The translations under genes were made by a program, and so were the position numbers. From positions 1-64,000 of the forward strand of contig NZ_QLYX01000004.1 in NCBI RefSeq assembly GCF_003289645.1: a DNA stretch of 64,000 nucleotides, read 5' to 3'. The stretch comes from Actinomadura craniellae (GTDB lineage Bacteria; Actinomycetota; Actinomycetes; Streptosporangiales; Streptosporangiaceae). A model generated the notes under the pieces. The model saw only the letters and a list, made by a program, of their open reading frames with translations, was not told where the DNA came from and ran no database searches. Below are positions 1 to 64,000 of the stretch, in pieces (the first letter of the stretch is position 1; each line of letters begins with the position of its first letter).

Positions 1-59
1 CCTTGGCGGGCCAACTCGACCGCGCGGCGCCGGAACTCGGGCGGATGTGGTGAGGGCAT
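1..59 (-). CDS. IS3-family transposase OrfA, 5' end only
   Basis: Read leftward from an ATG at 59 (or 68), this encodes MPSPHPPEFRRRAVELARQ, the typical N-terminus of the HTH protein OrfA of IS3-type elements, which binds the IS ends before OrfB performs DDE transposition. The rest lies off the left edge. A diverged copy of the same N-terminal stretch lies on the minus strand at about 49150-49200. The family call rests on only about 20 residues. Confidence 0.6.
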   Translation of the reverse strand, partial: MPSPHPPEFRRRAVELARQ

Positions 60-185
60 GGCGAACATCCTTCCTGATCATCGCCGGTGACCTCAGGCTG
101 AGCGTCCGGAGAACGGGGGGAAGCTCAGAGGGCAAGTCAGCAAGGTCAGTGAACTTGAGGGTTTCCACGGATGCCTCCTGGGTTG

Positions 186-1127
186 TCAGTTACGGCGAGC
201 AACTGGGCGGGTGAAGCCAATGAGGGTGGGACGGTCGTAGGGCTGGATGGCGATGCCGGGGCGGCAGGCGGTGCAGCGGGCGTTGATCATGCGGCCGCCG
301 CCGATGACGATGCCGACGTGGCCTGGGCGGTCGGTGGCGGTGCCGGGGCCGGAGTTGAAGAAGACGAGGTCGCCGGGTTGTTCGTGGCCTTTGGGGATGC
401 GGACGCCGTAGGGCCATTGGGCGAAGGTTGTGCGGGGAATTGTGATGCCGGCGGCGCGGTAGGCCATCATCGCCAGTCCGGAGCAGTCGTAGGCGTGGGG
501 ACCGGTGGCTCCCCACCCATAGGGCTTGCCGAGTTGGGCGCGCGCGTAGGCGATGACCTTGGCCGCGACACCGCCGACTACGGCGACTGGCGAAGCGGCG
601 TATCTGGCGGCCCAGCGCAGGACGAGGTCGACGTACCAGTGAGCGTGGTTATAGGTGAAGAGCGCCTTGCGCAGACCTGAGCGGTCACCGCCTCGGGCGC
701 CGGTGGCGCACAGGTAAGCGGCGGCGCCATGGATGGCGTCTGCAGGGTCGTAACGGTCCTTGTGCCCGTCGCCGTTGGCGTCAGCGCCGTAGGCGGCCCA
801 TGTGGGGGCAAGGAACTGCATCGGGCCGCCGGCTCCTGCGTGGTTGTGTCCGGAGCGGATGCCAGATAGCCGGGAGCGGCCATGGTCGGATTCGACTTTC
901 CCGATACCGGCCAAGGCGCTCCAGTGCAGGCCTGGGCAGGTGCGGGCGGCATCCATGTACCAACGCAGGTATTCGGGTGGAATGTCCTGGCGGGCAAATG
1001 AGGAGGGCGCCCCGTCGGGCTGCCCGCTGGCCGTGCTCGGTGCGGGGCGCACGGTCAGGACGAGTGCGATGAGCAGAAGTGGAACAGCTAGCAGGGTGGC
1101 GCAAGTGAAGACGGTGGCCCTCACCAT
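186..1127 (-). CDS. Bifunctional lytic transglycosylase / NlpC-P60 (C40) peptidoglycan hydrolase
   Basis: This 313-residue cell-wall hydrolase has an N-terminal membrane or signal segment (about residues 8-27). An SLT-type lytic transglycosylase domain follows, with the catalytic Glu in GKVESDHG and the GGPMQFLAPTW motif. The C-terminal NlpC/P60 endopeptidase domain has Cys in YDCSG and His in GHVGIVIGG. Two-headed enzymes of this kind are standard T4SS parts that open the peptidoglycan locally for the transfer channel in Gram-positive conjugative elements. The gene lies 42 bp after the small HTH gene on the same strand and runs away from the main T4SS operon. Both active sites look intact, so it is probably functional. 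Confidence 0.9.
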   Translation of the reverse strand: MVRATVFTCATLLAVPLLLIALVLTVRPAPSTASGQPDGAPSSFARQDIPPEYLRWYMDAARTCPGLHWSALAGIGKVESDHGRSRLSGIRSGHNHAGAGGPMQFLAPTWAAYGADANGDGHKDRYDPADAIHGAAAYLCATGARGGDRSGLRKALFTYNHAHWYVDLVLRWAARYAASPVAVVGGVAAKVIAYARAQLGKPYGWGATGPHAYDCSGLAMMAYRAAGITIPRTTFAQWPYGVRIPKGHEQPGDLVFFNSGPGTATDRPGHVGIVIGGGRMINARCTACRPGIAIQPYDRPTLIGFTRPVARRN

Positions 1128-1169
1128 GCGGGCCGTCCGGTGTCTGGCGCGGTGGGCGCTGGATGAGGG

Positions 1170-1475
1170 TCAGTCCGCTTGGTCGGCGCCTGCCTGGGCT
1201 CGGCGGCGGGCGCGGAAGCCAGCGCCTGTGGCGGTTGGGTCATCGGTGGGCACCCCCGGTTCTCGGTGGGGCTGCCGCAGCACTTCGCGGACCGCTTGCC
1301 AGGAGTAGCGGAAGTCCTTGCCGGTCTTGAGCGCGGGGATCTGCCCGGCGTTGGCCATCCGGCGGACCGTCTGCGGGGACAGGCCGAGTTTGGCGGCCAG
1401 TTCGGCGGTGGTCAGCACGTCGGGGTCGCGGCCGGGTCGGTCGGTCATCGCGTCGGCTCCTGGGGTGTGGGTCAT
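1170..1475 (-). CDS. Excisionase/BldC-like MerR-type HTH DNA-binding protein
   Basis: A 101-residue protein. After a short N-terminal arm it reads LTTAELAAKLGLSPQTVRRMANAG and then IPALKTGKDFRYSW, the typical winged helix-turn-helix of excisionase-family (HTH_17) proteins. The ATG at 1475 is preceded by AGGAAGG at good spacing; an internal ATG nine codons later is the alternative. The protein could be an excision factor, or a regulator of the divergent conjugation operon that begins at 1629. No integrase is in the window to decide between these. The C-terminal tail is basic and probably disordered. Confidence 0.75.
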   Translation of the reverse strand: MTHTPGADAMTDRPGRDPDVLTTAELAAKLGLSPQTVRRMANAGQIPALKTGKDFRYSWQAVREVLRQPHREPGVPTDDPTATGAGFRARRRAQAGADQAD

Positions 1476-1548
1476 GGCGCCTTCCTAGTGTCACAGGTGG
1501 GTGCTGCGGAAGCACGTTGTGCGGTTGCCTGACGTTAAGAAAAGTTCT

Positions 1549-1597
1549 TTGACACTGCTTGCGCTCTGAAACTATGCCACGTAACGTGACCGTCACG
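1549..1597 (+). promoter_or_regulatory. Candidate promoter and operator for the conjugation operon
   Basis: TTGACA at 1549-1554 and TATGCC at 1573-1578, separated by 18 bp, make a good sigma-70-type promoter facing the first gene of the transfer operon. Just downstream lies the dyad CGTGAC-C-GTCACG (1585-1597), placed where a bound protein would block initiation. The divergent HTH gene at 1170-1475 is a plausible source of that protein. This is read directly from sequence and is untested. Confidence 0.5.
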
Positions 1598-1628
1598 CAA
1601 CGCACAGACATGATCGGAGGTGAGGCCC

Positions 1629-2132
1629 ATGCACCAGCCGCACACGCGGGCCGCCGCGGCACCCGCCGTCGACACGACCGAGCTGGTGATGGTCGGGGCG
1701 CACGGCGGAGCCGGGACGTCCACCCTGTCGGCCCTGCTGTACGGGTGGGATCTGGGCTCGATCGGCAACTCCATCGAACCCGGACGACCACCGGTGCGCG
1801 CCCACGGGCGCCCGCTGGTGGTGGTGTGCCGCAATACCGTCCCGGCCGCCCGGTACGCCACCGCCGCCGTCACCGCGCTGGAGACGTGGGACGAGCGCAT
1901 CGCGGTCCTGGCCATCGTCAGCGACGGCCAGCCCGAACCCAAGGACGCCGTCGCCCGCTTCGCCCTGCTGGCCGGCCGGGTCGGTCACCTCAGCCGGGTG
2001 CCCTACGTGCGGGCGCTGCGCCTGGTCGACAGCCCCCTGGACGTCAAGCTGCCGGCCAGGGCCTGGGGCGCGCTGATGCACCTGCGCGCTCTGGCCGAGG
2101 CCGGCCCCACCGCCCCGGGGAGGCCCGCATGA
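1629..2132 (+). CDS. Conjugation-operon protein with degenerate P-loop (ParA-like N-terminus)
   Basis: A 167-residue protein whose N-terminal strand and loop read ELVMVGAHGGAGTSTLSALL. This resembles the deviant Walker A of ParA/MinD-type proteins but lacks the lysine (GGAGTST rather than GKGGxGKT). It then reads VVVCRNTVPAARYA and IAVLAIVSDGQPEPKDAV, like a small Rossmann-type domain. GGAGG precedes the ATG at 1629; a GTG at 1620 is an alternative. Comparable small proteins open T4SS operons in actinobacterial mobile elements, but I do not recognise a defined function. Its stop overlaps the next start (ATGA). Confidence 0.6.
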   Translation: MHQPHTRAAAAPAVDTTELVMVGAHGGAGTSTLSALLYGWDLGSIGNSIEPGRPPVRAHGRPLVVVCRNTVPAARYATAAVTALETWDERIAVLAIVSDGQPEPKDAVARFALLAGRVGHLSRVPYVRALRLVDSPLDVKLPARAWGALMHLRALAEAGPTAPGRPA

Positions 2133-2443
2133 TCGCGGTGAACGTCCAGCTGCTCCGGGTGCTGGAGGCGGTGATGGTGCCTCGGCCGGCACCGGTTCCC
2201 GACCCGGCACCGCAGGCCCCGCCGGGGCTGGCCGAGAAGATGGAGGTGCTGCTGGCCTGGGGCAAGTGGGGCGTGCTGGTCTGCGGTGTCGCCGGGCTGT
2301 TCATCTGCGCCGGGCAGATGGCGATCGGCCGCAAGAACCGCTCGGCGTTCGCCGCCGACGGCGCCACCGGCATTCCCTGGGTGCTGGGCGGCCTCAGCCT
2401 CGCCGCGACCGCCGCCCCGATCGTGGGGGTGTTCTTCAAATGA
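2129..2443 (+). CDS. Small two-TM conjugation membrane protein (VirB2/VirB3-like position)
   Basis: A 104-residue protein with a proline-rich cytoplasmic segment and two hydrophobic segments (WGVLVCGVAGLFICAGQMAI and VLGGLSLAATAAPIVGVFF) joined by a short charged loop. Size, topology and position upstream of the VirB6-like gene fit a pilin-like or VirB3-like channel subunit. The start overlaps the previous stop (ATGA) and the stop overlaps the next start, indicating translational coupling. Function is inferred from context. Confidence 0.6.
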   Translation: MIAVNVQLLRVLEAVMVPRPAPVPDPAPQAPPGLAEKMEVLLAWGKWGVLVCGVAGLFICAGQMAIGRKNRSAFAADGATGIPWVLGGLSLAATAAPIVGVFFK

Positions 2444-3138
2444 GCACGCGGAAGACACTGAGGAAGCGGCGGGCTCCCTACCTCCTCGCCGTAGCCCTTC
2501 TCGCCGCCAGCGCCCTGCTGTACGCCGCGACCCGCTTCAACGGCCCCGACCCGGCCGAGCACCGGCCTCTGCCCCAGGTCCCGCCGACCTCGCAGTTACA
2601 GGCCGCACCCCAGGTCGAACTCACCGACTTGACCTGGAGCGATTACCACGGCGTCCGCCTTCCCTCCTCGGTCGCCGACGGCCCCTTCCGCACCGTCGAT
2701 GGGACGGCCTCAGGGTTCTCGCGCACTCCGCGCGGGGCGCTGCTGGCGGCTATCCACATCGTGGTGCGCGCGGACGCCCGCTGGGGGCCGGGCGTCTTCG
2801 AGCCGACGATCACTCACCAGGTGACCGGTCCGGATCAGGGCGTGCTGATGGAGGCGGTCCGCGGCTTCCATGCCGTTCTCGCGCCCGAGTCCCGGAAGGC
2901 CTACGCGGTGATCGAGGGCTTCCGCTGGCAGGGCTACACCCCGGACGCCGCCAGCGTGGAGATCGTGTCGGCCGGGCCGGGCGATGGCTCGGTGACCGTC
3001 CGGGCCGCCACCCGGCTGCAGGTGCAGTGGCAGGCCGGTGATTGGCGGCTGGTCGCCCCGCCCGGCGGCGAGTGGGGCAATTCCGCCGCTGCGATCCACT
3101 CGACCGATGGCTACACCCTGTTCCCGGCGGGGCGGTGA
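2440..3138 (+). CDS. Single-pass conjugation protein, probably VirB8/TcpC-like
   Basis: A 232-residue protein with a short basic N-terminus, one membrane segment (YLLAVALLAASALLYA, about residues 14-30) and a large external domain. This is the topology of VirB8/TcpC channel scaffold proteins. The domain has the pattern GALLAAIHIVVRA...PESRKAYAVIEGFRWQGY...VSVEIV-type strands, seen in actinobacterial conjugation proteins of this layout. It is coupled to its neighbours by an ATGA overlap upstream and 2 bp downstream. The call rests on topology and position more than on diagnostic residues. Confidence 0.6.
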   Translation: MSTRKTLRKRRAPYLLAVALLAASALLYAATRFNGPDPAEHRPLPQVPPTSQLQAAPQVELTDLTWSDYHGVRLPSSVADGPFRTVDGTASGFSRTPRGALLAAIHIVVRADARWGPGVFEPTITHQVTGPDQGVLMEAVRGFHAVLAPESRKAYAVIEGFRWQGYTPDAASVEIVSAGPGDGSVTVRAATRLQVQWQAGDWRLVAPPGGEWGNSAAAIHSTDGYTLFPAGR

Positions 3139-3140
3139 CC

Positions 3141-4583
3141 ATGCTGTTCACAACTCCGCCACCGAGCCCACCGCCGACCCCGGGCCCGTGCATGACCGCA
3201 CTCGACCCCGGCTGCGTCCAGCCCCGGGAGGCGGGCCGCCCGTTCGGCCCTCCGCTGCCGGACCTGGTCGGTGAGCTCGGCGGGGACGCCCTGGAGGGAG
3301 TGGCCCGGGCGATGCAGTCGGCGGTCAGCTGGTTCGTGTCCAACACCGCCTCCTGGTGGGTCAAGACACCGTCGCCGGACCTGGAGGCCGAACCGGCGGT
3401 CGGATTCCTCCAGCACCTGACGCAGCCGCTGACCATCGCGGTGGCGATGACCGCCATGCTGGTCGTCGCCGCGAAACTGGCCCTCACCCGCCGCGCCAAC
3501 CCGCTCATCGACACCGGCAGCGGCCTGGCGATCCTGGCGGCCACCACCGCCATCGGGGTCGTGGTCCCCAACCTGCTGCTGCAGTGGGGCGACGCGTGGT
3601 GCACCTGGGTGCTGAACGCCTCCGCCCAGGGCGACTTCGCCCGCCGGATGACCCAGGTCGTCACCTTCCCCACCGGGGCGCCGGCCGGCGTGGTGCTGCT
3701 GCTGGGGATCGTGGCGTTCCTCATCGGCATCGTCCAGGCCGTGCTGCTGCTGTTCCGCCAGGGCGCGCTGATCATCCTGGCCGGGCTGCTGCCGCTGGCC
3801 GCCGCCGGGACACTCACCGCCGCGACCCGGCCGTGGTTCAAGAAGGTGGCGGGCTGGATGCTCGCCCTGGTCTTCTACAAGCCCGCCGCCGCGGCCGTGT
3901 ACGCCACCGCGTTCACGCTGATCGGCACCGGCAAGGACATCCGCGCCGTGCTAATGGGCATCGCGATGATGCTCATCAGCCTGATCGCCTTCCCCGTCCT
4001 GCTGAAGTTCTTCACCTGGACCACCGGCCACGCCGACACCGGCAGCGGGGGCAGCCTGCTGACCGCCGTCATGGGCGGGGCCACCGCGCTGGGCGCGCTG
4101 CGCTCCTTCGGCCCCGCACCCGGCTCGGGCGACTCGGCCGGAACCCATGCGGGCTTCCTCAACCAGCAGCTCGGCCCGCAAGGCCAGGACTCCGGTGATC
4201 AGCGGCCGGATGGTGCGGCGCCTCAGCCGGGAACGCACGCCCCGACCAGTCCACCGTCCCCCTCAAAGAACTCCGGCACAAGCGCCCCGGAGCCCGGAGA
4301 GCAAAGCGCCCCCCACTCGAACACTCCGTCGGGCAGAGGCAGCCCGGATGGCCACGGGCCGTTCGGTGGGACGCCCGGCGCTTCCCCGTCCGGTGCGCCT
4401 CCGTCCGGTGCGCCTCCTGGCGAGGGCGGCGAGCCCGTGGGGCCGACCACCGTGCACGCCGCCGACCACGAGCGTGACCGAGGCCCGAACATGATCCGGT
4501 GGATGGGGAACCCCACCGGCTCCCACGACGAGGGTGGCCCGACCGGCGCCACCGATGCAGGAGGTGACGGCGGTGGGACATGA
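3141..4583 (+). CDS. Polytopic conjugal transfer protein, VirB6/TrbL-like
   Basis: A 480-residue protein. The extracellular N-terminus is Pro- and Cys-containing, and five or six membrane segments follow between about residues 95 and 310 (such as ITIAVAMTAMLVVAAKLAL, GVVLLLGIVAFLIGIVQAV and GIAMMLISLIAFPVLLKFF). The C-terminal tail of about 150 residues is long, hydrophilic and rich in Gly, Pro and Ser. VirB6/TrbL proteins form the inner-membrane part of T4SS channels. The loop 'FRQGALIILAGLLPLAAAG' between membrane segments is typical of TrbL-type proteins. The gene lies between the VirB8-like and SCO6880-like genes and overlaps the latter by ATGA. Confidence 0.75.
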   Translation: MLFTTPPPSPPPTPGPCMTALDPGCVQPREAGRPFGPPLPDLVGELGGDALEGVARAMQSAVSWFVSNTASWWVKTPSPDLEAEPAVGFLQHLTQPLTIAVAMTAMLVVAAKLALTRRANPLIDTGSGLAILAATTAIGVVVPNLLLQWGDAWCTWVLNASAQGDFARRMTQVVTFPTGAPAGVVLLLGIVAFLIGIVQAVLLLFRQGALIILAGLLPLAAAGTLTAATRPWFKKVAGWMLALVFYKPAAAAVYATAFTLIGTGKDIRAVLMGIAMMLISLIAFPVLLKFFTWTTGHADTGSGGSLLTAVMGGATALGALRSFGPAPGSGDSAGTHAGFLNQQLGPQGQDSGDQRPDGAAPQPGTHAPTSPPSPSKNSGTSAPEPGEQSAPHSNTPSGRGSPDGHGPFGGTPGASPSGAPPSGAPPGEGGEPVGPTTVHAADHERDRGPNMIRWMGNPTGSHDEGGPTGATDAGGDGGGT

Positions 4584-6133
4584 ACTCCGCATCCGCACCG
4601 ATCAGCCGTTCCGTCCCGGCACGACGGCGTCCGCCAACGGAAATGGAGGTGATGGTCATGAAGCATGAGCCGCGCACCTACGGCGGCTGGCGCCAGCGGC
4701 GCGGCGTCGGGCTGCTCGGACTCGACACGACCGCGACGTTCACGGCGCTGGGCGCGGCGATGGGCGTGGTCCTCATCGCGGCCGTCGTCCCTGGGCTGCT
4801 GCCCTACCTGCTGCCGCCGGTCGCGCTCGGCGCGGCGCTGGGGCTGGTGCGGGTCGGCGGTGAGCCGCCGGCCCGACTCGCCTGGGCCCGGTGGCGGTGG
4901 TGGTGGGGTTCCCGGCGCGGCCACACCCGGTACCGGGCCGGTGTGGTGGTGGATCACCCCAGGGCGTTCCAGTTGCCCGGGGTGCTGGCGCCGCTCACCC
5001 TGCTCAGCGCCGAGGACGGGTACGGGGGCCGGTACGGGGTCGTGTGGGACCGGCGGCAGGGGCTGCTCACCGCCACGTTGCGGGTGGTACCCGCCTCGAC
5101 CTGGCTGGCCGACCGAAACGACGCCGATGGGTGGGTGGCGTCCTGGGGCGGGTGGCTGGCCGGCCTCGGTCACCTGCCCGCGGTGCGGTGGGTGAGCGTC
5201 ACCGTCGACACCGCTCCCGAGCCCGGCTCCACGCTGGCGGAGTCGGTCGGCCGTGCCCTCGACCCGTCGGCCCCGGAGCGGGCCCGGCAGATCATGGGCG
5301 AGCTGGTCGCCACCGCCCCGGCCGCGGCGGCCGACGTGGACACCCGGGTGTCGATCACCTTCGACCCCAAGGTCTCCCCCACCGGCTCCACGGAACTGAC
5401 CGGAGCGGTCGCCGAACTCGGGCGGGTCCTGGACGGGTTGGCGTCCGCGCTGGGCGGGTGCGGGGTGGCGGTGCTGGGAAGGGCCACCGCCGCCGAGATC
5501 GCCGGGATCGTGCGCACCGCCTTCGACCCGCACGCCCGCGGCGAGGTCAACCGCCTCCTGGCAGGCGCTGACGCCGACGACGCGCTGACCTGGTGCGACG
5601 CCGGGCCCATCGGCGCGGTCGAGTACACCGGCCACTACGAGCACGACGGCGGTACCAGCGTCTCGTGGGCCTGGCACGAGCCGCCCCGCCAGAACGTGCA
5701 CTCCAACGTCCTGGCCCGCCTGGTCGCCCCCGGTCCGTATCCCAAGCGGGTCACCCTGCAGTACCGGCCGCTGCCCGCCGCAGCGGCGAGCCGGGTGTTG
5801 CAGCAGGAGGTCAACGCCGCCGCGTTCCGCGCCCAGTTCCGGCGCCGCACCGGGCGCGACGAGACCGCCCGCGACAGCTGGGACGCCGCCCGCGCCCGGC
5901 AGGCCGCCGCCGAGGAAGCCGCCGGCGCCGGGGTCTGTCTGGTCTCCCTGTACACCACCGTCACCGTCACCGACCCGGCCGAACTCCCCCGGGCCACCGC
6001 CCAGGTCGAGGCCGCCGCCGACAACGCCAAGATCCGGCTACGCCGCCTGTGGGGCAGCCAAGCCGCCGGCTTCGCCACCACCCTGCCCTGCGGCATCTAC
6101 CCGGCCGAACTGTCCAGACGCCTCGTCCACTGA
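4580..6133 (+). CDS. SCO6880-family conjugation protein
   Basis: A 517-residue protein with an N-terminal RTYGGWRQRRGVGLLGL segment and two adjacent membrane helices (about residues 50-95). A soluble domain follows, with VTVDTAPEPG, YTGHYEHDGGTSVSWAW and a C-terminal FATTLPCGIYPAELSRR. This is the pattern of the SCO6880 family found immediately upstream of the VirB4 ATPase in actinobacterial T4SS elements. The family resembles the PrgI plus VirB4 N-terminal part and probably couples the ATPase to the membrane channel. The start at 4580 overlaps the previous stop; an internal ATG at about 4650 is also possible. It is followed by a 258-bp spacer with no gene I can support. Confidence 0.75.
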   Translation: MNSASAPISRSVPARRRPPTEMEVMVMKHEPRTYGGWRQRRGVGLLGLDTTATFTALGAAMGVVLIAAVVPGLLPYLLPPVALGAALGLVRVGGEPPARLAWARWRWWWGSRRGHTRYRAGVVVDHPRAFQLPGVLAPLTLLSAEDGYGGRYGVVWDRRQGLLTATLRVVPASTWLADRNDADGWVASWGGWLAGLGHLPAVRWVSVTVDTAPEPGSTLAESVGRALDPSAPERARQIMGELVATAPAAAADVDTRVSITFDPKVSPTGSTELTGAVAELGRVLDGLASALGGCGVAVLGRATAAEIAGIVRTAFDPHARGEVNRLLAGADADDALTWCDAGPIGAVEYTGHYEHDGGTSVSWAWHEPPRQNVHSNVLARLVAPGPYPKRVTLQYRPLPAAAASRVLQQEVNAAAFRAQFRRRTGRDETARDSWDAARARQAAAEEAAGAGVCLVSLYTTVTVTDPAELPRATAQVEAAADNAKIRLRRLWGSQAAGFATTLPCGIYPAELSRRLVH

Positions 6134-6391
6134 ACCGTCCCTGCCCGCCGATAGCCGCGGGCCGGAGTCCTCAAGCCCCCGTACGAGATCACCGAAACGA
6201 TCCTTCGACTTCCCGACGAGAGGTCCATCGAGCATGCCGTTCTTCCGTGAGTCCATCTGCTGGACGTCTACGCCCAACGACCTCAACCGCTCGCCACGCT
6301 CAAGCCCCGGCACCGTCGCCAGGGGATCAGGAGCGCGACATCAGGCGGCCGGGCAAACCGACCCGGGCACCCGGCAGGAGGTTCATCGCTG

Positions 6392-7951
6392 ATGCCGTCC
6401 TCCTACGAACTGCGTAGGACCGCCGCTTCTGGCCCATCCACCGGGTCCTCGCGATCAGGGCCTGAGCCGAGCGTCGAAGCGCAGGCCATGGCCGAACCGC
6501 TGGCACCCGCCTGGGGGTGGCGCCTGCCCTACGGGGGCCGGGCGGGGCACGTGGCGGCGGCGCCCGAGTTCCAGGCGACGACGATGCAGGTGTGCGGGCT
6601 GTACCCATTCACCGCCGGGTCCGGCACCCCCACAGCCGGGACCCCGGTCGGCCGCCACCAGCTGTGGGGCGAGGTCGTCTGCCTGGACCCGCTGGCCTGG
6701 CTACGGGCCGGGCTGATCACCAACCCCGGCATGTTCGTGCTGGGTCAGCCGGGGACCGGCAAGTCGACCCTGGTCAGGCGGCTGGTCACCGGGGCCGTGG
6801 CGACCGGGACGACGCCGATCGTGCTGGGCGACACCAAACCGGACTACACGATGCTGACCGAGTACCTCGGCGGGCAGGTCATCCGCGTCGGGCGCGGCCT
6901 GGATCGGATCAACCCCCTGGATTCCGGTCCGCTCGGCACTGTGCTGCGGCGGCTGTCCGGCGCGCAGGCCGAGACCCTGCGGTGGGAGGTCCGAGGTCGG
7001 CGGCTGTCGCTGCTGATGGCCCTGGCCACCCTGGTCCGCGAAGCCCGCATCACCAACGCCGAAGAGGTCGTGCTGGGGAGGGCCATCGACCTGCTCGATG
7101 ACCGCCACGCCCAGGCCCCGACGGTCGTGGACGTGCTGAAAGTCCTGGAGGAGGGGCCGGCGGAACTGCGGTCCGCCGCCCGCACCGACTCCACGGGCGC
7201 TTACCAGGAGCGGACCCGCGACCTGGTGTTCACCCTCGACCTGCTGGTGTCCGGATCGCTGGCCGGGGTGTTCGACGCCCCCACCACCCACCCACTGGAC
7301 TTGAACGCCCCCGCCGTCAGCGTCGACATCTCTCGCGTCGGTGCCGCCGGGGACAAGCTGCTGACCGCCGCGATGCTGTGCACCTGGAGCTACGGCTTCG
7401 GCATGGTCGACGCCGCGGCGGCCCTCGCCGAGCTGGATGCCGGGCCCCGCCGCTCCTACCTGGGGGTGATGGACGAGCTGTGGCGGGCGCTGCGCGGCGC
7501 CCCTGGCCTGGTCGAGCACGCCGACGCGCTGACCCGGCTGAACCGGGCCAAGGGCATGGCCTCCATCATGATCACTCACTCCCTGGCCGACCTCGACGCC
7601 CTGCCCACCGAGGAGGACCGCGCCAAGGCCAAGGGGTTCGCCGACCGCTCCGCCATCACCGTCCTGGCCGGGCTCCCACCCCGCGAACTCGCCCGGGTGC
7701 ACGAGATCACCCCGCTCACCGGGCCGGAACAGCACCTGGTCACCTCCTGGTCGGCGCCGGACTCCTGGCAGCCCGACGCCCGCCACCCCGGTCGCGGCAA
7801 GTACCTGATCAAGACCGGCGGACGCCTCGGCATCCCCGTCGAACTGTCCCTCGTCGGGCCCGAGAAGGAGCTCTACGACACCGACCAGGCCATCCGCACG
7901 GCACGGCCGGCCGCCGGCGGCCGGCCGTCAACCGCCGGGAGCCAGCCGTGA
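6392..7951 (+). CDS. VirB4/TraC-like conjugation ATPase
   Basis: A 519-residue motor ATPase of the T4SS. Walker A is GQPGTGKST (about residues 117-125). Arginine-rich helices and a Walker B-like RSYLGVMDELWRAL (about 357-370) follow, then the ITHSLADLDAL sensor strand typical of VirB4/HerA-type proteins. VirB4 homologues energise channel assembly and substrate transfer at the inner membrane. It is shorter than proteobacterial VirB4, as expected when the N-terminal half is encoded by the separate SCO6880-type gene upstream. AGGAGG lies 11 bp before the ATG. The stop overlaps the GTG of the coupling-protein gene. Confidence 0.88.
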   Translation: MPSSYELRRTAASGPSTGSSRSGPEPSVEAQAMAEPLAPAWGWRLPYGGRAGHVAAAPEFQATTMQVCGLYPFTAGSGTPTAGTPVGRHQLWGEVVCLDPLAWLRAGLITNPGMFVLGQPGTGKSTLVRRLVTGAVATGTTPIVLGDTKPDYTMLTEYLGGQVIRVGRGLDRINPLDSGPLGTVLRRLSGAQAETLRWEVRGRRLSLLMALATLVREARITNAEEVVLGRAIDLLDDRHAQAPTVVDVLKVLEEGPAELRSAARTDSTGAYQERTRDLVFTLDLLVSGSLAGVFDAPTTHPLDLNAPAVSVDISRVGAAGDKLLTAAMLCTWSYGFGMVDAAAALAELDAGPRRSYLGVMDELWRALRGAPGLVEHADALTRLNRAKGMASIMITHSLADLDALPTEEDRAKAKGFADRSAITVLAGLPPRELARVHEITPLTGPEQHLVTSWSAPDSWQPDARHPGRGKYLIKTGGRLGIPVELSLVGPEKELYDTDQAIRTARPAAGGRPSTAGSQP

Positions 7952-9744
7952 GCCGGGCGCTGGGGCCACGGCCGTCGCTCTGGCACACCGGGGCGATGGG
8001 CGGATGGCTGGTGCTGGCCGCCTGCTGGGCACCGGCCGGCGGGCTGTGGGTCGTGTGGGTGGCGGCCAAGATCGCCGCAATGCTGGCCGGTGGGACGGTG
8101 CTGCCGTTCGGGGCCGGTTTCGCCCTGGCTCTCGGCCGGGGTGCCTGGCCGGGGACGCCCACCTTCCTGGTCCTGGTGGTGCTCGCGGTGCTGGTCGCCG
8201 GGCTCGGGGCGCTGGTTTGGACGGTGTGGCGGTATGTCGCCGAGCGGTTGCCCCGGCCCGATGATCCGATCGCCGCGCTGGCCCACAACCCCGGCATCGA
8301 GGTCTTGAAGCATGCGCAGGCCGCGGGCAAGGCCGTCGAGCTGCGGCGTTCCCTCAAGGGCACCGACCCGTTACGGCTGGGGCCGGGCGAGGTCGGGTTG
8401 CTGCTCGGCGAACTCCAGCGGCCTGGGCGGCCCGGCAAGGGCACGGCGCTGTACGCGTCGTGGGAGGACACACTGGTCGCGTTCATGGCGCCGCGGTCCG
8501 GTAAGACCACCGCGCTGTCGATTCCGTACGTGCTGTCGGCGCCCGGTGCGGTGATCGCCACCTCCAACAAGGCCGACCTGTGGGCGGCGACCGCCCGGCT
8601 GCGCCAGGAGGCCGGGGGGCGGGTGTGGCTGTTCGACCCCCAGCACATCACCTACCAGCCGCAGGGCTGGTGGTGGAACCCGCTGTCCGGGCTGGCCACG
8701 GTGGAGGACGCGCACCGGCTTGCCGGCCACTTCGTGCTGACCGTCGACGACCCGCAGAAGAAGGACCTGTGGGGCCCGGCCGCCCAGGACCTGCTGTGCG
8801 CCCTGTTCCTGGCCGCCGCGACCTCCGGCCGCTCCCTGCGCCACGTGGCCGCCTGGCTGGACGAACCCGCCGTCCCCACCCCGATCGAACTGCTGCACCA
8901 CGCCGGATTCACCCTGATGGCCTCGTCGCTGAAAGGCACCCAGAACGGGGCTGTGGAGACCCGCGACGGGATCTACCAGACCGCCCGCACCGCCGCCAAA
9001 TGCCTGCGCGACCAGGACATCCTGTCCTGGGTCACCCCAGGCGACGCCCTGCCCGCCTTCAGCCCGGCCGAGTTCACCGCCGGCACGCGGCCCGGGACGC
9101 TGTACCTGCTGAGCAAGTCCCGCTCGGCCGCCGCCCCGCTGATCGCCGCCCTCACCGACACCGTGATGCGCGCCGCCGAGCACCACGCCGAACGCTCCGG
9201 CGGCAGGCTGGACCCGCCCCTGGTCGTGTGCCTGGACGAGGCCGCCAACATCTGCCGGATCGCCGACCTGCCCGAGCTGTACTCCCACCTCGGTTCCCGC
9301 GGCATCGTGCCGGTCACCATCCTGCAGTCCTACGAGCAGGGCGTCACCGTCTGGGGCGAACCCGGCATGGCCGCCCTGTGGGGAGCCGCCACCCGCAAGC
9401 TCATCGGCGCCGGCACGGACTCCCCCCGCCTGGCCCGTGACCTGGCCACCCTCATCGGCCAGCACGACGTCCCCACCCGCTCCCTCACCCACGCCGACGG
9501 CCGCACCAGCGAGCAGATCTCCCTGCGCCGCCAGGACATCCTCGAACCCGCCGCCATCCGTGCCCTCCCACCCGGGACCGCTCTGCTGCTGGCCACCGGC
9601 GGACGGCCGGCGCTGCTCGGGCTCTGCCCCTGGTACGCCGGGCCGCGGGCCGGGCGGATCGCCGAGTCCATCACCCTGGCCGAGGCCGCCATCACCGAAG
9701 GGGCCCGGAGGGCCGACGCGACCTGGCCGGAGGTGGCGGAGTGA
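7948..9744 (+). CDS. VirD4/TraG-type conjugative coupling protein
   Basis: A 598-residue protein with two N-terminal membrane helices (within about residues 10-95), then the ATPase: Walker A PRSGKTTAL (about 180), FDPQHIT, WWNPL and Walker B VVCLDEAANIC (about 426). The second half has the LGSRGIVPVTILQSYEQG and WGAATRKLIGAGTDS motifs of TraG/VirD4 proteins. Coupling proteins recruit the relaxase-DNA complex and any protein substrates to the channel. It is therefore the expected receptor for the shared C-terminal tail motif carried by six proteins of this element. The GTG start overlaps the stop of the VirB4 gene. Confidence 0.92.
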   Translation: MSRALGPRPSLWHTGAMGGWLVLAACWAPAGGLWVVWVAAKIAAMLAGGTVLPFGAGFALALGRGAWPGTPTFLVLVVLAVLVAGLGALVWTVWRYVAERLPRPDDPIAALAHNPGIEVLKHAQAAGKAVELRRSLKGTDPLRLGPGEVGLLLGELQRPGRPGKGTALYASWEDTLVAFMAPRSGKTTALSIPYVLSAPGAVIATSNKADLWAATARLRQEAGGRVWLFDPQHITYQPQGWWWNPLSGLATVEDAHRLAGHFVLTVDDPQKKDLWGPAAQDLLCALFLAAATSGRSLRHVAAWLDEPAVPTPIELLHHAGFTLMASSLKGTQNGAVETRDGIYQTARTAAKCLRDQDILSWVTPGDALPAFSPAEFTAGTRPGTLYLLSKSRSAAAPLIAALTDTVMRAAEHHAERSGGRLDPPLVVCLDEAANICRIADLPELYSHLGSRGIVPVTILQSYEQGVTVWGEPGMAALWGAATRKLIGAGTDSPRLARDLATLIGQHDVPTRSLTHADGRTSEQISLRRQDILEPAAIRALPPGTALLLATGGRPALLGLCPWYAGPRAGRIAESITLAEAAITEGARRADATWPEVAE

Positions 9745-9805
9745 GCTCCAACGTGGTGGGTCATGGGGAAAGACGTCGAAGCCGCCCGGGAGGTGTCCCC
9801 CTGGA

Positions 9806-10040
9806 GGGGAATGCGGCCGGGCGGACCCGACTTGCTCCCGTCCCGCCACAGCCGGCCCCCGCGGCTGCCCTCAGGCGCGTCCGCGCTGAGACCACCCGGC
9901 CCCACGGCCGAGCCGACGCCGCCACAGCATCCGCCGCCGAAGGGGAAACGCGGCCGGGCGGATCCGACTTGCTCCCGTCCCGCCACAGTCGGCCCCTGCG
10001 GCTGCTCTCGGGCGCATCTGCGCTGAGACCGCCTGGCCTC
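9806..10040. repeat. Two imperfect direct repeats of about 97 bp
   Basis: Copy 1 (9806-9902) and copy 2 (9942-10040) share GCGGCCGGGCGGA-YCCGACTTGCT and then CTCCCGTCCCGCCACAG and GGCTGC. They lie in the roughly 440-bp spacer between the coupling-protein and DUF4913 genes. A GTG-started frame (9741-10118) runs through both, but a 1-nt indel puts the copies in different frames of it. That argues the repeats are non-coding DNA. No other gene is visible in this spacer apart from the small frame at 10161. Confidence 0.7.
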
Positions 10041-10160
10041 GCCGCCGAACCGTCCCCGTCCCAGCGCCGCAGCACGGCCCATCTGATCAGCCGTACCGAA
10101 GACCCGAACCGTCCGTAGAACGCGGGGCCCTGGCCTCGCCGAGCGAAAGGAGCACCGCCC

Positions 10161-10247
10161 ATGAACGCTTTGATTTCGGAGGCAATGTGTCCACGTCTGA
10201 GCAGGCACCGGCGCGGCCGGTGTACCGCACCCTGTCCCAGTGGGTGA
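10161..10247 (+). CDS. Possible 28-residue leader ORF overlapping the DUF4913 gene
   Basis: AAGGAG followed 8 nt later by ATG at 10161 is the best ribosome-binding site in this spacer. It opens a 28-codon frame (MNALISEAMCPRLS...) that overlaps the GTG start of the DUF4913 gene at 10187 in another frame. It could be a leader peptide that couples translation, or a remnant of an older start displaced by a frameshift. There is no family evidence. Confidence 0.25.
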   Translation: MNALISEAMCPRLSRHRRGRCTAPCPSG

Positions 10248-10570
10248 ACAACCACTTCATCCCGATCTACCGGCGCACCCTCGGCGGCGAGTACCGGTGG
10301 TGCTCACAATGGTGGAAGCACGCCGAGGCCATCTCCCGCTTCTCCAGCCTGTGGTACGCGTGGGAATCAATGCGGATCAACGGGTCCACCGGGATGGGCC
10401 TGTGGTACCGCGACCACCTCGACCACCAACTGCCCGTCCTGCTCGGCCCGCGCGGGCCGTTCTACCAGTGCACCGAGACCGAACACCTCGAACCGCACCA
10501 GGCCGCCATCGCCCTGCCCCCACCCGGCTGGTGGACCTCCTCCCTGGCCACCACCGGAGGCCGGGCATGA
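10187..10570 (+). CDS. DUF4913 family protein
   Basis: A 127-residue soluble protein reading WVNNHFIPIYRRTLGGEYRW, CSQWWKHAEAISRFSSLWYAWE and WYRDHLDHQLPVLLGPRGPF. This pattern is typical of DUF4913 proteins, which recur in actinobacterial conjugative elements next to the coupling protein. The biochemical role is unknown; the family's constant position suggests a part in DNA transfer. The GTG is preceded by GGAGG. The stop overlaps the next start (ATGA). Confidence 0.8.
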   Translation: MSTSEQAPARPVYRTLSQWVNNHFIPIYRRTLGGEYRWCSQWWKHAEAISRFSSLWYAWESMRINGSTGMGLWYRDHLDHQLPVLLGPRGPFYQCTETEHLEPHQAAIALPPPGWWTSSLATTGGRA

Positions 10571-11388
10571 GCGACCCCACCTCCGCAGAGAACGCCGCCA
10601 TCGCCCTGGACGCCTACGAACAGCACATCCTCGGCGACACCCAGACCACCCACCGCCGCAACCCCGTCGTCGCCGACGCCCTGGTCCGCGGCCTGATCAA
10701 CGACCTGGCCGACTACGCCGACCAGCGGCGCATCGACCTCACCGCCGTCCTCACCGGCGCACTGGAAGCGCGGGCCGACGACCTCACCGAGCGGCAGGAC
10801 TCCGAGCTCGTCCGGCAGGTCGGCGCGCAGGTGCAGATCCGCCCAGACGCAGCCGGGGAACCGCTGCCGGTGCGGCGCGGAATCATCACCGGGGTCGAGG
10901 AGTACGGCAACGGCAACGCGGTCTGCGCCGTGCGGTTCCCCGGAATGGACGGGGATCTGCAGCTGGCGGTCTCCGACCTGCAGCCCGCCGAACCGTTCCC
11001 GCACACCACCACCCGGCTCGGACCCGTCACCACCGCCACCGACGCCGAAAAGACCCTCATCACCGTCGCCGCCCGCATCCAGTGCTGCGCCCGGTCGGGC
11101 GTCCGGCCCGACCACGACGACCTGCTGGACCGCAACAGCCTGGCCGGCAACCTCGGCCGGTGGGCCGGAACCACCGACGAACGCGTCCTGACCACGCTCA
11201 CCCAGCAGATCAACCAGGCTGCCGCCCGGATGAGCACGCCCGGCCTGCAACCGGGGACCGATCCGGTGCGGCTGGCCACCACCGGCTTCCCGCACGACCT
11301 GAACGACGGCGTGCCCGCACCCTCCGGGCAGGACCCGGCAGCCGGTCAGGCGCCTTCGCCGGAGCACCGGCCGGGGCGGGCCTTGTGA
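10567..11388 (+). CDS. Unrecognised element protein with C-terminal PVxLAxxxFP tail motif
   Basis: A 273-residue soluble protein of unknown function. The N-terminal 80 residues are helical (NAAIALDAYEQHI..., LVRGLINDLADYADQRRIDL) and resemble the N-terminus of the protein encoded at 11738-12466. A central beta-rich part (RRGIITGVEEYGNGNAVCAVRFPGMDG) could be a small barrel. The end carries DPVRLATTGFPHDL at residues 232-245, 42 residues before the C-terminus, followed by a Pro-rich disordered tail. The same motif ends the relaxase and four other proteins here. It is ATGA-coupled to the DUF4913 gene. I infer that it is a protein co-transferred with the DNA; its activity is unknown. Confidence 0.65.
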   Translation: MSDPTSAENAAIALDAYEQHILGDTQTTHRRNPVVADALVRGLINDLADYADQRRIDLTAVLTGALEARADDLTERQDSELVRQVGAQVQIRPDAAGEPLPVRRGIITGVEEYGNGNAVCAVRFPGMDGDLQLAVSDLQPAEPFPHTTTRLGPVTTATDAEKTLITVAARIQCCARSGVRPDHDDLLDRNSLAGNLGRWAGTTDERVLTTLTQQINQAAARMSTPGLQPGTDPVRLATTGFPHDLNDGVPAPSGQDPAAGQAPSPEHRPGRAL

Positions 11389-11603
11389 GCAGCAGGCCCT
11401 GGCCGCACCGCGAACAGAACGGCGGTCTGGCCTGCGGACAGGACGGCGGTCCAACCCACGGGCGGGACGGCGGTCCGACCCGCGGACAGGACGGCGGTCC
11501 GACCCGCGAGCAGAACGGCGATCCAACCCGCAGGCTGCTGGGCTCCCGAGCCCGTCCGATCGCCTGCCGCCGGCTTCCCGCTCGACGCGCGGCTCGCACC
11601 TGA
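11385..11603 (+). CDS. Possible small octapeptide-repeat protein, translationally coupled
   Basis: A GTG overlaps the previous stop (GTGA, as with most genes in this operon) and opens a 72-codon frame. Residues 10-49 are five octapeptide repeats of the form (G/E)-(Q/R)-(D/N)-G-G-P-T-R, encoded by the 24-bp tandem repeats at 11412-11531. The C-terminus is strongly basic (LLGSRARPIACRRLPARRAART). The repeat length is a multiple of three and the frame stays open throughout, which favours coding. The start lacks an independent ribosome-binding site, and I know no homologue. Confidence 0.35.
   Translation: MSSRPWPHREQNGGLACGQDGGPTHGRDGGPTRGQDGGPTREQNGDPTRRLLGSRARPIACRRLPARRAART
11412..11531 (+). 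repeat. Five tandem 24-bp repeats
   Basis: The units lie at 11412, 11436, 11460, 11484 and 11508, with consensus GGACAGGACGGCGGTCCGAC + CCGC. Units 2-4 are nearly identical; the outer two are more diverged, as expected for an array growing from the middle. On the + strand the array encodes an octapeptide repeat. The core GGACGGCGGTCC is also partly self-complementary (GGAC...GTCC), so the array could fold into hairpins or bind a protein as iterons. Confidence 0.85.
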
Positions 11604-11737
11604 GGCGGTTCCGCCCGAACCAACCCCGGCTCGCGGCAGACCCGGCCTCGGACCGCCGCGAGCCCGGATACCCGCAACCGTGACCACTCATCGCCGTGCG
11701 GGCGTGTACCGCCTGCCGCTTCCCTCTGGAGACCTTC

Positions 11738-12466
11738 ATGCCCGACGACACCAATGCCCAGAGTGCCGAGTTCGCGGCCAAAGCGCTGGACGCCTTCCAG
11801 GAACACGCCCAGCCCGGTCCGGCACCCGACCACCGCAAGGACGCCGAGCACGCCGCCGGGCTCGTCGGCGACCTGCTGATCGACCTGATGCACTACGCCG
11901 ATCGGCGCGGGCTCGACTTCGACGAGACCCTGCTGGCCGCGCGCCTCTTCTACGCCGACGAGACCGCCACGGCCCAGGACACCGCGGTCCAGCACGCCCG
12001 CGCCCTGGCCGGGGCCGTGCAGCGGCTGAACGAGGCCACCGCCCCGTGGGAGTCCTGGCCGGGCCTGTCCGATCCGCAGTCCGTGCACGCGGTGCTCGAC
12101 GAGCTGACCGCCGCGATCGGCGGCCTCGGTCCGGTGCTCTCCCAGCTCAGCGACTACCTCCGGAACAAAGCCGGCGAAGACCGGCAGCCCGGCGAGCGGG
12201 CCGAAGCCGCCTACGCCACCGCCTTCCATCTCCAGGCCGCCCGCGGCTCGGTGGCCGACCTGGCCGAGGTGCTCGACAGCGCCCGGTGCCTGGCCGACGG
12301 CCTCACCACCGCGAAGCCCGGACCCGACCCCCCGCACCCGGGGCCGGTCGGACTCGCCGCCCGCGATTTCCCCGCCGGCCTCGACGAACTCCTCGGGCGC
12401 GCCGACCCCGACCCGCCGCCGGCACCCGGCAGCCCTCAAGGCCCGCATCGCGGACCGCGCCCGTAG
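11738..12466 (+). CDS. Unrecognised element protein with C-terminal PVxLAxxxFP tail motif
   Basis: A 242-residue, largely helical acidic protein. Its N-terminus (AAKALDAFQEHA...GLVGDLLIDLMHYADRRGLDF) matches that of the protein encoded at 10567-11388 in pattern, so the two seem to share a domain. The middle is a four-helix-like region with no motif I know. GPVGLAARDFPAGLDELL lies 42 residues before the end and is followed by a Pro-rich tail. The ATG at 11738 follows CTGGAGACC at reasonable spacing. Helicity and the tail suggest a transferred accessory protein; the function is not known. Confidence 0.65.
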   Translation: MPDDTNAQSAEFAAKALDAFQEHAQPGPAPDHRKDAEHAAGLVGDLLIDLMHYADRRGLDFDETLLAARLFYADETATAQDTAVQHARALAGAVQRLNEATAPWESWPGLSDPQSVHAVLDELTAAIGGLGPVLSQLSDYLRNKAGEDRQPGERAEAAYATAFHLQAARGSVADLAEVLDSARCLADGLTTAKPGPDPPHPGPVGLAARDFPAGLDELLGRADPDPPPAPGSPQGPHRGPRP

Positions 12467-12550
12467 CCGCACCGCCGAGACGATGCCGCCCGCCGGCCAC
12501 CCGCCGGTGGGCGGCACCCGCCCCTTCACCGTCCTCACCGGAGGTAGACC

Positions 12551-13006
12551 GTGAGCCTTCCCCTCATCCGCGACACCACCGCACGGCTGTCGGTCCCGCA
12601 GCTGTTGCCCGGCCGGCTCGCCGCCGCCTACCGCGCCCTGGAGATCGCCGAATACGCCACCCGGGAGCTGATCTTCCTGCAACCGCCGGACCTGCCTCCG
12701 GGATGGGCCGCCGCCCAGCAGCACGCCGCCCGAGCCCGCGGAGCACTGTCGCGGGCGCCGTCGTTCGAGTGGCCGCTCACCTTCCCGCCGCCCGTGCTCG
12801 CGCTCGCCGAGGCCGACCTCCGCACCGTGGTCAGGGCGCTCGCCGGACTCGCCGACACACTGGTCATGGCACTGGTCGAGGCCGCGGACCAGGCCGAGCA
12901 CGCGGACGATGAGGCCTGCTGCGTGCAGGCCGCACTGCATGGCAACGACCTGCACACGGTTTTCCACATAAGCGCCCGCACCTTGTCCGCCCCCGAGCCT
13001 GCCTGA
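12551..13006 (+). CDS. Small helical hypothetical protein
   Basis: A 151-residue protein made almost wholly of amphipathic helices (RLAAAYRALEIAEYATRELI, LRTVVRALAGLADTLVMALVEAADQAEHADDEACC). Its last part resembles the C-terminal helices of the 121-residue protein at 13713-14078 (FDLARHVARTLVLAAEQADDPADKFACLDAA), so the two may be distant paralogues. GGAGG precedes the GTG start. It has no tail motif and no recognised function; it belongs to the conjugation operon by position and orientation. Confidence 0.6.
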   Translation: MSLPLIRDTTARLSVPQLLPGRLAAAYRALEIAEYATRELIFLQPPDLPPGWAAAQQHAARARGALSRAPSFEWPLTFPPPVLALAEADLRTVVRALAGLADTLVMALVEAADQAEHADDEACCVQAALHGNDLHTVFHISARTLSAPEPA

Positions 13007-13083
13007 CGTAACCGTGGCTCAACCCGCTCTCACTGCGGGCCCGCACGTTCAGGTCCCACCACCGGACGGAGGCTCCATCCGCA

Positions 13084-13509
13084 TGAACGCCCACATCGCC
13101 CACGTGACCAAGCAGATCCAGGCTGCCGGCGAGTTCCGGGGCTGGTGGCCTCCGCCCTCATCGGGCCGGAACCCGTCGAGCGGGCGACCGCCGAACTCAT
13201 CCGCGGAACCCCGGACGAGACGTACCCGGCCTGCGCGACCGTGCTGGCCGGAGCCGTGGAAGCCCGCGCTGGGCCCTGGCAGAGGCACCGTCGCCGGCCT
13301 TGCCGTCCGAAACCACCTTGGCTTCGGGGCGCACCGAACTCGCCCAGGCGATCACCGAACTGATCGTGACCGCCACGCGGGCCGGGCTCACCGCCACGTC
13401 CAAGAGCACCGGTCCGGCCGACCGGACCGCCGCCCTCCCAGCCGCACGGCACGCGGGGTGCGTCCACGCAGCTCCGACATGGCTCGTCCCGGTCGTCCCG
13501 GAGGTGTAG
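13084..13509 (+). pseudogene. Frameshifted remnant of a small element gene
   Basis: GGACGGAGG precedes an ATG at 13084, and the protein-like sequence then jumps frame twice. MNAHIAHVTKQIQAAGEF is in one frame. LVASALIGPEPVERATAELI through LAGAVEARA is in a second. WALAEAPSPALPSETTLASG through ITELIVTATRAGLTA is back in the first, ending at 13509. Joined, these give about 140 residues of helical sequence similar in style to its neighbours. Two indels, near 13140 and 13270, explain the break. The original function is unknown. Confidence 0.55.
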
Positions 13510-13556
13510 AGGACGGTCAGCGGGTGCGTCCACGCGGCTCTGGCATGACTCGTCCC
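13456..13556 (+). repeat. Pair of 35-bp direct repeats, 66-bp period
   Basis: GGGTGCGTCCACGCRGCTC followed by YGRCATGRCTCGTCCC occurs at 13456-13490 and again at 13522-13556 with four mismatches. The pair spans the end of the frameshifted remnant and the spacer before the next gene, and looks like a local duplication. The rest of 13557-13712 holds no gene I can support. Confidence 0.6.
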
Positions 13557-13712
13557 TTGAAGGCGGTTCTCGCGCTCGCGCGATACCCGTCCACAGAAAT
13601 AGAGCGGTTCCGCGCCCGCGGCCACCGCGCCGCACGCTCGCCTGACCCGCCCGTCCGAGGCGGTCAGCAAGCCGCCACAGCACCTACGAGCACCTACGGA
13701 GGACACAGCACC

Positions 13713-14078
13713 ATGACCGACGACCGGCAAGCAGAACTCTCCCGGCTGCTGGAGACCGCGAACGCCGAGCTGGCCCGTGCCGAGCACGCCATCAGGGCGT
13801 TCGCCGAGGAGGGCCCGGACGGGTTCATCCGCTGGGGCTTCGCCCAGTGCGAGGTGATCGAGGCCCGGCTCGCCCTGCTGGGCGCCCCGTCCATGCCGCC
13901 CCAGCCCGACCGCCCGCCCGTACCCGGCGAGGAGTCCGTGGACTCCCTGTTCGACCTGGCCCGGCACGTCGCCCGGACCCTGGTCCTCGCCGCGGAGCAG
14001 GCCGACGATCCGGCCGACAAGTTCGCCTGCCTGGACGCCGCCCGCTACGCCGGGCGCCTGCGCGAGGCCCTGCGATGA
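13713..14078 (+). CDS. Small helical hypothetical protein
   Basis: A 121-residue acidic protein with an N-terminal coiled-coil-like stretch (LSRLLETANAELARAEHAIRAFAEEG) and a C-terminal helix pair (DLARHVARTLVLAAEQADDPADKFACLDAARYAGRL). It resembles the protein encoded at 12551-13006 in the last third. The ATG at 13713 follows ACGGAGGACACAGCACC. The stop overlaps the next start (ATGA), so the two are coupled. It is not recognised and belongs to the transfer operon by context. Confidence 0.6.
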   Translation: MTDDRQAELSRLLETANAELARAEHAIRAFAEEGPDGFIRWGFAQCEVIEARLALLGAPSMPPQPDRPPVPGEESVDSLFDLARHVARTLVLAAEQADDPADKFACLDAARYAGRLREALR

Positions 14079-15589
14079 GCTTCACGGTCACCTTCGGGGA
14101 CATGCTCGCCCTCGCCGACGGGCACCTCGCCCAGGTCGCCGGAGCGTTAGCCCGCCCCGACGCCGGCGAGCAGGCCCGCCGTCCCGCCACGGTCGCCGAA
14201 CTGTCCCGCCTCGTCGGCGTCCTCGCCCGCTACAGCGGCCGGATCGCCACCGGCTTCGATCTGCTGCCCGCCGCCGGTACCGGCGTGCAGCAGGCCGCCC
14301 GCCAAGCCGTACCGCTGCTCACCAGGGCGCAGGACGTCCTCGGCACACCCGCGGGCTCCGAGCCGCCCGGCCCCGAGCTGGCCTGGGATCTGCATGCCAC
14401 CGCCACCGCCCTGGGCTGCGGCCTCGACCTGCTCGCCACCCACCTGTCCCCGCCGCCGGAACCCGATGTTCCCCTGGCCGGCAACGCGGCCGTCATCGTC
14501 GACGCCGATACCGCCCGGCTGCTCCTGCGCACGGTCGGCGAATACGCCGCGGTCGCCGGCCGGGCCGCCTTCCATTCCGGACCGGCCGGGCGGCAGGCAG
14601 GCGAGCTACTCCTCAGGGCCGCGTTCATCGGGCAGGCCTTCGTCCACGACGAGATCACACCCGTGACGGCGATCCCGCTCAACCAGGTGCCCGACCGCAT
14701 CCCGCCCGGCCCGGGAGAGAGCAGGGAGCAGAAGCTCGCCGGGATCGACATCAGCGTCCGGCGCCTGAACCCGGCCGAGGTCAGGAACTCCCTGCCCGCC
14801 TGGCGTTACCTGACCTCGGCCGCGGCGGTCAGCTGCGACATCGGCCAGCACCTCATCCAGCAGCTCGCCCGGCGCGCCGCCGAACTCGGGCTCGCCGACG
14901 CCGCCGGCGCGCTGGACGGTCTTACTCCCACCGTCCGGCAACTCGGCCGTCGCTGGAAGCGCATCGCCACCCGCTGGCACGGACTCACCCGCGAGCACAC
15001 CGATCCGGTCGTCGGCACCGCGCTGGACGCCAGCGACCTGGTCCTGCGGCTCGGCCGCCTCCTCTACGCCGATCCCGGCTGGGCCCCAGGTCCTCGCGCC
15101 AGCCTCAGGGTCACCCCGCTCGAGCACCTGGCCGCCACCCCGGCCGACCTCGCGCAGGTGGGTACCGCCGTCTTCAAGGCTTTCGAGGGCTGCGACATCG
15201 TCGCCCGCCACCACCGCGCCGCCCTCAACGACCTGTTCACCCGCGACGTTCTGCGCGCCCCGCCCCGTGCCAGTGGACGCTACAAGCCCAACCACGACAT
15301 GCGGGTCTTCCTGCGCCGGTACGAAAATCTTCACGCCGACAGCCGCGAGATGATCGCCCGGTTCGCCCGAGCGCTTCAATCGATACCGGACCAGCCCTCC
15401 GGTGCCATCGCCGAAACGACCCTCGTCGCCCGCCGCACCGCCGTCCCCGACACCTCGTCACCCGTAGCCTTGGCCGCCACCGGCTTCCCCGTCCCCATCA
15501 CCGAAGCCGTCCAGGGCGCCACGGCTGCAGGTCCTTCCTTACCGCCAACCGCTCTGGCTAAGGGGAGATCGGCTGGTAACAGTCCGTAG
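14075..15589 (+). CDS. Large unrecognised element protein with C-terminal PVxLAxxxFP tail motif
   Basis: A 504-residue, mostly alpha-helical protein without membrane segments. The N-terminal half reads like repeated helical hairpins (MLALADGHLAQVAGALARPD; ELSRLVGVLARYSGRIATGF). The middle holds LPAWRYLTSAAAVSCDIGQHLI and LGRRWKRIATRWHGLT. SPVALAATGFPVPITEAV lies 43 residues before the end, followed by a low-complexity tail. No enzymatic motif is visible. The ATGA overlap with the upstream gene and a strong hairpin 18 bp after its stop mark it as the last gene of this transcription unit. Best guess is a transferred or relaxosome-associated protein. Confidence 0.65.
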   Translation: MSFTVTFGDMLALADGHLAQVAGALARPDAGEQARRPATVAELSRLVGVLARYSGRIATGFDLLPAAGTGVQQAARQAVPLLTRAQDVLGTPAGSEPPGPELAWDLHATATALGCGLDLLATHLSPPPEPDVPLAGNAAVIVDADTARLLLRTVGEYAAVAGRAAFHSGPAGRQAGELLLRAAFIGQAFVHDEITPVTAIPLNQVPDRIPPGPGESREQKLAGIDISVRRLNPAEVRNSLPAWRYLTSAAAVSCDIGQHLIQQLARRAAELGLADAAGALDGLTPTVRQLGRRWKRIATRWHGLTREHTDPVVGTALDASDLVLRLGRLLYADPGWAPGPRASLRVTPLEHLAATPADLAQVGTAVFKAFEGCDIVARHHRAALNDLFTRDVLRAPPRASGRYKPNHDMRVFLRRYENLHADSREMIARFARALQSIPDQPSGAIAETTLVARRTAVPDTSSPVALAATGFPVPITEAVQGATAAGPSLPPTALAKGRSAGNSP

Positions 15590-15607
15590 CCGGCGGGATG
15601 CCCGGAC

Positions 15608-15641
15608 CGGGTGCCTCGGATGGATCGCCCCGAGGCACCCG
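15608..15641 (+). terminator. Strong stem-loop terminator after the transfer operon
   Basis: CGGGTGCCTCGG at 15608-15619 pairs perfectly with CCGAGGCACCCG at 15630-15641 around a 10-nt loop. One more pair (15607/15642) extends the stem to 13 bp. It lies 18 bp after the stop at 15589. There is no U tract, as is common for actinomycete terminators. I see no gene in the rest of 15590-15914. Confidence 0.7.
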
Positions 15642-15914
15642 GGGCCAGCCGGTCAACGTCATGGAGTGCAGCCCGTTCTCACCGACTCCTCCTGAGGATC
15701 AAGCGCCGGATCAGTGCAGTAGCAGAGCTCCAGTGGGCGCCCGGGCCGAACCGGATCCGGAGTACGGCCGGGGTCGGGCGGGCGGCCTTGCGGGTGCGCA
15801 GCCATCACCTGCGGCTCCTGGCCGACGTTCCGGTCGGCGGCCGGTCCGTGGTGGTCGAGCTGCAGTTCGGCGGCCGGTCTGCTTTGTGCCAGAGCCATTG
15901 ACTGGGCAGAACCG

Positions 15915-16442
15915 TCATGCCCCGCGCCCGCTGGCCGCGGTGATGATCATGTCGTCGATGAGCCAGCGGATGTCGGCGGGGATGTCGATGAGGGCGCGCA
16001 GGACGTCGGGGCGGAGCGTGCTGGCGTCCAGGGCGTGGCGGAGGGCCTGGAGGGTGAGGTCGTCGTCGAGGGCGGCGGTTTCGGCTTCGGTGCCGAAGTA
16101 GCCGAGGGGGACGGCGAAGAAGGCGGCCAGGGCGGTGAGGGTGCGCAGCTGGGGGTTGTCCTGGCGGCCGGTGCGCAGTTTCCAGATGGTGGTGGAGGAG
16201 ATGTCCTCGCCGGTGGCGGCGGTGATGGCGGCGGCGACCTCGACGTTGTTCTTCGGCGGCGGGGCGGTGGGCGGCCACAGGTTCTGGATGAGCCATTCGA
16301 TCTTGTCCGCGAGCGTCGCGGACGGCGGGACCGCCGGGGCGGCCTGCCGGGGTGTGGGAGCCACTGCCTCTCCTTGTTGATCGAAGTCCACCAACACACG
16401 TTGCAACCGATCGTAGTTGACAAGCTTCGCTGCGTGATGCAT
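15915..16442 (-). CDS. XRE-family transcriptional regulator
   Basis: A 175-residue regulator. After a 50-residue N-terminal part, LADKIEWLIQNLWPPTAPPPKNNVEVAAAIT and SSTTIWKLRTGRQDNPQLRTLTALAAFFAVPLGYF form a Cro/C1-type helix-turn-helix, with the recognition helix around SSTTIWKLRTG. The C-terminal helices (LRPDVLRALIDIPADIRWLIDDMI) may dimerise. This layout resembles mobile-element and development-linked XRE proteins of actinomycetes. It is divergent from the 98-residue gene at 16511 across a dyad-rich spacer, so it probably represses itself and the SpdB/primase operon. Confidence 0.8.
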   Translation of the reverse strand: MHHAAKLVNYDRLQRVLVDFDQQGEAVAPTPRQAAPAVPPSATLADKIEWLIQNLWPPTAPPPKNNVEVAAAITAATGEDISSTTIWKLRTGRQDNPQLRTLTALAAFFAVPLGYFGTEAETAALDDDLTLQALRHALDASTLRPDVLRALIDIPADIRWLIDDMIITAASGRGA

Positions 16443-16449
16443 CTTCTCC

Positions 16450-16487
16450 TCAACGACTTTAGTTGATGGCTCTTCGACCTCATCAAC
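16450..16487. promoter_or_regulatory. Cluster of GTTGA/TCAAC dyads between divergent genes
   Basis: TCAAC-N7-GTTGA (16450-16466) is followed by GTTGATG-N12-CATCAAC (16462-16468 with 16481-16487), and another GTTGA lies at 16416-16420 inside the XRE start region. The overlapping dyads lie exactly between the divergent start codons. This is what an operator for the neighbouring XRE protein should look like. Confidence 0.5.
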
Positions 16488-16510
16488 TTCTGCACTGTGG
16501 GAGGGGACAG

Positions 16511-16804
16511 ATGCACCAGCTGGTCACGCCTGCGCAGGTGGAACTGGACGAGCGGCAGCGGCGGCTGCTGCGGTTGCGGCACGAGCTGGCGCGGATCGGA
16601 GTGCGCACCCGGATCCGCAGGCCGCGCAACGGCCGGTGGAAGATCACCCTGCGTTCGGCGCGGTGGTCGGAGACCGTGCTGTGCGCCGGCGCCGAGGGCG
16701 CTTACGCCTACGTGACCGTTCACGGGCGGCTGTTAGGGCCCGCCGATGACGTTCGGCACGTCGCGCAGGTGCTGGTCTGGATGGTCGACAGGAAGCACCG
16801 GTGA
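16511..16804 (+). CDS. Small basic hypothetical protein
   Basis: A 97-residue protein (MHQLVTPAQVELDERQRRLL) with a basic amphipathic helix, then ARIGVRTRIRRPRNGRWKIT and VLCAGAEGAYAYVTVHGRLL, a compact alpha-beta pattern. GGGAGGGGACAG directly precedes the ATG at 16511, so I prefer it to the ATG at 16463. Small proteins like this often precede DUF2637 genes in actinomycete plasmids and integrative elements; the function is unknown. The stop overlaps the GTG of the DUF2637 gene. Confidence 0.6.
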   Translation: MHQLVTPAQVELDERQRRLLRLRHELARIGVRTRIRRPRNGRWKITLRSARWSETVLCAGAEGAYAYVTVHGRLLGPADDVRHVAQVLVWMVDRKHR

Positions 16805-17916
16805 ACGCCCGGCCTGGCGCCCACCGATTCCCGGCCGGCGGATGGGCGATTCCCGAGCCGCTCGGATCGACGTCCGGCACTGGCTCTCGACCCGCGCCCG
16901 GTACGGCGGTGAAGGCGGTCTCGGCGATCCTGGCTCCGCTGATCGTGGCGCTGGCGGTGCTGGGCGGGGTGGGGTCGTTCGCCACGGTGCGGGAGATGGC
17001 GCGGCCGTGGTTCGGGGAGTCGGCGTGGATCGTGCCGGTCGGCATGGACGTCGGCATCGTGATCCTGCTGGCGTGGGATCTGCTGATGGAGTACCTGCGC
17101 CTGCCGTGGCCGGTGCTGCGCTGGGTCGCGTGGGCCTACATCGCCGCCACGGTGGCGGTGAACGTCCTGGCCGCCGGCGGGAACCTGGCGGGGAGCGTGA
17201 TCCACGCGGCGATGCCGGTGCTGCTGGTCACCGTGGTCGAAGGCGTCCGGCAGCTGATCCGCCGGTGGGCGGGGCTGGCGGCCGGAACGAGGCGGGAGAG
17301 GATCCCCGCCGTCCGGTGGGTGCTGGCCCCGGTCTCGACCGTCCTGCTGTGGCGGCGGATGGTGCTGTGGCAGGTCACCGCCTACCGGCACGGCCTGGAC
17401 CTGGAGTACCGGCACCTGCTGGCCGTCGCCCGCCTCCAGGAACGGCACGGGCGGTGGGCGTGGCGGTGGCGGGCCTCGCTGGCCGAACGGACGGCGCTGC
17501 GGCGGCTGCCCGCCGAAGCCACCGGGCACGGCGGCGCACTGGCGGATCCGGGTCCGCCTGGTCCAACACCTCCTCCGCTCTCCGCCGAACTCGGGTCAGC
17601 CAGTACGGCGGACGCACCCGTGCCGTCCGGCTTCGCCACGGTCGGCGGCGGGACACCGGGCGTCGATGCCGGCCCGCCTCTCCGTCCGGCCGAGGCCTTC
17701 GCCGCGGATGAGGTGCCGGCGGCCGTGGCCGGGTGGGCGAGCGCGGAACTGGTCACGGCGGCACGGCAGGTGGTGGCCGAGGCCGAGCGGCGAGGGGCGC
17801 GGTTGAGCAAGGCGGCGTTCGGGCGGCGGTTGCGGCAGCAGGGGTTCACCATCGCCAACCAGCGTCTGGCCGAGCTGCGCGCCGTCTGCGATGAGCCCCG
17901 GGCCAAGGGGGTATGA
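16801..17916 (+). CDS. DUF2637 (SpdB-like) membrane protein
   Basis: A 371-residue protein with four membrane segments between about residues 38 and 150 (AILAPLIVALAVLGGVGSF, WIVPVGMDVGIVILLAWDLL, WVAWAYIAATVAVNVLAAGG, AMPVLLVTVVEGVRQLI). A Pro-rich linker and a C-terminal basic helix-turn-helix-like region (VAEAERRGARLSKAAFGRRLRQQGFTIANQRL) follow. DUF2637 proteins correspond to the spread (Spd) proteins of Streptomyces conjugative plasmids, thought to act in intramycelial spread. It lies just upstream of the ArdC-primase gene, as in many actinomycete elements. Confidence 0.85.
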   Translation: MNARPGAHRFPAGGWAIPEPLGSTSGTGSRPAPGTAVKAVSAILAPLIVALAVLGGVGSFATVREMARPWFGESAWIVPVGMDVGIVILLAWDLLMEYLRLPWPVLRWVAWAYIAATVAVNVLAAGGNLAGSVIHAAMPVLLVTVVEGVRQLIRRWAGLAAGTRRERIPAVRWVLAPVSTVLLWRRMVLWQVTAYRHGLDLEYRHLLAVARLQERHGRWAWRWRASLAERTALRRLPAEATGHGGALADPGPPGPTPPPLSAELGSASTADAPVPSGFATVGGGTPGVDAGPPLRPAEAFAADEVPAAVAGWASAELVTAARQVVAEAERRGARLSKAAFGRRLRQQGFTIANQRLAELRAVCDEPRAKGV

Positions 17917-20101
17917 GTACATGGCGAGTCCCGGCCCCGGCTTCCCCACCCGACCGTCCGGACGTGTGGAGGCTGTTCCCGTGCCCTTCCCCGACGACCG
18001 GCGACAGCGGCTGCGGGACTTCCTGCACCAGGTCGCCGAGCAGGACACCGCCCGCCTGCGCACCGGCCGGCTGCCGTGGGTGTGGTGGCTGGAGCACGCG
18101 GCCCGGCACGGCCGCCACGGGTTCGTCAACACCTTGCTGATCGCCGCCCAGTCCCCCGCCGCCGTCGAGGTGCGCTCCTACGAGGACTGGCAGGCGCGCG
18201 GGCGGCAGGTCCGCAGGGGCGAGGGCGGGATCCGCATCCTGTCGCGCAAGGACCGGCCCCGCCCGGTGTTCGACCTCTCCCAGACCGATGGCGGCCCGCT
18301 CGACGAACTCGTCCCGGTCACCGCTGCCGAGGCGTACGAGCGGCTGCGCGCCCTGGCCGCCGATCTCGGGTTGTACGTCCAGCGCGGCCAGCGCTGGACC
18401 TACGCCGGACGGGCCGACCGGCTGATCCGCGTCGACCCCGCCCTCGGCGACTTCGGGGCCACCACCGAACTGGCCCACCAGCTCGCCCACGTACTGCGTC
18501 GCGGCGACCACCCCGACCCGCACGCCGACACCTGCCACGGCGCCCGCCGCGTCCACGCCGACTCCGTCGCCTACCTGGCCCTGGCCCGCCTGGGGCTGGA
18601 GACCTCCCATCTGGTCTTCCCGCCGGCCGCCGCCTGGGCGGGCACCGACCCCCGCGCCCGGCCTTCCGAGGCCGTCCGACAGCTCGGCGACCAGATCCTG
18701 CGCACCACCGCCCACCTGCACCGGCGGCTCCCCCGGCCCGGGGAGAGCTCCCCGGGCGCCGGCGTCGGCCCACTCGGGCATGAGCGCCTTGGCGGCGGCG
18801 TTCCCCGCCCGGTCCGGCGTTCGGGCAAGCGCAGCGGGCGACCTACGGAAAACCGACCCGACACGACCGTTCAGCTCGCCGAGACGCCGGTCGGCGGCGA
18901 GAACTCGGCCAGGCCCAGACCGGACGGGCAGGGCAGGCCCGCCAAGCGGCGTCCCAGCGGCGGGCAGTCCTTCTCCCCGGCCAGGGGAACCGCCCATGCT
19001 CAGGCCCTCTTGGCCGTTCACCGCGCCGCGCACCGCTTCTTCCAGTCGAACCTGGCCGGCAGCTGGGTGCCCGGATACCTGTCCGACCGCGGGTTCAGCG
19101 CGGACGTCCCGCAGCGTTGGGAGCTGGGGTACGCGCCGAAAGCCGGGCGGACGCTGACCGACCACCTGCGCCGGATCGGCCATTCGGACCAGGTGATCCT
19201 GGCGTCTGGGCTGGCCCGCCGCACCAGGACCGGCGCGCTGTTCGACGCCTTCCGCGACCGGCTCGTGTTCCCGCTGCGCACAGGTGAGGGCGCCGTCGTC
19301 GCCTTCATCGGCCGGCGGCCCGACGGCGCGCCGGGCCCCAAGTACCTCAACAGCCCGGAGACCGCGCTGTTCCGCAAGGGCGAGGTGCTGTTCGGGCTGC
19401 ACGAGACCCGGGACCGGCTGGCGGCCGGGGCCCGGCTGGTCATCGTCGAAGGCCCGCTCGACGCCATCGCCGTCAACACCACCGACGGGTACGCCGCTGT
19501 CGGCCCCTGCGGCACCGCGCTGACCGCCGCCCAGCTCGCCGCCCTCGGCCGGCACGCCGACCTGGATACCGCCGGAGTCCTGCTCGCCCTGGACGGCGAC
19601 CCGGCCGGGCAGGCGAGCACCATCCGGGCCTGGCTGACGCTGTCCCACCTCACCGGCCCGCTCGACGCGCTCGTCCTCCCGGACGAGCGCGACCCGGCCG
19701 ACGTCCTGCGCGCTGGAGGGCCGCCCGCTGTCCGTACCATGCTGCGGTTCCCGGTCCCGCTCGCCGACCTGGTCGTCGACGCGTGCATCGACCGGTACGG
19801 CGGGACGCTGGAGTTCGCCGAGCAGAAGCTCACCGCCGTCCGCGCCGCGACCGCGCTCATCGCCCGCATGCCCGCCGTCCAGGTCCCCCGCCAGGTCGCC
19901 CGCCTCCATGCTCGCACCGGCGTCGAGGTCGCCATCGTTACCGACGCCCTCACCGAGGCCGTCGGCGGCGAGCCCGCGGGCGCCCCTGCCCTGGCGGCCA
20001 GGAGCTTCCCGGTGCCGCCCGGCCCCAACTCACCCGAAGAGCAGGCGGCCACCGGCCCCGTGCTCACGGACCCGTCCACCTCGCCGAGGAGAAGGTGTTG
20101 A
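17891..20101 (+). CDS. ArdC-type N-terminal domain fused to DnaG-like TOPRIM primase
   Basis: A fusion of up to 736 residues; ATG 17921 is an alternative start. Residues of about 30-280 match ArdC/N-terminal antirestriction domains (WVWWLEHAARHGRHGFVNTLLIAAQ, SYEDWQARGRQVRRGEGGI, and HxxxH in TELAHQLAHVL). After a low-complexity linker comes a DnaG-like primase core: YLSDRGFSADVPQRWELGYAP, FRDRLVFPL, and TOPRIM with VIVEGPLDAIAVN and LLALDGDPAGQAS. ArdC protects incoming single-stranded DNA from restriction, and conjugative primases act in the recipient. Both classes are known T4SS cargo in proteobacterial plasmids. The C-terminus carries APALAARSFPVPPG, 39 residues from the end, the tail motif shared with the relaxase. 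Confidence 0.85.
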   Translation: MSPGPRGYEYMASPGPGFPTRPSGRVEAVPVPFPDDRRQRLRDFLHQVAEQDTARLRTGRLPWVWWLEHAARHGRHGFVNTLLIAAQSPAAVEVRSYEDWQARGRQVRRGEGGIRILSRKDRPRPVFDLSQTDGGPLDELVPVTAAEAYERLRALAADLGLYVQRGQRWTYAGRADRLIRVDPALGDFGATTELAHQLAHVLRRGDHPDPHADTCHGARRVHADSVAYLALARLGLETSHLVFPPAAAWAGTDPRARPSEAVRQLGDQILRTTAHLHRRLPRPGESSPGAGVGPLGHERLGGGVPRPVRRSGKRSGRPTENRPDTTVQLAETPVGGENSARPRPDGQGRPAKRRPSGGQSFSPARGTAHAQALLAVHRAAHRFFQSNLAGSWVPGYLSDRGFSADVPQRWELGYAPKAGRTLTDHLRRIGHSDQVILASGLARRTRTGALFDAFRDRLVFPLRTGEGAVVAFIGRRPDGAPGPKYLNSPETALFRKGEVLFGLHETRDRLAAGARLVIVEGPLDAIAVNTTDGYAAVGPCGTALTAAQLAALGRHADLDTAGVLLALDGDPAGQASTIRAWLTLSHLTGPLDALVLPDERDPADVLRAGGPPAVRTMLRFPVPLADLVVDACIDRYGGTLEFAEQKLTAVRAATALIARMPAVQVPRQVARLHARTGVEVAIVTDALTEAVGGEPAGAPALAARSFPVPPGPNSPEEQAATGPVLTDPSTSPRRRC

Positions 20102-20988
20102 ACGAGACCTACCCCGACCCCGTCACCGAGGGACTCACCCACAGCGGCCAGCGCCTGGTCCAGATCATCGCGCTGGCAACCGCCGGCTACCGCAGCCATG
20201 CTCTGCGCAAAGCCCGCTCAGCGGCCGACGCCGCGCGAGCCGACTCGGCGACGCGCAGCCAGGCCGACGCCGAGGCCAAGGCCGCCCACGCCCAGGCCCG
20301 CGCCCGCTGGGCCCCCGCCCACGACCGGCAGTGGCTCGACCAAGCCGGCCTGCTCGACGTCGCCGCGGCCTGGGGTGCCGCCGTCCCCCACGCCGCCGAC
20401 CACGCATCGGCGGCCTCGGCCGTACGCAAGTGCGAGCAGCGCCTGCGCAACCTGCACCCGCACGCGATGGACCACTACGACCGTCACCGCGCCGCCGGCC
20501 ACGACCTGCTGGAGGCCATGCGCCACGCGGCCCCGTTCTTCACCCGCGACCCCAATGTCCGCACCGGCCACCCCGCCACCCGCCGCGACGCGCTAGCCGA
20601 AGGCACGGAACAGCGGTGGGCCGCATCCGTCCACGGCCCCGACCGCCACGAATGGGACGCCCACCGCCAGGAACTACGAGCCCAACAGATCATCGCCGAC
20701 CTGCAACGGCAGGCCCACGCCGAAGGACGCCCCCATCTCCTCCCCGCAGAGCTGCACAGCGTTCTCGGCTCCACCACCAACCTGCCCGACGACATCATCG
20801 CCAAGGCCGTCCGCACGGCGCTCGCCTCTGGACCTGTCAGGGAACGCACCCCGGTGGAACTAGCGGCCGAGGACTTCCCGTACAGCATCGAGGAAGCCAT
20901 GCGAATGACCGTGCAACGGCCGCTCGACGACACGCACCGCAGGCCGCCCGCCCAGTCACCGGACCAGAACCGGCGCCGCAACCGCTGA
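20095..20988 (+). CDS. Unrecognised element protein with C-terminal PVxLAxxxFP tail motif
   Basis: A 297-residue helical protein with a long Ala-, Arg- and Asp-rich coiled-coil-like segment (about residues 35-85). A conserved-looking middle follows (MDHYDRHRAAGHDLLEAMRHAAPFF, RQELRAQQIIADLQRQA). TPVELAAEDFPYSIEEAM lies 46 residues before the end, followed by an Arg- and Pro-rich tail. The start is GTG 20095 or TTG 20098, both overlapping the primase stop behind AGGAG. Co-translation with the ArdC-primase and the shared tail suggest it works with it, perhaps as a partner delivered with the DNA. No family is recognised. Confidence 0.65.
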   Translation: MLNETYPDPVTEGLTHSGQRLVQIIALATAGYRSHALRKARSAADAARADSATRSQADAEAKAAHAQARARWAPAHDRQWLDQAGLLDVAAAWGAAVPHAADHASAASAVRKCEQRLRNLHPHAMDHYDRHRAAGHDLLEAMRHAAPFFTRDPNVRTGHPATRRDALAEGTEQRWAASVHGPDRHEWDAHRQELRAQQIIADLQRQAHAEGRPHLLPAELHSVLGSTTNLPDDIIAKAVRTALASGPVRERTPVELAAEDFPYSIEEAMRMTVQRPLDDTHRRPPAQSPDQNRRRNR

Positions 20989-20989
20989 C

Positions 20990-21718
20990 GCCCGGGCTAT
21001 CAGGACCAGCGTGTCACCGCTCCCCGTGCACGCAGGGATGGTCCAAGGTGGCAGCCTTGCCGGGCTGCCATCAAAGCTGGAAGCGGTCGCGTAGTCGATG
21101 AAGTGACCCATATCCCATCTGCTCGCTATTGGTCTGGATGTGCTTGGCCGTGTGAGGTGCCCTGCTCGGATGATGTCACCCACGTTGCTGTCGTCGGCCG
21201 CTGCATCGATGCGGCGTAGCATGATCGAGGCTTTGCCTCGCATGCGCCCGGCATGGTGCTCGTCTGCGAACTCCTCGATGATCCGTTCAACACACTGGTC
21301 TCGCTGGCTGTCGAATTCTCGCTCGCGCCTGCTGGAGGGTCTCGTTGATCCGCTTGATCAAGGAGGCGAAGTTCGCATCAAGGACTGCGACACCATCGAA
21401 AGGTGTCTCGTCCTTCTTGTGTTCCTGCAGATAGGCAAGGAACTCCTTGGCGAAACCAGCCTTACCGATCCTGGTCCCGAATGTCGCCTCACAGGTGACC
21501 GTAACAACGTCCCACATCGACGTGTTGTAGGCGTTGATGCTGACCTCGATGGCCTTGTCGGTAAGCTCGGCCGCTTCTGCTTCGCTCAGTCCCAGAAGAT
21601 TGGAGATATACGGCGAGCGGCGATGCCAGCGAGCACCAGGGACTAGATCCTCAGGTTCTTCGATCGTGACACCGGGCTCGGCCTATGCGCCCACTTATGC
21701 CGCCCACTCGCCGACCAT
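20990..21718 (-). pseudogene. Decayed partner gene of the adjacent nuclease
   Basis: Reading leftward from an ATG at 21718, 22 bp after the nuclease stop codon, the frame gives MVGEWAA-stop-VGA-stop-AEPG. It is then open (PEDLVPGARWHRRSPYIS..., LTDKAIEVSINAYNTSMWDVVT, FDGVAVLDANFASLIKRINETLQ). A shift near 21325 moves it to another frame (RDQCVERIIEEFADEHHAGRM, MLRRIDAAADDSNVGDII). Two nonsense codons and one frameshift are thus needed to read about 200 residues. The likely ancestor is a second protein of a two-gene defence or restriction locus. The left end is approximate, and the family is not recognised. Confidence 0.55.
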
Positions 21719-21740
21719 GACAATATTGTCAGATTTATCG

Positions 21741-23183
21741 CTAGCCCTCTTGAGGTCTCTCAAGATTTGACGCAGACCGCTTGGGTGTAGCGTCGATGTG
21801 ACGTAGACGTAGATTTTTTCGAGTGCGCATAGCAGTGCAGGCCACTATTTCGGGAAGTTCTTCCAAACGCTTAAGAGCGGCTTTGTTGCTCCTATATTGA
21901 ACTGACACAAACCACCCATGCACACATTCGTCACTCTTAAGATAGGACGGGAGTTGCGCTTCGATTCCATTCCAAAATCTCCCATTGTGGAGTTTTTTTA
22001 TTTCAAGAAGCGCCCTTTGGTTGTAGCCGTTAGAAAATTTAAAATCAACTGGCCCTCGACCTAGCTCAACCTCCCTGTCTACTACGATGTTGTTTGCGCG
22101 GCAGTAACTACGGGCGATGCCCAAAAAGACGAGCTGCACAGCCTCCTCCGGCTTGTCTTTTTTATGCCCATCATTCCAAAGCAGCGACCACCCTCGCTGC
22201 TCCTCTATGTAATTTTTGAACTCACGGATCACTAGTTCAATGATCGAGAAAAATTCCCCCTCACTCTGAGGAGGTTGAATAATCAAGGGATGGCGCTCTA
22301 CATAACTCCTCGTTGCTTCATCCCACTGATAAATACCTCTGGGGTCGCGCCGAAGGTCATAGGGAGCAGCTGGTTGACCTTCTCTGTCCTGTGCCCACTC
22401 TCTGACAAGCTCGGGATTACGCCGAGCGACCCACACAATACTCTTCTTGTCCACCCGACCCATAACTTCATAGTTAAGATCGTTGCGGAGTTGCTCTGCC
22501 TCGTAATATTCCCACCAGTCATCAGCATTGAGAACTGGAAGGTCTCGCAAAAAGTGCTCAGGAGTAAGAAGAATAGGCTTCCCGTTGATCGGATTGCGAG
22601 GAAGCTCATGCCATTCGGTTTGCCAGTTGATACGGACAGTATCGAAAGAGGCACCTGGGATCTTCATTCGTTCTGTCGGGATATCATACCGACAGGCGAC
22701 TCTCTTTGTATAATCGATGAAGTGCCTCCTCAGGATATTACAAGTTACATCCGAGATGCGATCTGGACCGATGCCTTCATTGAGGATCCCGAGCTCTTCG
22801 AAGTGGCGAAGATCAGTAAGTCCACGGCCGATAGCGGCTTCCATAGCCTCGGCTATTAATCTTGCATAGCCCCTTCCACCACCCGCACCTTCAGTACCTG
22901 ACTCAGTATAACCAAGGCAGAATTCGCGCGGCTCAGGAAAAGTAAGCAGCGCAAGCGCCTTCTTGTAAGGCACACTTCGGGGATTGCAATTCCCTTCAGC
23001 AATGAGGTGGAAGCACTTATCGAAGTGACCGATCAGCTCATCATGTGCACCACGCCAACGATCACCCTCTTCCTTAAATATAAGAAATGGGTCCACAAAG
23101 AGTGGTGTATCATTGTCGAGAATGGGATCAAACCAGTCATCATTGACCGTCTTGATTATATTGAATTTCTCACTGAACAACAT
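21741..23183 (-). CDS. Putative restriction-like nuclease of a low-GC defence locus
   Basis: A 480-residue soluble protein. The N-terminus (FNIIKTVNDDWFDPILDNDTPLFVDPFLIF, FDKCFHLIAEG) is distinctive but unnamed to me. The C-terminal third reads ELGRGPVDFKFSNG followed by RALLEIKKLHNGRFWNGIEAQL and HGWFVSVQYR. This fits a PD-(D/E)XK nuclease core: D in GPVDF, E-x-K in LEIKK, then a Q/Y helix. Base composition is about 45-57% GC, falling to about 30% at the 5' end, far below its surroundings, and AAA, AAT and TTT codons are common. It therefore arrived separately. The partner gene downstream is decayed. DNA-cleaving defence is inferred, not proven. Confidence 0.6.
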   Translation of the reverse strand: MLFSEKFNIIKTVNDDWFDPILDNDTPLFVDPFLIFKEEGDRWRGAHDELIGHFDKCFHLIAEGNCNPRSVPYKKALALLTFPEPREFCLGYTESGTEGAGGGRGYARLIAEAMEAAIGRGLTDLRHFEELGILNEGIGPDRISDVTCNILRRHFIDYTKRVACRYDIPTERMKIPGASFDTVRINWQTEWHELPRNPINGKPILLTPEHFLRDLPVLNADDWWEYYEAEQLRNDLNYEVMGRVDKKSIVWVARRNPELVREWAQDREGQPAAPYDLRRDPRGIYQWDEATRSYVERHPLIIQPPQSEGEFFSIIELVIREFKNYIEEQRGWSLLWNDGHKKDKPEEAVQLVFLGIARSYCRANNIVVDREVELGRGPVDFKFSNGYNQRALLEIKKLHNGRFWNGIEAQLPSYLKSDECVHGWFVSVQYRSNKAALKRLEELPEIVACTAMRTRKNLRLRHIDATPKRSASNLERPQEG

Positions 23184-23884
23184 ATTATACCTAGTTTATT
23201 TTCCACTACAACTATTGGCAATAGAGTGCAGCGAGATCAACGTCCGAATCGGGCCTGCAACCCCACCAAGACCCACAGGGCCTTGTGCCCTTATCGTCCA
23301 CATTTTGGCAGATTTGGGTTGCTTCGGGGCATAGTGTCCTTGTTGCAGATCCCGTCGCCTTGCCATGGATGACGGCCTCGCTACCCCAACGATCCTTCGC
23401 GCCCGATTGATCATGTCGGCCTAAGCACTGTGGTGGGAGCTGACGCGTGATGTACCAGACTTTTCGACGTTCCGGCCACTACCTGATTAGGCATCACACG
23501 TCGCTCGTTACCCTTGGCCATAGTGGCCTCCTTGCGCATTGCGCTCGAACCTATGTTCGAGTTGGAGCAACGTTAGCAGTACGGTACGACCATCGAGATG
23601 CGACACGCCGAGGATTGCTAGTCTCATCCATAGCATCCATATATATATATGGTAGCCGAGAGTGCCGCTCGCGGGCGGTTCATCAAGACACTGAGGTAAT
23701 TACTCGTCATCTCCTAGCATCTAGCACGATCCTGTGATGGGTCTCGTGCGCCATCTTTGCATCCTGATCTCGCGCAGCACCTCTCGATAGGGTCGGCCAA
23801 CCCGGTCCCAGATGATGCCCCATGCCTGAGAAGCACCATCGTCGTAGCCGTAGGCCTGCACGGTCACTACTACCGTCTCGCGCT
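23184..23884. other. 700-bp gene-free spacer with AT-rich palindrome
   Basis: The first 60 bp upstream of the nuclease gene are very AT-rich and probably contain its promoter. CCATATATATATATGG at 23637-23652 is a perfect 16-bp palindrome. GC content rises towards the right, where the TPR-regulator remnant begins. I see no coding sequence that I can support here. Confidence 0.5.
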
Positions 23885-24480
23885 TTAGACTGCGAGCCGC
23901 ACCCGGTACATCGGGGTGTCAGAGGTGCCATTGTCACGAGCGATGGCGATGAAGCGCAGTGCCTGGTCCTGCTCGTCGGCTCCTCTGTGGGCCAGCGCCA
24001 GTTTCTGCTGGGCGGTCGCCCAGTCCTCGGCCTCCCCCAGGTCCTCGAACTCTCGGACGGCTTCGGCCATAACGCAGACGGCGTACCGGTGCTCCCCGGC
24101 CTTGCTGAGTGCCGTGCCGATCCACAGCCGGGCGCGGGCCCGGTCCTGTCCGCCGAGGCGCTCGTCTCCGGCCAGCTCCTGGTAACGGTGAGCGGCCTCG
24201 TGCAGGGCTCCGGACATCTCGGTGACCACCGCCAGCGATAACTGGACCTGCGCGGCGCGGAGTCTCCAACCGGGCAAAGGAGGCAAGGGCCTGCCGGTAG
24301 GAGTGCTGCGCGGACAGTGGCCCGCCCAGGATGCCCTGGTCTCGCCGGGCATCGGCAAGCAGTCTCAAGGATCGGGCGTGCAGGTACAGGCCAGTGGAGC
24401 CGAGCCAGCCCTTCCGGTGTTCTCAATCTGCGGGACCTCAAGCCGAGCGCCCAGTAGGACCGCGACTGTCGGTCTGCGGG
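23885..24480 (-). pseudogene. Fragment of a TPR-containing transcriptional regulator
   Basis: Several frames on the minus strand together give a helical-repeat sequence. LHARSLRLLADARRDQGILG and SAQHSYRQALASFARLETPR come first, then in another frame VQLSLAVVTEMSGALHEAAH, RLWIGTALSKAGEHRYAV and LGEAEDWATAQQKLALAHRG, stopping at 23885. This is the C-terminal TPR half of the large XRE/TPR regulators common in Streptosporangiales. The N-terminal HTH part is absent and at least two frameshifts are present, so it is a dead fragment left at the edge of the lanthipeptide cluster. Confidence 0.55.
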
Positions 24481-24566
24481 CCGACGGACGGTGAGTGTAG
24501 GTGTTTCCATCCTGAAAGCCTCGATCCCTACCCGGCGATCACCGCGCACCCCGACTACACCCTCAA

Positions 24567-25688
24567 CTACGAAAAGCCTGATTCGACGTTCAGAAGTGCA
24601 CGGAGGCGTTGTTCGCCGCATCTCGCTGCGGTCATCAGGTGCCCGTGGAGTGGTTCGAGTATCACGCCCGCGTCCAGCCCACAGATGCGAACGAGTTTGA
24701 CCAGCACCTGGCATTGTTCGTAGGTCAGGTACGGGCGGGCTAGGAGGTCTCGGGCCGCGTACCCGTCGTGGCCTGCCGCCTCGATCAATGTGCGGGTGAG
24801 TTCCTCGCGTTCCGGGCTGTAGTGGGTGCGGGTGAGGTCGAGCACGGTGATGGCGGCCCGACTCCGGAAGACCGTCGTGCCGGGGTCTGTCTGCTTCAGC
24901 AGCGCAAGAGTGCTGGCGATCATGGCGGGGAGGTGGCGTTGGACGTCGGTACCCGCCGATTTCTGGCAGTGGGCGCGCAGGAGATGCTGAACCGCGTGTT
25001 CCCATGGTTCGTGGACGCTGCTGTGGTCGATGAGTTCGGCGGCTTGCTCATGTCGGCCGGTGTGGGCGGCGGCGAGGATGGTGACTTGGCGGCCGTCAAG
25101 GAGCCGTGTGCCGATGCCGCGATGGGCGGCGATGCGTTCGGCCGCATCGGTCCAGCGGCCGACCTGGACGAGGGCGCGTGTGCCGTCGGCAAGCAACGCG
25201 GCCCACACCCGGGCGGTCAGGGCCTTGTGTCCTTCGACGCTGCGGGCGAGATCCCGGAGCCGGACTTTCCGTCCCGCGACGACGGTGCCGCTTTGGGTAC
25301 GGGCGGCGCGGTGGAGGGCTTCGAGCGTGGCGTAGGCGCCGCTGCCGTCACCGTCGCGGATCATCTGGCGGGGGATGTTGAGCAGTGGCTGGAGTGCGAG
25401 CGGCACGACATCGTCCGGCAGCGGCCGGGCCTGCTCGAACACGTCGTACTGCCGCCGGCAGAGGTCTCGGGCCAGGGTGTTCAGGCCGCAGTCCGAGGCG
25501 ATGAGCGCTGCCAGGTTGCACACCTCGGCTGCCCGGATGAGCTGCTGGTGAAGGTCTCCGGTGCCGGGTTCGGCGGCGAGGGCGCGGAGCCTGTCGATCC
25601 TGGTGGTGAGCGGAACGCAGGAGGGCCGGGGTCGCGGGACGAGCGGGAAGTAGCTCGCAGGCGTGATGGTCGGGTGGCGGCCGGTCAT
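24567..25688 (-). CDS. Helical-repeat (TPR-like) protein at the end of the lanthipeptide operon
   Basis: A 373-residue protein of tandem helices (LHQQLIRAAEVCNLAALIASD, LARDLCRRQYDVFEQA, YATLEALHRAARTQ, WTDAAERIAAHRG, TGRHEQAAELIDHSS). It has TPR-like spacing and no catalytic motif. The ATG at 25688 overlaps the stop of the lanthipeptide gene upstream (ATGA), so the two are co-translated. Proteins of this type accompany many class I lanthipeptide operons of actinomycetes; whether they regulate or scaffold the biosynthesis is not known to me. The assignment to the cluster rests on the overlap. Confidence 0.6.
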   Translation of the reverse strand: MTGRHPTITPASYFPLVPRPRPSCVPLTTRIDRLRALAAEPGTGDLHQQLIRAAEVCNLAALIASDCGLNTLARDLCRRQYDVFEQARPLPDDVVPLALQPLLNIPRQMIRDGDGSGAYATLEALHRAARTQSGTVVAGRKVRLRDLARSVEGHKALTARVWAALLADGTRALVQVGRWTDAAERIAAHRGIGTRLLDGRQVTILAAAHTGRHEQAAELIDHSSVHEPWEHAVQHLLRAHCQKSAGTDVQRHLPAMIASTLALLKQTDPGTTVFRSRAAITVLDLTRTHYSPEREELTRTLIEAAGHDGYAARDLLARPYLTYEQCQVLVKLVRICGLDAGVILEPLHGHLMTAARCGEQRLRALLNVESGFS

Positions 25689-26509
25689 GGTGTGGCGCCT
25701 TCCGTGGTGGGGTTGGGGCCGAAGACGACCTGTGCGGCGGTGTGGGCCAGGGCGGTCTGGGCGGGGTAGGGCAGGCCGTGCCGGTTCCAGGTGAAGATGA
25801 CGTGGTGGGCCAGGACGGCGCGCAGGCCGCGGTGCAGCCGCCCGGTGCCGGCGAGAGCGGCGAGTTTCTCGCCGGCTCCGGTGAATGCGGCTGGCCATTC
25901 AGCGGTGTGAGCCAGGGGGCCGCCGTCGGCCGTCAGGGGTGCGGTGTCGACCTGGAGGAGACGTCGTAGGGCGGGTTCGAGGGTGCGGCGGCGTTCGGCG
26001 GTGAGGGGCTGGTCGGGTGGCCGGTGGTCGGCGACGCGGGACCACACGTCGCCCTGCTCGTACCAGTCGAGTCCGGCTCCGCGTAGCAGGGCGCAGCACA
26101 GCAGCACCGCCAGCTCGCGCCGGTGCCCGTTTCGATCGTGGGCGAGGTGGGTGAGCAGGTGGCGGCTGTCATCGTGGAAGAGGTGGTGGGCCGTGGCCAG
26201 GCCGGCGGGACCGCCGAACGCGTGGAGTTCCGGTTCGTAGACGACGTGCCGGAAAGCGGTGATCCGCCGGGTGGTGGCCAGCCTGGTGAGGCGCCCGTGC
26301 AGGAGGTCGTCGGCCTGGGCGGGGTCGGTGCGGGGGCGGTAGCGGAGGCGCCAGCAGGGGGCTTTGCGGACGAAGAACCAGCCGGTGAGCAAGGCGTCGT
26401 CCTGAGCCTGCCGGAGGAGCGGGGCGAGGTCGGTGACCGCGACTCCTTCGGCGGACGCCCAGTCGGCGAAGTGGATGTTGATCTGCTGCCAGCCTTCGGT
26501 GCCGTCCAT
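25685..26509 (-). CDS. Thiopeptide-type bacteriocin biosynthesis domain protein (LanB C-terminal-like)
   Basis: A 274-residue stand-alone protein of the TIGR03891 type. It reads WQQINIHFADWASAEG, LLTGWFFVRKAPCWRLRYRP, ITAFRHVVYEPELHAFGG, HHLFHDDSRHLL and VLAHHVIFTWNRHGLP. This is the fold of the SpaB_C/elimination domain, which removes glutamate from glutamylated Ser/Thr during dehydration. The LanB here has its own C-terminal domain, so this is a second copy in trans, as is usual for FxLD clusters. The start lies 12 bp after the LanC stop, and the stop overlaps the next start. Confidence 0.88.
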   Translation of the reverse strand: MDGTEGWQQINIHFADWASAEGVAVTDLAPLLRQAQDDALLTGWFFVRKAPCWRLRYRPRTDPAQADDLLHGRLTRLATTRRITAFRHVVYEPELHAFGGPAGLATAHHLFHDDSRHLLTHLAHDRNGHRRELAVLLCCALLRGAGLDWYEQGDVWSRVADHRPPDQPLTAERRRTLEPALRRLLQVDTAPLTADGGPLAHTAEWPAAFTGAGEKLAALAGTGRLHRGLRAVLAHHVIFTWNRHGLPYPAQTALAHTAAQVVFGPNPTTEGATP

Positions 26510-26521
26510 GGAGTCCTCTCG

Positions 26522-27727
26522 TCAGGCCAGGAGGAGGAACCGGTCCCAGGCCGGGGTCGGGCAGGTGCCGGTGCCGACGGTGTGGAGGGCGAGGGCTGCT
26601 CCGGCCGCGCCGTCGAGCAGTTCGGGGTCGGTGATCGGCCCGTCCAGCCGGTCCAGTAGCCGGGCGGTCAAGCGGGGCAGTTCGCTGGTCAGACCAGGGG
26701 CGTCGGCGGCCATGCGCCAGGTGGCCTGGAGCAGCCCGGCGGTGCCGTGGCACAGGCCGATCTCCGGTCCGAGCAAGTTGAGGTGGGCCGGGGCGCCGAG
26801 GGCGGTGAGGATGGCGGTTTCGGCGAGGCGTTGTCGGGTCGTGTCTCCGAGTGCCATGCCCGCCAGTTGCTGGGCGCGGGCGGTGCCGGCGATGCCGTAG
26901 CACCAGGAGGGCCGGGGTCGGGCGCTCTGGTCGGGGGTGACGAAACCGGGCCACCAGGGTCCATCGGTGTCGTTGCGCCACTGGTCGGTCCAGCCGCAGA
27001 TTCGCTCGATGGCCTCGGGCATGCCGGGGACCGGGATGTCCTGGAGGACGGCCAGGGACAGCAGCGCCAGGACGGCGCCGATGCCGTGGGCGACGCCGAT
27101 GTTGGCGTGGCCGTGCGGGAAGTCGGGATGCGGCTCGCCGGTAGGGGCCAGGTCGGTCCACCAGGGGGCGAGGGCGGGGTCGGTGGGGAGCGGTTCGGTG
27201 AGCCGGAGCAGGTAGGCGAGGACGTCGCGGGTGATCGGGTGGTCGGGGTGGCGTTCCAGGTGGTAGGCGCCCAGCCCGGCCAGGCCGCGGATCAGGTCGA
27301 ACTCCTTCGGCTCGGGTCGTTCGCCGCGGTCGATGCGGGCGTGCGCGGCGGTGAGGCGCCTGCGGGTGATCGCGATGGTGGCGTCCGCCAGGCGGGCCGG
27401 TGTCCGGGCGTGGCGGCCGGGGGTCGCGGCGGTGTGCGTGACGAAGGCCAGCGCGGGGACGCCCACGTAGAGGCCGGCGTTGGCGGCGGCGGTCAGCGCG
27501 TCGCGGGCGGCGGCCGACAGCCAGGTGCGGGCGGTGCGCCAGTCGCCGTGCCCGGTCCGGGCTCGGGTGATGTGCAGGAGCGCGATGCCGGCGGCACCGC
27601 CGGCCAGCGACTGCGGCCATGCCCGGCCTCCGCCGGCCGGGATGGTCGCCCAGGCGGTGGCCGGGTCGGACAGGGCTGTGGCGAGGGTGGTGGCGGCTGC
27701 CAGTGCGTTCGGGTCGGGCGGGGTCAT
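26522..27727 (-). CDS. LanC-type lanthionine cyclase
   Basis: A 401-residue zinc enzyme that adds Cys thiols to dehydrated residues to close (methyl)lanthionine rings. The (alpha/alpha) barrel repeats show as GGAAGIALL, GLAGLGAYHL, HGIGAVLALL, CYGIAGTARA, CHGTAGLLQA and GAAGAALAL. Zinc ligands are visible: Cys in SWCYG (about residue 277) and Cys-His in GLCHGT (about 324-325). The active-site His is probably in HANIGVAHGIG. Length is typical. The ATG overlaps the LanB stop (ATGA). The enzyme looks fully functional. Confidence 0.92.
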   Translation of the reverse strand: MTPPDPNALAAATTLATALSDPATAWATIPAGGGRAWPQSLAGGAAGIALLHITRARTGHGDWRTARTWLSAAARDALTAAANAGLYVGVPALAFVTHTAATPGRHARTPARLADATIAITRRRLTAAHARIDRGERPEPKEFDLIRGLAGLGAYHLERHPDHPITRDVLAYLLRLTEPLPTDPALAPWWTDLAPTGEPHPDFPHGHANIGVAHGIGAVLALLSLAVLQDIPVPGMPEAIERICGWTDQWRNDTDGPWWPGFVTPDQSARPRPSWCYGIAGTARAQQLAGMALGDTTRQRLAETAILTALGAPAHLNLLGPEIGLCHGTAGLLQATWRMAADAPGLTSELPRLTARLLDRLDGPITDPELLDGAAGAALALHTVGTGTCPTPAWDRFLLLA

Positions 27728-30700
27728 CGTGGGCCCTTCGCGCGTGCGGCCCGGCTCAGGGCCGCGGCACGGGCCAGGTGCAGGCAGCGGCGTTCGCCCG
27801 GCAGGTCGAGTCCGGCCATGCGGGTGTGGTGGAGGTGCAGCAGGTCGGGCAGCAGTTCCCGGGCCGATCGGGCATCGGTAAGGGCCCGGTAGGCGCGCAG
27901 CTTCTGGCGGCGGCGAGCCCAGCAGGCCAGCAGATGGTCGCCGCCTGGCAGGGCGGACACCTGGTGCTGATCAGGGTCGGCCAGGGTGACGGCCTGCCGG
28001 TACAGCGGGCGGGCCGGAGCGGGCGTCGTGGTGCAGGCGTGGTCGATGAGCCACCGCGTCGCCGCGGCGGGGCTGCCGAGGAGGCCGGCGGTGATGTCGA
28101 GGATGCTCGCGGCGGTGAGGGCTTGGGGGTCGGTGTCGCCGCGGTCGGCGATGGCCAGCTGGGCGAGCGCGGCTGTGGAGTCGGCCGCGAAGTAGGCCTC
28201 GGCCACGGCCATCGTCGCCCCTGCTCCGAACCGGCCCTCCTCCGGGAAGTAGGTGTCCCACTGGACGCGGCCGACCAGCCCGGCCTGACGCAGCCGGTCG
28301 CTCCAGTCGGCCAGCCGGGCGGTGACGGCGGCTGAGCGAGCGGCGGGGACGGTCAGGCGGAGCCGCAGATGATCGTGCGGGTCGCGGTAGCGCAGGAACC
28401 ACCAGGTCGCCTGACCGTCCAGGGCGTCCACCAGGTGGGGCAGGTGCCGCAGCAGGATGGCGTTCTGGCCGCCGGGGTGGCTGTAGAGCTTGAGGTAGAA
28501 CCGTCCGGGGCTGCCGGGGAGGTGGCCGTGGTCACGGCCGGGTACCCGCGGGTGGCGCGGTAGCCGGGGTGGAGGGGCGGGCTCGCGGGTGGACGCCAGC
28601 GGGATGACGATCTCGTGGGCGCGGCCGTCGATCCATCCCGACGCGTCGGGGGCGGGTGCGGCGCGCAAAGTGAGGGTGGCGTCGGGTCTGAGCAGGGAGC
28701 GGAGCACCGCCCGATGTGCGGGCTCGGCCAGGTCCAGGCCGAGCCGCCGATCGCCGTCCCCGGCGTAGACGCGAAGGGGCAGCCCGGTCTGTTCCCGCCA
28801 GGCGGTCAGGCCGTGGTCCCAGCCGTTCCCATCCGCCTCGGGTCCTGGCAGGGCGGCGGCGGGAAGTAGCCAGCGCGCCGGGGACAGCAGCGTCCGCCCG
28901 TACCGGAGGGCGGGCAGGAACGGCAGGCGGGACGCCGCCCCCCAGTCGAAGGCCGTGCACGGTACGGCCAGCGCGGTGGGCGCTTCCAGGAGGAAGCGCG
29001 CGAGCGGGTGGGTCTGGCGGACCGGCTCCACCGCGGTCAGCGCCACCGGCTCCACCGGGCGGCGCAGCGACCGCGAGATCAGCAGGATCCGGTCGATGTC
29101 CGCGGTGATGGCGAGGTCGTCGAGCGCGATCACGTCCGCACCGGCGGGGTGGTGTTCGCCCAGCGCAAGCAGGTGGGGCAGCGCCCGGAGGGATCTGGCG
29201 ACGTTCTCGGTGGCCGCGTACAGCGGTGGCGCGGACAGTTGCGCGAGGATCGCCCCGCGCGTCACGGTCGGCAGATCCGCGTACGCCAGGCGCATCCGGT
29301 CGCGGTCCGGCTCGGCGAGCAGATGGAGGAACCGTCCGGTGGTGGTGCCGGCGTTGCGCGACACACCGGTGATCGACAGGGCGAAGTCTCCGTCGTCCAG
29401 GGCGCGCACGGAGGCGGCGTGGACGCGGACGGTCAGTTCGGTGCTCGGCTGGACGGCCGCCCGCGGGCCGGTGTCGGCCAGTTCGGCGATCGCCGCGTCG
29501 TCCAGGGTCACCTCGTGGTCACCGCGCAGCGCGGCGTTCTGGGCGAGGGCCAGGAGCTTGTGGTCCCGGCCGGTCATCGCGGGGGCGGGGGCGGCCGGTG
29601 CGCTGAGGTATCCGGCCGGGAATCCGAGTCCGATATCGGGGTCGACCGCGTCGCGGACGGGGACCAGGGCGTGCGGCCCGTACCGTTCGAGGAACTCGCG
29701 GTGCCAGGCCGCCCATCCACGGCCGAGATCTCCCCGGGGCGCCAGCCGGACGAGCGCGGACGCGGCCCTCGCGGCCTCGTCCGCCACCGCGGACGGCACC
29801 GTGACCTCCACATCCATCCGCAGGTCCGTTCTCACGGCACGGTCCGCTGGGACGGATGCCTTCGCCGTCCCCACGGCGAGTTCGGCACGCTGCGAGCGGG
29901 TCATTTCCGGGATGGTTCGGCGGGCGAGTGCGTCGCCGGCCTCGCGAAGAGCGGTGACGGTCCCGGCCAGTTGCGGGATGTCCGACGCGGACACCGCGTC
30001 GAGTTCGGCGAGCAGGTGGGGCAGCGGGTCGGTCACGGTCATCGGCGACCGCAGGGAAGTGATCAGCAGGCGTTGGTCCACCAGTTCCGCCAGGAGCCGG
30101 GTGATGACGTCGCCGGGGACTCCCGGGAAGGCGGCGGCGAGATGGGCGGCCAGGTCGGCCGACCGGATCGGTGCGGACGCGGCCCGCAGTGCCGCCCGGA
30201 CGGCGGGAGTGGCCCGCACCCGCACCTGGACGGGTGCGCCCCCCGCACCGCCGGCGGGACGGTGGGTCAGCAGCACCTCGCCGTCCCGCTCGACGATGAG
30301 GTCGTGCCGCACCACCGGCAGCCGCCGCAGGAGCGCCGGGTCGGCCTCCAGCCGCTCGATGACCGCCCCCAGCCAGGCGGAGTCGACGTTGCTGACGGGC
30401 CGGTGCCCGGTGCCGATCCCGAGCGCGGCCCGATCGGAGATCCGGGCCGGGGCGACGCCGGCGAACAGGCCGAACGGCGTCGCCCGTCCCAGGGCGCGCA
30501 GCAGGTACCGCGCGGTGGCCAGGGTCGCGCGACGCGCGTCGGGCTCGGCGACCCGCTTCCCCGCGAGGATCTCGTGGACGCGGCGAGCCAGGGCCGGGCT
30601 GGCCTGCTCCACCGCGGCGGCGAAGGCCGGCAGCCGCATGACCGTCTCCAGCCACGGCTGCCAGGAGTGCTGCCCGGCCGGGCCGGTCAGGTCAGGCCAT

Positions 30701-30768
30701 GCGGGGATCCCGGTGTGCGGCGGCCAGGCCGTCATGCGGATCACCGCGGCGTCGAGGGGCTGGTACAC
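27724..30768 (-). CDS. LanB-type lantibiotic dehydratase
   Basis: A 1014-residue full-length class I dehydratase. The N-terminal glutamylation region begins YQPLDAAVIRMTAWPP and contains RYLLRALGRATPFGLFAGVA and FLERYGPHALVP. The C-terminal elimination domain, from about residue 753, reads FYLKLYSHPGGQNAILL, WWFLRYRDPHDHLRLRL and VQWDTYFPEEGRFG. LanB uses glutamyl-tRNA to dehydrate Ser/Thr in the precursor. I place the start at GTG 30768 because CGGAG lies 6 nt upstream, the family's conserved sequence begins at that point, and a perfect hairpin occupies the space before it. An ATG at 30873 would overlap the precursor gene and add an unconserved extension. Confidence 0.9.
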   Translation of the reverse strand: MYQPLDAAVIRMTAWPPHTGIPAWPDLTGPAGQHSWQPWLETVMRLPAFAAAVEQASPALARRVHEILAGKRVAEPDARRATLATARYLLRALGRATPFGLFAGVAPARISDRAALGIGTGHRPVSNVDSAWLGAVIERLEADPALLRRLPVVRHDLIVERDGEVLLTHRPAGGAGGAPVQVRVRATPAVRAALRAASAPIRSADLAAHLAAAFPGVPGDVITRLLAELVDQRLLITSLRSPMTVTDPLPHLLAELDAVSASDIPQLAGTVTALREAGDALARRTIPEMTRSQRAELAVGTAKASVPADRAVRTDLRMDVEVTVPSAVADEAARAASALVRLAPRGDLGRGWAAWHREFLERYGPHALVPVRDAVDPDIGLGFPAGYLSAPAAPAPAMTGRDHKLLALAQNAALRGDHEVTLDDAAIAELADTGPRAAVQPSTELTVRVHAASVRALDDGDFALSITGVSRNAGTTTGRFLHLLAEPDRDRMRLAYADLPTVTRGAILAQLSAPPLYAATENVARSLRALPHLLALGEHHPAGADVIALDDLAITADIDRILLISRSLRRPVEPVALTAVEPVRQTHPLARFLLEAPTALAVPCTAFDWGAASRLPFLPALRYGRTLLSPARWLLPAAALPGPEADGNGWDHGLTAWREQTGLPLRVYAGDGDRRLGLDLAEPAHRAVLRSLLRPDATLTLRAAPAPDASGWIDGRAHEIVIPLASTREPAPPPRLPRHPRVPGRDHGHLPGSPGRFYLKLYSHPGGQNAILLRHLPHLVDALDGQATWWFLRYRDPHDHLRLRLTVPAARSAAVTARLADWSDRLRQAGLVGRVQWDTYFPEEGRFGAGATMAVAEAYFAADSTAALAQLAIADRGDTDPQALTAASILDITAGLLGSPAAATRWLIDHACTTTPAPARPLYRQAVTLADPDQHQVSALPGGDHLLACWARRRQKLRAYRALTDARSARELLPDLLHLHHTRMAGLDLPGERRCLHLARAAALSRAARAKGPR

Positions 30769-30790
30769 CGAACGCTCCGGAGAGTGCGGA

Positions 30791-30821
30791 ACGGCCGGGC
30801 CGTCTGGGACGGCCCGGCCGT
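30791..30821 (-). promoter_or_regulatory. Hairpin between precursor and LanB genes (attenuator)
   Basis: ACGGCCGGGCCGTC (30791-30804) and GACGGCCCGGCCGT (30808-30821) are perfect complements around a 3-nt loop. The stem begins 19 bp after the precursor stop and ends 22 bp before the GTG chosen for lanB. A partial terminator or processing hairpin in this place would allow much more precursor than dehydratase to be made, a known arrangement in lanthipeptide operons. Confidence 0.75.
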
Positions 30822-30839
30822 CGACGAAGAATTCAGCCG

Positions 30840-31028
30840 CTACGGGCAGGTGGGCGAGCAGGCGGACTGGCACGTCGTGCCGCAGCCGTCGTCGGTCATC
30901 CTGATGAGCTTGTCCGCCTCGGGACCGGACTCGACGATCGAGACGTCCAGTTCCCAGTCCTCGAATCCCGCCGCCTGTTCCGTGACCGGCGGGAGCGCCG
31001 CCGGGGCCGTGCCGAACTGGATGGACAT
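30840..31028 (-). CDS. FxLD-family class I lanthipeptide precursor
   Basis: A 62-residue precursor. The leader holds FEDWELDVSIVESGPEAD, matching the FxLD family leader; the signature is W-E-L-D here, with Trp in place of the first Phe. The core IRMTDDGCGTTCQSACSPTCP has four Cys and several Ser/Thr for (methyl)lanthionine rings. AGGAGG lies 5 nt before the ATG. It lies between the FxLD methyltransferase and LanB genes on the same strand, the standard order. The leader cleavage site and protease cannot be assigned from this sequence. Confidence 0.9.
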   Translation of the reverse strand: MSIQFGTAPAALPPVTEQAAGFEDWELDVSIVESGPEADKLIRMTDDGCGTTCQSACSPTCP

Positions 31029-31104
31029 GGAGACCTCCTGGTCAGAGTTGTGGGATCACCCGGTGCTCCGCGGCGGTGGGACCCGCCCCGGAGTTCGTTC
31101 GCTG

Positions 31105-32325
31105 TCAGGCCCAGGACACCGTGACGGTCCCGTGCGGCTTGACCGAAGCCAGGTCCTGGGCTCCTCCGGCCGCGGCGAGGGCCGCGGGGATGTAGCGGAT
31201 GCGCGCCGCGCCGCGCCGCCGGAAGCCGGTCGCCCACCGGCGCAGCAGGTCGCAGTACTCCTCCGCGATCGTCTCGGCCTGCGGACCGTGCGCGAGGACG
31301 CCGCTCTCGAAGCCGCCGGTGGCTTCGTTCACCCTCCTGATCCGGTAGGCGAAACCGCCGTCGCGGACCAGGGCGGGCACGCCCCTGCCCGCCGAGGCGT
31401 CGAACCGGCCCTGGTCGATCAGCTCCCGGCCGGCGTGCAGCATCGCGGCTCGCGGCGTGCTGGTGAGCAGGAACAGTTCCAGCTCATCGGGCAGGTCGTA
31501 CGCCGCCCCCGACCAGGCTTCCAGCGGCCGGGTGCGCGCGGCGGCAGCCAGCGCGCCGGTGTCGAAGTGGCGGGAACGGTCGTCGACCCGCAGGAACAGG
31601 CCGTCCTCGATCGGGACGACCAGCTCGCGGTGCGCGCCGATCCCCTGCATCGGGACGAACCCGCACAACCGGTAGCTGCTGCTCGCCAGGGCCCCGCCGT
31701 CGCCGTCCCGGTCGAACGCGATCGACCGGGTCACTCCCCGCCACCGCAGCGGGACGACGATCCGTCCCCGCCCGGCCAGCTGGTCCAGCCAGGCCGGCGG
31801 GATGTCGAAGGCCCCGGCCGTGACGATGATGCGGTCGTAGGGAGCGCCGTCGGGGACACCGTGCTCGGCGTCGGCCCGCACCACCCGCACCCGCTCGTAC
31901 CCGGCCTCGTCCAGGCAGGTACGCGCCCTGGCGACGATGTCCGGGTCGATGTCGACGGTGGTCACCTCTCCGGACGCACCGGCCAGCTCGGCGAGCAGTG
32001 CGGCGTTGTACCCGCCCGACCCCACCTCCAGCACCCGCATTCCGGGTTCGACCCCGGCCTGCTCCAGCATCACCGCCTGGATGTGGGCGGCCGACAGCGA
32101 GCTCAGCGCCAGACCGTCGTCGTTCCGCTTGATCACCAGCGGCGTGTCCGGCGCGTACACCTTCTCCAGCGGTTCGCCGATCGCGAACAGGTGCCGCGGC
32201 ACCGTGCCGACGGCCGCGGCCACCGGCTCGGACGTGATGCCGTCCAGGTCGCGGAGCTCCCGCACCATCGCGGCCCGCAGCGGCGCTGCCGCATCGTCCA
32301 CACTGCGATCTCGGATCGTGGTCAT
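31105..32325 (-). CDS. FxLD-system O-methyltransferase (protein-L-isoaspartate methyltransferase family)
   Basis: A 406-residue SAM-dependent methyltransferase. The N-terminal domain is PCMT-like (VPRHLFAIGEPLEKVYAPD, LSAAHIQAVMLEQAGVEPGMRVLEVGSGGYNAALLAEL, VTTVDIDP, YDRIIVTAGAFDIPPAWLDQL). The C-terminal extension of about 170 residues is specific to FxLD systems. Related enzymes methylate an Asp side chain in modified lanthipeptides to form isoaspartate or aspartimide. The precursor's DD pair before the first Cys is a plausible target, though that is inference. I chose ATG 32325, preceded by GGGTGA; a TTG at 32337 is also possible. It is the first gene of the leftward operon. Confidence 0.88.
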   Translation of the reverse strand: MTTIRDRSVDDAAAPLRAAMVRELRDLDGITSEPVAAAVGTVPRHLFAIGEPLEKVYAPDTPLVIKRNDDGLALSSLSAAHIQAVMLEQAGVEPGMRVLEVGSGGYNAALLAELAGASGEVTTVDIDPDIVARARTCLDEAGYERVRVVRADAEHGVPDGAPYDRIIVTAGAFDIPPAWLDQLAGRGRIVVPLRWRGVTRSIAFDRDGDGGALASSSYRLCGFVPMQGIGAHRELVVPIEDGLFLRVDDRSRHFDTGALAAAARTRPLEAWSGAAYDLPDELELFLLTSTPRAAMLHAGRELIDQGRFDASAGRGVPALVRDGGFAYRIRRVNEATGGFESGVLAHGPQAETIAEEYCDLLRRWATGFRRRGAARIRYIPAALAAAGGAQDLASVKPHGTVTVSWA

Positions 32326-32474
32326 TCGGTCACCCAATCATCGGAGTCGGTCCGCGGCGGTCGGGATCGCGGCGGAGCGTCTCGTCCATCCGGTCGCTCT
32401 CACGAGGTCCGGCCGGCCGGCCCGGTACGGCTCCACGGTGTCACCGGGCCCGGGCGCGGACCACGCGTTGCCGT

Positions 32475-32493
32475 CCTAGTTCTGCCCTAGTTC
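32475..32493. promoter_or_regulatory. Direct repeat CCTAGTTC in divergent promoter region
   Basis: CCTAGTTC occurs at 32475-32482 and 32486-32493, 11 bp apart, about one helical turn. It lies in the 230-bp spacer between the leftward lanthipeptide operon and the rightward STAND-HUMPS operon. Tandem octamers with one-turn spacing are typical of activator sites. The XRE domain encoded by the next gene is a candidate binder. Confidence 0.4.
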
Positions 32494-32555
32494 CGGATGC
32501 GGGTTGGTTACCGTGTGCCTGGCGGCACGGGCGGCGAGGGGGCGGGGGCGGAGTC

Positions 32556-35500
32556 ATGGGTTCGGTGGTGGCCCGGTGGACCGGCCGGGAGGCGCGGGCG
32601 CTCCGTGAGGCCAAGCGCATGAGCGTCCGCGAGTTCGCCGCGCACCTCGGGGTCAACGACGCCGCGGTGTCGAACTGGGAGCGGCGCGGCACGGACGCGA
32701 GGCTGCGCTATGACACGCAGCAGCTTCTCGACACCGACCTCACCAGATCCGAGCCGGCCGTTGCCGAGCGGTTCGTCCTCATCCTTCGCTCGGACGGCGG
32801 CGATGAGCCGGCCGATCCTCCGGCGGAGCGCACGCCGTCCACAGGCACCGACCGGTTCGGTGCCCGGTCCGGGCAGCGCACCGCCGTTCTGCTGGAGACG
32901 GCCCGGACCGGCACCGCCGAGCCGGGGTACCGGCCCGACGGGGCGGCCGTCGAGGCCTTCCGGCAGTTCCTCGATTCGCCCTCGCGGGCCTTCGCCCTCG
33001 CAGGCCGCTCGGGCAGCGGTAAGACCCTGCTCACCCGGCACCTGGCGGACGTGCTGTCCGGGCAGGCCGACTTCCAGTTCCATTCCTGCTCGACCTGGGC
33101 TGTGCCCGATGCCGGGCTGGCCACCGAGATCCTGCGCTACGCCTCGGTTCCCGGCGGGGAGGACCCGCTGCTGAGCCTGGAAGAGGCTTCGGCCGGGCTG
33201 CGGCGTTCCTGCGTGGTGATCATCGACGGCATCGACACCGAGGAGCAGCTCACGGGCGTCGGCCGGCAGGTCGACGGGGTTTTACGGCAGGCGGCCTCCG
33301 ACCGGCTGCGGTTCGTCGTCGTGGTCCGGACGCCACCCGCGGTGGACGTGTCGGCCTTTCCCGTGCTGGCCGCGTCGACGTTCGGCCCCGCGGCGCGCCC
33401 GTCCGTGCCCTCCTACGTGATGCGGCGGTGGACGCCGGCCGAAGCGCGCGAGCAGTGGGAGCGAAACCAGAGTCCGGAGCAGCCCGCCTTCACCGAACTG
33501 CCGCATGCGCTGCAGGCCCTGGTGCGGACACCGCTGTACCTGCGGATGCTGCACGGTTCCGAAGGCGCCCGGCAGGTGGGCGGCGAGCCGGGGGCGAGCA
33601 ATGCGTTCCGCCTGGTCGACCACTGCGTTCGGATGGTCCTTACCCGGGCCCGCCAGGACGTCGAGCCGACCATGGACCGGCTGGCGGAACTGGCCTGCGA
33701 TGAGGCTCCCGAGATCATGCCCCGCGCGCTGGCCGAGTCCCCGCCGCGCCCGAACCGCGCCGCGGCCGTCTCGCCGGCCGGCGCTCCGGTGCCCGCGCTC
33801 GTCGAACGCGAGACTGGCGGACGAGAGCGGTTCGCCCACGGGGTGTTCCGCGACTACTTCCTCGCCGTCCGCATAGCCGACCGGATGATCGCCCGAGGCC
33901 GCTCAGCCGCGACGATCGCCGCGTTCAACGAACTCGCCGACCGGGCCGGCCGGTCGGCGGCGGCACGCGGCGTGTTCGACTTCGTCGTGTGCGCGCTCGA
34001 CCGTCACGCACCGGACTTCATCGAGCTCCTCGCCCTGGCCCCGTCCATCGGGCTGGAGACGGCACTGCCAATGCTGCTCGAAACGGCGGCGTCGAACGGG
34101 AACCTCGCCTCTCCGCACGTCCTCCGTACCTGCGCCGACCGCTGCTCCCAGGCGCCGACGAGCCGGCTCGCCAGGGCGTTGCTGGCCGCACCGCCCCTCA
34201 CCGAAGCGCTCGCCGACCGGCACGCGCCCTGGGTCGTCCAGCAGTTGCGCACCCACGGGTTCGGCATATGGGACGACGTGGCCCGCCACCTCGAACACGC
34301 CCTCGACGTCCGGGTGAGCGCCCGGGTCCTCGACTGCGTGGACTTCGACAACGCCGAGGAGGCGGCGTTCCTGGCCCGACACTTCGACCTGTTCGCCGGT
34401 GCCCATCGCGACGACGTCAAGGTGCTCCCCCGGCTGCTGCGGCACCTGGACTGGCGGGTGCGGGCCGCCCTCGCCGAAGCCCTCGGCGGCCCCCGCGTGC
34501 TCGGTGACGGGCATGTGCGCCTGATCGTGGAGCGGCTGGCCCGGGACGACGACTACAAGGTCCGTGCCGCCGTGGGGCGGGCGATCGGTGCCGCCGGGCC
34601 CGCGGTGGATCTCGCCCACGTGCGCGCGCTGCTCGCCGACGGCAACTGGCATGTCCGCGAGCGGACTCTGCGGGGAGTCCTGTCAGGTCCTCGCGAGCCC
34701 CTGCCGGACCGCGAGCTGGCCGACACCGTGGTCGCGTCGATCGCGGGCGACGGCAGCTGGCGGTCGGCCCCGGCTCCGGTGGCGAAGCTCCTCACGCGGC
34801 TCCGGCTGCTCCACGGTGACCATGCCGGGGAGCGCTCCGCACTCGACGGCACCGCGCTGTTCGAGCTGCTCCGGGAGACGCGCACCGGCTGGATCGAGCT
34901 GCCGGGAGAGCTCGAACGCGCGCTGATCGCCCGGGGGCACGACTCCGCCCGCTGGCTGACCGTTCGCGAGGCCCATGCCGCGCGGCGGCGGGAAAGCGCG
35001 GCGAGCGCCCGCGAGGCGTACCGGAAGCGGCGGGGCCGGCGATCGGTCCAGGTCGCCCTCGACGTCCACGACCTGGACCGCGCGATCGAGATCGCCACGG
35101 CCGCGGCAGAGGCCGGAGTCGACTTCATCGAGGTGGGCGATCCGCTGATCAAACGCGTGGGGGTCGAGGCCGTCGACGCGGTCAAACGGCATGCTCCCGA
35201 GGTCGCCGTGGTCGCGGAGATGATGTCCGCCGACTGGGGACGTGATCAGGTGGAGCTGGCCGCCGAAGCGGGGGCCGACGTCGTGCTGCTCATCGGGCCG
35301 GCGTCCATCGCCAGCGTGTCCGCCGCCGTGGGCGCGGCGCGGCGCCTCGGGGTCGTCCTCACCCTCGACGCGCCGTCCCGGCACGTCGACCCGTCGTGGC
35401 TGCGCGACATGGAGCGGGCAGGGATCGACGGGTTCGTCGTCACCACCAACATCGACCTCGGGGTCGGGGGCACCCGGCCCCTGGCGGCCGCCCGGACCAT

Positions 35501-35690
35501 CCGGGCGTGCAGCGAGCTGCCCGTGGCCGTGTCAGGCGGATTCGGCATCGCCGATGACGCGCTCACCGGCAGCGCCGACTGGGACATCGCGATCGTCGGC
35601 CGCGGTGTCGCCGAGGCGGTCACGCCCGCCGACATGCTCCACCGGCTCACCGCCCTCATCCACACCACTCACCACGGGACTCGCTCATGA
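32556..35690 (+). CDS. XRE-HTH + STAND-like NTPase + HEAT-like repeats + HUMPS/OMPDC-barrel fusion
   Basis: A 1044-residue multidomain protein. Residues 5-60 are an XRE helix-turn-helix (WTGREARALREAKRMSVREF, VNDAAVSNWERRG). Residues of about 130-450 are an NTPase with Walker A AGRSGSGKTLLT (149-156) and Walker B SCVVIIDGID (about 220-228). Residues of about 470-810 are HEAT/armadillo-like helical repeats (LDWRVRAALAEALGG, DDDYKVRAAVGRAIGAAG, DGNWHVRERTLRGVL). From about 830 to the end is a TIM barrel of the hexulose-6-phosphate synthase/OMP decarboxylase superfamily (VQVALDVHDLDRAIEIA, VDFIEVGDPLIKRVG, VAVSGGFGIADD). The catalytic D-x-K-x-x-D reads E-M-M-S-A-D (888-893), so Lys is lost. I infer a STAND-type switch with the barrel as sensor. 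The stop overlaps the GNAT start. Confidence 0.8.
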   Translation: MGSVVARWTGREARALREAKRMSVREFAAHLGVNDAAVSNWERRGTDARLRYDTQQLLDTDLTRSEPAVAERFVLILRSDGGDEPADPPAERTPSTGTDRFGARSGQRTAVLLETARTGTAEPGYRPDGAAVEAFRQFLDSPSRAFALAGRSGSGKTLLTRHLADVLSGQADFQFHSCSTWAVPDAGLATEILRYASVPGGEDPLLSLEEASAGLRRSCVVIIDGIDTEEQLTGVGRQVDGVLRQAASDRLRFVVVVRTPPAVDVSAFPVLAASTFGPAARPSVPSYVMRRWTPAEAREQWERNQSPEQPAFTELPHALQALVRTPLYLRMLHGSEGARQVGGEPGASNAFRLVDHCVRMVLTRARQDVEPTMDRLAELACDEAPEIMPRALAESPPRPNRAAAVSPAGAPVPALVERETGGRERFAHGVFRDYFLAVRIADRMIARGRSAATIAAFNELADRAGRSAAARGVFDFVVCALDRHAPDFIELLALAPSIGLETALPMLLETAASNGNLASPHVLRTCADRCSQAPTSRLARALLAAPPLTEALADRHAPWVVQQLRTHGFGIWDDVARHLEHALDVRVSARVLDCVDFDNAEEAAFLARHFDLFAGAHRDDVKVLPRLLRHLDWRVRAALAEALGGPRVLGDGHVRLIVERLARDDDYKVRAAVGRAIGAAGPAVDLAHVRALLADGNWHVRERTLRGVLSGPREPLPDRELADTVVASIAGDGSWRSAPAPVAKLLTRLRLLHGDHAGERSALDGTALFELLRETRTGWIELPGELERALIARGHDSARWLTVREAHAARRRESAASAREAYRKRRGRRSVQVALDVHDLDRAIEIATAAAEAGVDFIEVGDPLIKRVGVEAVDAVKRHAPEVAVVAEMMSADWGRDQVELAAEAGADVVLLIGPASIASVSAAVGAARRLGVVLTLDAPSRHVDPSWLRDMERAGIDGFVVTTNIDLGVGGTRPLAAARTIRACSELPVAVSGGFGIADDALTGSADWDIAIVGRGVAEAVTPADMLHRLTALIHTTHHGTRS

Positions 35691-36160
35691 TCATCACACC
35701 GCTTTCGGTGGATCGGATCCAGGACGTCCACAAGCTCATGGAACTGGGTGAGCCCTACATCCGTGCTCGCACGCCCTCGGACTACTGGCTCTACGCGCAC
35801 CTGTTCTCCTCCACCTGCCCGCTGGCGGTGGTCGACGACGTTCTCGCCGGTGCGGTCATCGCCTTCCGCAGCCAGGACGACCCCGCCGACGTCTACGTCC
35901 AGGACGTGATGACGCACCCCGATCACCGGCGCCGCGGAATCACCCAGGCGCTGATCAGCCGTGTTCGCTCCCAAGCGCAAGCCTGGGACTGCCGACGGAT
36001 CTACCTCACCTCCGAACCCGACAACACCGCGGCGCACCGCACTTGGACCGCCCTGGGATTCCACAACGTCACCGGCGACCACGAGATCAACGGCATCTCG
36101 ATGACCAGCAACTTCAAAGGGCCGGGCCGCGACCGGGCCATCTACCAACTCGACCTCTGA
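35687..36160 (+). CDS. GNAT-family N-acetyltransferase
   Basis: A 157-residue GNAT protein. VYVQDVMTHPDHRRRGITQALI holds the acetyl-CoA pyrophosphate-binding motif (RRRGIT, of the Q/R-x-x-G-x-G/A type). RIYLTSEPDNTAAHRTWTALGF is the typical motif B region. The substrate cannot be read from sequence. The ATG overlaps the stop of the STAND-HUMPS gene (ATGATC), so the two are translationally coupled and probably act together. Confidence 0.85.
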   Translation: MIITPLSVDRIQDVHKLMELGEPYIRARTPSDYWLYAHLFSSTCPLAVVDDVLAGAVIAFRSQDDPADVYVQDVMTHPDHRRRGITQALISRVRSQAQAWDCRRIYLTSEPDNTAAHRTWTALGFHNVTGDHEINGISMTSNFKGPGRDRAIYQLDL

Positions 36161-36572
36161 CGGGACCACAACTTCAGCGGCCGAAATGCGGTGGTTTCTC
36201 CGTAGCGGCCGGCCAGTCGCCTGCGCCAGGCATCTGGGACGCAGGGGCCTTCGCCTTCGCCGTCTCTTCAGGGCGTAGGGGGCCGTGGTCACTTGCGTCT
36301 GAACAACTCGGGGGGAGGTTCTGCGGGTCTCGTTGCGTCCGAACGATCCGGTGTCGGTGAACTCTCCGTCGGCGCCCAGATGAGGCCCGTACACGGCGGT
36401 GAAGGGACTCGCGCGGACCCGCCGGGTGAAGCCGGCCCGATGTCGGTACGGAGTCACCGGAAGTCCCGAGCATCGCGTCGCGGGCGTTCCGATGTCCTGC
36501 CGGCACGGGCGCTCTCGAGCGCAGGGCCCCGCAGGGTCCGTTCTCACGAATGCAGCGAAGAAAGAGGAGTCG
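36161..36572. other. 412-bp spacer between GNAT and NUDIX genes
   Basis: No frame here has codon usage or motifs that I can support as a gene. The stretch is less GC-biased at codon third positions than its neighbours, and AAAGAGGAG at its end is the ribosome-binding site of the NUDIX gene. It may hold a promoter for the NUDIX and radical SAM genes, or DNA left after loss of a gene. Confidence 0.4.
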
Positions 36573-37007
36573 ATGACCGCAAAGGTCACCAAGGACAAAG
36601 TGCTGTGCTACATCGTCCGGGACGGCCGGTTGCTGGTGTTCCGGCACACCGACTACAGCTACGAGCAGGTCGGGATCCAGGTCCCGGCCGGCAGCGTCCG
36701 CCCAGGAGAGGCGTCCGAGGACGCGGCGCTGCGCGAGGCCCGCGAGGAGACCGGCCTCGACTACTTCAAGATCGTTCGGAAGCTGGGCGAGACCGAGTAC
36801 GACATCACCCCCTACCGGTACGAGATCCAGCGACGGCACGTGTTCCACCTGGAACCCACCGAACCGACCCCGGAACGGTGGGCGAGCCAGGAACTGCACG
36901 ACGGCGAGCAGGAACCCACCAACTTCGAATGCTTCTGGGTTCCGCTGGAGGCCGCCCACATCCTCCAGTCCGGCCAGGGCGCCCTGCTGGGCCGCCTCTA
37001 TGACTGA
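36573..37007 (+). CDS. NUDIX hydrolase
   Basis: A 144-residue NUDIX protein with a complete box in GSVRPGEASEDAALREAREE + TGL (G-x5-E-x7-R-E-A-x-E-E-x-G-L), so metal-dependent cleavage of a nucleoside diphosphate-linked substrate is expected. VFHLEPTEPTPERWASQELH and NFECFWVPLEAAHIL complete the fold. The substrate is unknown. AAAGAGGAG lies just before the ATG. It is 16 bp upstream of the broken radical SAM gene and in the same direction as the STAND-HUMPS and GNAT genes, so it probably belongs to the same pathway. Confidence 0.88.
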   Translation: MTAKVTKDKVLCYIVRDGRLLVFRHTDYSYEQVGIQVPAGSVRPGEASEDAALREAREETGLDYFKIVRKLGETEYDITPYRYEIQRRHVFHLEPTEPTPERWASQELHDGEQEPTNFECFWVPLEAAHILQSGQGALLGRLYD

Positions 37008-37023
37008 TCACCGGAGACGGCCG

Positions 37024-37441
37024 ATGAGCACCGGCATCGAGAACATCTACGCCCATCTCACCGGCAGCAGGCCGGATACCGCGGTGTCGGTGATCCGCAA
37101 GATTCGCGGGAAGATCTGCGACATCAGCTGCCCCTACTGCTACGAGCAGCGCAAGGAGGCCCCCGGCGGGACGCGCGTCGAGGCCGCGGACCTTGACCGC
37201 CTGACCTCGACCGCCTGACCTCGATGTTCAGGAACCGCTCGGTCATGGCGGAGTTGCACGGCGGGGAGCCACTGACCGCCGGAAAACCTCACCTGGGAGC
37301 CCTGCTGGGGCGGCGGGCCGGACAGCCGCCGTGACCGGGATCCGGCTGCAGACCAACGGGGGCATGCTCGACGACGAATGGTTCGACGTCGTCCTTGAGT
37401 TCTTGCGGGATCTGCTCCGGCCGTTCGCCGAGTGCTGGTAG
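37024..37441 (+). pseudogene. Radical SAM enzyme gene, broken
   Basis: GGAGACGGCCG precedes the ATG, and the protein begins normally with IRKIRGKICDISCPYCYEQR. The CxxxCxxC cluster motif that binds the SAM-cleaving 4Fe-4S centre is intact. The 14-bp sequence GACCGCCTGACCTC is then repeated in tandem (37195-37208, 37209-37222), shifting the frame into a stop at 37216-37218. Removing one copy restores SMFRNRSVMAELHGGEPLTA, with the HGGEP motif. A second lesion follows near 37330, after which TGIRLQTNGGMLDDEWFD is in another frame until 37441. The C-terminal half, including any SPASM domain, is missing. Confidence 0.85.
37195..37222 (+). repeat. 14-bp tandem duplication inside the radical SAM gene
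   Basis: GACCGCCTGACCTC is present twice in direct succession with no mismatch. Fourteen is not a multiple of three, so it shifts the frame. The perfect identity means the duplication is young. Replication slippage could reverse it. Confidence 0.95.
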
Positions 37442-37536
37442 CGGGTGGGGCCCCTGGCGTGGTGGATGGTGATGTGGTGCCGGGCGCGCCCGGCGCTTCC
37501 ACCGTGACAGGCGTGACAGGGCGGTGCCCGTCGCAT

Positions 37537-37743
37537 CTACAGGTCGTATGTCCCCTGCTTGATCTCCGCCAGGAGCGCGCCCCATGCCTGTGGTTGCACG
37601 GTCAGAACGCCACCACCGGGGTTCTTGGAGTCGCGGACCGCGTTCACCTCGCCCAGGCATGCGACTTCGACGCATTCTGACTGTGTGGGTTGGCTGTGGG
37701 AGCTCTTACGCCACTTGACGCCGTTCAGATCCGAGGTCTGCAT
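37537..37743 (-). CDS. DUF397 protein
   Basis: A 68-residue protein of the DUF397 family: VKWRKSSHSQPTQSECVEVA, VNAVRDSKNPGGGVLTV and WGALLAEIKQGTYDL. These small proteins are encoded next to DUF5753 XRE regulators throughout actinomycetes and are thought to act with them, in a way resembling toxin-antitoxin or anti-regulator pairs. Here it lies 18 bp downstream of such a regulator on the same strand. Confidence 0.92.
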   Translation of the reverse strand: MQTSDLNGVKWRKSSHSQPTQSECVEVACLGEVNAVRDSKNPGGGVLTVQPQAWGALLAEIKQGTYDL

Positions 37744-37761
37744 TCAGGCCTTCCTCGCCGG

Positions 37762-38607
37762 TCACGTCCGTGCGGCAATCTCCTCGATCACGGGGACCAC
37801 GTCCTCGGGGTCGCTCGCCTTGGCGCGGAGATAGTCGAAGACCAGGGTATAGCGGGACAGATCGGACTCACCCTCCAGGAACAGCTCACCGGTCAGGTGC
37901 TCCAGGTAGACGGCGCTGATGGGGGCAGGGCCGTCGAAGTCCATGATGACGAACGGCACTCCCATCGCCGCGTGGGATCCGGCGCTGAACGGCAGGATCT
38001 GGAGCGTCACGTTGGGGAGCCGCGCGGCCTCTTTCAGCCGTTCGAGTTGTTCCAGCATGACGTCCCTCCCTCCGACCGGTCTGCGGAGGACCGTCTCGTC
38101 GAGGATCGCCCACAGGTGCGGGGACTCGCTCTCCAGGAAGTGTTGCTGCCTGGCCGTCCTGGCCTCGACTCGCCGATCGATCTCGTTCGGTGGCAGAGCC
38201 GGCCGCACCGAGGTGAGCAGAGCCCGCAGGTAACCGCCGGTCTGCAGCAGGCCGGTCACCAGTTGCGTCTGATACATCCGCAGCCCGGACGCTTCGGCCT
38301 CGAAGCTGACATAGGGGCTTGCGACGACGTCGGGGTAGTTGTGCCACCAGCCTGGCTTGCGGGCGGCTCTGGCCAGGTCGATCAGCACTTGGCGTTCATG
38401 TTCACCGGCCACGCCGTACTCGTCGAGCAGGAGCCGGACGTCGCTGGGAGTGACGCGGGTCCGGCCGGTCTCGATGCGGGAGACCTTGGCCTTGGACCAG
38501 TCGAGCCGCTTTGCGATCTCCTCCATCGAGATGCCGGTTCCTTCCCGCAGGCGCAGCAGCTCTCTGCGGAGCTGCCACCCACGGAACGTCTCGATCCTGG
38601 CTGCCAT
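37762..38607 (-). CDS. XRE-family regulator with DUF5753 domain
   Basis: A 281-residue regulator. The N-terminal HTH is LRRELLRLREGTGISMEEIA, RLDWSKAKVSRIETGRTRVT. The rest is the DUF5753 ligand-binding-like domain (ASGLRMYQTQLVTGLLQTGGYLRAL, RQQHFLESESPHLWAILDETVLRR, QLERLKEAARLPNVTLQILPF, YLEHLTGELFLE). Family members (BldB-associated type) control development and antibiotic production. It forms a pair with the DUF397 gene and is divergent from the ATPase gene at 38854, the typical three-gene arrangement. Confidence 0.92.
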   Translation of the reverse strand: MAARIETFRGWQLRRELLRLREGTGISMEEIAKRLDWSKAKVSRIETGRTRVTPSDVRLLLDEYGVAGEHERQVLIDLARAARKPGWWHNYPDVVASPYVSFEAEASGLRMYQTQLVTGLLQTGGYLRALLTSVRPALPPNEIDRRVEARTARQQHFLESESPHLWAILDETVLRRPVGGRDVMLEQLERLKEAARLPNVTLQILPFSAGSHAAMGVPFVIMDFDGPAPISAVYLEHLTGELFLEGESDLSRYTLVFDYLRAKASDPEDVVPVIEEIAART

Positions 38608-38853
38608 GGCTGAAGTCTCCCGCAGCTACCGCCCCAACGCCCCAGATTCTCGAAACAAATTGAAGTGAAACATTGCACATCGTTGAGTTGCAGACGACAC
38701 TATCGGTGTGCGCTTCACCGCACTTCGTGACTGAGGAGCGTTGTCCGAGGTGATGAGCCGCCAGGGCCAGCGCAGCCCCACTGCCGGAGGTGACCCCCCG
38801 ATGATGAAAGACCAACCCCCGACCTGGCCGTAGGTGGTGCACGCGCCTGGCGG

Positions 38854-39540
38854 TTGCCGCCGGATGAGCGGGGACCCTCGATGGCCCGCTCGCTGCTGGG
38901 GCGGACCATGGCCGGGCTCGGCCTGGACCGCGAGGTGATCGAGGACGGCAGACTCGCGGTGTCGGAGACCGCCACCAACGCGCTACGGCACGCCCGACCC
39001 GCACCGGGCGCCGCCCCGCCCGAACTGTGGATCTGGGCGCGGACCGTGCCCGCACCGCAGCTCGTCGTCTCGGTCTTCGACGGCGCCCGCACCGCACTCC
39101 CCCGCCCCGGGAAGGCCGACCTGCTGGAGGAGTCCGGCAAGGGCCTGGCGCTGCTCGGCGAGCTCACCGCCGGGTGGGGGCACGCTCCGTCCCGTTCCTT
39201 GCTGGCCGAACGCCCCACCGCCGGCAAGACCGTCTGGTTCACACTGCCACTACCACCCACCTGGCCAAGCCAGGCCATCACCGTCCGGCCGGACACCGCC
39301 GCGCGATGCTTACTACGGGTCCTGGCCCGCCGCGGCCTGCCAGGCAGGCACACCAGCCACACCAGCGGCCTGTCACTGCTGGAACTGCCCGCCCTCAACG
39401 TCTGGATCTGCCCCGGCCACTTCTCCTGGCAACCCCGCCCCGGCCTCCTGGTCCGCCACCCCCTCATCGACCTCCAGGAAACCGCCGAACACCTCATCCG
39501 CCACCTGGACGGCCCTCCCGGACCGGCATCTACTCCATGA
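38854..39540 (+). CDS. Anti-sigma-factor-like HATPase_c ATP-binding protein
   Basis: A protein of up to 228 residues. LGLDREVIEDGRLAVSETATNALRHA contains the N box (E-x-x-x-N) of the GHKL/RsbW ATPase fold. LVVSVFDGA and ESGKGLALLGELTAGWG are the G1 and G2 boxes. Proteins of this type pair with DUF397 and XRE/DUF5753 proteins and modulate sigma factors or regulators. The start is uncertain: TTG 38854 keeps the conserved LPPDERGPSMARSLL; ATG 38881 is an alternative. A C-terminal extension of about 90 residues (SQAITVRPDTAARCLLRVLA) is less usual. Confidence 0.8.
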   Translation: MPPDERGPSMARSLLGRTMAGLGLDREVIEDGRLAVSETATNALRHARPAPGAAPPELWIWARTVPAPQLVVSVFDGARTALPRPGKADLLEESGKGLALLGELTAGWGHAPSRSLLAERPTAGKTVWFTLPLPPTWPSQAITVRPDTAARCLLRVLARRGLPGRHTSHTSGLSLLELPALNVWICPGHFSWQPRPGLLVRHPLIDLQETAEHLIRHLDGPPGPASTP

Positions 39541-39690
39541 AGGAGTCCTCACGCCGTGCGATCGCCAGGCTCAGCAGACCCTCCGCGATCGGGCGGGGGC
39601 GCACGTCCCACGCCCAGCAGCCCGGCGTGAGGTCCTCCGGATTTTCCAGGCAGCCGCGTTCCTGGGCTGTTCATTCTCTGCGCGGATCGT

Positions 39691-39953
39691 CTAGCAGTAT
39701 CGGGAGCAGTGCCTCTTCATGACGGCATGCGCGGTGGCCGCCGCCTCCAGGTCCGCAGTGGCCGTGATGCCATCGGCGGCGCGGTAGGAGGTGAGGTCGA
39801 AGCGCCACGGGCGTAGGCCGGGACGACGGCGCGAAGCCGGTCCACTATGCCGAGGCCGACCCGGTCGAAGTCGGCACGGGCGTGAACAGTGCGGCCGGCC
39901 TCCGCGAGGGTGCCGATCAGCCCCAGTGCCGCCCCGGCGGCGACACCGGCCAC
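39691..39953 (-). pseudogene. Frameshifted small gene downstream of the relaxase
   Basis: From an ATG at 39953 the sequence reads MAGVAAGAALGLIGTLAEAG and VHARADFDRVGLGIVDRLRAVVPAYAR. A shift then occurs near 39800, and the protein-like sequence continues in another frame as RFDLTSYRAADGITATADLE and AAATAHAVMKRHCSRYC to the stop at 39691. Codon bias supports both parts. The gene is collinear with the relaxase, 43 bp downstream. The family is unknown to me. The rest of 39541-39690 has no visible gene. Confidence 0.5.
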
Positions 39954-39996
39954 GCGCCAGGCAGCTCGACAGGCCGGGCCGGTGCGCTGGGGGCGT

Positions 39997-41859
39997 TCAC
40001 AGTCCAGGGCGGCGAGGCTCTGGAGGCTTTGTCCTGCCCGATCGGTCCGGTGCCGGTGGGCTTTCCGCCGGTGCCCAGGGCACAGGGAAGGCGGTCATCG
40101 CCAGGTCCACCGGTGTTGGGGCATGAGCGGGCTGAGTGAGCCAGGGAACCTGACGGTTCTGTGCCGATCCGGCCTGGTGGAGATGCCGGCCGGCGGCCTG
40201 GGCCGCCGCCGCTTGGGCGTGCCGGTGCTCGGCTTGGTGGAGTTGGGCGATGGTGTCGATGAGGGTGATGAGGTTGGCGGTCAGGAGCATGACCGCCTGA
40301 GTGCCCTGGTCGCCGAAGACGCCGGTCATGGCCAGCAGTCGGGCGGCGGTGCGCAGGCCGGTACCGGCCGGGGTGGGTGCGGGGATGCGACCGTAGGGGG
40401 CACGAGCGGCCCGGTCGTAGGCGTCGGCCGCGGCGCGCAGATGGCGGTTGCCGGTGGCGTGGGCGGCCACATGCAGGGTGTCGGAGGCGGCCCAGATCGC
40501 ATCCCGGGCGGTGTGCGGGTCGACCGCCATGCAGCGGCGAACCTGGGCGGTGGCGTAGTCGGCCGCGCGTGCGGCGTCCTCGTAGAACGCCCGGCGCTCC
40601 TCCACCGTGAGGTCCATCGCCGGCTCGGGGTCCAGGTGACGGGTGGATCTCGGCCCCCAGCGATGTTCCAGGCGCTGCCAGGACAGGTCGTCGGACAGCC
40701 GACCGCCGCCGTACCACCGGGGTTGCCCGTCGGGGTCGGTGTGGTCGGGCAGGGTGACGGAGTAGCCAGTGATCTGGCCGGGGTGGAACTCGCTGAACCG
40801 CTGCTTGGCCAGCACGCCGTTGCGGGCCAGGTGCTCGAAGAACTCCTCGGGCGTCCGCGTCTGGTCGGCGGCCTGGCGGACGATCGTCCGCAGCACGGCC
40901 CGGGCGGACCGGACGGACAGGTGGCGGCCCGATACCGGCTGGTAGTCCCCGGGTCGCGGCTGACCGAGCGATCGGTCAGCCGGATCGAGCGGAGAGCGCG
41001 GCCGGGGCACGGCCGGGACGGTCCAGCGGTGGCGGAGCTTGGGCAGGGTCAGGTCGGCGGCGAGCTTGCCGCCGCCGTACCAGACCGGCTGACCGTCCGC
41101 GGCCAGGTCGCCGGGGAGAGCGACGGCGTACCCGGTCACCTCGCCCGGATCCCGGCGGCTGAACCGCATTCGGACCAGGGCACCCTGCTCGCGCAGGCGG
41201 GCGAAGAACTCGGCCTCGTCCCGAGCTCCGGCCGCGGCGGTGGCCGCGTGGCGGCGCAGCGCGGTCCGCGGCGGCTCGGCCCAGCCGCGGCGGCGGGCCT
41301 TCTCGGTCTCTCCGCGTTTGGGCCGCTTGGCCGCGGTCCGGTCGGCCGGGGCCGTCCGCCGTAACCCGAACCGCTCCTCGATCGCCCGGCAGGCGTCGCG
41401 CACCCGGTAGCCGTCGTTCCACACGTCCGGACGCTCGCCGTCCTGGCGGGCCAGGGTCGCGATGATGTGGATGTGGTCGTCGGCATGGCGGACCGCAACC
41501 CACCGGACCGCTTCCTCGTCCTCGGGCCGGGCCAGCCCGGTCCGGGCCATCACCTCCCGTGCGGCTTGAGCCCACTGCTCGTCGGTCAGCACCGGGTCCT
41601 CCGGAGCCGCCCGCAACGACAGGTGCCAGACCGGCTTGCGATAGTTGCGATCACCGAGCATCGCCAGCGGCTGGGCCAGCAACCCGTCCAACCGCCGGAA
41701 ATCCCGCCCGCCGTCCGGTAACAGCGCCGGCTCCAATTCCGCCGGGCTGCGGAAGCCAGCTACGATATGCGGATCGCGGTGTTCACCGTGCTCGCCCGGG
41801 CCGTACACATATCGGATCAGACCCTGCACCCGCGCCCCACGCAATACTTTTCCGATCAC
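39997..41859 (-). CDS. Relaxase (MobA/VirD2-like mobilisation nuclease)
   Basis: A 620-residue relaxase that nicks and carries the transferred strand. It begins VIGKVLRGARVQGLIRYVYG with GTG 41859; an in-frame ATG at 41934 would add 25 residues. WHLSLRAAPEDPVLTDEQW and RWVAVRHADDHIHIIATLA hold the HxDxHxH-type metal-binding motif of MOBP-like relaxases. Two copies of a related module follow (FSRRDPGEVTGYAVALPGD...WYGGGKL and FSEFHPGQITGYSVTLPDH...WYGGGRL). The C-terminal region ends in TPVDLAMTAFPVPW, 39 residues from the end, the tail motif shared with five other proteins encoded at 10-21 kb. This ties it to that T4SS. Confidence 0.88.
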   Translation of the reverse strand: MIGKVLRGARVQGLIRYVYGPGEHGEHRDPHIVAGFRSPAELEPALLPDGGRDFRRLDGLLAQPLAMLGDRNYRKPVWHLSLRAAPEDPVLTDEQWAQAAREVMARTGLARPEDEEAVRWVAVRHADDHIHIIATLARQDGERPDVWNDGYRVRDACRAIEERFGLRRTAPADRTAAKRPKRGETEKARRRGWAEPPRTALRRHAATAAAGARDEAEFFARLREQGALVRMRFSRRDPGEVTGYAVALPGDLAADGQPVWYGGGKLAADLTLPKLRHRWTVPAVPRPRSPLDPADRSLGQPRPGDYQPVSGRHLSVRSARAVLRTIVRQAADQTRTPEEFFEHLARNGVLAKQRFSEFHPGQITGYSVTLPDHTDPDGQPRWYGGGRLSDDLSWQRLEHRWGPRSTRHLDPEPAMDLTVEERRAFYEDAARAADYATAQVRRCMAVDPHTARDAIWAASDTLHVAAHATGNRHLRAAADAYDRAARAPYGRIPAPTPAGTGLRTAARLLAMTGVFGDQGTQAVMLLTANLITLIDTIAQLHQAEHRHAQAAAAQAAGRHLHQAGSAQNRQVPWLTQPAHAPTPVDLAMTAFPVPWAPAESPPAPDRSGRTKPPEPRRPGL

Positions 41860-42045
41860 AGCACCCCACGCCGCTGGTCGCGCGAAAGAAAACGGAATTA
41901 CGCCATCTACAAGACGCAATGCCGGAATTCTCAAGGACGGCTCTCACCAAACGAGAAACCGTGATGAGCGGTTAAGGCAAGATGTAGTGCGAGGGGCTCG
42001 GTTTCATCGAACAGGGCCACCCAAGTGACACTAATATCCCAGCGC

Positions 42046-42465
42046 TCAGGGCAGGCGCAGCCGGACCTCATCGGCGACCTCGTCTAGTTTCTGCACACTT
42101 CGGTACGCCGCATCGGCGTACCAGCGCAACGCTGACGACAACTCCCCGGAGTTCAACGCCGCAACCGCCTGATTGAGATTCACCCCGATGCGTCTGACCT
42201 GGCCGGACGCCCGTACCACCGCACCCAGGAGATCCCGTAACACCGCGTGCTCCGACCTCTCCTCTCCTCGCGCGGCGGCCAGCACGACCTGTGCCGCGTA
42301 CGCTCCGTTGGCCAGCCCCTCCCGCTCAGCCGCCGCGGTCACCACCTCGTACTCCTGCACCGACAGCACGAACCGCACCGCCCGCCTGCGCGGCGGATCC
42401 TGATGCGCACGCCGGCCCCGCCGCCTCCTCGCCGCCGACTTCGCCCCACCCTCATCGACACCCAT
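42046..42465 (-). CDS. mobC: MobC-like relaxosome accessory protein
   Basis: A 139-residue protein. A basic N-terminus is followed by a ribbon-helix-helix-like region (RRAVRFVLSVQEYEVVTAAAEREGLANGAYAA) and the MobC signature LLGAVVRASGQVRRIGVNLNQAVAALNSG. MobC binds oriT and helps the relaxase open DNA at nic. AAAGGGG precedes ATG 42465. It is upstream of the relaxase on the same strand, separated by about 190 bp of relatively AT-rich DNA without a gene, and directly downstream of the palindromic region at 42485-42574. Confidence 0.85.
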   Translation of the reverse strand: MGVDEGGAKSAARRRRGRRAHQDPPRRRAVRFVLSVQEYEVVTAAAEREGLANGAYAAQVVLAAARGEERSEHAVLRDLLGAVVRASGQVRRIGVNLNQAVAALNSGELSSALRWYADAAYRSVQKLDEVADEVRLRLP

Positions 42466-42484
42466 GCCCAGCCCCTTTCCTAGG

Positions 42485-42574
42485 GGACCGCGCCCGGTCC
42501 CGCTGTTCATCACCGCCACTTCGAAGTGGCGGTGATGAACAGTGTGCAAGGCTGGACCGCGCCCGGTCCAGCCT
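42485..42574. other. Palindrome cluster upstream of mobC: candidate oriT or relaxosome operator
   Basis: A perfect 40-bp palindrome without spacer (arms 42503-42522 and 42523-42542, CTGTTCATCACCGCCACTTC and its complement) is flanked on each side by GGACCGCGCCCGGTCC (42485-42500 and 42554-42569). Each flank is itself a hairpin with stem GGACCG/CGGTCC. The right-hand one extends to a 10-bp stem (GGCTGGACCG...CGGTCCAGCC, 42551-42574). This nested symmetry begins 20 bp from the start of mobC, where oriT or the MobC autoregulatory site is normally found. Confidence 0.6.
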
Positions 42575-42891
42575 TTAATGGCACGTTTTACATTTCTTGC
42601 CCGGCGCCAGCCGAGGCCCCGTTCAGCGCCACGATGACAGAGCAATACTCCGCGTTCTCAACTGTCCCAATTAATGCCTTGAGGTGATTCTCAATCACGT
42701 ACCGTCCAGCTCGATCCAGCAGCGGATATGACCGCAGGCGAGAGGCTTTGCAGCATCTGAATTCTCGTTGATGAGTGACATGTCGCAGGTGGCCTCTCCC
42801 CCGCAGCCAGGTGAAGGGAGCTGCTCTGCACGAGGTGCTCTTCCTCCGATCAGGCCGGTCGAGGTGCCCTACCGCGAGGAACGGTGGCGAC
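42575..42891. other. Spacer between the mobilisation module and the LuxR-type gene
   Basis: This 317-bp stretch is more AT-rich than its surroundings (for example TTTAATGGCACGTTTTACAT near 42574) and has no supportable gene. It may contain the nic site or the remainder of oriT. It is also where the mobile element could give way to other DNA. Confidence 0.4.
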
Positions 42892-43953
42892 CTAATCGAC
42901 GAGACCGCGTCGGACGGCTGCGACTCCTATGGCGAAGCGGTTGTGGACGCCCAGGGCATCGCGGATGGCGTTGAGCTGGCGGCCGACCGTGGCGAGGCTC
43001 ACTCCCAGCTGATCCGCGATGGCCTTGTCCGGCAGGTCCTGTACGAGCAGGCGCAGGATCTTCATCTGGATCGGCGGGAGAGGCTCGTTCTGCCCGTCGG
43101 GTGCGCCGTACGGCGTCGCGCGCTCCCACAGGAGTTCGAAGTACTCCCTCAGCGCTCCCACGATCACCGAGGACTGGAGGAGCAACGCGCCTGCCGAACT
43201 CTTCTCGGCCAGTGGCATCAACGCGATCGCCTCGTCGGCGATTCGCATGCTCATGCCGATCTGCGGGAGAAGCCGGACAGTGGCACCGACCCGGACGTCG
43301 GCATCGACGCTCTCGCGTCCGGCGGGTGATTCGACTCGGCTGCTCTCGTAGATCGCCCTGCATCTTGTACGGCTGTAGGAGGGGGGTCGCGCGTCATCGG
43401 GTCGGTCGCCTGCGATGTGGTCGCCGAGGATCAGCCACTCGCGCTGTGCCGAGCCGACCAGTGTCGACGTCAGCTCGGCGAGCCTGTCCTGGTCGGTAAG
43501 GAACTGGACCAGCTGGTTCATGGAGCCGTCCACCGCCGAGCCGGTTCCCCTTTGGGCGGTGCGGAGGCGTTCCTGTCCCTCGAGCAACATCTGGTGCTCG
43601 GCCGCGAGGTCGCCGGCGAGGCGCGCCAGGGCTCGCTGCAGCGCCAGATCCGGCGAAGCCGGTACGAGGGCCGGGTGGCCGTCCGCGTCCTCCTGGAGGT
43701 AGGCCATCCCCTGACGGGTGAGGAGTTCGACGTGCTCGCCGTCGCCGAGCAGGCTCGTTGCCTCCTCGACCGGGCAGCCGCCCTGCACGAGCATCGGGAT
43801 ATAGAGAGCCAGCAGCTCGTTCTGGATCACGCCTTCCAGGAGCTGCCGCGCTCTGAATGCGAGCGAGCCACGGTGCAAGTCACTCACGGCCAGGACTTTC
43901 TGGGTGCGGGTAGGAGCGGTCAGGGGAGGTGGTGCGAGCTCGGGCGGGGTCAC
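42892..43953 (-). CDS. LuxR-type transcriptional regulator, paralogue 1
   Basis: A 353-residue regulator. The N-terminal region (FRARQLLEGVIQNELLALYI, GCPVEEATSLLGDGEHVELLTRQGMAYL) resembles a TrmB/winged-helix domain. A middle region follows (IADEAIALMPLAEKSSAGALLLQSS). A C-terminal LuxR HTH closes the protein (QMKILRLLVQDLPDKAIADQ, LGVSLATVGRQLNAIRDALG). It aligns throughout with the protein at 47129-48172. Both bracket an MFS transporter and an S9 peptidase, all on the same strand. Such regulators often control neighbouring export or natural-product genes in actinomycetes. The ligand is unknown. Confidence 0.8.
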   Translation of the reverse strand: MTPPELAPPPLTAPTRTQKVLAVSDLHRGSLAFRARQLLEGVIQNELLALYIPMLVQGGCPVEEATSLLGDGEHVELLTRQGMAYLQEDADGHPALVPASPDLALQRALARLAGDLAAEHQMLLEGQERLRTAQRGTGSAVDGSMNQLVQFLTDQDRLAELTSTLVGSAQREWLILGDHIAGDRPDDARPPSYSRTRCRAIYESSRVESPAGRESVDADVRVGATVRLLPQIGMSMRIADEAIALMPLAEKSSAGALLLQSSVIVGALREYFELLWERATPYGAPDGQNEPLPPIQMKILRLLVQDLPDKAIADQLGVSLATVGRQLNAIRDALGVHNRFAIGVAAVRRGLVD

Positions 43954-44035
43954 CGCGGGGGACAGGGTCTCCCTCGGTAGAAGCGGTCAGGGGAAAGGTG
44001 GTGCGGGCCTTGGCCGGCATCGATCTTCGCTTTGG

Positions 44036-45307
44036 TCAGCCGGCGATGGCCTCCGATTCGCGCATCGGCGAGGCGGCCGGGGCATCCCTTGCCCTGCCGG
44101 GTGAGCGAACGGCCGGATGCAGCCACAGGACGAGCAGCGTCAACGCCGTCGCGCCGATGGCTCCCGCCGCCGCGGCGAGGACGATCGGTTGCGGGCCGAA
44201 GGCGGCGACCAGCGGGCCGGCGAGCAGGACGGTCACCGGCATCAGGACGTAGCCGGTGACCATGTTCCAGCTGTTGACACGGACCAGCACCGCAGGCGGG
44301 ATCTCGTCCTGCAGGGCAGTCGTCCAGAGGACGTAGTGGACGGCCTGCGCCGTGCCCGGGACGAGTGCGGCGACAGCGATGGTCTGCCACGGTGCCTCGC
44401 CACCCATCAGCAGCATGGGGAGCGACACGGTCATGGGCAGGAGCGCCGTGACGGAAATGAGGTGAGCCGGCCGCCAGCGGGCGCCGATCAGGGCTCCGGC
44501 CAGTGCTCCGAGGGGTGGGGCCGCGCTGATGACTCCCCAGGCCCATGCGCCACCGTGCCCGTTCTCGGCGTGGAGCGGGCCGGCGATCTTCATGTAGCAG
44601 ACCAGGGCCGTGGTGATCGCCGTGTACTGCAACGTCATGATCCAGACCCACGGACGGCCTGCGAACTCCCGCCAGCCTTCCCGGAGGTCGTGGACGGGGC
44701 CGGCGGCGGAACGATCCGGGCGGCGAGTCACGAGTCGCCCGAGCAGCACGGCGCTGATGCCGCACAACGTCCCTCTCGCCCCGGCCGCCCCCGCGGGGCC
44801 GACGAAGGTGACGACCGCGCCCGCGGACACGAACCCGAGGAGGTGGCCGGCCGCCTCGGTCTGGCTGACCATGGCGTTCCCCGCGGGGCGCCTGCCACCT
44901 GCGAGGAGATCGGCGATGACTCCGCGGACCGTCGGGAGGAAGATGGCCGTCGCGATTCCACCCAGGCCGGCAAGCGAGCACAGCAGCGGGAGCGGGGCCC
45001 GTTCCATGGAGAAGGACGCTCCCAGTGCCAGCCAGGCAAGGCACGCGAGGATCTCCGCGCCCATGAGCACGTGGTGGCGCCGGAAGCGGTCGCCGGCGAT
45101 GCCGCCGCAGAGGATGAGCAGGGCGGGGAACGCGTTGCATGCGAGAACGAGCGATAGTTCTCCAGCTCCGTATCCCATGCCCATGACGCCCCAGGCGAGA
45201 GCGATATGGCCCATCCCCACGCTCATGCTCGAGATGACCCGGGAGACGAGCAGCGGAGCGACCGATGCTTCCCTGAAGAGGGAGAGCGGAGTCAGGATCC
45301 TGGACAC
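44036..45307 (-). CDS. MFS transporter
   Basis: A 423-residue membrane protein with about 11-12 hydrophobic segments. It has the MFS motif A-like loop GGIAGDRFRRHHVLMG after the second or third helix, and the region PTVRGVIADLLAGGRRPAGNAMVSQTEAAG typical of the MFS_3/enterobactin exporter-like group. It probably exports a small molecule or peptide using the proton gradient. The GTG at 45307 lies 11 bp after the peptidase stop at 45319, so the two are co-transcribed. Export of a product processed by that peptidase is a reasonable inference. Confidence 0.82.
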   Translation of the reverse strand: MSRILTPLSLFREASVAPLLVSRVISSMSVGMGHIALAWGVMGMGYGAGELSLVLACNAFPALLILCGGIAGDRFRRHHVLMGAEILACLAWLALGASFSMERAPLPLLCSLAGLGGIATAIFLPTVRGVIADLLAGGRRPAGNAMVSQTEAAGHLLGFVSAGAVVTFVGPAGAAGARGTLCGISAVLLGRLVTRRPDRSAAGPVHDLREGWREFAGRPWVWIMTLQYTAITTALVCYMKIAGPLHAENGHGGAWAWGVISAAPPLGALAGALIGARWRPAHLISVTALLPMTVSLPMLLMGGEAPWQTIAVAALVPGTAQAVHYVLWTTALQDEIPPAVLVRVNSWNMVTGYVLMPVTVLLAGPLVAAFGPQPIVLAAAAGAIGATALTLLVLWLHPAVRSPGRARDAPAASPMRESEAIAG

Positions 45308-45318
45308 TGGTGGGCGCC

Positions 45319-47115
45319 TTACTCGCCGAGCAGGTGAGAGGTGATGAACCGCGCGATGTCCCCATACGCCTTGATCTCGTTGTCGCGGTTCGTGAACCCG
45401 TGCCCCTCGTCGAGATAGACGTCGTACCGGACGTCGACGTCTCGGCCGCGAAGCCGGGCGACGATCTGGTCGGACTCGTCCTGCGGAACGCGCGGGTCGC
45501 GGGCGCCCTGGAGGACGAACACCGGCGCGTCGATCGCGTCGGCGTAGGTGATGGGTGAGCGCCGCAGAAGGTGTTCGGCGTCGGTGTCGGGGTCGCCGAG
45601 CACGCTGGCGACTGTGGTCTTCCAGGTCGGCGGGCACGCCCGCGCGAGGGTGAGCAGGTTCGTGGGTCCGCAGAGCGACACCCCGGCGGCCCAGGGGTGG
45701 CGGAGCCGTGCGAGGCAGGACAGTGCGGCGAAGCCCCCGTACGAGGCGCCCATCACGGCGAGGCGGCCGGCGTCGAGGCCGGGAAGGGTCCGCAGGTACC
45801 GGGCCGCGTGATCCAGGTCGTTCAGATCGACGCCGCCCCAGTCCCGGTAGATCAGTAGCCGGTGGGCGCGGCCGTACCCGGTCGACCCGGCGATGTTCGG
45901 CGCGAAGACCGCGATGCCCTGGGCCAGAAGGTGCTGGTACAGACCCGAGTACACGTACTGGGGGCGCTCCTGGGCTTCGGGGCCGCCATGGATCGACAGC
46001 AGCACGGGATGCGGTCCGGGTGCGTGCGGCCGGTACAGCAGTGCGTGCACGTGGCGTCCGTCGCCCGCGGGATAGCTGACCAGGTCCGGCTCGACCGGAG
46101 TGACGGCCTGGATCGCCGGCGGGCGGGTGTCGGTGAGGTACCTGAAGCCAGTCGACAGGTCGAGCACTCCGATCTCCCTGGGCCGGGCAGCCGAGTCGAT
46201 CTCCAGGACGACCTGCTCGGCGTCGGGCGTGAGCGCCAAGGCGTCGACGACTCCTTGAGGGATCTGCGGAAGTCGTAGAACGGCGTCGTTCCTGCGGGCG
46301 TGGAGGGTCGAGCACCCGTTCTCGTTCACCGTCCAGAACAGCGTGTCGCCGGCTGATCCGATCAGTTCGACATCCCACTCGTCGGCGACGACCTGGGTCA
46401 GGGATGCGTCTGGGAGCAAGTACAGGCCGACCGTGGTGAACTCGCCCCAGAGGTCGGTGCACAGGTAGAAACCGGACGAGTCAGGTGTCCACGGTCCCGG
46501 AGCGAAGAAGCGCTGCCCGTATCCGGCGGTGAGGCACCGGGGAACCGAGCCGGCGTCGGCCAGGTCGATCAGGTATGCCGCGACATCGGAGTTGGAGCGG
46601 CTCCCGCGGGCCGACAGCCAGCGGCCGTCGGGAGAGACGCGCACGGGGGTGAACTGCACGCCAGGGGGTGGGAGGATCCGGCGTTCGGTGCCATCGGGCA
46701 GATCCCGGACGAGGATGTCCTGCACGGTCGCGTCACGGTCGTTCGCGGCGTAGACCAGGTGGCGCCCTTCGGTGTCGAACGGCTCGTCGGCCAGGACGCG
46801 CTGGCAGTCAGGTCCATGACCGACCTCGGTGACGTCTCCGCCGTCCACTCCGACCATGTAGAGGCGGTACTGCTCGTCGCCTTCCCGGTCGGCGGTGAAC
46901 ACCAGGCTCTTGCCGTCCGGTGTCCAGGCGATCTGCGCCACCGCCTGGTCGCTCAGGTGCGTGAGCCGGCGCGGCCGCCCTCCGGACGCGGGGATCGTCC
47001 AAAGGTCGAAAACACCGCCGGCGTTGCTGGAGTAGGCCACCGCCGCCCCGTCCGGGGAGACGGCCAGGGCGCGGCGGAAACGTTCCCTGGGCACGAAATC
47101 GAGGTACTCGAACAC
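45319..47115 (-). CDS. S9-family (prolyl oligopeptidase-like) serine peptidase
   Basis: A 598-residue peptidase. The N-terminal half is a beta-propeller of WD/TolB-like blades (AVSPDGAAVAYSSNAGG, WTPDGKSLVFTAD, VSPDGRWLSARGSR). The alpha/beta-hydrolase half has the nucleophile in GASYGGFAAL (about residue 455), Asp in VLQGARDPRVP and His in YLDEGHGFTNR, so the triad is complete. S9 peptidases cut peptides, and some mature class III lanthipeptides. I prefer GTG 47115, preceded by AGCGGAGAG, over GTG 47143-47145, which overlaps the regulator gene by 17 bp. No signal peptide is visible, so it should act in the cytoplasm. Confidence 0.88.
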   Translation of the reverse strand: MFEYLDFVPRERFRRALAVSPDGAAVAYSSNAGGVFDLWTIPASGGRPRRLTHLSDQAVAQIAWTPDGKSLVFTADREGDEQYRLYMVGVDGGDVTEVGHGPDCQRVLADEPFDTEGRHLVYAANDRDATVQDILVRDLPDGTERRILPPPGVQFTPVRVSPDGRWLSARGSRSNSDVAAYLIDLADAGSVPRCLTAGYGQRFFAPGPWTPDSSGFYLCTDLWGEFTTVGLYLLPDASLTQVVADEWDVELIGSAGDTLFWTVNENGCSTLHARRNDAVLRLPQIPQGVVDALALTPDAEQVVLEIDSAARPREIGVLDLSTGFRYLTDTRPPAIQAVTPVEPDLVSYPAGDGRHVHALLYRPHAPGPHPVLLSIHGGPEAQERPQYVYSGLYQHLLAQGIAVFAPNIAGSTGYGRAHRLLIYRDWGGVDLNDLDHAARYLRTLPGLDAGRLAVMGASYGGFAALSCLARLRHPWAAGVSLCGPTNLLTLARACPPTWKTTVASVLGDPDTDAEHLLRRSPITYADAIDAPVFVLQGARDPRVPQDESDQIVARLRGRDVDVRYDVYLDEGHGFTNRDNEIKAYGDIARFITSHLLGE

Positions 47116-47128
47116 GGGCTCTCCGCTC

Positions 47129-48172
47129 TCATGTGACCCAGCCACGGCGGGCGGCCGCGGCTCCCGCCGCGAAGCGGTTGGCGGCTCCCAACTCCTTGCG
47201 GATGTCGCTGACGTGCCGCCGCACGCTGGCGACGTTCATGCCGAGCCGGCGCGCGACGCGCTCGTCCGTCATGTCCTGGGCGAGCAGTTGGAGGATCGTT
47301 CGCTGGACGTCGCTCAGTGGCGGCTCGGCCTCGGCTGCCCCGACCGGGACCGCCCGTTCCCACAGCAGCTCGAAGTACTGCCGCAGAGCGCGCACGATGA
47401 GAGGAGACCGGACCAGCAGCGCCCCGGACACTCCGGTCGGCATCAGCGGAAGCAGCGCCACCGCCTCGTCGGCGAGCTTCATCTTCATGCCGATCCTCGG
47501 AACCGTCCGGGCCTCTTCGCCCGCCTCCGCGTGGATCTTCATGATCTGGGCGCCGATCGGGGTATCGGCGCAGGACTCCTGGTAGATGCACCGGCATCCG
47601 ACCTCGCCCTCGAACACCGGCAGCGGCGGCATCGCGACCAGCTCCTCCAGCGGCCGTTCCATGACGAAGTTCTCCAGAGTGAGCCAGTGCCGCCGCGCCG
47701 TGCTGAGCAGCGCGCGGGACACGTCGCTGATCTCCGCCCGGTTGGTGAGGACGGTGACCAGCCGGTCCCGGCCGGCTTCCAGCACACCCGGGAACGGATG
47801 CGCCTCGGCCATCCGGCGGTAACCGTCCACCAGCCGTTGCTGGCGCGCCACGAGCCTGCGGGAAAGCGCGGCAAGGCTGCTCTGCAGAGCCAGCTCGGGT
47901 TGGATCGCGACGAAGCGCGGCTCCCCCGCCAGACCGGCCGGCTCGACGTACGCCATCCCCGCCTCGGTGAGCGTCGCCACCATCTGCGGGCCTCCGAGCA
48001 GGTCGGCCGCCTCGCCGTTCGGGCACCCGCCGCGCACCAGCAGCTCCTTGTACGAGGTGAGCACACCGTCGTCGACGATGCCCTGCAGAAGCCTCGTCGC
48101 CGTCTCTCCAGCCTCGAACCCCACCCGCCACCTCCGAGCACAGAGAGTAACGAGCATGGCTACTTGCGTCAC
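47129..48172 (-). CDS. LuxR-type transcriptional regulator, paralogue 2
   Basis: A 347-residue protein similar along its length to the regulator at 42892-43953: GCPNGEAADLLGGPQMVATLTEAGMAY, LADEAVALLPLMPTGVSGALLV, ALRQYFELLWERAVP, and the C-terminal HTH QRTILQLLAQDMTDERVARRLGMNVASVRRH. It is the first gene of the leftward peptidase-MFS operon and ends at the peptidase start. The N-terminal 10-15 residues are poorly conserved, so the true start may be slightly later. Confidence 0.8.
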   Translation of the reverse strand: MTQVAMLVTLCARRWRVGFEAGETATRLLQGIVDDGVLTSYKELLVRGGCPNGEAADLLGGPQMVATLTEAGMAYVEPAGLAGEPRFVAIQPELALQSSLAALSRRLVARQQRLVDGYRRMAEAHPFPGVLEAGRDRLVTVLTNRAEISDVSRALLSTARRHWLTLENFVMERPLEELVAMPPLPVFEGEVGCRCIYQESCADTPIGAQIMKIHAEAGEEARTVPRIGMKMKLADEAVALLPLMPTGVSGALLVRSPLIVRALRQYFELLWERAVPVGAAEAEPPLSDVQRTILQLLAQDMTDERVARRLGMNVASVRRHVSDIRKELGAANRFAAGAAAARRGWVT

Positions 48173-48401
48173 TTGTTGTCGGTGACTGTTTCGCTTCAGT
48201 GCGCAGAACTCGTCATCACCTGCCGGAAGGCCGACTCAGCCGCGAAAGGCACGGCTCCGCAGCGATTTCGGCAAAAGCGGACGGCTGATCTGGGCCGTTG
48301 CCTCGTGACCAGTTGTCAGCATGGCGTGTTTCGGTCGCCAGCACTCCCTACCGACACCGGTTTGATCGTGGCTCCGTTCACCCGACGATCTTGGAGCGAC
48401 C

Positions 48402-49004
48402 ATGAGGCACATCACCGCGCTGATCGGCCGTCAGATCCTCGACACGGCCACCGTCCATCTCGCCGCGATCCTGCCTGGCCATACGCGTCGGAGCACGCAC
48501 CGACTGGCGGACGACTACGGCCATCCGCACGGCGCCGGCGCGATCGGCCCAGGTGCGGACGGCCTGCTCCGGGCGGTACTCGTCGAAGCGTTGACCACCG
48601 CGCCCGGTCCGGTCGAGGTCCTCATCACCCACCACGACCTGGAGCACCTGTTCGGCGAGATGACCGACCGGGTGCCGCTCGAACGGTTCCACAACAGCCT
48701 CCGAGTGACCGACACCCTTGAAAACGCCGTCGAACATGTGGAGGAAAGAGCGAACGGGACCGAGCGTCAGAAGACGCCGATTCTATGGATGGCGACACCA
48801 GGAGCCGATGCCGATGTCGTCCACCAAACGCTGGAAAGCTGCCCGGCCGCTCTACTGACCGCGCTGTTCAAGGGACCGTGGCCGTACGGACCCACACATG
48901 TGATCGAGGAAAACGGACCGCGGCCCCGCCCCCATCAGCCGGTCTCACTGCTCTCACCTCGACAGGCCGTCGCCAGGCTGCACGCCACGATTCCCGGGGC
49001 ATAG
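48402..49004 (+). CDS. Hypothetical protein
   Basis: A 200-residue soluble protein that I do not recognise. LLRAVLVEALTTAPGPVEVLITHHDLEHLF and RVTDTLENAVEHVEERA suggest an alpha/beta domain, and it ends in SLLSPRQAVARLHATIPGA. GGAG lies 5 nt before the ATG. Codon usage is typical of the region. The stop overlaps the start of an MFS-protein fragment, so its 3' end abuts a recombination scar and it may be a truncated form of a longer protein. The upstream spacer 48173-48401 holds no gene I can support. Confidence 0.45.
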   Translation: MRHITALIGRQILDTATVHLAAILPGHTRRSTHRLADDYGHPHGAGAIGPGADGLLRAVLVEALTTAPGPVEVLITHHDLEHLFGEMTDRVPLERFHNSLRVTDTLENAVEHVEERANGTERQKTPILWMATPGADADVVHQTLESCPAALLTALFKGPWPYGPTHVIEENGPRPRPHQPVSLLSPRQAVARLHATIPGA

Positions 49005-49076
49005 CGCTCGCCACCGCCCAGTTCATGGTGATCATGGACACCTCGATCATCGAGGTGGTCCCCCTGATACGTATCG
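49001..49076 (+). pseudogene. Fragment of an EmrB/QacA-type MFS transporter N-terminus
   Basis: The sequence IALATAQFMVIMDTSIIEVV is the first membrane helix and DTSIIN motif of 14-helix drug transporters. It begins without a start codon directly at the end of the preceding gene and loses similarity after about 20 residues. It is a recombination remnant. Confidence 0.6.
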
Positions 49077-49149
49077 ATCGACCTACTCGCCCTCGCCCTC
49101 GTTCCCACTCCCGTACCGCCACAGCCCACAGTCAGTGATCGGCTTATCA

Positions 49150-49200
49150 CCACTACGAGCTCGATGGCTCGGCGCCGAAACTCCGGCGGATGAGGTGACA
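49150..49200 (-). pseudogene. Remnant of IS3-type OrfA N-terminus
   Basis: Read leftward this gives LSPHPPEFRRRAIELVV, the same N-terminal stretch as the transposase at the left edge of the window (MPSPHPPEFRRRAVELARQ), then similarity ends. Only the first 17 or so codons remain, next to the dead IS5 gene. Confidence 0.6.
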
Positions 49201-49208
49201 GTACGTAA

Positions 49209-49976
49209 TCTTCCTTCCCCTATCCCAATGACCTGTCCGATGCCCGCTGGCAACTGATCAAGCCTGTCCTGGCCACCTGGCGCGCCCGCCATCAAGCCGC
49301 AGCCCCCGGCTTTGGGCGACGGCCCGAGCACGACCTACGCGCCGTCATGAACGCGATCGTGTACGTCGACCGCACCGGCATCGCCTGGCGGTACCTGCCG
49401 CACGACTACCCGCCCTGGCAAACGGTGTACTGGCACTTCGTCCGCTGGGAGGAACAAGGCGTGACTCGGCGGATGCTGGAGGTCTTGCGGCGCCGTCTAT
49501 ACCAGGAGTTGCACCGCGAGCACGACCCGTCAGCGGCGGTGATGGGCTCCCAAAGCGTCAAGGGCGCCAACGCCGTCGGCTCGGCCACCCGCAGCTATGA
49601 CAACGACAAGAAGATCAACGGGCGTAAGCGGTTCGTGCTCACCGACACCCTGGCCCCGCTGCTGGCGGTGATGGTCCGCCCCGCCGGCGTGCAGGACCGT
49701 GACGGGGCCACCGCGATGCTGCTGGGGTTGCATCCGATGCGGCGGTGCCGGATGGTGTTCGTCGGCACCGGCTTCACCGGACGGCTGGTGACCTGGGCGA
49801 GCAAGGTACTAGGCATCGTGGTGCACATCGTTGGCAAACCCCCTGGCCAGCGCGGGTTCCAGGTCCACCCCCGCCAGTGGGTGGTCGAACATACCCTGGC
49901 CTGGCTGCTCATTCGCCGGCGCCTGGCCCGTGACCACGAACGCCACCCCGAAACCACCGAAGCCCTGATCCGCTGA
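49209..49976 (+). pseudogene. IS5-family transposase, N-terminally truncated and catalytically dead
   Basis: A continuous frame from the TAA at 49206-49208 to 49976 encodes an IS5-type transposase: FPYPNDLSDARWQLIKPVL, TGIAWRYLPHDYPPWQTVYW, NDKKINGRKRFVLTDT, GQRGFQVHPRQWVVEHTLAW. There is no usable start codon before ATG 49347. In the DDE triad the first Asp (normally in DSQSVK) is Gly (MGSQSVK, codon 49545-49547) and the second (normally in ADGGY) is Gly in VGTGF. Only the Glu of VVEHTLAW remains. It cannot transpose. Confidence 0.85.
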
Positions 49977-50174
49977 GTCGCCATCCACCAGATGGCCCGC
50001 CGCATCACCCGCGGCCACCCCGCCCACCGGACAGCACCCGATAGACCCAACGATCACAGCTCAAACACGCTGTCAGTGGCTCCCACTACGATGGGACCCG
50101 CTTACCCCAGTAGTGCTCGAGTGGGGAGCATGGTTTCTTACGTGCTGGCTGGTGGGGGCGAATAAGGTCGGGCC
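49977..50174 (+). promoter_or_regulatory. Upstream region of the BREX operon
   Basis: About 200 bp separate the dead transposase from brxE. AAGG lies 7 nt before the brxE ATG. The region must contain the operon promoter because every later gene overlaps or closely follows its predecessor. I cannot identify confident -35 and -10 boxes. Confidence 0.4.
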
Positions 50175-50783
50175 ATGAGTGTGTTCGATGTGGAAAGCGC
50201 GCCAGTCGGCAGCCATCAGGAGCCGATTCCGATGTCGGACATCGACATGGCTCTCACCTCACAGCTCGTGGTGGCGTGGGCGGGCGAGACGGGAGAAGAG
50301 CACAGGCTGGGCTGGTGGCGCTGCGACCTCGCATCCGAGTACGGCGGCGAGGACCTGTTCCGTCGGCTGCTGCCGTCCACCTGGCGCTGGGCCGCGCTCC
50401 AGGGCGCGCGCGAAGCCGCCCGGCGGGTCGATGCGGAGCTCCGGCGCCGTGACCATGAGCCCGACCGGATCATTTCGCTCTTCAGCCTGGGCTTCGAGCT
50501 GGACGAGCGGATCGAGGAGCGCCTCGCGGACCTGAAGCGCTCGGGCCATACGCCGGACGAGGCACTGCCGGGCCTCGCAATCACCCATGACGGCTGGCGC
50601 CCAGATATCTTCTGGGACTGGGTCGCCGACCATGGCAAGGCAGGCGGAACCACCTCCCCGGCCGGGCGACGGCTCAGCGGGAGCCTCCCGGCTACCGTGG
50701 GGCAGCAGGCACGCAGGCTTGTCGCGGGGCTGGCCCCGGCAGCCGAACACTATCCGCTTCCCCACTTCAGGAGGGCGCTGTGA
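50175..50783 (+). CDS. brxE: BrxE, BREX type 6 protein
   Basis: A 202-residue protein matching the small protein that opens BREX type 6 operons: MALTSQLVVAWAGETGEEHRLGWWRCDL, GGEDLFRRLLPSTWRWAALQGAREAARRVDAE and RIISLFSLGFELDERIEERL. Its function is unknown. BrxE occurs only in type 6 systems, so it is the marker that distinguishes this operon from types 1 and 5. The stop overlaps the brxA start (GTGA). Confidence 0.85.
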   Translation: MSVFDVESAPVGSHQEPIPMSDIDMALTSQLVVAWAGETGEEHRLGWWRCDLASEYGGEDLFRRLLPSTWRWAALQGAREAARRVDAELRRRDHEPDRIISLFSLGFELDERIEERLADLKRSGHTPDEALPGLAITHDGWRPDIFWDWVADHGKAGGTTSPAGRRLSGSLPATVGQQARRLVAGLAPAAEHYPLPHFRRAL

Positions 50784-51562
50784 CGGCCCCACACGAGACG
50801 ACCCTCGTGCACACACGGCTGTCACGGTGCGCCCTCGAGGTGGAGGACTCACGCGCCTTCTGGGCCCGCACCGACGGAGCTACGAGCGTGAGCGCCCAGC
50901 AGGCATTCGACGAGTACTGGTTCGGCGCCCGGAGCCTGGCGCGCGTCGAGGTTCTTCTCGCCAACATGCGGGCTCGCTTCAGCGCCTTCCCTGCGGCACT
51001 CGCCGTCCTTCACCGCTGGCAGCACATGTTGCCCGAGACGCGCCGGGTTATCTGCCACTGGCACCTGCAGCTCAGCGACCCGCTCTACCGGCGCTTCACG
51101 GGCATCTACCTGGCGGAGCGCCGTGCGGGAGCCCGGCCCGAGGTGACTCGGGACCTTGTGGCCACCTGGGTCGGGCTGCACGGCCCTAGCCATTGGACGA
51201 TGACGATGCGTATCCAGTTCGCCAGTAAGCTCCTGTCCGCGGCGTACTCGGCCACCGTGGTGACGTCCAACCGGGATCCGCGCCCCATTGGGACGCCGCG
51301 CGTGCCGGACGAGGCTCTTGAGTATCTCCTGTACCTGCTGCGCGAAACGGAGTTCGAGGGAAGCCTTCTCGACAACCCATACCTGAGATCAGTCGGCCTT
51401 GACGGCACTCTCCTCGAAGAGCGCCTGCGTGGACTCCCCGGCCTCGCGTTCCGGCGGCAGGGCGACCTCACCGACTTTGGCTGGCGCCACCAGGACCTGC
51501 TCGCCTGGGCAGCGGCCACCCTCCGTGATGGCACCTCGCGCCTGGCTGGGGCCGCTCTGTGA
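50780..51562 (+). CDS. brxA: BrxA (DUF1819) BREX protein
   Basis: A 260-residue protein of the BrxA/DUF1819 family: FDEYWFGARSLARVEVLLANMRARFSAFP, LPETRRVICHWHLQLSDPLYRRFTG and LEYLLYLLRETEFEGSLLDNPYLRSVGL. BrxA is a small NusB-like, probably nucleic-acid-binding helical protein needed in several BREX types. The GTG start overlaps the brxE stop and the stop overlaps the brxB start, so all three are translated together. Confidence 0.88.
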   Translation: MTAPHETTLVHTRLSRCALEVEDSRAFWARTDGATSVSAQQAFDEYWFGARSLARVEVLLANMRARFSAFPAALAVLHRWQHMLPETRRVICHWHLQLSDPLYRRFTGIYLAERRAGARPEVTRDLVATWVGLHGPSHWTMTMRIQFASKLLSAAYSATVVTSNRDPRPIGTPRVPDEALEYLLYLLRETEFEGSLLDNPYLRSVGLDGTLLEERLRGLPGLAFRRQGDLTDFGWRHQDLLAWAAATLRDGTSRLAGAAL

Positions 51563-52215
51563 CCTTGCCCCTGTTCCAGCAGAGCCCGCTGTTCCAACAT
51601 GGTCCCCTGCACGAGGCGTTCACCGCACTGCGCCGCGATCTCATCCACGAGAACGGCCCACACATCAGTACGATGCGCAACTACCGTTTCGCCATCGTGC
51701 AGTACAAGCCGGCCGAGGAGTTCAGGCTCCGCAGCGAGGTACAGCACCTAACCACCGACCTGGCCGCGAACGGCTGGATGGTCATCTCGATCAGCCTGCA
51801 GAAGCTGTTCATCGACAGGGTAAGGGCGCAAGGTCAAGACTGGGTTGACCGAGTCTTGGCCATGGAGGAGCGTCTGGCCAGCACCGACCCGGAGCGCGGG
51901 CTGAACTACCTGAAGTCGAAGGTCTCGCCCCTCATCGAGGGGCCGGACGGCATCGCGGCTGACTGCTCCCGCATCGTCTGCGAGTATGCGGACCGGCACC
52001 CCGACAGCATCGATCGGACGGTCGCCCTCATCGGGCGCGCGGGAGCGCTCTACCCCTTCATCCAGTCATCAGCCCTGCTGCGCCACCTCGATGGCAGAAC
52101 GCGCAACGTTCCGGTGGTCCTGCTCTATCCGGGTGAGCGGCGCGGCCCGACCGGGCTCTCGTTCATGGGCGTTCTCAGTCCGGACAACGACTACCGGCCA
52201 CGGATCTACCCCTGA
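51559..52215 (+). CDS. brxB: BrxB (DUF1788) BREX protein
   Basis: A 218-residue DUF1788 protein. FRLRSEVQHLTTDLAANGWMVISISLQKLFI, GALYPFIQSSALLRHLDGRTRNVPVVLLYPG and LSFMGVLSPDNDYRPRIYP form the typical alpha/beta core and C-terminal strand. BrxB is a core BREX component of unknown biochemical activity, probably part of a larger complex with BrxC and PglZ. The GTG overlaps the brxA stop, and brxC begins 8 bp later. Confidence 0.9.
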   Translation: MTLPLFQQSPLFQHGPLHEAFTALRRDLIHENGPHISTMRNYRFAIVQYKPAEEFRLRSEVQHLTTDLAANGWMVISISLQKLFIDRVRAQGQDWVDRVLAMEERLASTDPERGLNYLKSKVSPLIEGPDGIAADCSRIVCEYADRHPDSIDRTVALIGRAGALYPFIQSSALLRHLDGRTRNVPVVLLYPGERRGPTGLSFMGVLSPDNDYRPRIYP

Positions 52216-52223
52216 AGGGCACC

Positions 52224-55837
<3,614 letters not shown>

Positions 55838-55841
<4 letters not shown>

Positions 55842-58800
55842 CCAAGGTGGCGACGACCATGTCCATGACTTCCAATGCGAAGCACGCGCTCGCGACGACG
55901 ATCCGGTCGCTCCGCGCCCGGCTGATCGAGGACCTCCATGCCGCCACAGAGACGGCCTACCGGCTCTCCGTGCACAGCCGCGAGGCGGGACTGGACGAGG
56001 CTGCCCGCGCCAGGCGCGGGCGGCTGGAGGCGTGGGTGGCCGAGCAGGTACGAGCACAGGGCACTACCGGGGCCAAGAGGGATCGGTCCGCGCAGGACTT
56101 CCGCCGTGAAGCCGAGAAGCAGGCGGCCTATACCTTGCTGAATCGGCTGGTCCTGCTCCGGCTCATGGAGGCACCGCGGCCATCAGGCCAGCCGCTCCGG
56201 GCACCCGCCGTGGTGACCGGCGGCTGGGAGAGCCGCGCGTACCTGGACTTCCGGCAGCTCGCGCCGGGAATCGTGCGCGACGACGAGACTGAAGGCTACG
56301 CGTTCCTCCTGCGCCTCGTCTTCGAGGACCTCGCCACCGAACTACCTGGCCTCTACGGCCCAGCAGGCGTGGCCGACCTCGTCCCTATTCCAGCAGCGAC
56401 GCTCCGGCACGTCATCGATGCCCTCAATTCCGAGGCGCTGGAGAGCTGCTGGGTCGACGACATGACCCTCGGCTGGGTCTACCAGTATTGGAACGACCCC
56501 GAGCGCGAGGCGCTCGACGACAAGCTTCACAGCGGCGGCAAGGTCGAGCCGCACGAAATTGCCAGCAAAACACAGATGTTCACCGAGCGCTACATGGTGG
56601 ACTGGCTACTTCAGAACAGCCTGGGGCCGATATGGCTGGCCATCTGCCAGCGGCACGGGTGGACGCCCGAGGCGGCGACCGACGGCACGCTCGACCGATT
56701 GGAGGAGCGGCGTGCCGAGTGGCGGGCAAAACGCGCAGCGGGCGAGGTCACGCTCACCGACCTGATGCCGCTGAACACCGACGCGGAACGCCGTTGGGCC
56801 TACTACGTGCCGCAGTCCGTCCCCGAGAGCGCCGTAGCACAGGCACCCGAGACCATCCGCGACCTGAAGCTGCTCGACCCAGCCGTCGGCTCGGGACACT
56901 TCCTGGTCGTGGCGCTGGACCTCCTGGTGGCACTTTACCGAGAGGAGGCCCACCACCGGGGCGAGGCCGACGAGGAGCGCTGGTCCAACCGGGCCATCGT
57001 CGAGCGCATCCTCTCGCACAACCTGCATGGCATCGATCTAGACCCGAGGGCGGTCCAGATCGCCGCAGCGGCCCTCTGGCTCAAAGCCCAGCAGATGGCC
57101 CCGGGTGCCCAGCCTGAGCAGCTGAACCTCGTAGCGTCACGCCTGCGCCTCGCGAGCCTGGCCGACGACGACCCGGCGCTCGTTGAGCTCCGCCGCGAGG
57201 TAGAGCTCGAGACCGGCATTCCGGCCGTGCTGACTGACACGCTGATCCACGCGCTGCGCGGTGCCGACCACCTGGGCTCCCTGCTTAAGGTCGGAACGGT
57301 GGTCGACGAGGCCCTGGAAAGGCACGAGGCCGCGCTCGACCGGGCGGTGGACGAGCAGGGCGACCTGTTCACCGGCTTCAGCCCGAAGCCCGAGCGGATC
57401 AGTATCGGCCACGCCGAGGCCAGGGCCACCCTTCTCGACCGGCTAGAGGGCTTCCTTGCCCGCCACACCAGCGGCGACGACCTTGGCCTCCGCCTGCGCG
57501 GCGAGCAGCTCGCGGCAGGCGTCCGCTTCGTGCGCCTAGTCCGTGAGGGAACGTACGACCTGGTAGTTGCGAACCCGCCGTACCAGGGCACCAGCAAGAT
57601 GGCCGAGACAACGTACGTCTCTCGGACGTACCCGCTCGGTAAGAGGGACCTCTACGCGGCGTTTCTGCTGCGCGGCTTGGAACTGGTCCGCCACGGCGGC
57701 GTATCGGCGATGCTCACGATGCGAAACTGGATGTTTATTAAGCAGTACTCGGAACTGCGTGAGTATCTCTTGGGGAACTTTGACCTGCGCGGGCTGGGCG
57801 ACTTCGCAGTGGGAGCTTTCGACGAGGTGCCGAATGACGTCCTGAGCGTGACCGTGAGCGTCCTCCACCGATCGCCCCACAGGTCAGAGCCAAGCATGGC
57901 TCACCAACCCACGCCACCAGGAGACAACTCCTACGATCGTGCGCGAACTCGACGCAAGCACGCCGCAACCCTCTGCCAAGAGGGGCGCTACACCTTCGAC
58001 CCGGCCGCGCTCAAGGTCGTACCGGAGTGGCCTCTGGTTTATTGGTGGAGCAACGAACTGCTTGGACTAGCGGCAAATGGGAAACTAATTGGAAAAGTCG
58101 GCTCCCTGCCAATCGGGCTGCAGACAGGGAACAACGACCGATTTCTGCGTCGCCCTTGGGAGGTGCAACCATCTACGATAGACACAAATCGCAAATTCCA
58201 AGCCTGCATTAACGACCAAAAGCCTTGGAAGGCATACGTCAAGGGCGCAGCCGGCACCCGCTGGCTTGAACCACTATCTTTCGTAATATGGTTCGCCAGG
58301 TCATCACATCCCGCTTATGGGACCCTGCCAAGCGCTCGCTACGGGCAAGGTTCGACCTACTACTACCATGAAGGTGTCGCATATAACACAAAGGGCAATA
58401 CCTTCTCTGCACGGGCAATCCGTTTCGCTTCAGTTTTTGACGTGGAGGGCCGAGCACTATTTGGCATGCCCCAAGCTCAGGCACTTGCACTACTCAACTC
58501 TCCCATTGCACGATACGTCGCCACGTCTCTCAATCCCACCATTCATTTCACTGCAGGCGACGTTGCCCGCATTCCTACCCTGGATATTGATGGCGCTCAA
58601 GTCATCTTTAGCCATCTGGATAGCGCGTTCACCCTGCACGAATCTCACCGTGAACAGTCCATCGAGTTCCTGCGCCCCGGGCCCTCCCCATGGCGCCACG
58701 CCCAGGACTGGGCCCAGGCTGCCGTTGACCGCCCCGAAGGGGCACCACTTCCCGAGTACACCGAGCAGCTAGACCCTGAGCGCGGCAACGACCACCTGAG

Positions 58801-60130
58801 CTTTGCTCTCGGTGTCGCTCTTGGTCGCTTCGGCCTGGCCGATACTCCCGCCGAGGGCATCCTCAACCCCGCCACCGCGGACCTCTCACACGCGCTCCCG
58901 CATGGGATCCTCTTTCTCGACACCACTCTTGACTCCGGGGATCACAGCGACAGCCTTGGCCATCCCGCGGCCAAACCGCTGCATGCCGCCTGGGCAGAAC
59001 ACGCGCCAGCGACCGGCACCAGGCGGAGTCTGCGCAACTGGCTGGCCCTCGATTTCTTCAAGGATGTCCACAAGGGCACGTACGGGAACCGGCCCATTCA
59101 CTGGCCGCTCTCCTCGTCGGGCAAGACCTTCGTGGCCTGGGTAAACATTCACCGGATGAACGACCAGACTCTGCGGGTGCTGCTCGCCGACCACCTCGCG
59201 CGGACGCTCATCCGTCTTGACGGCGAACTGGCGGACCTGCGCGCCACCCGTGACAGCGCTGACAAGAAGGCCGCGCGGGACGCCGAGCGGCAGTATGATC
59301 GGGTGCTGAAGGCTCGAAGTGAGCTGCAGGAGTTCATCGCTAACGTCGAGCAGTGCGCCGACCGAGGGGCGCCGCCAACTGACGGCAAGTGTCCTGCGCG
59401 CGAGCGGGACGCCCGCTACGCTCCCAACCTCGACGACGGCGTGATGATCAACTCCGCCGCGCTCTGGCCGCTGCTCGACCCGCAGTGGAAAGACCCGAAG
59501 AAGTGGTGGAAGGAACTCGCCACCGCGAGCGGTCGGAAGGACTACGACTGGTCCCACCTGGCGATGCTCTACTGGCCGGGCCGGGTCGACCGGAAATGCC
59601 AGCAGGACCCGAGCCTTGGCGTCGCGCACGGCTGCTTCTGGCGGTACCACCCCAAGCACGCCTGGACCTGGGAGCTGCGGCTCCAGGACGAAATCGGTCC
59701 TGACTTCCGCATCGAGGAGCCGCCCTACCGCCCCGGCGGCCGTCACGTGGACGACATTGGCGATGGACCCCACCGCGATGCTTTCCTGCGTGACCAGCCC
59801 AAGGCCGCTCTCGCCGCCATCGAGCAGGAGGCCACGCGGCGCATGGGCCGCAGCAAGAACCGGCGGGTCGTGCCCGAGATCCGCATCCTTGAGACGGGTC
59901 TCTGGTCGGCCCACGCCGAGGCCATCTGGGAGATGGAGCTGTGCCTGGCCGAGCAGCAGGGCGCAGAGATCCGCGTCCTCGCACCCGATGAGGCCACGGC
60001 CCGTGCGACGTTCGAGGCGGCGCATCCCAAGCGGGTGCAGTACCGCAAGAGCTTCCTGGCCAGCCTCGTCCCGCCCGTCGAGCTATTCGACGACGAAAAC
60101 GCGGACGAGAGCGAGGAGGACGACGCGTGA
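55838..60130 (+). CDS. pglX: PglX, BREX adenine-specific DNA methyltransferase
   Basis: A 1430-residue N6-adenine methyltransferase that marks host BREX sites and sets specificity. SAM-binding motif I is LLDPAVGSGHFLVVALDLL (about residue 344-362) and the catalytic motif is VVANPPYQGTSKMAE (NPPY about 578). The N-terminal helical domain is typical. Residues of about 731-954 (58030-58700), the expected target-recognition region, have markedly lower GC (50-58% in lines I counted, against about 70% on either side) and rarer codons. This suggests a swapped specificity module. The frame is intact, with no homopolymer tract that would indicate phase variation. Confidence 0.93.
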
Positions 60131-63051
60131 CGACCACAGTTACCTCCCCGCCATCGTCGGGGCTCAGCGGCCCCGTGTCCGCGGTCCTGGAAGCGGACCT
60201 GCGCTCGCGGGTGCGTCGACATGGCATCGTTGTCTGGCTCGACCAGGCCGGGACCTACAGTGAGTTCGTCGAGCGCCTCCAGGCGCTGCGTGCCGACGGT
60301 GCCTTGCCCTACCAGGTCGAGGCCTTCCGGGGCAGCCACCTGGCGCTCATGATGGCGCTTGACGGCGTGGCCGCCGGCACGGAGAAGGCACCTCTTGTCA
60401 TCCACCTGCCGGGGTTCACCGAGGAAACCGTGCGGCAGACGCCGCTCTTCGAGCTCTACGCGGCCGGCGTGCGGTACCGCAAGGCGCTCGACACCCTCGT
60501 CACTGAGGCCGCCTCGGGACAGGTGCGCCCCGACCAGATCAACTCCTTCCGGGCCCAGCCCGGCATGACGCTCGCTGGTGCCGACGCCTGGCTGGGCACG
60601 CTCCTCGACGGCGCAGAGGGCAGCATCGGGACACAGCTCCGGGCTAAGAGCCCAACGGCCGTCCTCGATGACCTGCTCACTGGGGGAATCATCGCCGGGC
60701 AGATCAGCGAACTCGATGTCGAGGACGCGCTCTGGGAGCGGTTCGCCGCCTGGATCGGCCTCCCCCCCTCCTGGCGCGATGCCACGCTCCCTCCCTCTCA
60801 GCCCCGCGCCGGGGACGTGGCGTTCGCCGCGGCAAGCTGGGCGCTGTGTGTGGAGTACACGAATGATCTGAGGCGTGCACCGGCTAGCGACCATCTGTCG
60901 TCCGCTGCTGCCCTGCCGACCCCGGTTATCGATACCTGCCGCACCGTGGCTGCTCATCTCCGGGAGTACCACGCGGGCTTCTACCAGCGGACGGCCGACG
61001 AGACGGAGGCGCTGCTCGCCGATGAGGTCGAGCAGGCCCAGGCCGAGGACCTCGGCGCCATCGACACGTTCCGGTTCGAGGAGGACAAGGTTCTCAAGGC
61101 GGCGCTGGCTGCGCTGGGCCGCGCGGCCTACGACCAGGCTGCCGAATGGGCTGACCCACGCGTGGAACCCACGTCGGCTGACACATCCTTCTGGCTCCGC
61201 GATGACCCCGCACGGCAGTCCGCCTGGCAACTCGTCCACGAGGCGGCTCGTCTCGGCCAGGAGATCACTCGTGCAGGGATGCGGATCGGCGTAAGCACGA
61301 GCGCCGACGCAGCCATTGAGACTGCCATGGCGGCCTATGCCGAGCGTGGCGCCACAGTCGATCAGGCGCACCGGCTGCTGGAGCAGCGGCGGGTGGCTCT
61401 GCTCTACCCGCTGCTTCCCGAGTTCGAGACCCTGCGGGCGCGCCTCGACGGAATGCGCCGCGCCTGGCGTGAGTGGGCCGATGCCTGGGCTCGCGAGTTC
61501 AACGCGCTCTGCACAGCCCATGGCTTCCTGCCAGGCACCTCGCACCAACAGCGGACGCTCTTCGACGAGGTGGTCCGGCCATTGGCCCAGGAACCCGGCG
61601 CTACCGCGTACTTCGTTGTCGATGCCCTGCGGTTCGAGATGGGCGAGGAGCTCTATCGCCAGATAGCGGGCACCCCGGCCACCACTGCGGCGCTGCGGCC
61701 CCGGCTCGCTGAGCTCCCCACCGTGACAGAGGTGGGGATGAACGTGCTCGCACCCGTCGCGCGCAACGGCCGCCTGCAGGTCTCGCTGGCCAGCGACGCC
61801 GGCGGGATTAAAGGCTTCCAGACGGGTGAGTTCCGGGTCTGCAACCCCGAGACGCGCAAGCGGGCAATGCACGACCGGGTCGGCGGCGCGACCTGCTCGT
61901 GGCTCACCCTTGAGGAGGTTGTCAGCCGCGACACTGCTTCGCTCAAGCGGTCGGTCTCTCAGGCGCGGCTGGTCGTGGTGCACAGCCGGGAGATCGACGA
62001 AGCCGGCGAGAAGGGCATTGGCCCTGCCGTGTTCGACATCGCCCTGCAGAAGCTTCGCGCTGCTTGGCGCGTGCTGCGCGAAGCGGGCGTGCGCCGGTTC
62101 GTGTTCACTAGCGACCACGGGTTCCTCCTGCTGGACGGCGACACCGCAGCCGCTCAGGCTTATGGCCGCCGGATCGACCCGCAGCGGCGGCACGTCTTCT
62201 CGCCGGTGGCGGCCGACCATGCGGGCCAGGTCAGGGTCGCGCTGGCGGACCTCAGGTACGAGGGCACAGGCACGAGCGTCGTCTTCCCGGAGAGCACGGC
62301 GGTCTTCGACACCGGCCGGCGGCCGGTGGACTTCGCGCACGGTGGTAACAGCTTGCAGGAGCGTGTCATCCCGGTACTTACCGTGGTGCACCGCACGGCG
62401 GCCGGCGGGAGCGGCATCAGGTACGGCGTTACCGCCGAGGCCCGCGAGGGCGTGGCGGGGATGCACTGCATCGAAGCCAGGGTCGAGGTCCTCGAGCAAC
62501 AGTCCCTGGACTTCGGAAGTCTGCAGGAAATCGAACTTGCCGTTCGCGTCCCTGACGCCGAGGACGTGCAGGTCGAGCTCTGCCAGACTCGTGGCAGGGC
62601 GCGGATTGCGGGCAGCGCAGTCGTCGCCGCCGTCGGCGAGCCCTTCGAGCTCTTCTTCCGGCTTTCCGGAGCCACGGACACACGCACACTCATCGAGATC
62701 CTCCATCCGAGCGCCGTCGCGGACGTGGTGCCGTGCGTGCCGGACGCCCGCTTCCCTGTCACCACGATGCGGGCACCCGCGTCACCGGCCGCCACCCCGC
62801 CGACGACCAGCCCGGTAGCCAGCACGAGATGGCTGGAGCAATTCTCCGACCCTGGGATCCGGCAGGTGTTCGAGCATCTGGCGGTGCATGGCGCAGTCAC
62901 GGAGAACGAGGCCGCCGCTATGCTGGGAGGCCCCCGCGGCCTGCGCCGCTTTGCCCTCCAGTTCGAGTCCTACGCCCAGAAGGCCCCCTTTGTCGTGCGC
63001 ATCGACGTCGTGGCCGGGGTGAAGCGATACGTACGGGAGGGAAGCGGATGA
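60127..63051 (+). CDS. pglZ: PglZ, BREX alkaline-phosphatase-superfamily protein
   Basis: A 974-residue protein with the PglZ domain. TAYFVVDALRFEMGEELYRQI (about residues 494-514) holds the first metal-binding Asp, and FVFTSDHGFLLLDG (about 659-672) holds the D-H-G pair of the alkaline phosphatase fold. The N-terminal half is a helical region starting SRVRRHGIVVWLDQAG. PglZ is the hallmark of all BREX and Pgl systems, and metal-dependent nuclease activity has been reported for a homologue. The GTG overlaps the pglX stop and the stop overlaps the brxD start. Confidence 0.93.
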   Translation: MTTTVTSPPSSGLSGPVSAVLEADLRSRVRRHGIVVWLDQAGTYSEFVERLQALRADGALPYQVEAFRGSHLALMMALDGVAAGTEKAPLVIHLPGFTEETVRQTPLFELYAAGVRYRKALDTLVTEAASGQVRPDQINSFRAQPGMTLAGADAWLGTLLDGAEGSIGTQLRAKSPTAVLDDLLTGGIIAGQISELDVEDALWERFAAWIGLPPSWRDATLPPSQPRAGDVAFAAASWALCVEYTNDLRRAPASDHLSSAAALPTPVIDTCRTVAAHLREYHAGFYQRTADETEALLADEVEQAQAEDLGAIDTFRFEEDKVLKAALAALGRAAYDQAAEWADPRVEPTSADTSFWLRDDPARQSAWQLVHEAARLGQEITRAGMRIGVSTSADAAIETAMAAYAERGATVDQAHRLLEQRRVALLYPLLPEFETLRARLDGMRRAWREWADAWAREFNALCTAHGFLPGTSHQQRTLFDEVVRPLAQEPGATAYFVVDALRFEMGEELYRQIAGTPATTAALRPRLAELPTVTEVGMNVLAPVARNGRLQVSLASDAGGIKGFQTGEFRVCNPETRKRAMHDRVGGATCSWLTLEEVVSRDTASLKRSVSQARLVVVHSREIDEAGEKGIGPAVFDIALQKLRAAWRVLREAGVRRFVFTSDHGFLLLDGDTAAAQAYGRRIDPQRRHVFSPVAADHAGQVRVALADLRYEGTGTSVVFPESTAVFDTGRRPVDFAHGGNSLQERVIPVLTVVHRTAAGGSGIRYGVTAEAREGVAGMHCIEARVEVLEQQSLDFGSLQEIELAVRVPDAEDVQVELCQTRGRARIAGSAVVAAVGEPFELFFRLSGATDTRTLIEILHPSAVADVVPCVPDARFPVTTMRAPASPAATPPTTSPVASTRWLEQFSDPGIRQVFEHLAVHGAVTENEAAAMLGGPRGLRRFALQFESYAQKAPFVVRIDVVAGVKRYVREGSG

Positions 63052-64000
63052 GCACACTGACCCAGAAGGACGTCACGCACATCTTCGAGGCACTGCGCAA
63101 GGGCCTCGTGCCAGAACGGGGACTCGATGCGTTCGCGGTCGGCATCGAGAAGCAACTCGGGGAACTGCACCGGCAGTTCAACCTCGTGGAGGACGGCGAG
63201 GGCACTGTCAAGTTCCTGCGCGGGGGCTACGGCTGCGGGAAGACCTTCATGGCACGCCTCGCCGTGCTCGACGCGCAGGCCCAGGGGTTCGCGACCAGCT
63301 TTGTTGTCGTCTCCGACAATGACCTTAAGTTCCACCGATTCGACGACGTGTACCGCAAGGTGCTGACTGAACTGGGCACCGCGTCGTGCCCGCGCGGGGC
63401 CCTGGGCGATGTTCTCGACCGTTGGATCGGACAAGTGGAAGAAGCGCTCATCGCGGCCGGGGAGGACGACGCAGACCCAGCGTTCGATGCCACGGTGGCG
63501 AAGCGCCTCGACGAGGACCTTGCGGCTATGACGGGCGGCCGGGCGCCTCAGGACTTCGTCCGCGTCATCCAGGCTATCTTCGAGCTGAAGCAGCAAGGAA
63601 ACGTGGCGGAGGCGGGAGCTCTCATCTCCTGGTTGTGCGGCAGCGGCAACGTCGCCGCCTCGGTCAAGCGAGCCGCGGGCATCAAGGGGGACATCGAGAG
63701 CCGCGATGCCCTTGACTACCTGCGGGGAGTCCTGGAAATTGTGAAGGCCGCCGGGTACAAGGGGCTGATCGTCGTCATCGACGAAGCCGAGACCATCCTC
63801 CGGATGCGTTCGGACTCGCGGCACAAGTCCCTCAACGGGATCCGGCAGATCGCCGACGCCTCGGGCTCCTATCCGGGCATGCTCTGGGTCTTCACCGGCA
63901 CCCCAGAGTTCTTCGACACGAGGCAGGGAGTCGCCGGCCTCGCCCCGCTCCACGACCGGATCCGGTTTCTGAAGCAAGGCCGCTTCGCCAGCCTGCGCCA
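63048..64000 (+). CDS. brxD: BrxD, BREX ATP-binding protein (truncated by window edge)
   Basis: At least 317 residues are present. MSTLTQKDVTHIFEALRKGLVPERGL, Walker A FLRGGYGCGKTFMARLA (about 56-68), DNDLKFHRFDDVYRKVL and Walker B KGLIVVIDEAETILRMRSDS match BrxD (DUF2791-type), found in BREX types 2 and 6. The ATG overlaps the pglZ stop. It is open to the right edge, so the C-terminus is outside the window. In type 6 operons the next gene is the helicase gene brxHI. Confidence 0.9.
   Translation, partial: MSTLTQKDVTHIFEALRKGLVPERGLDAFAVGIEKQLGELHRQFNLVEDGEGTVKFLRGGYGCGKTFMARLAVLDAQAQGFATSFVVVSDNDLKFHRFDDVYRKVLTELGTASCPRGALGDVLDRWIGQVEEALIAAGEDDADPAFDATVAKRLDEDLAAMTGGRAPQDFVRVIQAIFELKQQGNVAEAGALISWLCGSGNVAASVKRAAGIKGDIESRDALDYLRGVLEIVKAAGYKGLIVVIDEAETILRMRSDSRHKSLNGIRQIADASGSYPGMLWVFTGTPEFFDTRQGVAGLAPLHDRIRFLKQGRFASLR

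Follow-up and report, generated by a model that had tools for sequence, protein, structure and literature searches.

STAND regulators such as MalT and the AfsR-type SARP-NB-ARC-TPR proteins combine a helix-turn-helix (HTH) with a P-loop NTPase and superhelical repeats and are cluster-situated; the AfsR/SARP types use direct-repeat operators in an 11-bp register near the -35 region. In the trigger enzymes NadR and PutA a metabolic enzyme fold and a DNA-binding domain are found in one chain, and few promoters are regulated. The TIM-barrel enzymes 3-hexulose-6-phosphate synthase (HPS) and KGPDC are dimers whose active sites are shared.

The window, that is the whole stretch of 64,000 nucleotides of Actinomadura craniellae that was analysed, contains a plus-strand gene (32556..35690) for a protein of 1044 aa that shares features with all of these. 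Its layout and operator logic are like those of the STAND cluster regulators, although it has an XRE and not a LuxR or OmpR HTH, and HEAT and not TPR repeats; the cassette further adds a C-terminal barrel of enzyme fold and a near-constant GNAT acetyltransferase neighbour. It differs from NadR and PutA in that an NTPase-HEAT switch is placed between both parts and in that the catalytic residues are replaced. Literature term searches returned no account of a HUMPS barrel with STAND or NACHT proteins, of HUMPS with biosynthetic clusters, or of the fusion itself, and the combination of a rebuilt HUMPS barrel with a GNAT partner is new as far as checked.

Domain layout and the rebuilt barrel pocket

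The sequence-only reading had proposed an XRE HTH, a P-loop NTPase, HEAT repeats and a HUMPS barrel in this single ORF, and profile searches and models recovered each of the four parts. The XRE-type HTH (residues 8-80; 32577..32795) matched HTH_31/HTH_3 with an E value of 3e-4, short of both curated thresholds at 21.6 bits (cut-off 27) and 21.2 bits (cut-off 23), and its helices are present in the predicted full-length model. The NTPase core (residues 131-300; 32946..33455) contains the P-loop AGRSGSGKT and the sequence VVIIDGID, with Walker A at about 149-157 and Walker B at about 219-226; both motifs, GxxGxGK[TS] and hhhhD, are kept in the full-length members of the family. We use the wording STAND-like because the NACHT profile falls below its cut-off (E 0.02; 15.0 bits versus 26.7): the Walker motifs, the repeats and the layout suggest such a protein, for which nucleotide-dependent oligomerisation is at most predicted. 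The HEAT repeats (residues ~601-760; 34356..34835) were found by the HEAT_2 profile above its cut-off (E 2.5e-8) and in the model. In the AlphaFold model of the full protein (pLDDT 81, pTM 0.58), which agrees with the barrel-only model, residues 429-823 form helices without break.

The C-terminal barrel (residues 829-1038; 35040..35669) passed the PF00215 (OMPdecase/HUMPS) test with an E value of 1.8e-12 and 48.1 bits against a cut-off of 27. The closest solved structure by sequence is the 3-hexulose-6-phosphate synthase 9lj9 (E 1.9e-27, 31% identity), AlphaFold returned a TIM barrel (pLDDT 88, pTM 0.88), and the top Foldseek matches were HPS and KGPDC (TM 0.80-0.84). The HUMPS/OMPDC fold proposed earlier is thus confirmed. 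The identity of a canonical HPS is ruled out: the TIGR03128 (3-hexulose-6-phosphate synthase) equivalog test failed with 97.9 bits versus a cut-off of 200, and both the catalytic Lys and the catalytic His are missing.

To map the pocket residues, the barrel was aligned with canonical HPS of the Actinomycetota and read against the residue table given in PMC5980557. The D-x-K-x-x-D motif, which reads D[ML]KT[IM]D in canonical HPS of the same phylum, was found in homologue alignments to be replaced by EMMSADWGRDQ (residues 888-898; 35217..35249), of which EMMSAD occupies residues 888-893 (nt 35217-35234). The early claim that the motif reads EMMSAD and that the catalytic Lys is gone therefore stood, and the replacement is fixed in approximately 40 loci: Met stands in for Lys in every member except one copy, L103, which has Thr there. 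The catalytic His (H136 in KGPDC, H134 in HPS) is Thr963, again invariant except in L103. In HPS numbering, T33, D59, K61 and H134 are replaced by D862, E888, M890 and T963, and D8, E30, G32, D64, D109 and G186 are retained as D836, E859, G861, D893, D938 and G1015; R1016 is the same as in KGPDC. All these positions, retained and replaced, are fixed across the family, with degenerate L103 as the sole exception (EMMSAD to AVTAID, VALD to VALN, VGR to VSR).

By alignment, both proton-handling residues are lost and the metal and phosphate residues stay, the metal Asp of the motif having become Glu. Compared with HPS and KGPDC, the barrel shares the TIM fold, Asp836, Glu859, Asp893, Asp938 and the phosphate-binding Gly-Arg, but it differs by the exchanges Lys to Met, His to Thr, Asp to Glu and Thr to Asp and by its fusion to a regulator, and an HPS-type function would not be expected. 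With Lys and His gone, the barrel would no longer perform HPS/KGPDC chemistry; it would still bind Mg2+ and a phosphorylated sugar-like metabolite through Asp836, Glu859, Glu888, Asp893, Asp938 and Gly1015-Arg1016. Binding without turnover is plausible, since the K64A and H136A variants of KGPDC were crystallised with a substrate analogue (titles of PDB 1so4 and 1so3).

A substitute lysine at another pocket position was considered and rejected: the invariant K866 corresponds to the usual lysine of GTPLIK in HPS. The further claim that normal catalysis is lost proved right as regards the missing Lys and the retained phosphate and metal residues; "lost catalysis" is nevertheless too simple a description, since the rebuilt pocket holds new invariant residues.

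Invariant positions are enriched on the catalytic face (30/75 versus 24/135 elsewhere, p = 0.0009). Were the barrel a mere structural module supplying dimerisation to the STAND-like protein, a reading that the dimers formed by HPS-family barrels would allow, such clustering would not be expected, and the new polar residues Asp862, Glu888, Trp894 and Asn965 are not obviously required for dimers; we regard this reading as very improbable.

Operator-like repeat and divergent neighbours

Upstream of the gene, between it and a divergently transcribed biosynthetic operon, a tandem direct repeat on the plus strand (CCTAGTTCTGC followed by CCTAGTTCCG; 32475..32495) with an 11-bp period is the predicted operator of the HTH. 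Its second copy overlaps the -35 region, and a -10-like hexamer, TACCGT (32509..32514, plus strand), lies 16 nt after the second repeat; the hexamer is a consensus reading, with comparable TANNNT sequences in homologues. A consensus promoter scan gave no match, which is no surprise in a high-GC actinomycete.

The repeat would be expected by chance 0.02 times in the window. The dyad CTAG-N6-CCTA, by which this direct repeat was detected, was present in 11/25 promoters compared and in at most 6 after shuffling, and its distance to the start codon is nearly constant among homologues. In 12 of the 14 genomes searched exactly one match was found, always ahead of the cassette gene; in the window genome 32475-32495 is the sole match, and the regulon search revealed no operator-like sites beyond the one per genome. 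Rugosimonospora has three repeat copies.

The Saccharopolyspora/Amycolatopsis clade, whose recognition helix reads FAQSTVANWEK, carries a different repeat (TGATCGGTTC followed by TGATCAGT) with a 10-bp period, and the first motif is missing in other members with another helix (L009, L023, L100, L103) and in members without HTH. This co-variation of motif and recognition helix supports the predicted binding by the fused HTH. Direct repeats one helical turn apart suggest a site that would suit an oligomeric switch, although 11-bp direct repeats are also used by SARPs and other regulators.

In all HTH-bearing members a minus-strand gene or operon lies head-to-head upstream, with a short predicted plus-strand ORF in between at 5/41 loci (a count that includes duplicate loci); in the members without HTH, L011 and L021, the neighbours are on the same strand. 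In the window, the divergent operon consists of FxLD/LanB lanthipeptide genes, all on the minus strand. Its first gene (31105..32337, with the start at 32325 or 32337) codes for an FxLD-system methyltransferase (TIGR04364, 514 bits; cut-off 320). The divergent cluster further includes a lantibiotic dehydratase, LanB (27724..30873), a lanthipeptide cyclase-like, LanC-like protein (26522..27727) with weak LanL/LanM matches only, and a thiopeptide-type (TIGR03891) biosynthesis protein (25685..26509), LanB and the last being identified by profile search. A BREX-like locus is also located inside the window, 16-27 kb from the gene.

FxLD-type genes also occur in Saccharopolyspora. Elsewhere the upstream operons code for radical SAM and PLP decarboxylase; two radical SAM proteins with a cupin; thymidylate-synthase-like protein, epimerase and carbamoyltransferase; PhyH with LCM; or AdoMet synthetase, APH-like kinase and seryl-tRNA synthetase, and PEP mutase, P450, DegT aminotransferase and others were also found. 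Operons with a permease and formamidase, or with a histidine kinase, are less clearly biosynthetic. In the tree, the near relatives L002, L003 and L112 of the window protein face different operons, and lanthipeptide-type operons are found with two distant branches. The cassette sits beside many unlike biosynthetic clusters and probably controls them. The transcriptional role suggested by the sequence-only reading is thereby backed, by the head-to-head biosynthetic operons and by the predicted dedicated tandem-repeat operator.

Extent of the family and the GNAT partner

Approximately 40 homologous actinomycete loci carry the same fusion as a single ORF, typically of ~1025-1070 aa; 28 relevant loci came from one collection scan and further loci from whole-genome searches, and L030 and L031, HMGL-type synthases by eye, were left out. 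A member was found in 5/299 genomes of the order that includes the window genome (the window's own counted, and one being a fragment), in 15/301 genomes of the Micromonosporaceae (the family of L018), in 8/297 of the Pseudonocardiaceae (the family of L019), in 1/298 of the Streptomycetaceae (the family of L011), and in 1 of 47 genomes of the class of a Ktedonobacteraceae MAG. From this sparse distribution over actinomycete groups the fusion appears old and accessory, and by homologue comparison it is old and conserved. Plasmids gave only canonical HPS-type matches (~30% identity) and viral contigs no relatives of the window protein, and an origin from either was rejected.

A lost stop codon, a fusion of neighbouring genes or a sequencing accident is excluded by the ~40 single-ORF homologues, which form a true family. 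Truncated or debris relatives do exist (L022, L024, L026, L146, L148, L149); that the fusion arose by chance or that the gene is decaying in the window genome is nonetheless of negligible probability in view of the like-built loci, of the 1150 stop-free codons in the reading frame at the window locus and of the strong purifying selection on the barrel of L024/L100 (dN 0.09 versus dS 1.37).

No part of the protein is better conserved than the barrel: pairwise identities average 64% there and 61% in the GNAT protein, but 28% in the linker and 38-47% in the HTH, NTPase, helical and HEAT segments. This is the opposite of what a sensor with a host-specific ligand would show, and suggests a pocket role common to all hosts.

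Sensor domains of immune STAND proteins are usually variable, and the conservation of the barrel counts against the suggestion that the protein acts as an NLR-like immune switch, in which the barrel would detect invasion or metabolic damage and a transcriptional or caspase response would protect the population. In one homologue, L021, an EACC1-associated caspase domain replaces the HTH (NCBIfam 210 bits, cut-off 140; Pfam Peptidase_C14 1.9e-4), and L011 has an N-terminus of a third kind; these members, together with the BREX-like locus, would fit such a role. The window protein resembles the EACC1-caspase NTP-dependent conflict systems (PMC7159879) in its exchangeable N-terminal module (HTH, caspase-like or other) joined to a repeat-bearing P-loop NTPase, but it lacks an EACC1-type domain; within the family the caspase_w_EACC1 domain was found in L021 only. 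Term searches of the eLife conflict-system surveys did not find TIM barrel, GNAT/acetyltransferase or hexulose-phosphate synthase. PADLOC gave the window protein weak P-loop and HTH scores and nothing more, relatives were absent from viral contigs and replaced by canonical HPS on plasmids, and the majority of members have an HTH and biosynthetic neighbours as well as an operator-like site of their own. Of the earlier immune proposal only the caspase-bearing homologue speaks in favour, and we consider an immune role unlikely.

The GNAT gene (35687..36160, plus strand) overlaps the stop codon of the barrel gene by 4 nt and is a conserved partner, located directly 3' of the barrel gene wherever the sequence reaches far enough downstream, L026 and L103 being the exceptions. 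The nearest solved relatives of its product are YqjY (1mk4; E 1e-20) and EctA (E 6e-13), from which it differs by the family-specific motifs SDYWLYA and FKGPG. In the Micromonosporaceae, 14/28 GNAT-bearing genomes had no barrel match at E 1e-50, and three of the inspected barrel-less genomes (L146, L148, L149) contained barrel debris. A P-loop kinase overlaps the GNAT gene in L156 and is fused to it in L158. Because the GNAT gene persists where the barrel is absent or debris, it needs no barrel, and an obligate barrel-GNAT enzyme pair is weakened as an explanation.

The barrel also occurs outside the fusion. In L028, the Ktedonobacteraceae MAG, it is a separate gene of 243 aa near a GNAT gene, and in Sinosporangium (L024) barrel and GNAT are found, probably by truncation; both loci are without NTPase and HTH, and the barrel site is intact in both. 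A new enzymatic reaction is for this reason possible and constitutes the main alternative to a switch: the barrel would be an enzyme with new chemistry that, with GNAT, produces or eliminates a single shared small molecule, and the HTH-STAND part would time the pair and the cluster, as in a trigger enzyme. The pocket is rebuilt and invariant and not drifting, the barrel is as conserved as the GNAT enzyme, and L103, whose frame is intact and which has neither GNAT nor NTPase, lost GNAT and the pocket residues jointly. Set against this, the two residues known to act as acid/base in HPS/KGPDC catalysis are both absent, and GNAT is retained by genomes that have no barrel or only barrel debris; we hold this reading to be a tentative one. 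Both it and a switch predict an essential pocket; they differ in substrate turnover. A related and rather unlikely variant is that barrel and GNAT make a hormone-like signal sensed by the STAND-HTH of the same chain, a fused synthase-receptor that would serve unrelated clusters as a plug-in quorum or hormone switch.

A proposed portable switch of biosynthetic clusters

The reading that we prefer, to which we give an even chance, is a portable cluster-situated switch of its own locus, answering one common phosphorylated metabolite that is handled together with GNAT. The barrel pocket would bind Mg2+ and a phosphorylated sugar-like metabolite as ligand input, without HPS/KGPDC chemistry, and binding would shift the NTPase between a closed ADP and an open ATP state. 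Oligomers might then set several HTHs in register on the repeats one helical turn apart, by which the cassette promoter and probably the divergent operon would be repressed or activated. GNAT would modify the same metabolite or its product, closing a feedback loop, and the ligand would be identical in all hosts regardless of the product of the neighbouring cluster.

Such a switch is consistent with the ~40 loci of the same architecture and the invariant residues on the catalytic face, with the head-to-head operons and the single operator-like site per genome that tracks the HTH helix, and with the finding that near-kin barrels face unlike operons and like operons face distant barrels. Against it count the barrels beside GNAT in L028 and L024, the NACHT profile short of its cut-off, an operator that is predicted from sequence and of a type shared with, for example, SARPs, and those upstream operons that contain ordinary metabolism, transport or sensor genes.

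In this conserved family, the barrel of a sugar-phosphate enzyme has been rebuilt and set where regulators carry their sensor, and the cassette moves among unrelated biosynthetic clusters with barrel and acetyltransferase nearly constant. If the preferred reading is true, the family would clearly exemplify how a catalytic pocket is turned into a switch. Should a single common metabolite act on all of these clusters, it would provide a general key to silent clusters, and the cassette could serve as a beacon when genomes are mined for small, unusual ones.

Homologues with other N-termini and a degenerate relative

The HTH position of the window protein is occupied by an EACC1-associated caspase domain in the homologue from Nocardia jiangxiensis (locus L021, 7011-10823). 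A third kind of N-terminus was found in a Streptomyces homologue (L011, 7779-10856); its sequence, GRTYQAAGDINVFE, as recognised by eye only, is reminiscent of bacterial amyloid-type signalling motifs. An HTH-HEAT-barrel relative at L103 (5989-7590, minus strand) is degenerate: it has neither the NTPase nor the GNAT acetyltransferase, and the pocket residues, the otherwise invariant active-site positions of the HUMPS barrel, are lost.

Possible mobility and a BREX-like locus

The presence of a MobA/VirD2-type relaxase gene (window 39997-41934, minus strand) suggests that an integrated mobile element adjoins the cassette formed by the STAND and GNAT genes. The stretch at 21001-24000 has a G+C content of about 52%, against 70-75% in the surrounding DNA, and is possibly a foreign insert. 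Three records carrying the names of different Nocardia species (L004, L005 and L006) are 99.6-100% identical over a 19-kb region around the cassette, which reflects either recent transfer or mislabelled records. Three large genes in a row at window 52224-63051 (plus strand), two of which encode Eco57I-type methylase and PglZ domains, constitute a BREX-like phage-defence locus.

Genes associated with the acetyltransferase

Downstream from the GNAT gene lies a NUDIX hydrolase gene (window 36399-37007, plus strand), which is not conserved as the immediate next gene; NUDIX-like ORFs, identified by eye, recur close to HUMPS or GNAT genes at L028, L153, L156 and L158. A GNAT of the cassette type is fused to a small P-loop kinase at L158 (9356-10480) and overlaps one at L156 (9369-10516); this kinase is another partner of the cassette's acetyltransferase.

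Follow-up and report, generated by a model that had tools for sequence, protein, structure and literature searches.

The DNA between approximately 42484 and 42613 of the window, i.e. the whole stretch of 64,000 nucleotides from Actinomadura craniellae that was analysed, is with a probability of about 0.85 an oriT with sites for relaxosome assembly. The sequence of this site, its conservation and covariation in relatives and its linkage to mob genes were established directly. The site adjoins the genes of a relaxase and of its predicted accessory protein and is conserved together with them, and an inverted repeat is located 5′ of a conserved nick-like core. An initial annotation had proposed an oriT or relaxosome control site at 42485-42574, based on a long palindrome with flanking hairpins. 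The proposed function is supported by the conservation of the site upstream of mobC homologues, but the palindrome itself is its least conserved part, and the nick-like core and two small stems fall outside the annotated interval.

Palindromes and hairpins at the site

The centre of the site is formed by stem P (42503-42542), which is, as annotated, a perfect and loopless palindrome of 40 bp: its arms of 20 nt each (42503-42522 and 42523-42542) are 100% complementary with a gap of 0 nt. No palindrome in the window is longer; the next-longest inverted repeats are located at 30791-30821 (14-bp arms with a 3-nt gap) and 7903-7928 (a perfect palindrome of 2 x 13 bp). The statement that such a structure is far beyond chance holds as well, with approximately 1e-6 half-sites of 20 bp expected at the GC content of the window and a longest loopless half-site of 11 in 20 simulated windows compared to the 20 nt observed.

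On the plus strand, hairpin A (42484-42501; GGGACCG-CGCC-CGGTCCC) is located between the palindrome and the start of mobC at 42465, from which it is separated by 18 bp. Hairpin B (42548-42575, plus strand) has a stem of 12 bp and the loop CGCC. The GGACCG-CGCC-CGGTCC hairpin is indeed present on both sides of the palindrome, its second copy sitting within the 12-bp stem of hairpin B, but the flanks are not quite symmetric: hairpin A ends at most 2 bp from the palindrome, the core of hairpin B lies 11 bp away and the B stem is longer. Further to the right on the same strand follow stem C (42577-42587; AATG-GCA-CGTT), a small nick-proximal inverted repeat that is weak in the window and strong and covarying in many relatives, the nick-like core (42590-42602; ACATTTCTTG/CCC, with the slash marking the predicted cut) and, to the right of the predicted nick, stem D (42602-42613; CGGC-GCCA-GCCG). 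Folded as single-stranded DNA, the region 42480-42620 reached -57.2 kcal/mol (z = -10.5), and 0 of 200 shuffled sequences were as good.

Conservation and covariation in relatives

The conservation upstream of homologous mobC genes, on which the initial annotation had staked its proposal, was found: related sites are present there across the Streptosporangiales. A DNA search with the site gave matches in 27 of 297 family genomes, of which the stronger ones are mostly located beside mobC and the weakest (L026-L029 and L031-L033) resemble chance matches. Additionally, a protein search with MobC yielded 80 loci; 62 were taken as actinobacterial and the remaining 18, mostly from Mesorhizobium, were left out for the analysis of sites. 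A CTTGC-type core was present in 81 of 85 upstream regions, including two that are wrong or spurious (L081 and L096), and four regions were without a core. The selection of cores required CTTGC, CCTGC or CTTCC near CATTTCTTGC, that of B loops required CGCN, and thus the constancy of both is partly by choice. L081, L096, L100 and L075 were removed by hand before the pairing and wobble counts for stem B, identical stems were merged (from 77 to 55 sequences), and L073 and L039 were removed for the alignment (from 55 to 53), in which many rows represent related species.

In the 55 distinct sequences of stem B, 83% of the cells are paired and two-sided changes occur in 11 of 12 pairs, with a covariation of 0.491 compared to 0.140 in shuffled (reached by 0 of 500) and at most 0.121 in slid alignments. 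For stems B, C and D together (53 sequences), two-sided changes were found in 14 of 16 pairs and the covariation was 0.314 versus 0.124 after shuffling (0 of 500). Pairing amounts to 65% of the cells in stem C and 68% in stem D; the latter is the weakest stem, with 27 of 55 sites reaching at least four perfect pairs versus 32 of 219 control stretches. As judged from these sequences, a real hairpin at B is favoured, since the loop-distal pairs vary yet stay paired and the loop stays CGCN, this loop itself having been used in choosing the sites. Covariation of palindromic sequences could also result from a dimeric protein that binds double-stranded DNA. Wobble counts for stem B on the plus strand (20 G.T versus 20 A.C) gave no sign of this strand being the folding strand, and the comparison for stem A comprised too few informative pairs.

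A counterpart of hairpin A was detected in 47 of 55 loci (39 distinct) and not found in the other 8. Among the 39 distinct loci, the loops of A and B are spaced by 26-32 nt in 27 cases and by 68-88 nt in 12 cases, the latter being those with a central stem, which in other genera contains a loop. As this spacing reveals many relatives without a central stem, the palindrome is regarded as a lineage-specific, loopless version of it. Stem P, as one form of a central stem that varies among relatives, is thus the least conserved module and probably accessory; conservation is found in hairpins A and B, the core and the two small stems.

The nick-like core

The core and the letters downstream of it read ACATTTCTTG/CCCGGC on the plus strand. 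CTTGC occupies alignment columns 53-57 in 53 of 53 sites, a set that was itself chosen by a similar core. The nick consensus of MOBP systems is given as (C/T)ATCCTG(C/T) in the accessible part of the respective publication (PMC3772185); the window core TTTCTTGC deviates from it at two positions and hence is not a MOBP-type nick region in the strict sense. Planotetraspora-type cores (TATCTTGC) are one letter off this consensus, and the exact form TATCCTGC occurs in Planotetraspora silvatica at locus L095, which is outside the 53-site alignment because its B stem is the same as that of L080 and was merged with it. By analogy to these systems, the cut is predicted on the plus strand between 42599 and 42600. 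In relatives, the loop of hairpin B begins 38-43 nt 5′ of the predicted nick.

In order to search with the site itself, a model comprising B, C, the core and D was run on 296 class genomes and 200 family genomes, where it matched in 11 and 43, respectively. Forty matched loci were examined, of which 17 contain a training site and 23 do not; 8 of the 23 are places dropped or merged earlier, leaving 15 independent loci. Ten of these carry MobC and/or a relaxase in the expected orientation and five carry neither. All 8 independent matches with E < 1e-5 are located at mob modules, two of them in other families, compared to 2 of 7 at mob genes above this value. One weaker match represents a third module of the own genome (C20:30622-30690), and the five weak matches with no mob gene nearby (L146 and L148-L151; E 1.1e-4 to 8.2e-4) are probably due to chance. 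At E < 1e-5, the site model thus locates mob modules from DNA alone.

Elements without a relaxase gene

In Actinomadura bangladeshensis (L038:5493-8857), the site is accompanied by mobC, a gene for an NYN-domain protein and a tyrosine integrase gene, and no relaxase homologue was found. This stretch is bounded by the 3′-end of a tRNA-Ile gene and a direct repeat of this end (46 bp, 98%), which are 3319 bp apart, and is a candidate for a minimal relaxase-less mobilizable element of 3.3 kb. Two more relaxase-less Actinomadura loci (L052 and L058) are located near tRNA-Ile; a second tRNA-Ile repeat was searched for in both and not found. Mobilisation of relaxase-less elements in trans is a named case in a review (PMC5704250, accessible part), and the integrative mobilizable elements consisting of oriT and an accessory factor (case V therein) resemble L038 in combining tRNA repeats, an integrase, the site and mobC without a relaxase. 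In contrast to them, the L038 element has only 3.3 kb, belongs to a relative and not to the window, and is a putative mobilizable element.

Sites also persist beside deleted or degraded remnants of mobC and relaxase genes at L039:6640-6780, L127:955-1060, L043 and L044; in L127, part of B and the core are lost. Streptosporangium sp. KLBMP 9127 (L040 and L041) carries two near-identical sites with mobC approximately 38 kb apart on one contig, and the relaxase of one of the two is truncated.

These loci bear on the reading as a control site only, in which the mobC-relaxase operon is regulated through the hairpins, acting as operators or as a switch in the leader RNA, and the oriT lies elsewhere. 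The proximity of hairpin A to mobC would suit such a function, and MobC of plasmid RA3 represses its own promoter via an imperfect palindrome next to oriT, according to the sections available of that report (PMC4175270). However, CTTGC, the best-conserved stretch of the site, lies together with stems C and D approximately 110-150 bp from mobC, the wobble counts show no RNA-specific bias, and the site is kept without a relaxase gene in L038, which fits mobilisation in trans and argues against pure operon control. Exclusive operon control is therefore considered improbable.

MobC, relaxase and coupling protein

The mobC gene (42046-42465, minus strand) encodes a predicted relaxosome accessory protein of NikA-like or MobC-like type. 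Its matches to Pfam models (NikA-like, E 0.0012; MobC, E 0.0035) were both below the cut-off, and a weak match to the MobC_2 model was obtained as well; a NikA-like match was present in 17 of 17 MobC homologues at E values up to 10 (best 4.2e-6). The monomer model contains two helices in the order of a ribbon-helix-helix (RHH) protein with no strand assigned, and a fold search with it gave no match to a known RHH protein and nothing useful; MobC is probably a ribbon-helix-helix dimer. A motif reported for the accessory proteins of MobP relaxases (PMC4175270, sections available), which reads LxxugxNlNQiaxxLn in RA3 MobC, resembles RRIGVNLNQAVAALN of the window protein by eye. A tblastn search of MobC against plasmids gave no match.

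The relaxase gene (39997-41859, minus strand; PF03432) was assigned a start at the conserved MIGKV. An N-terminal tyrosine (Y17) and H125, D128, H129 and H131 of the motif HADDHIH are invariant in 24 sequences, and the protein thus combines the PF03432 domain, the HUH motif and the N-terminal tyrosine of a MOBP relaxase. Its sequence retrieved no relaxase from solved structures. With the modelled N-terminal domain, Foldseek alone gave weak matches and a second aligner clear ones: the 25 best are all relaxases, MobM being the closest solved fold (Z 10.6 over 164 residues), and the first unrelated structure is BirA (Z 5.8). According to this model, the window relaxase has an HUH-like fold.

Actinobacterial plasmids are known to carry MOBP relaxases together with MobC (PMC6305408, accessible part). 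Relatives of the window relaxase occur on 276 plasmid records; ten were opened, which MOB-suite types as MOBP (4) or non-mobilizable (6). On several of these, most clearly on the Streptomyces plasmids, a Streptosporangium plasmid and a Gordonia plasmid, mobC is preceded, as judged by eye, by stems together with a core of the TTGC or TCGC type, quite different in sequence; the plasmid loci L131, L133 and L135 showed no clear counterpart by the same inspection.

Hairpins with conserved loops are reminiscent of single-strand origins, which counts for a double- or single-strand replication origin, at which rolling-circle replication would be initiated by the HUH protein and transfer would be secondary. 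The HUH fold is moreover common to relaxases and replication initiators, as stated in the accessible part of PMC4814116, but the site is linked to MobC, on plasmids there is linkage to annotated mobilisation genes as well, and the best fold matches are relaxases; this makes a replication origin very improbable.

A VirD4/TraG-type coupling protein, the sole match in the genome, is encoded at 7378-9744 (plus strand) and is a possible partner of the site. The region 186-10118 around it also encodes an NlpC/P60-SLT hydrolase, an SCO6880-family protein and a protein with a weak VirB4-like match, and owing to this neighbourhood a conjugative element is probably present in the window. Other genes in the window include lanthipeptide genes (26522-30873; LanC-like, lantibiotic dehydratase) and a large protein with a weak ArdC N-terminal match joined to a DnaG-type primase (17891-20101). 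LuxR-type regulator genes at 42892-43953 and 47129-48172 flank a transporter-like frame and a prolyl-oligopeptidase-like gene.

Further copy in the genome

A second copy of the site is located on contig C18 of the own genome, just upstream of another mobC-relaxase pair. Its palindrome shows three differences in the left arm, two of which are compensated on the right arm, and the two mobC genes are 77% identical. Comparison of the two copies gave dN/dS values of 0.24 for the relaxase and 0.22 for mobC, which indicates that both genes are under purifying selection. The frame of the C18 relaxase (L006:1089-3101) is interrupted by a premature stop that follows the N-terminal domain. Beyond the palindrome side, the two copies share approximately 40 bp ending with TTTACATTTCTTGCCCGGCGCCAGCCG, which hold stem C, the nick-like core and stem D; the similarity then stops.

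A transcription terminator, a recombination site or a transposon end, for which the strong GC-rich hairpins and the end of the homology just past stem D could be cited, is the least probable reading, as no terminator-like or sigma-70-like site was found in 42300-42900, the relatives are without a T run after hairpin B and the ends of the L038 element are tRNA-Ile repeats, not palindromes. A coding sequence was rejected as well: an open frame in the window spans mobC through the palindrome, but an in-frame stop lies between nick and mobC in 25 of 44 relatives.

Proposed function and comparison with known systems

For an oriT with relaxosome-assembly sites, we infer the position and strand of the nick, the binding partners and the transfer itself as follows. 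A MobC dimer would bind hairpins A and/or B, of which A is a likely binding site, and the relaxase would be positioned at the core ACATTTCTTG/CCCGGC. The plus strand would be cut at about 42599/42600, the relaxase would stay on the 5′-end, and the strand would be handed to a coupling protein. The right-hand side of the window would then enter the recipient first and mobC and the relaxase gene last; if the predicted nick is right, the leading side is the one with the BREX-type genes (51559-55841; BrxB and a weak BrxC-like match). On the transferred strand, the hairpins would lie 5′ of the nick, in the position of the termination repeat of R1162 and R64, for which the whole inverted repeat is needed for termination of transfer (PMC5863519, accessible part). 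The palindrome may space or shape the complex, perhaps as a cruciform, and hairpin A probably doubles as mobC operator by analogy with the RA3 palindrome.

The site resembles the oriT of RP4/Ti-type MOBP systems, including the Helicobacter tfs4 oriT, in having an inverted repeat 5′ of a short core ending with TG/C, upstream of the relaxase module, and the relative L095 shares their exact nick consensus. It differs from them in the two deviating core positions and in several further stems, including the hairpins with CGCN loops. With the oriT-mobCp region of the IncU plasmid RA3 it shares a mobC-relaxase pair directly preceded by oriT and palindromes; unlike the window, RA3 has an imperfect palindrome as operator that overlaps the promoter, and the available sections of the RA3 report do not mention an array of hairpin, palindrome and hairpin. 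The pMV158 oriT, bound by MobM (MOBV), likewise is a single oriT with several inverted repeats able to extrude as hairpins, and its three-repeat region is described in the part accessible to us as switching hairpins when MobM binds (PMC5863519). The repeats of pMV158 are predicted to exclude one another, whereas the stems in the window are separate and side by side, and the window has a MobC-like gene.

A more far-reaching reading, which is rather doubtful at present, combines an actinobacterial oriT family read mainly by shape, with stems free to vary and CGCN loops and nick distance kept, a central stem that turned into a loopless palindrome in this lineage and switches, as a cruciform, between repression of mobC and transfer, and small integrated elements that borrow the relaxase of another element via the same site. 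Searches of one open-access library, most subscription papers being outside this scope, revealed neither an oriT described for this family of MobC and relaxase nor an earlier account of the oriT family; single-strand conjugation by a relaxase in actinobacteria is already known. Given a nick prediction at base level, a structure model for detecting the modules from DNA alone and a relaxase-less element of minimal size, transfer in antibiotic-producing genera becomes directly testable, and for poorly transformable strains the site offers a candidate sequence for mobilisation.
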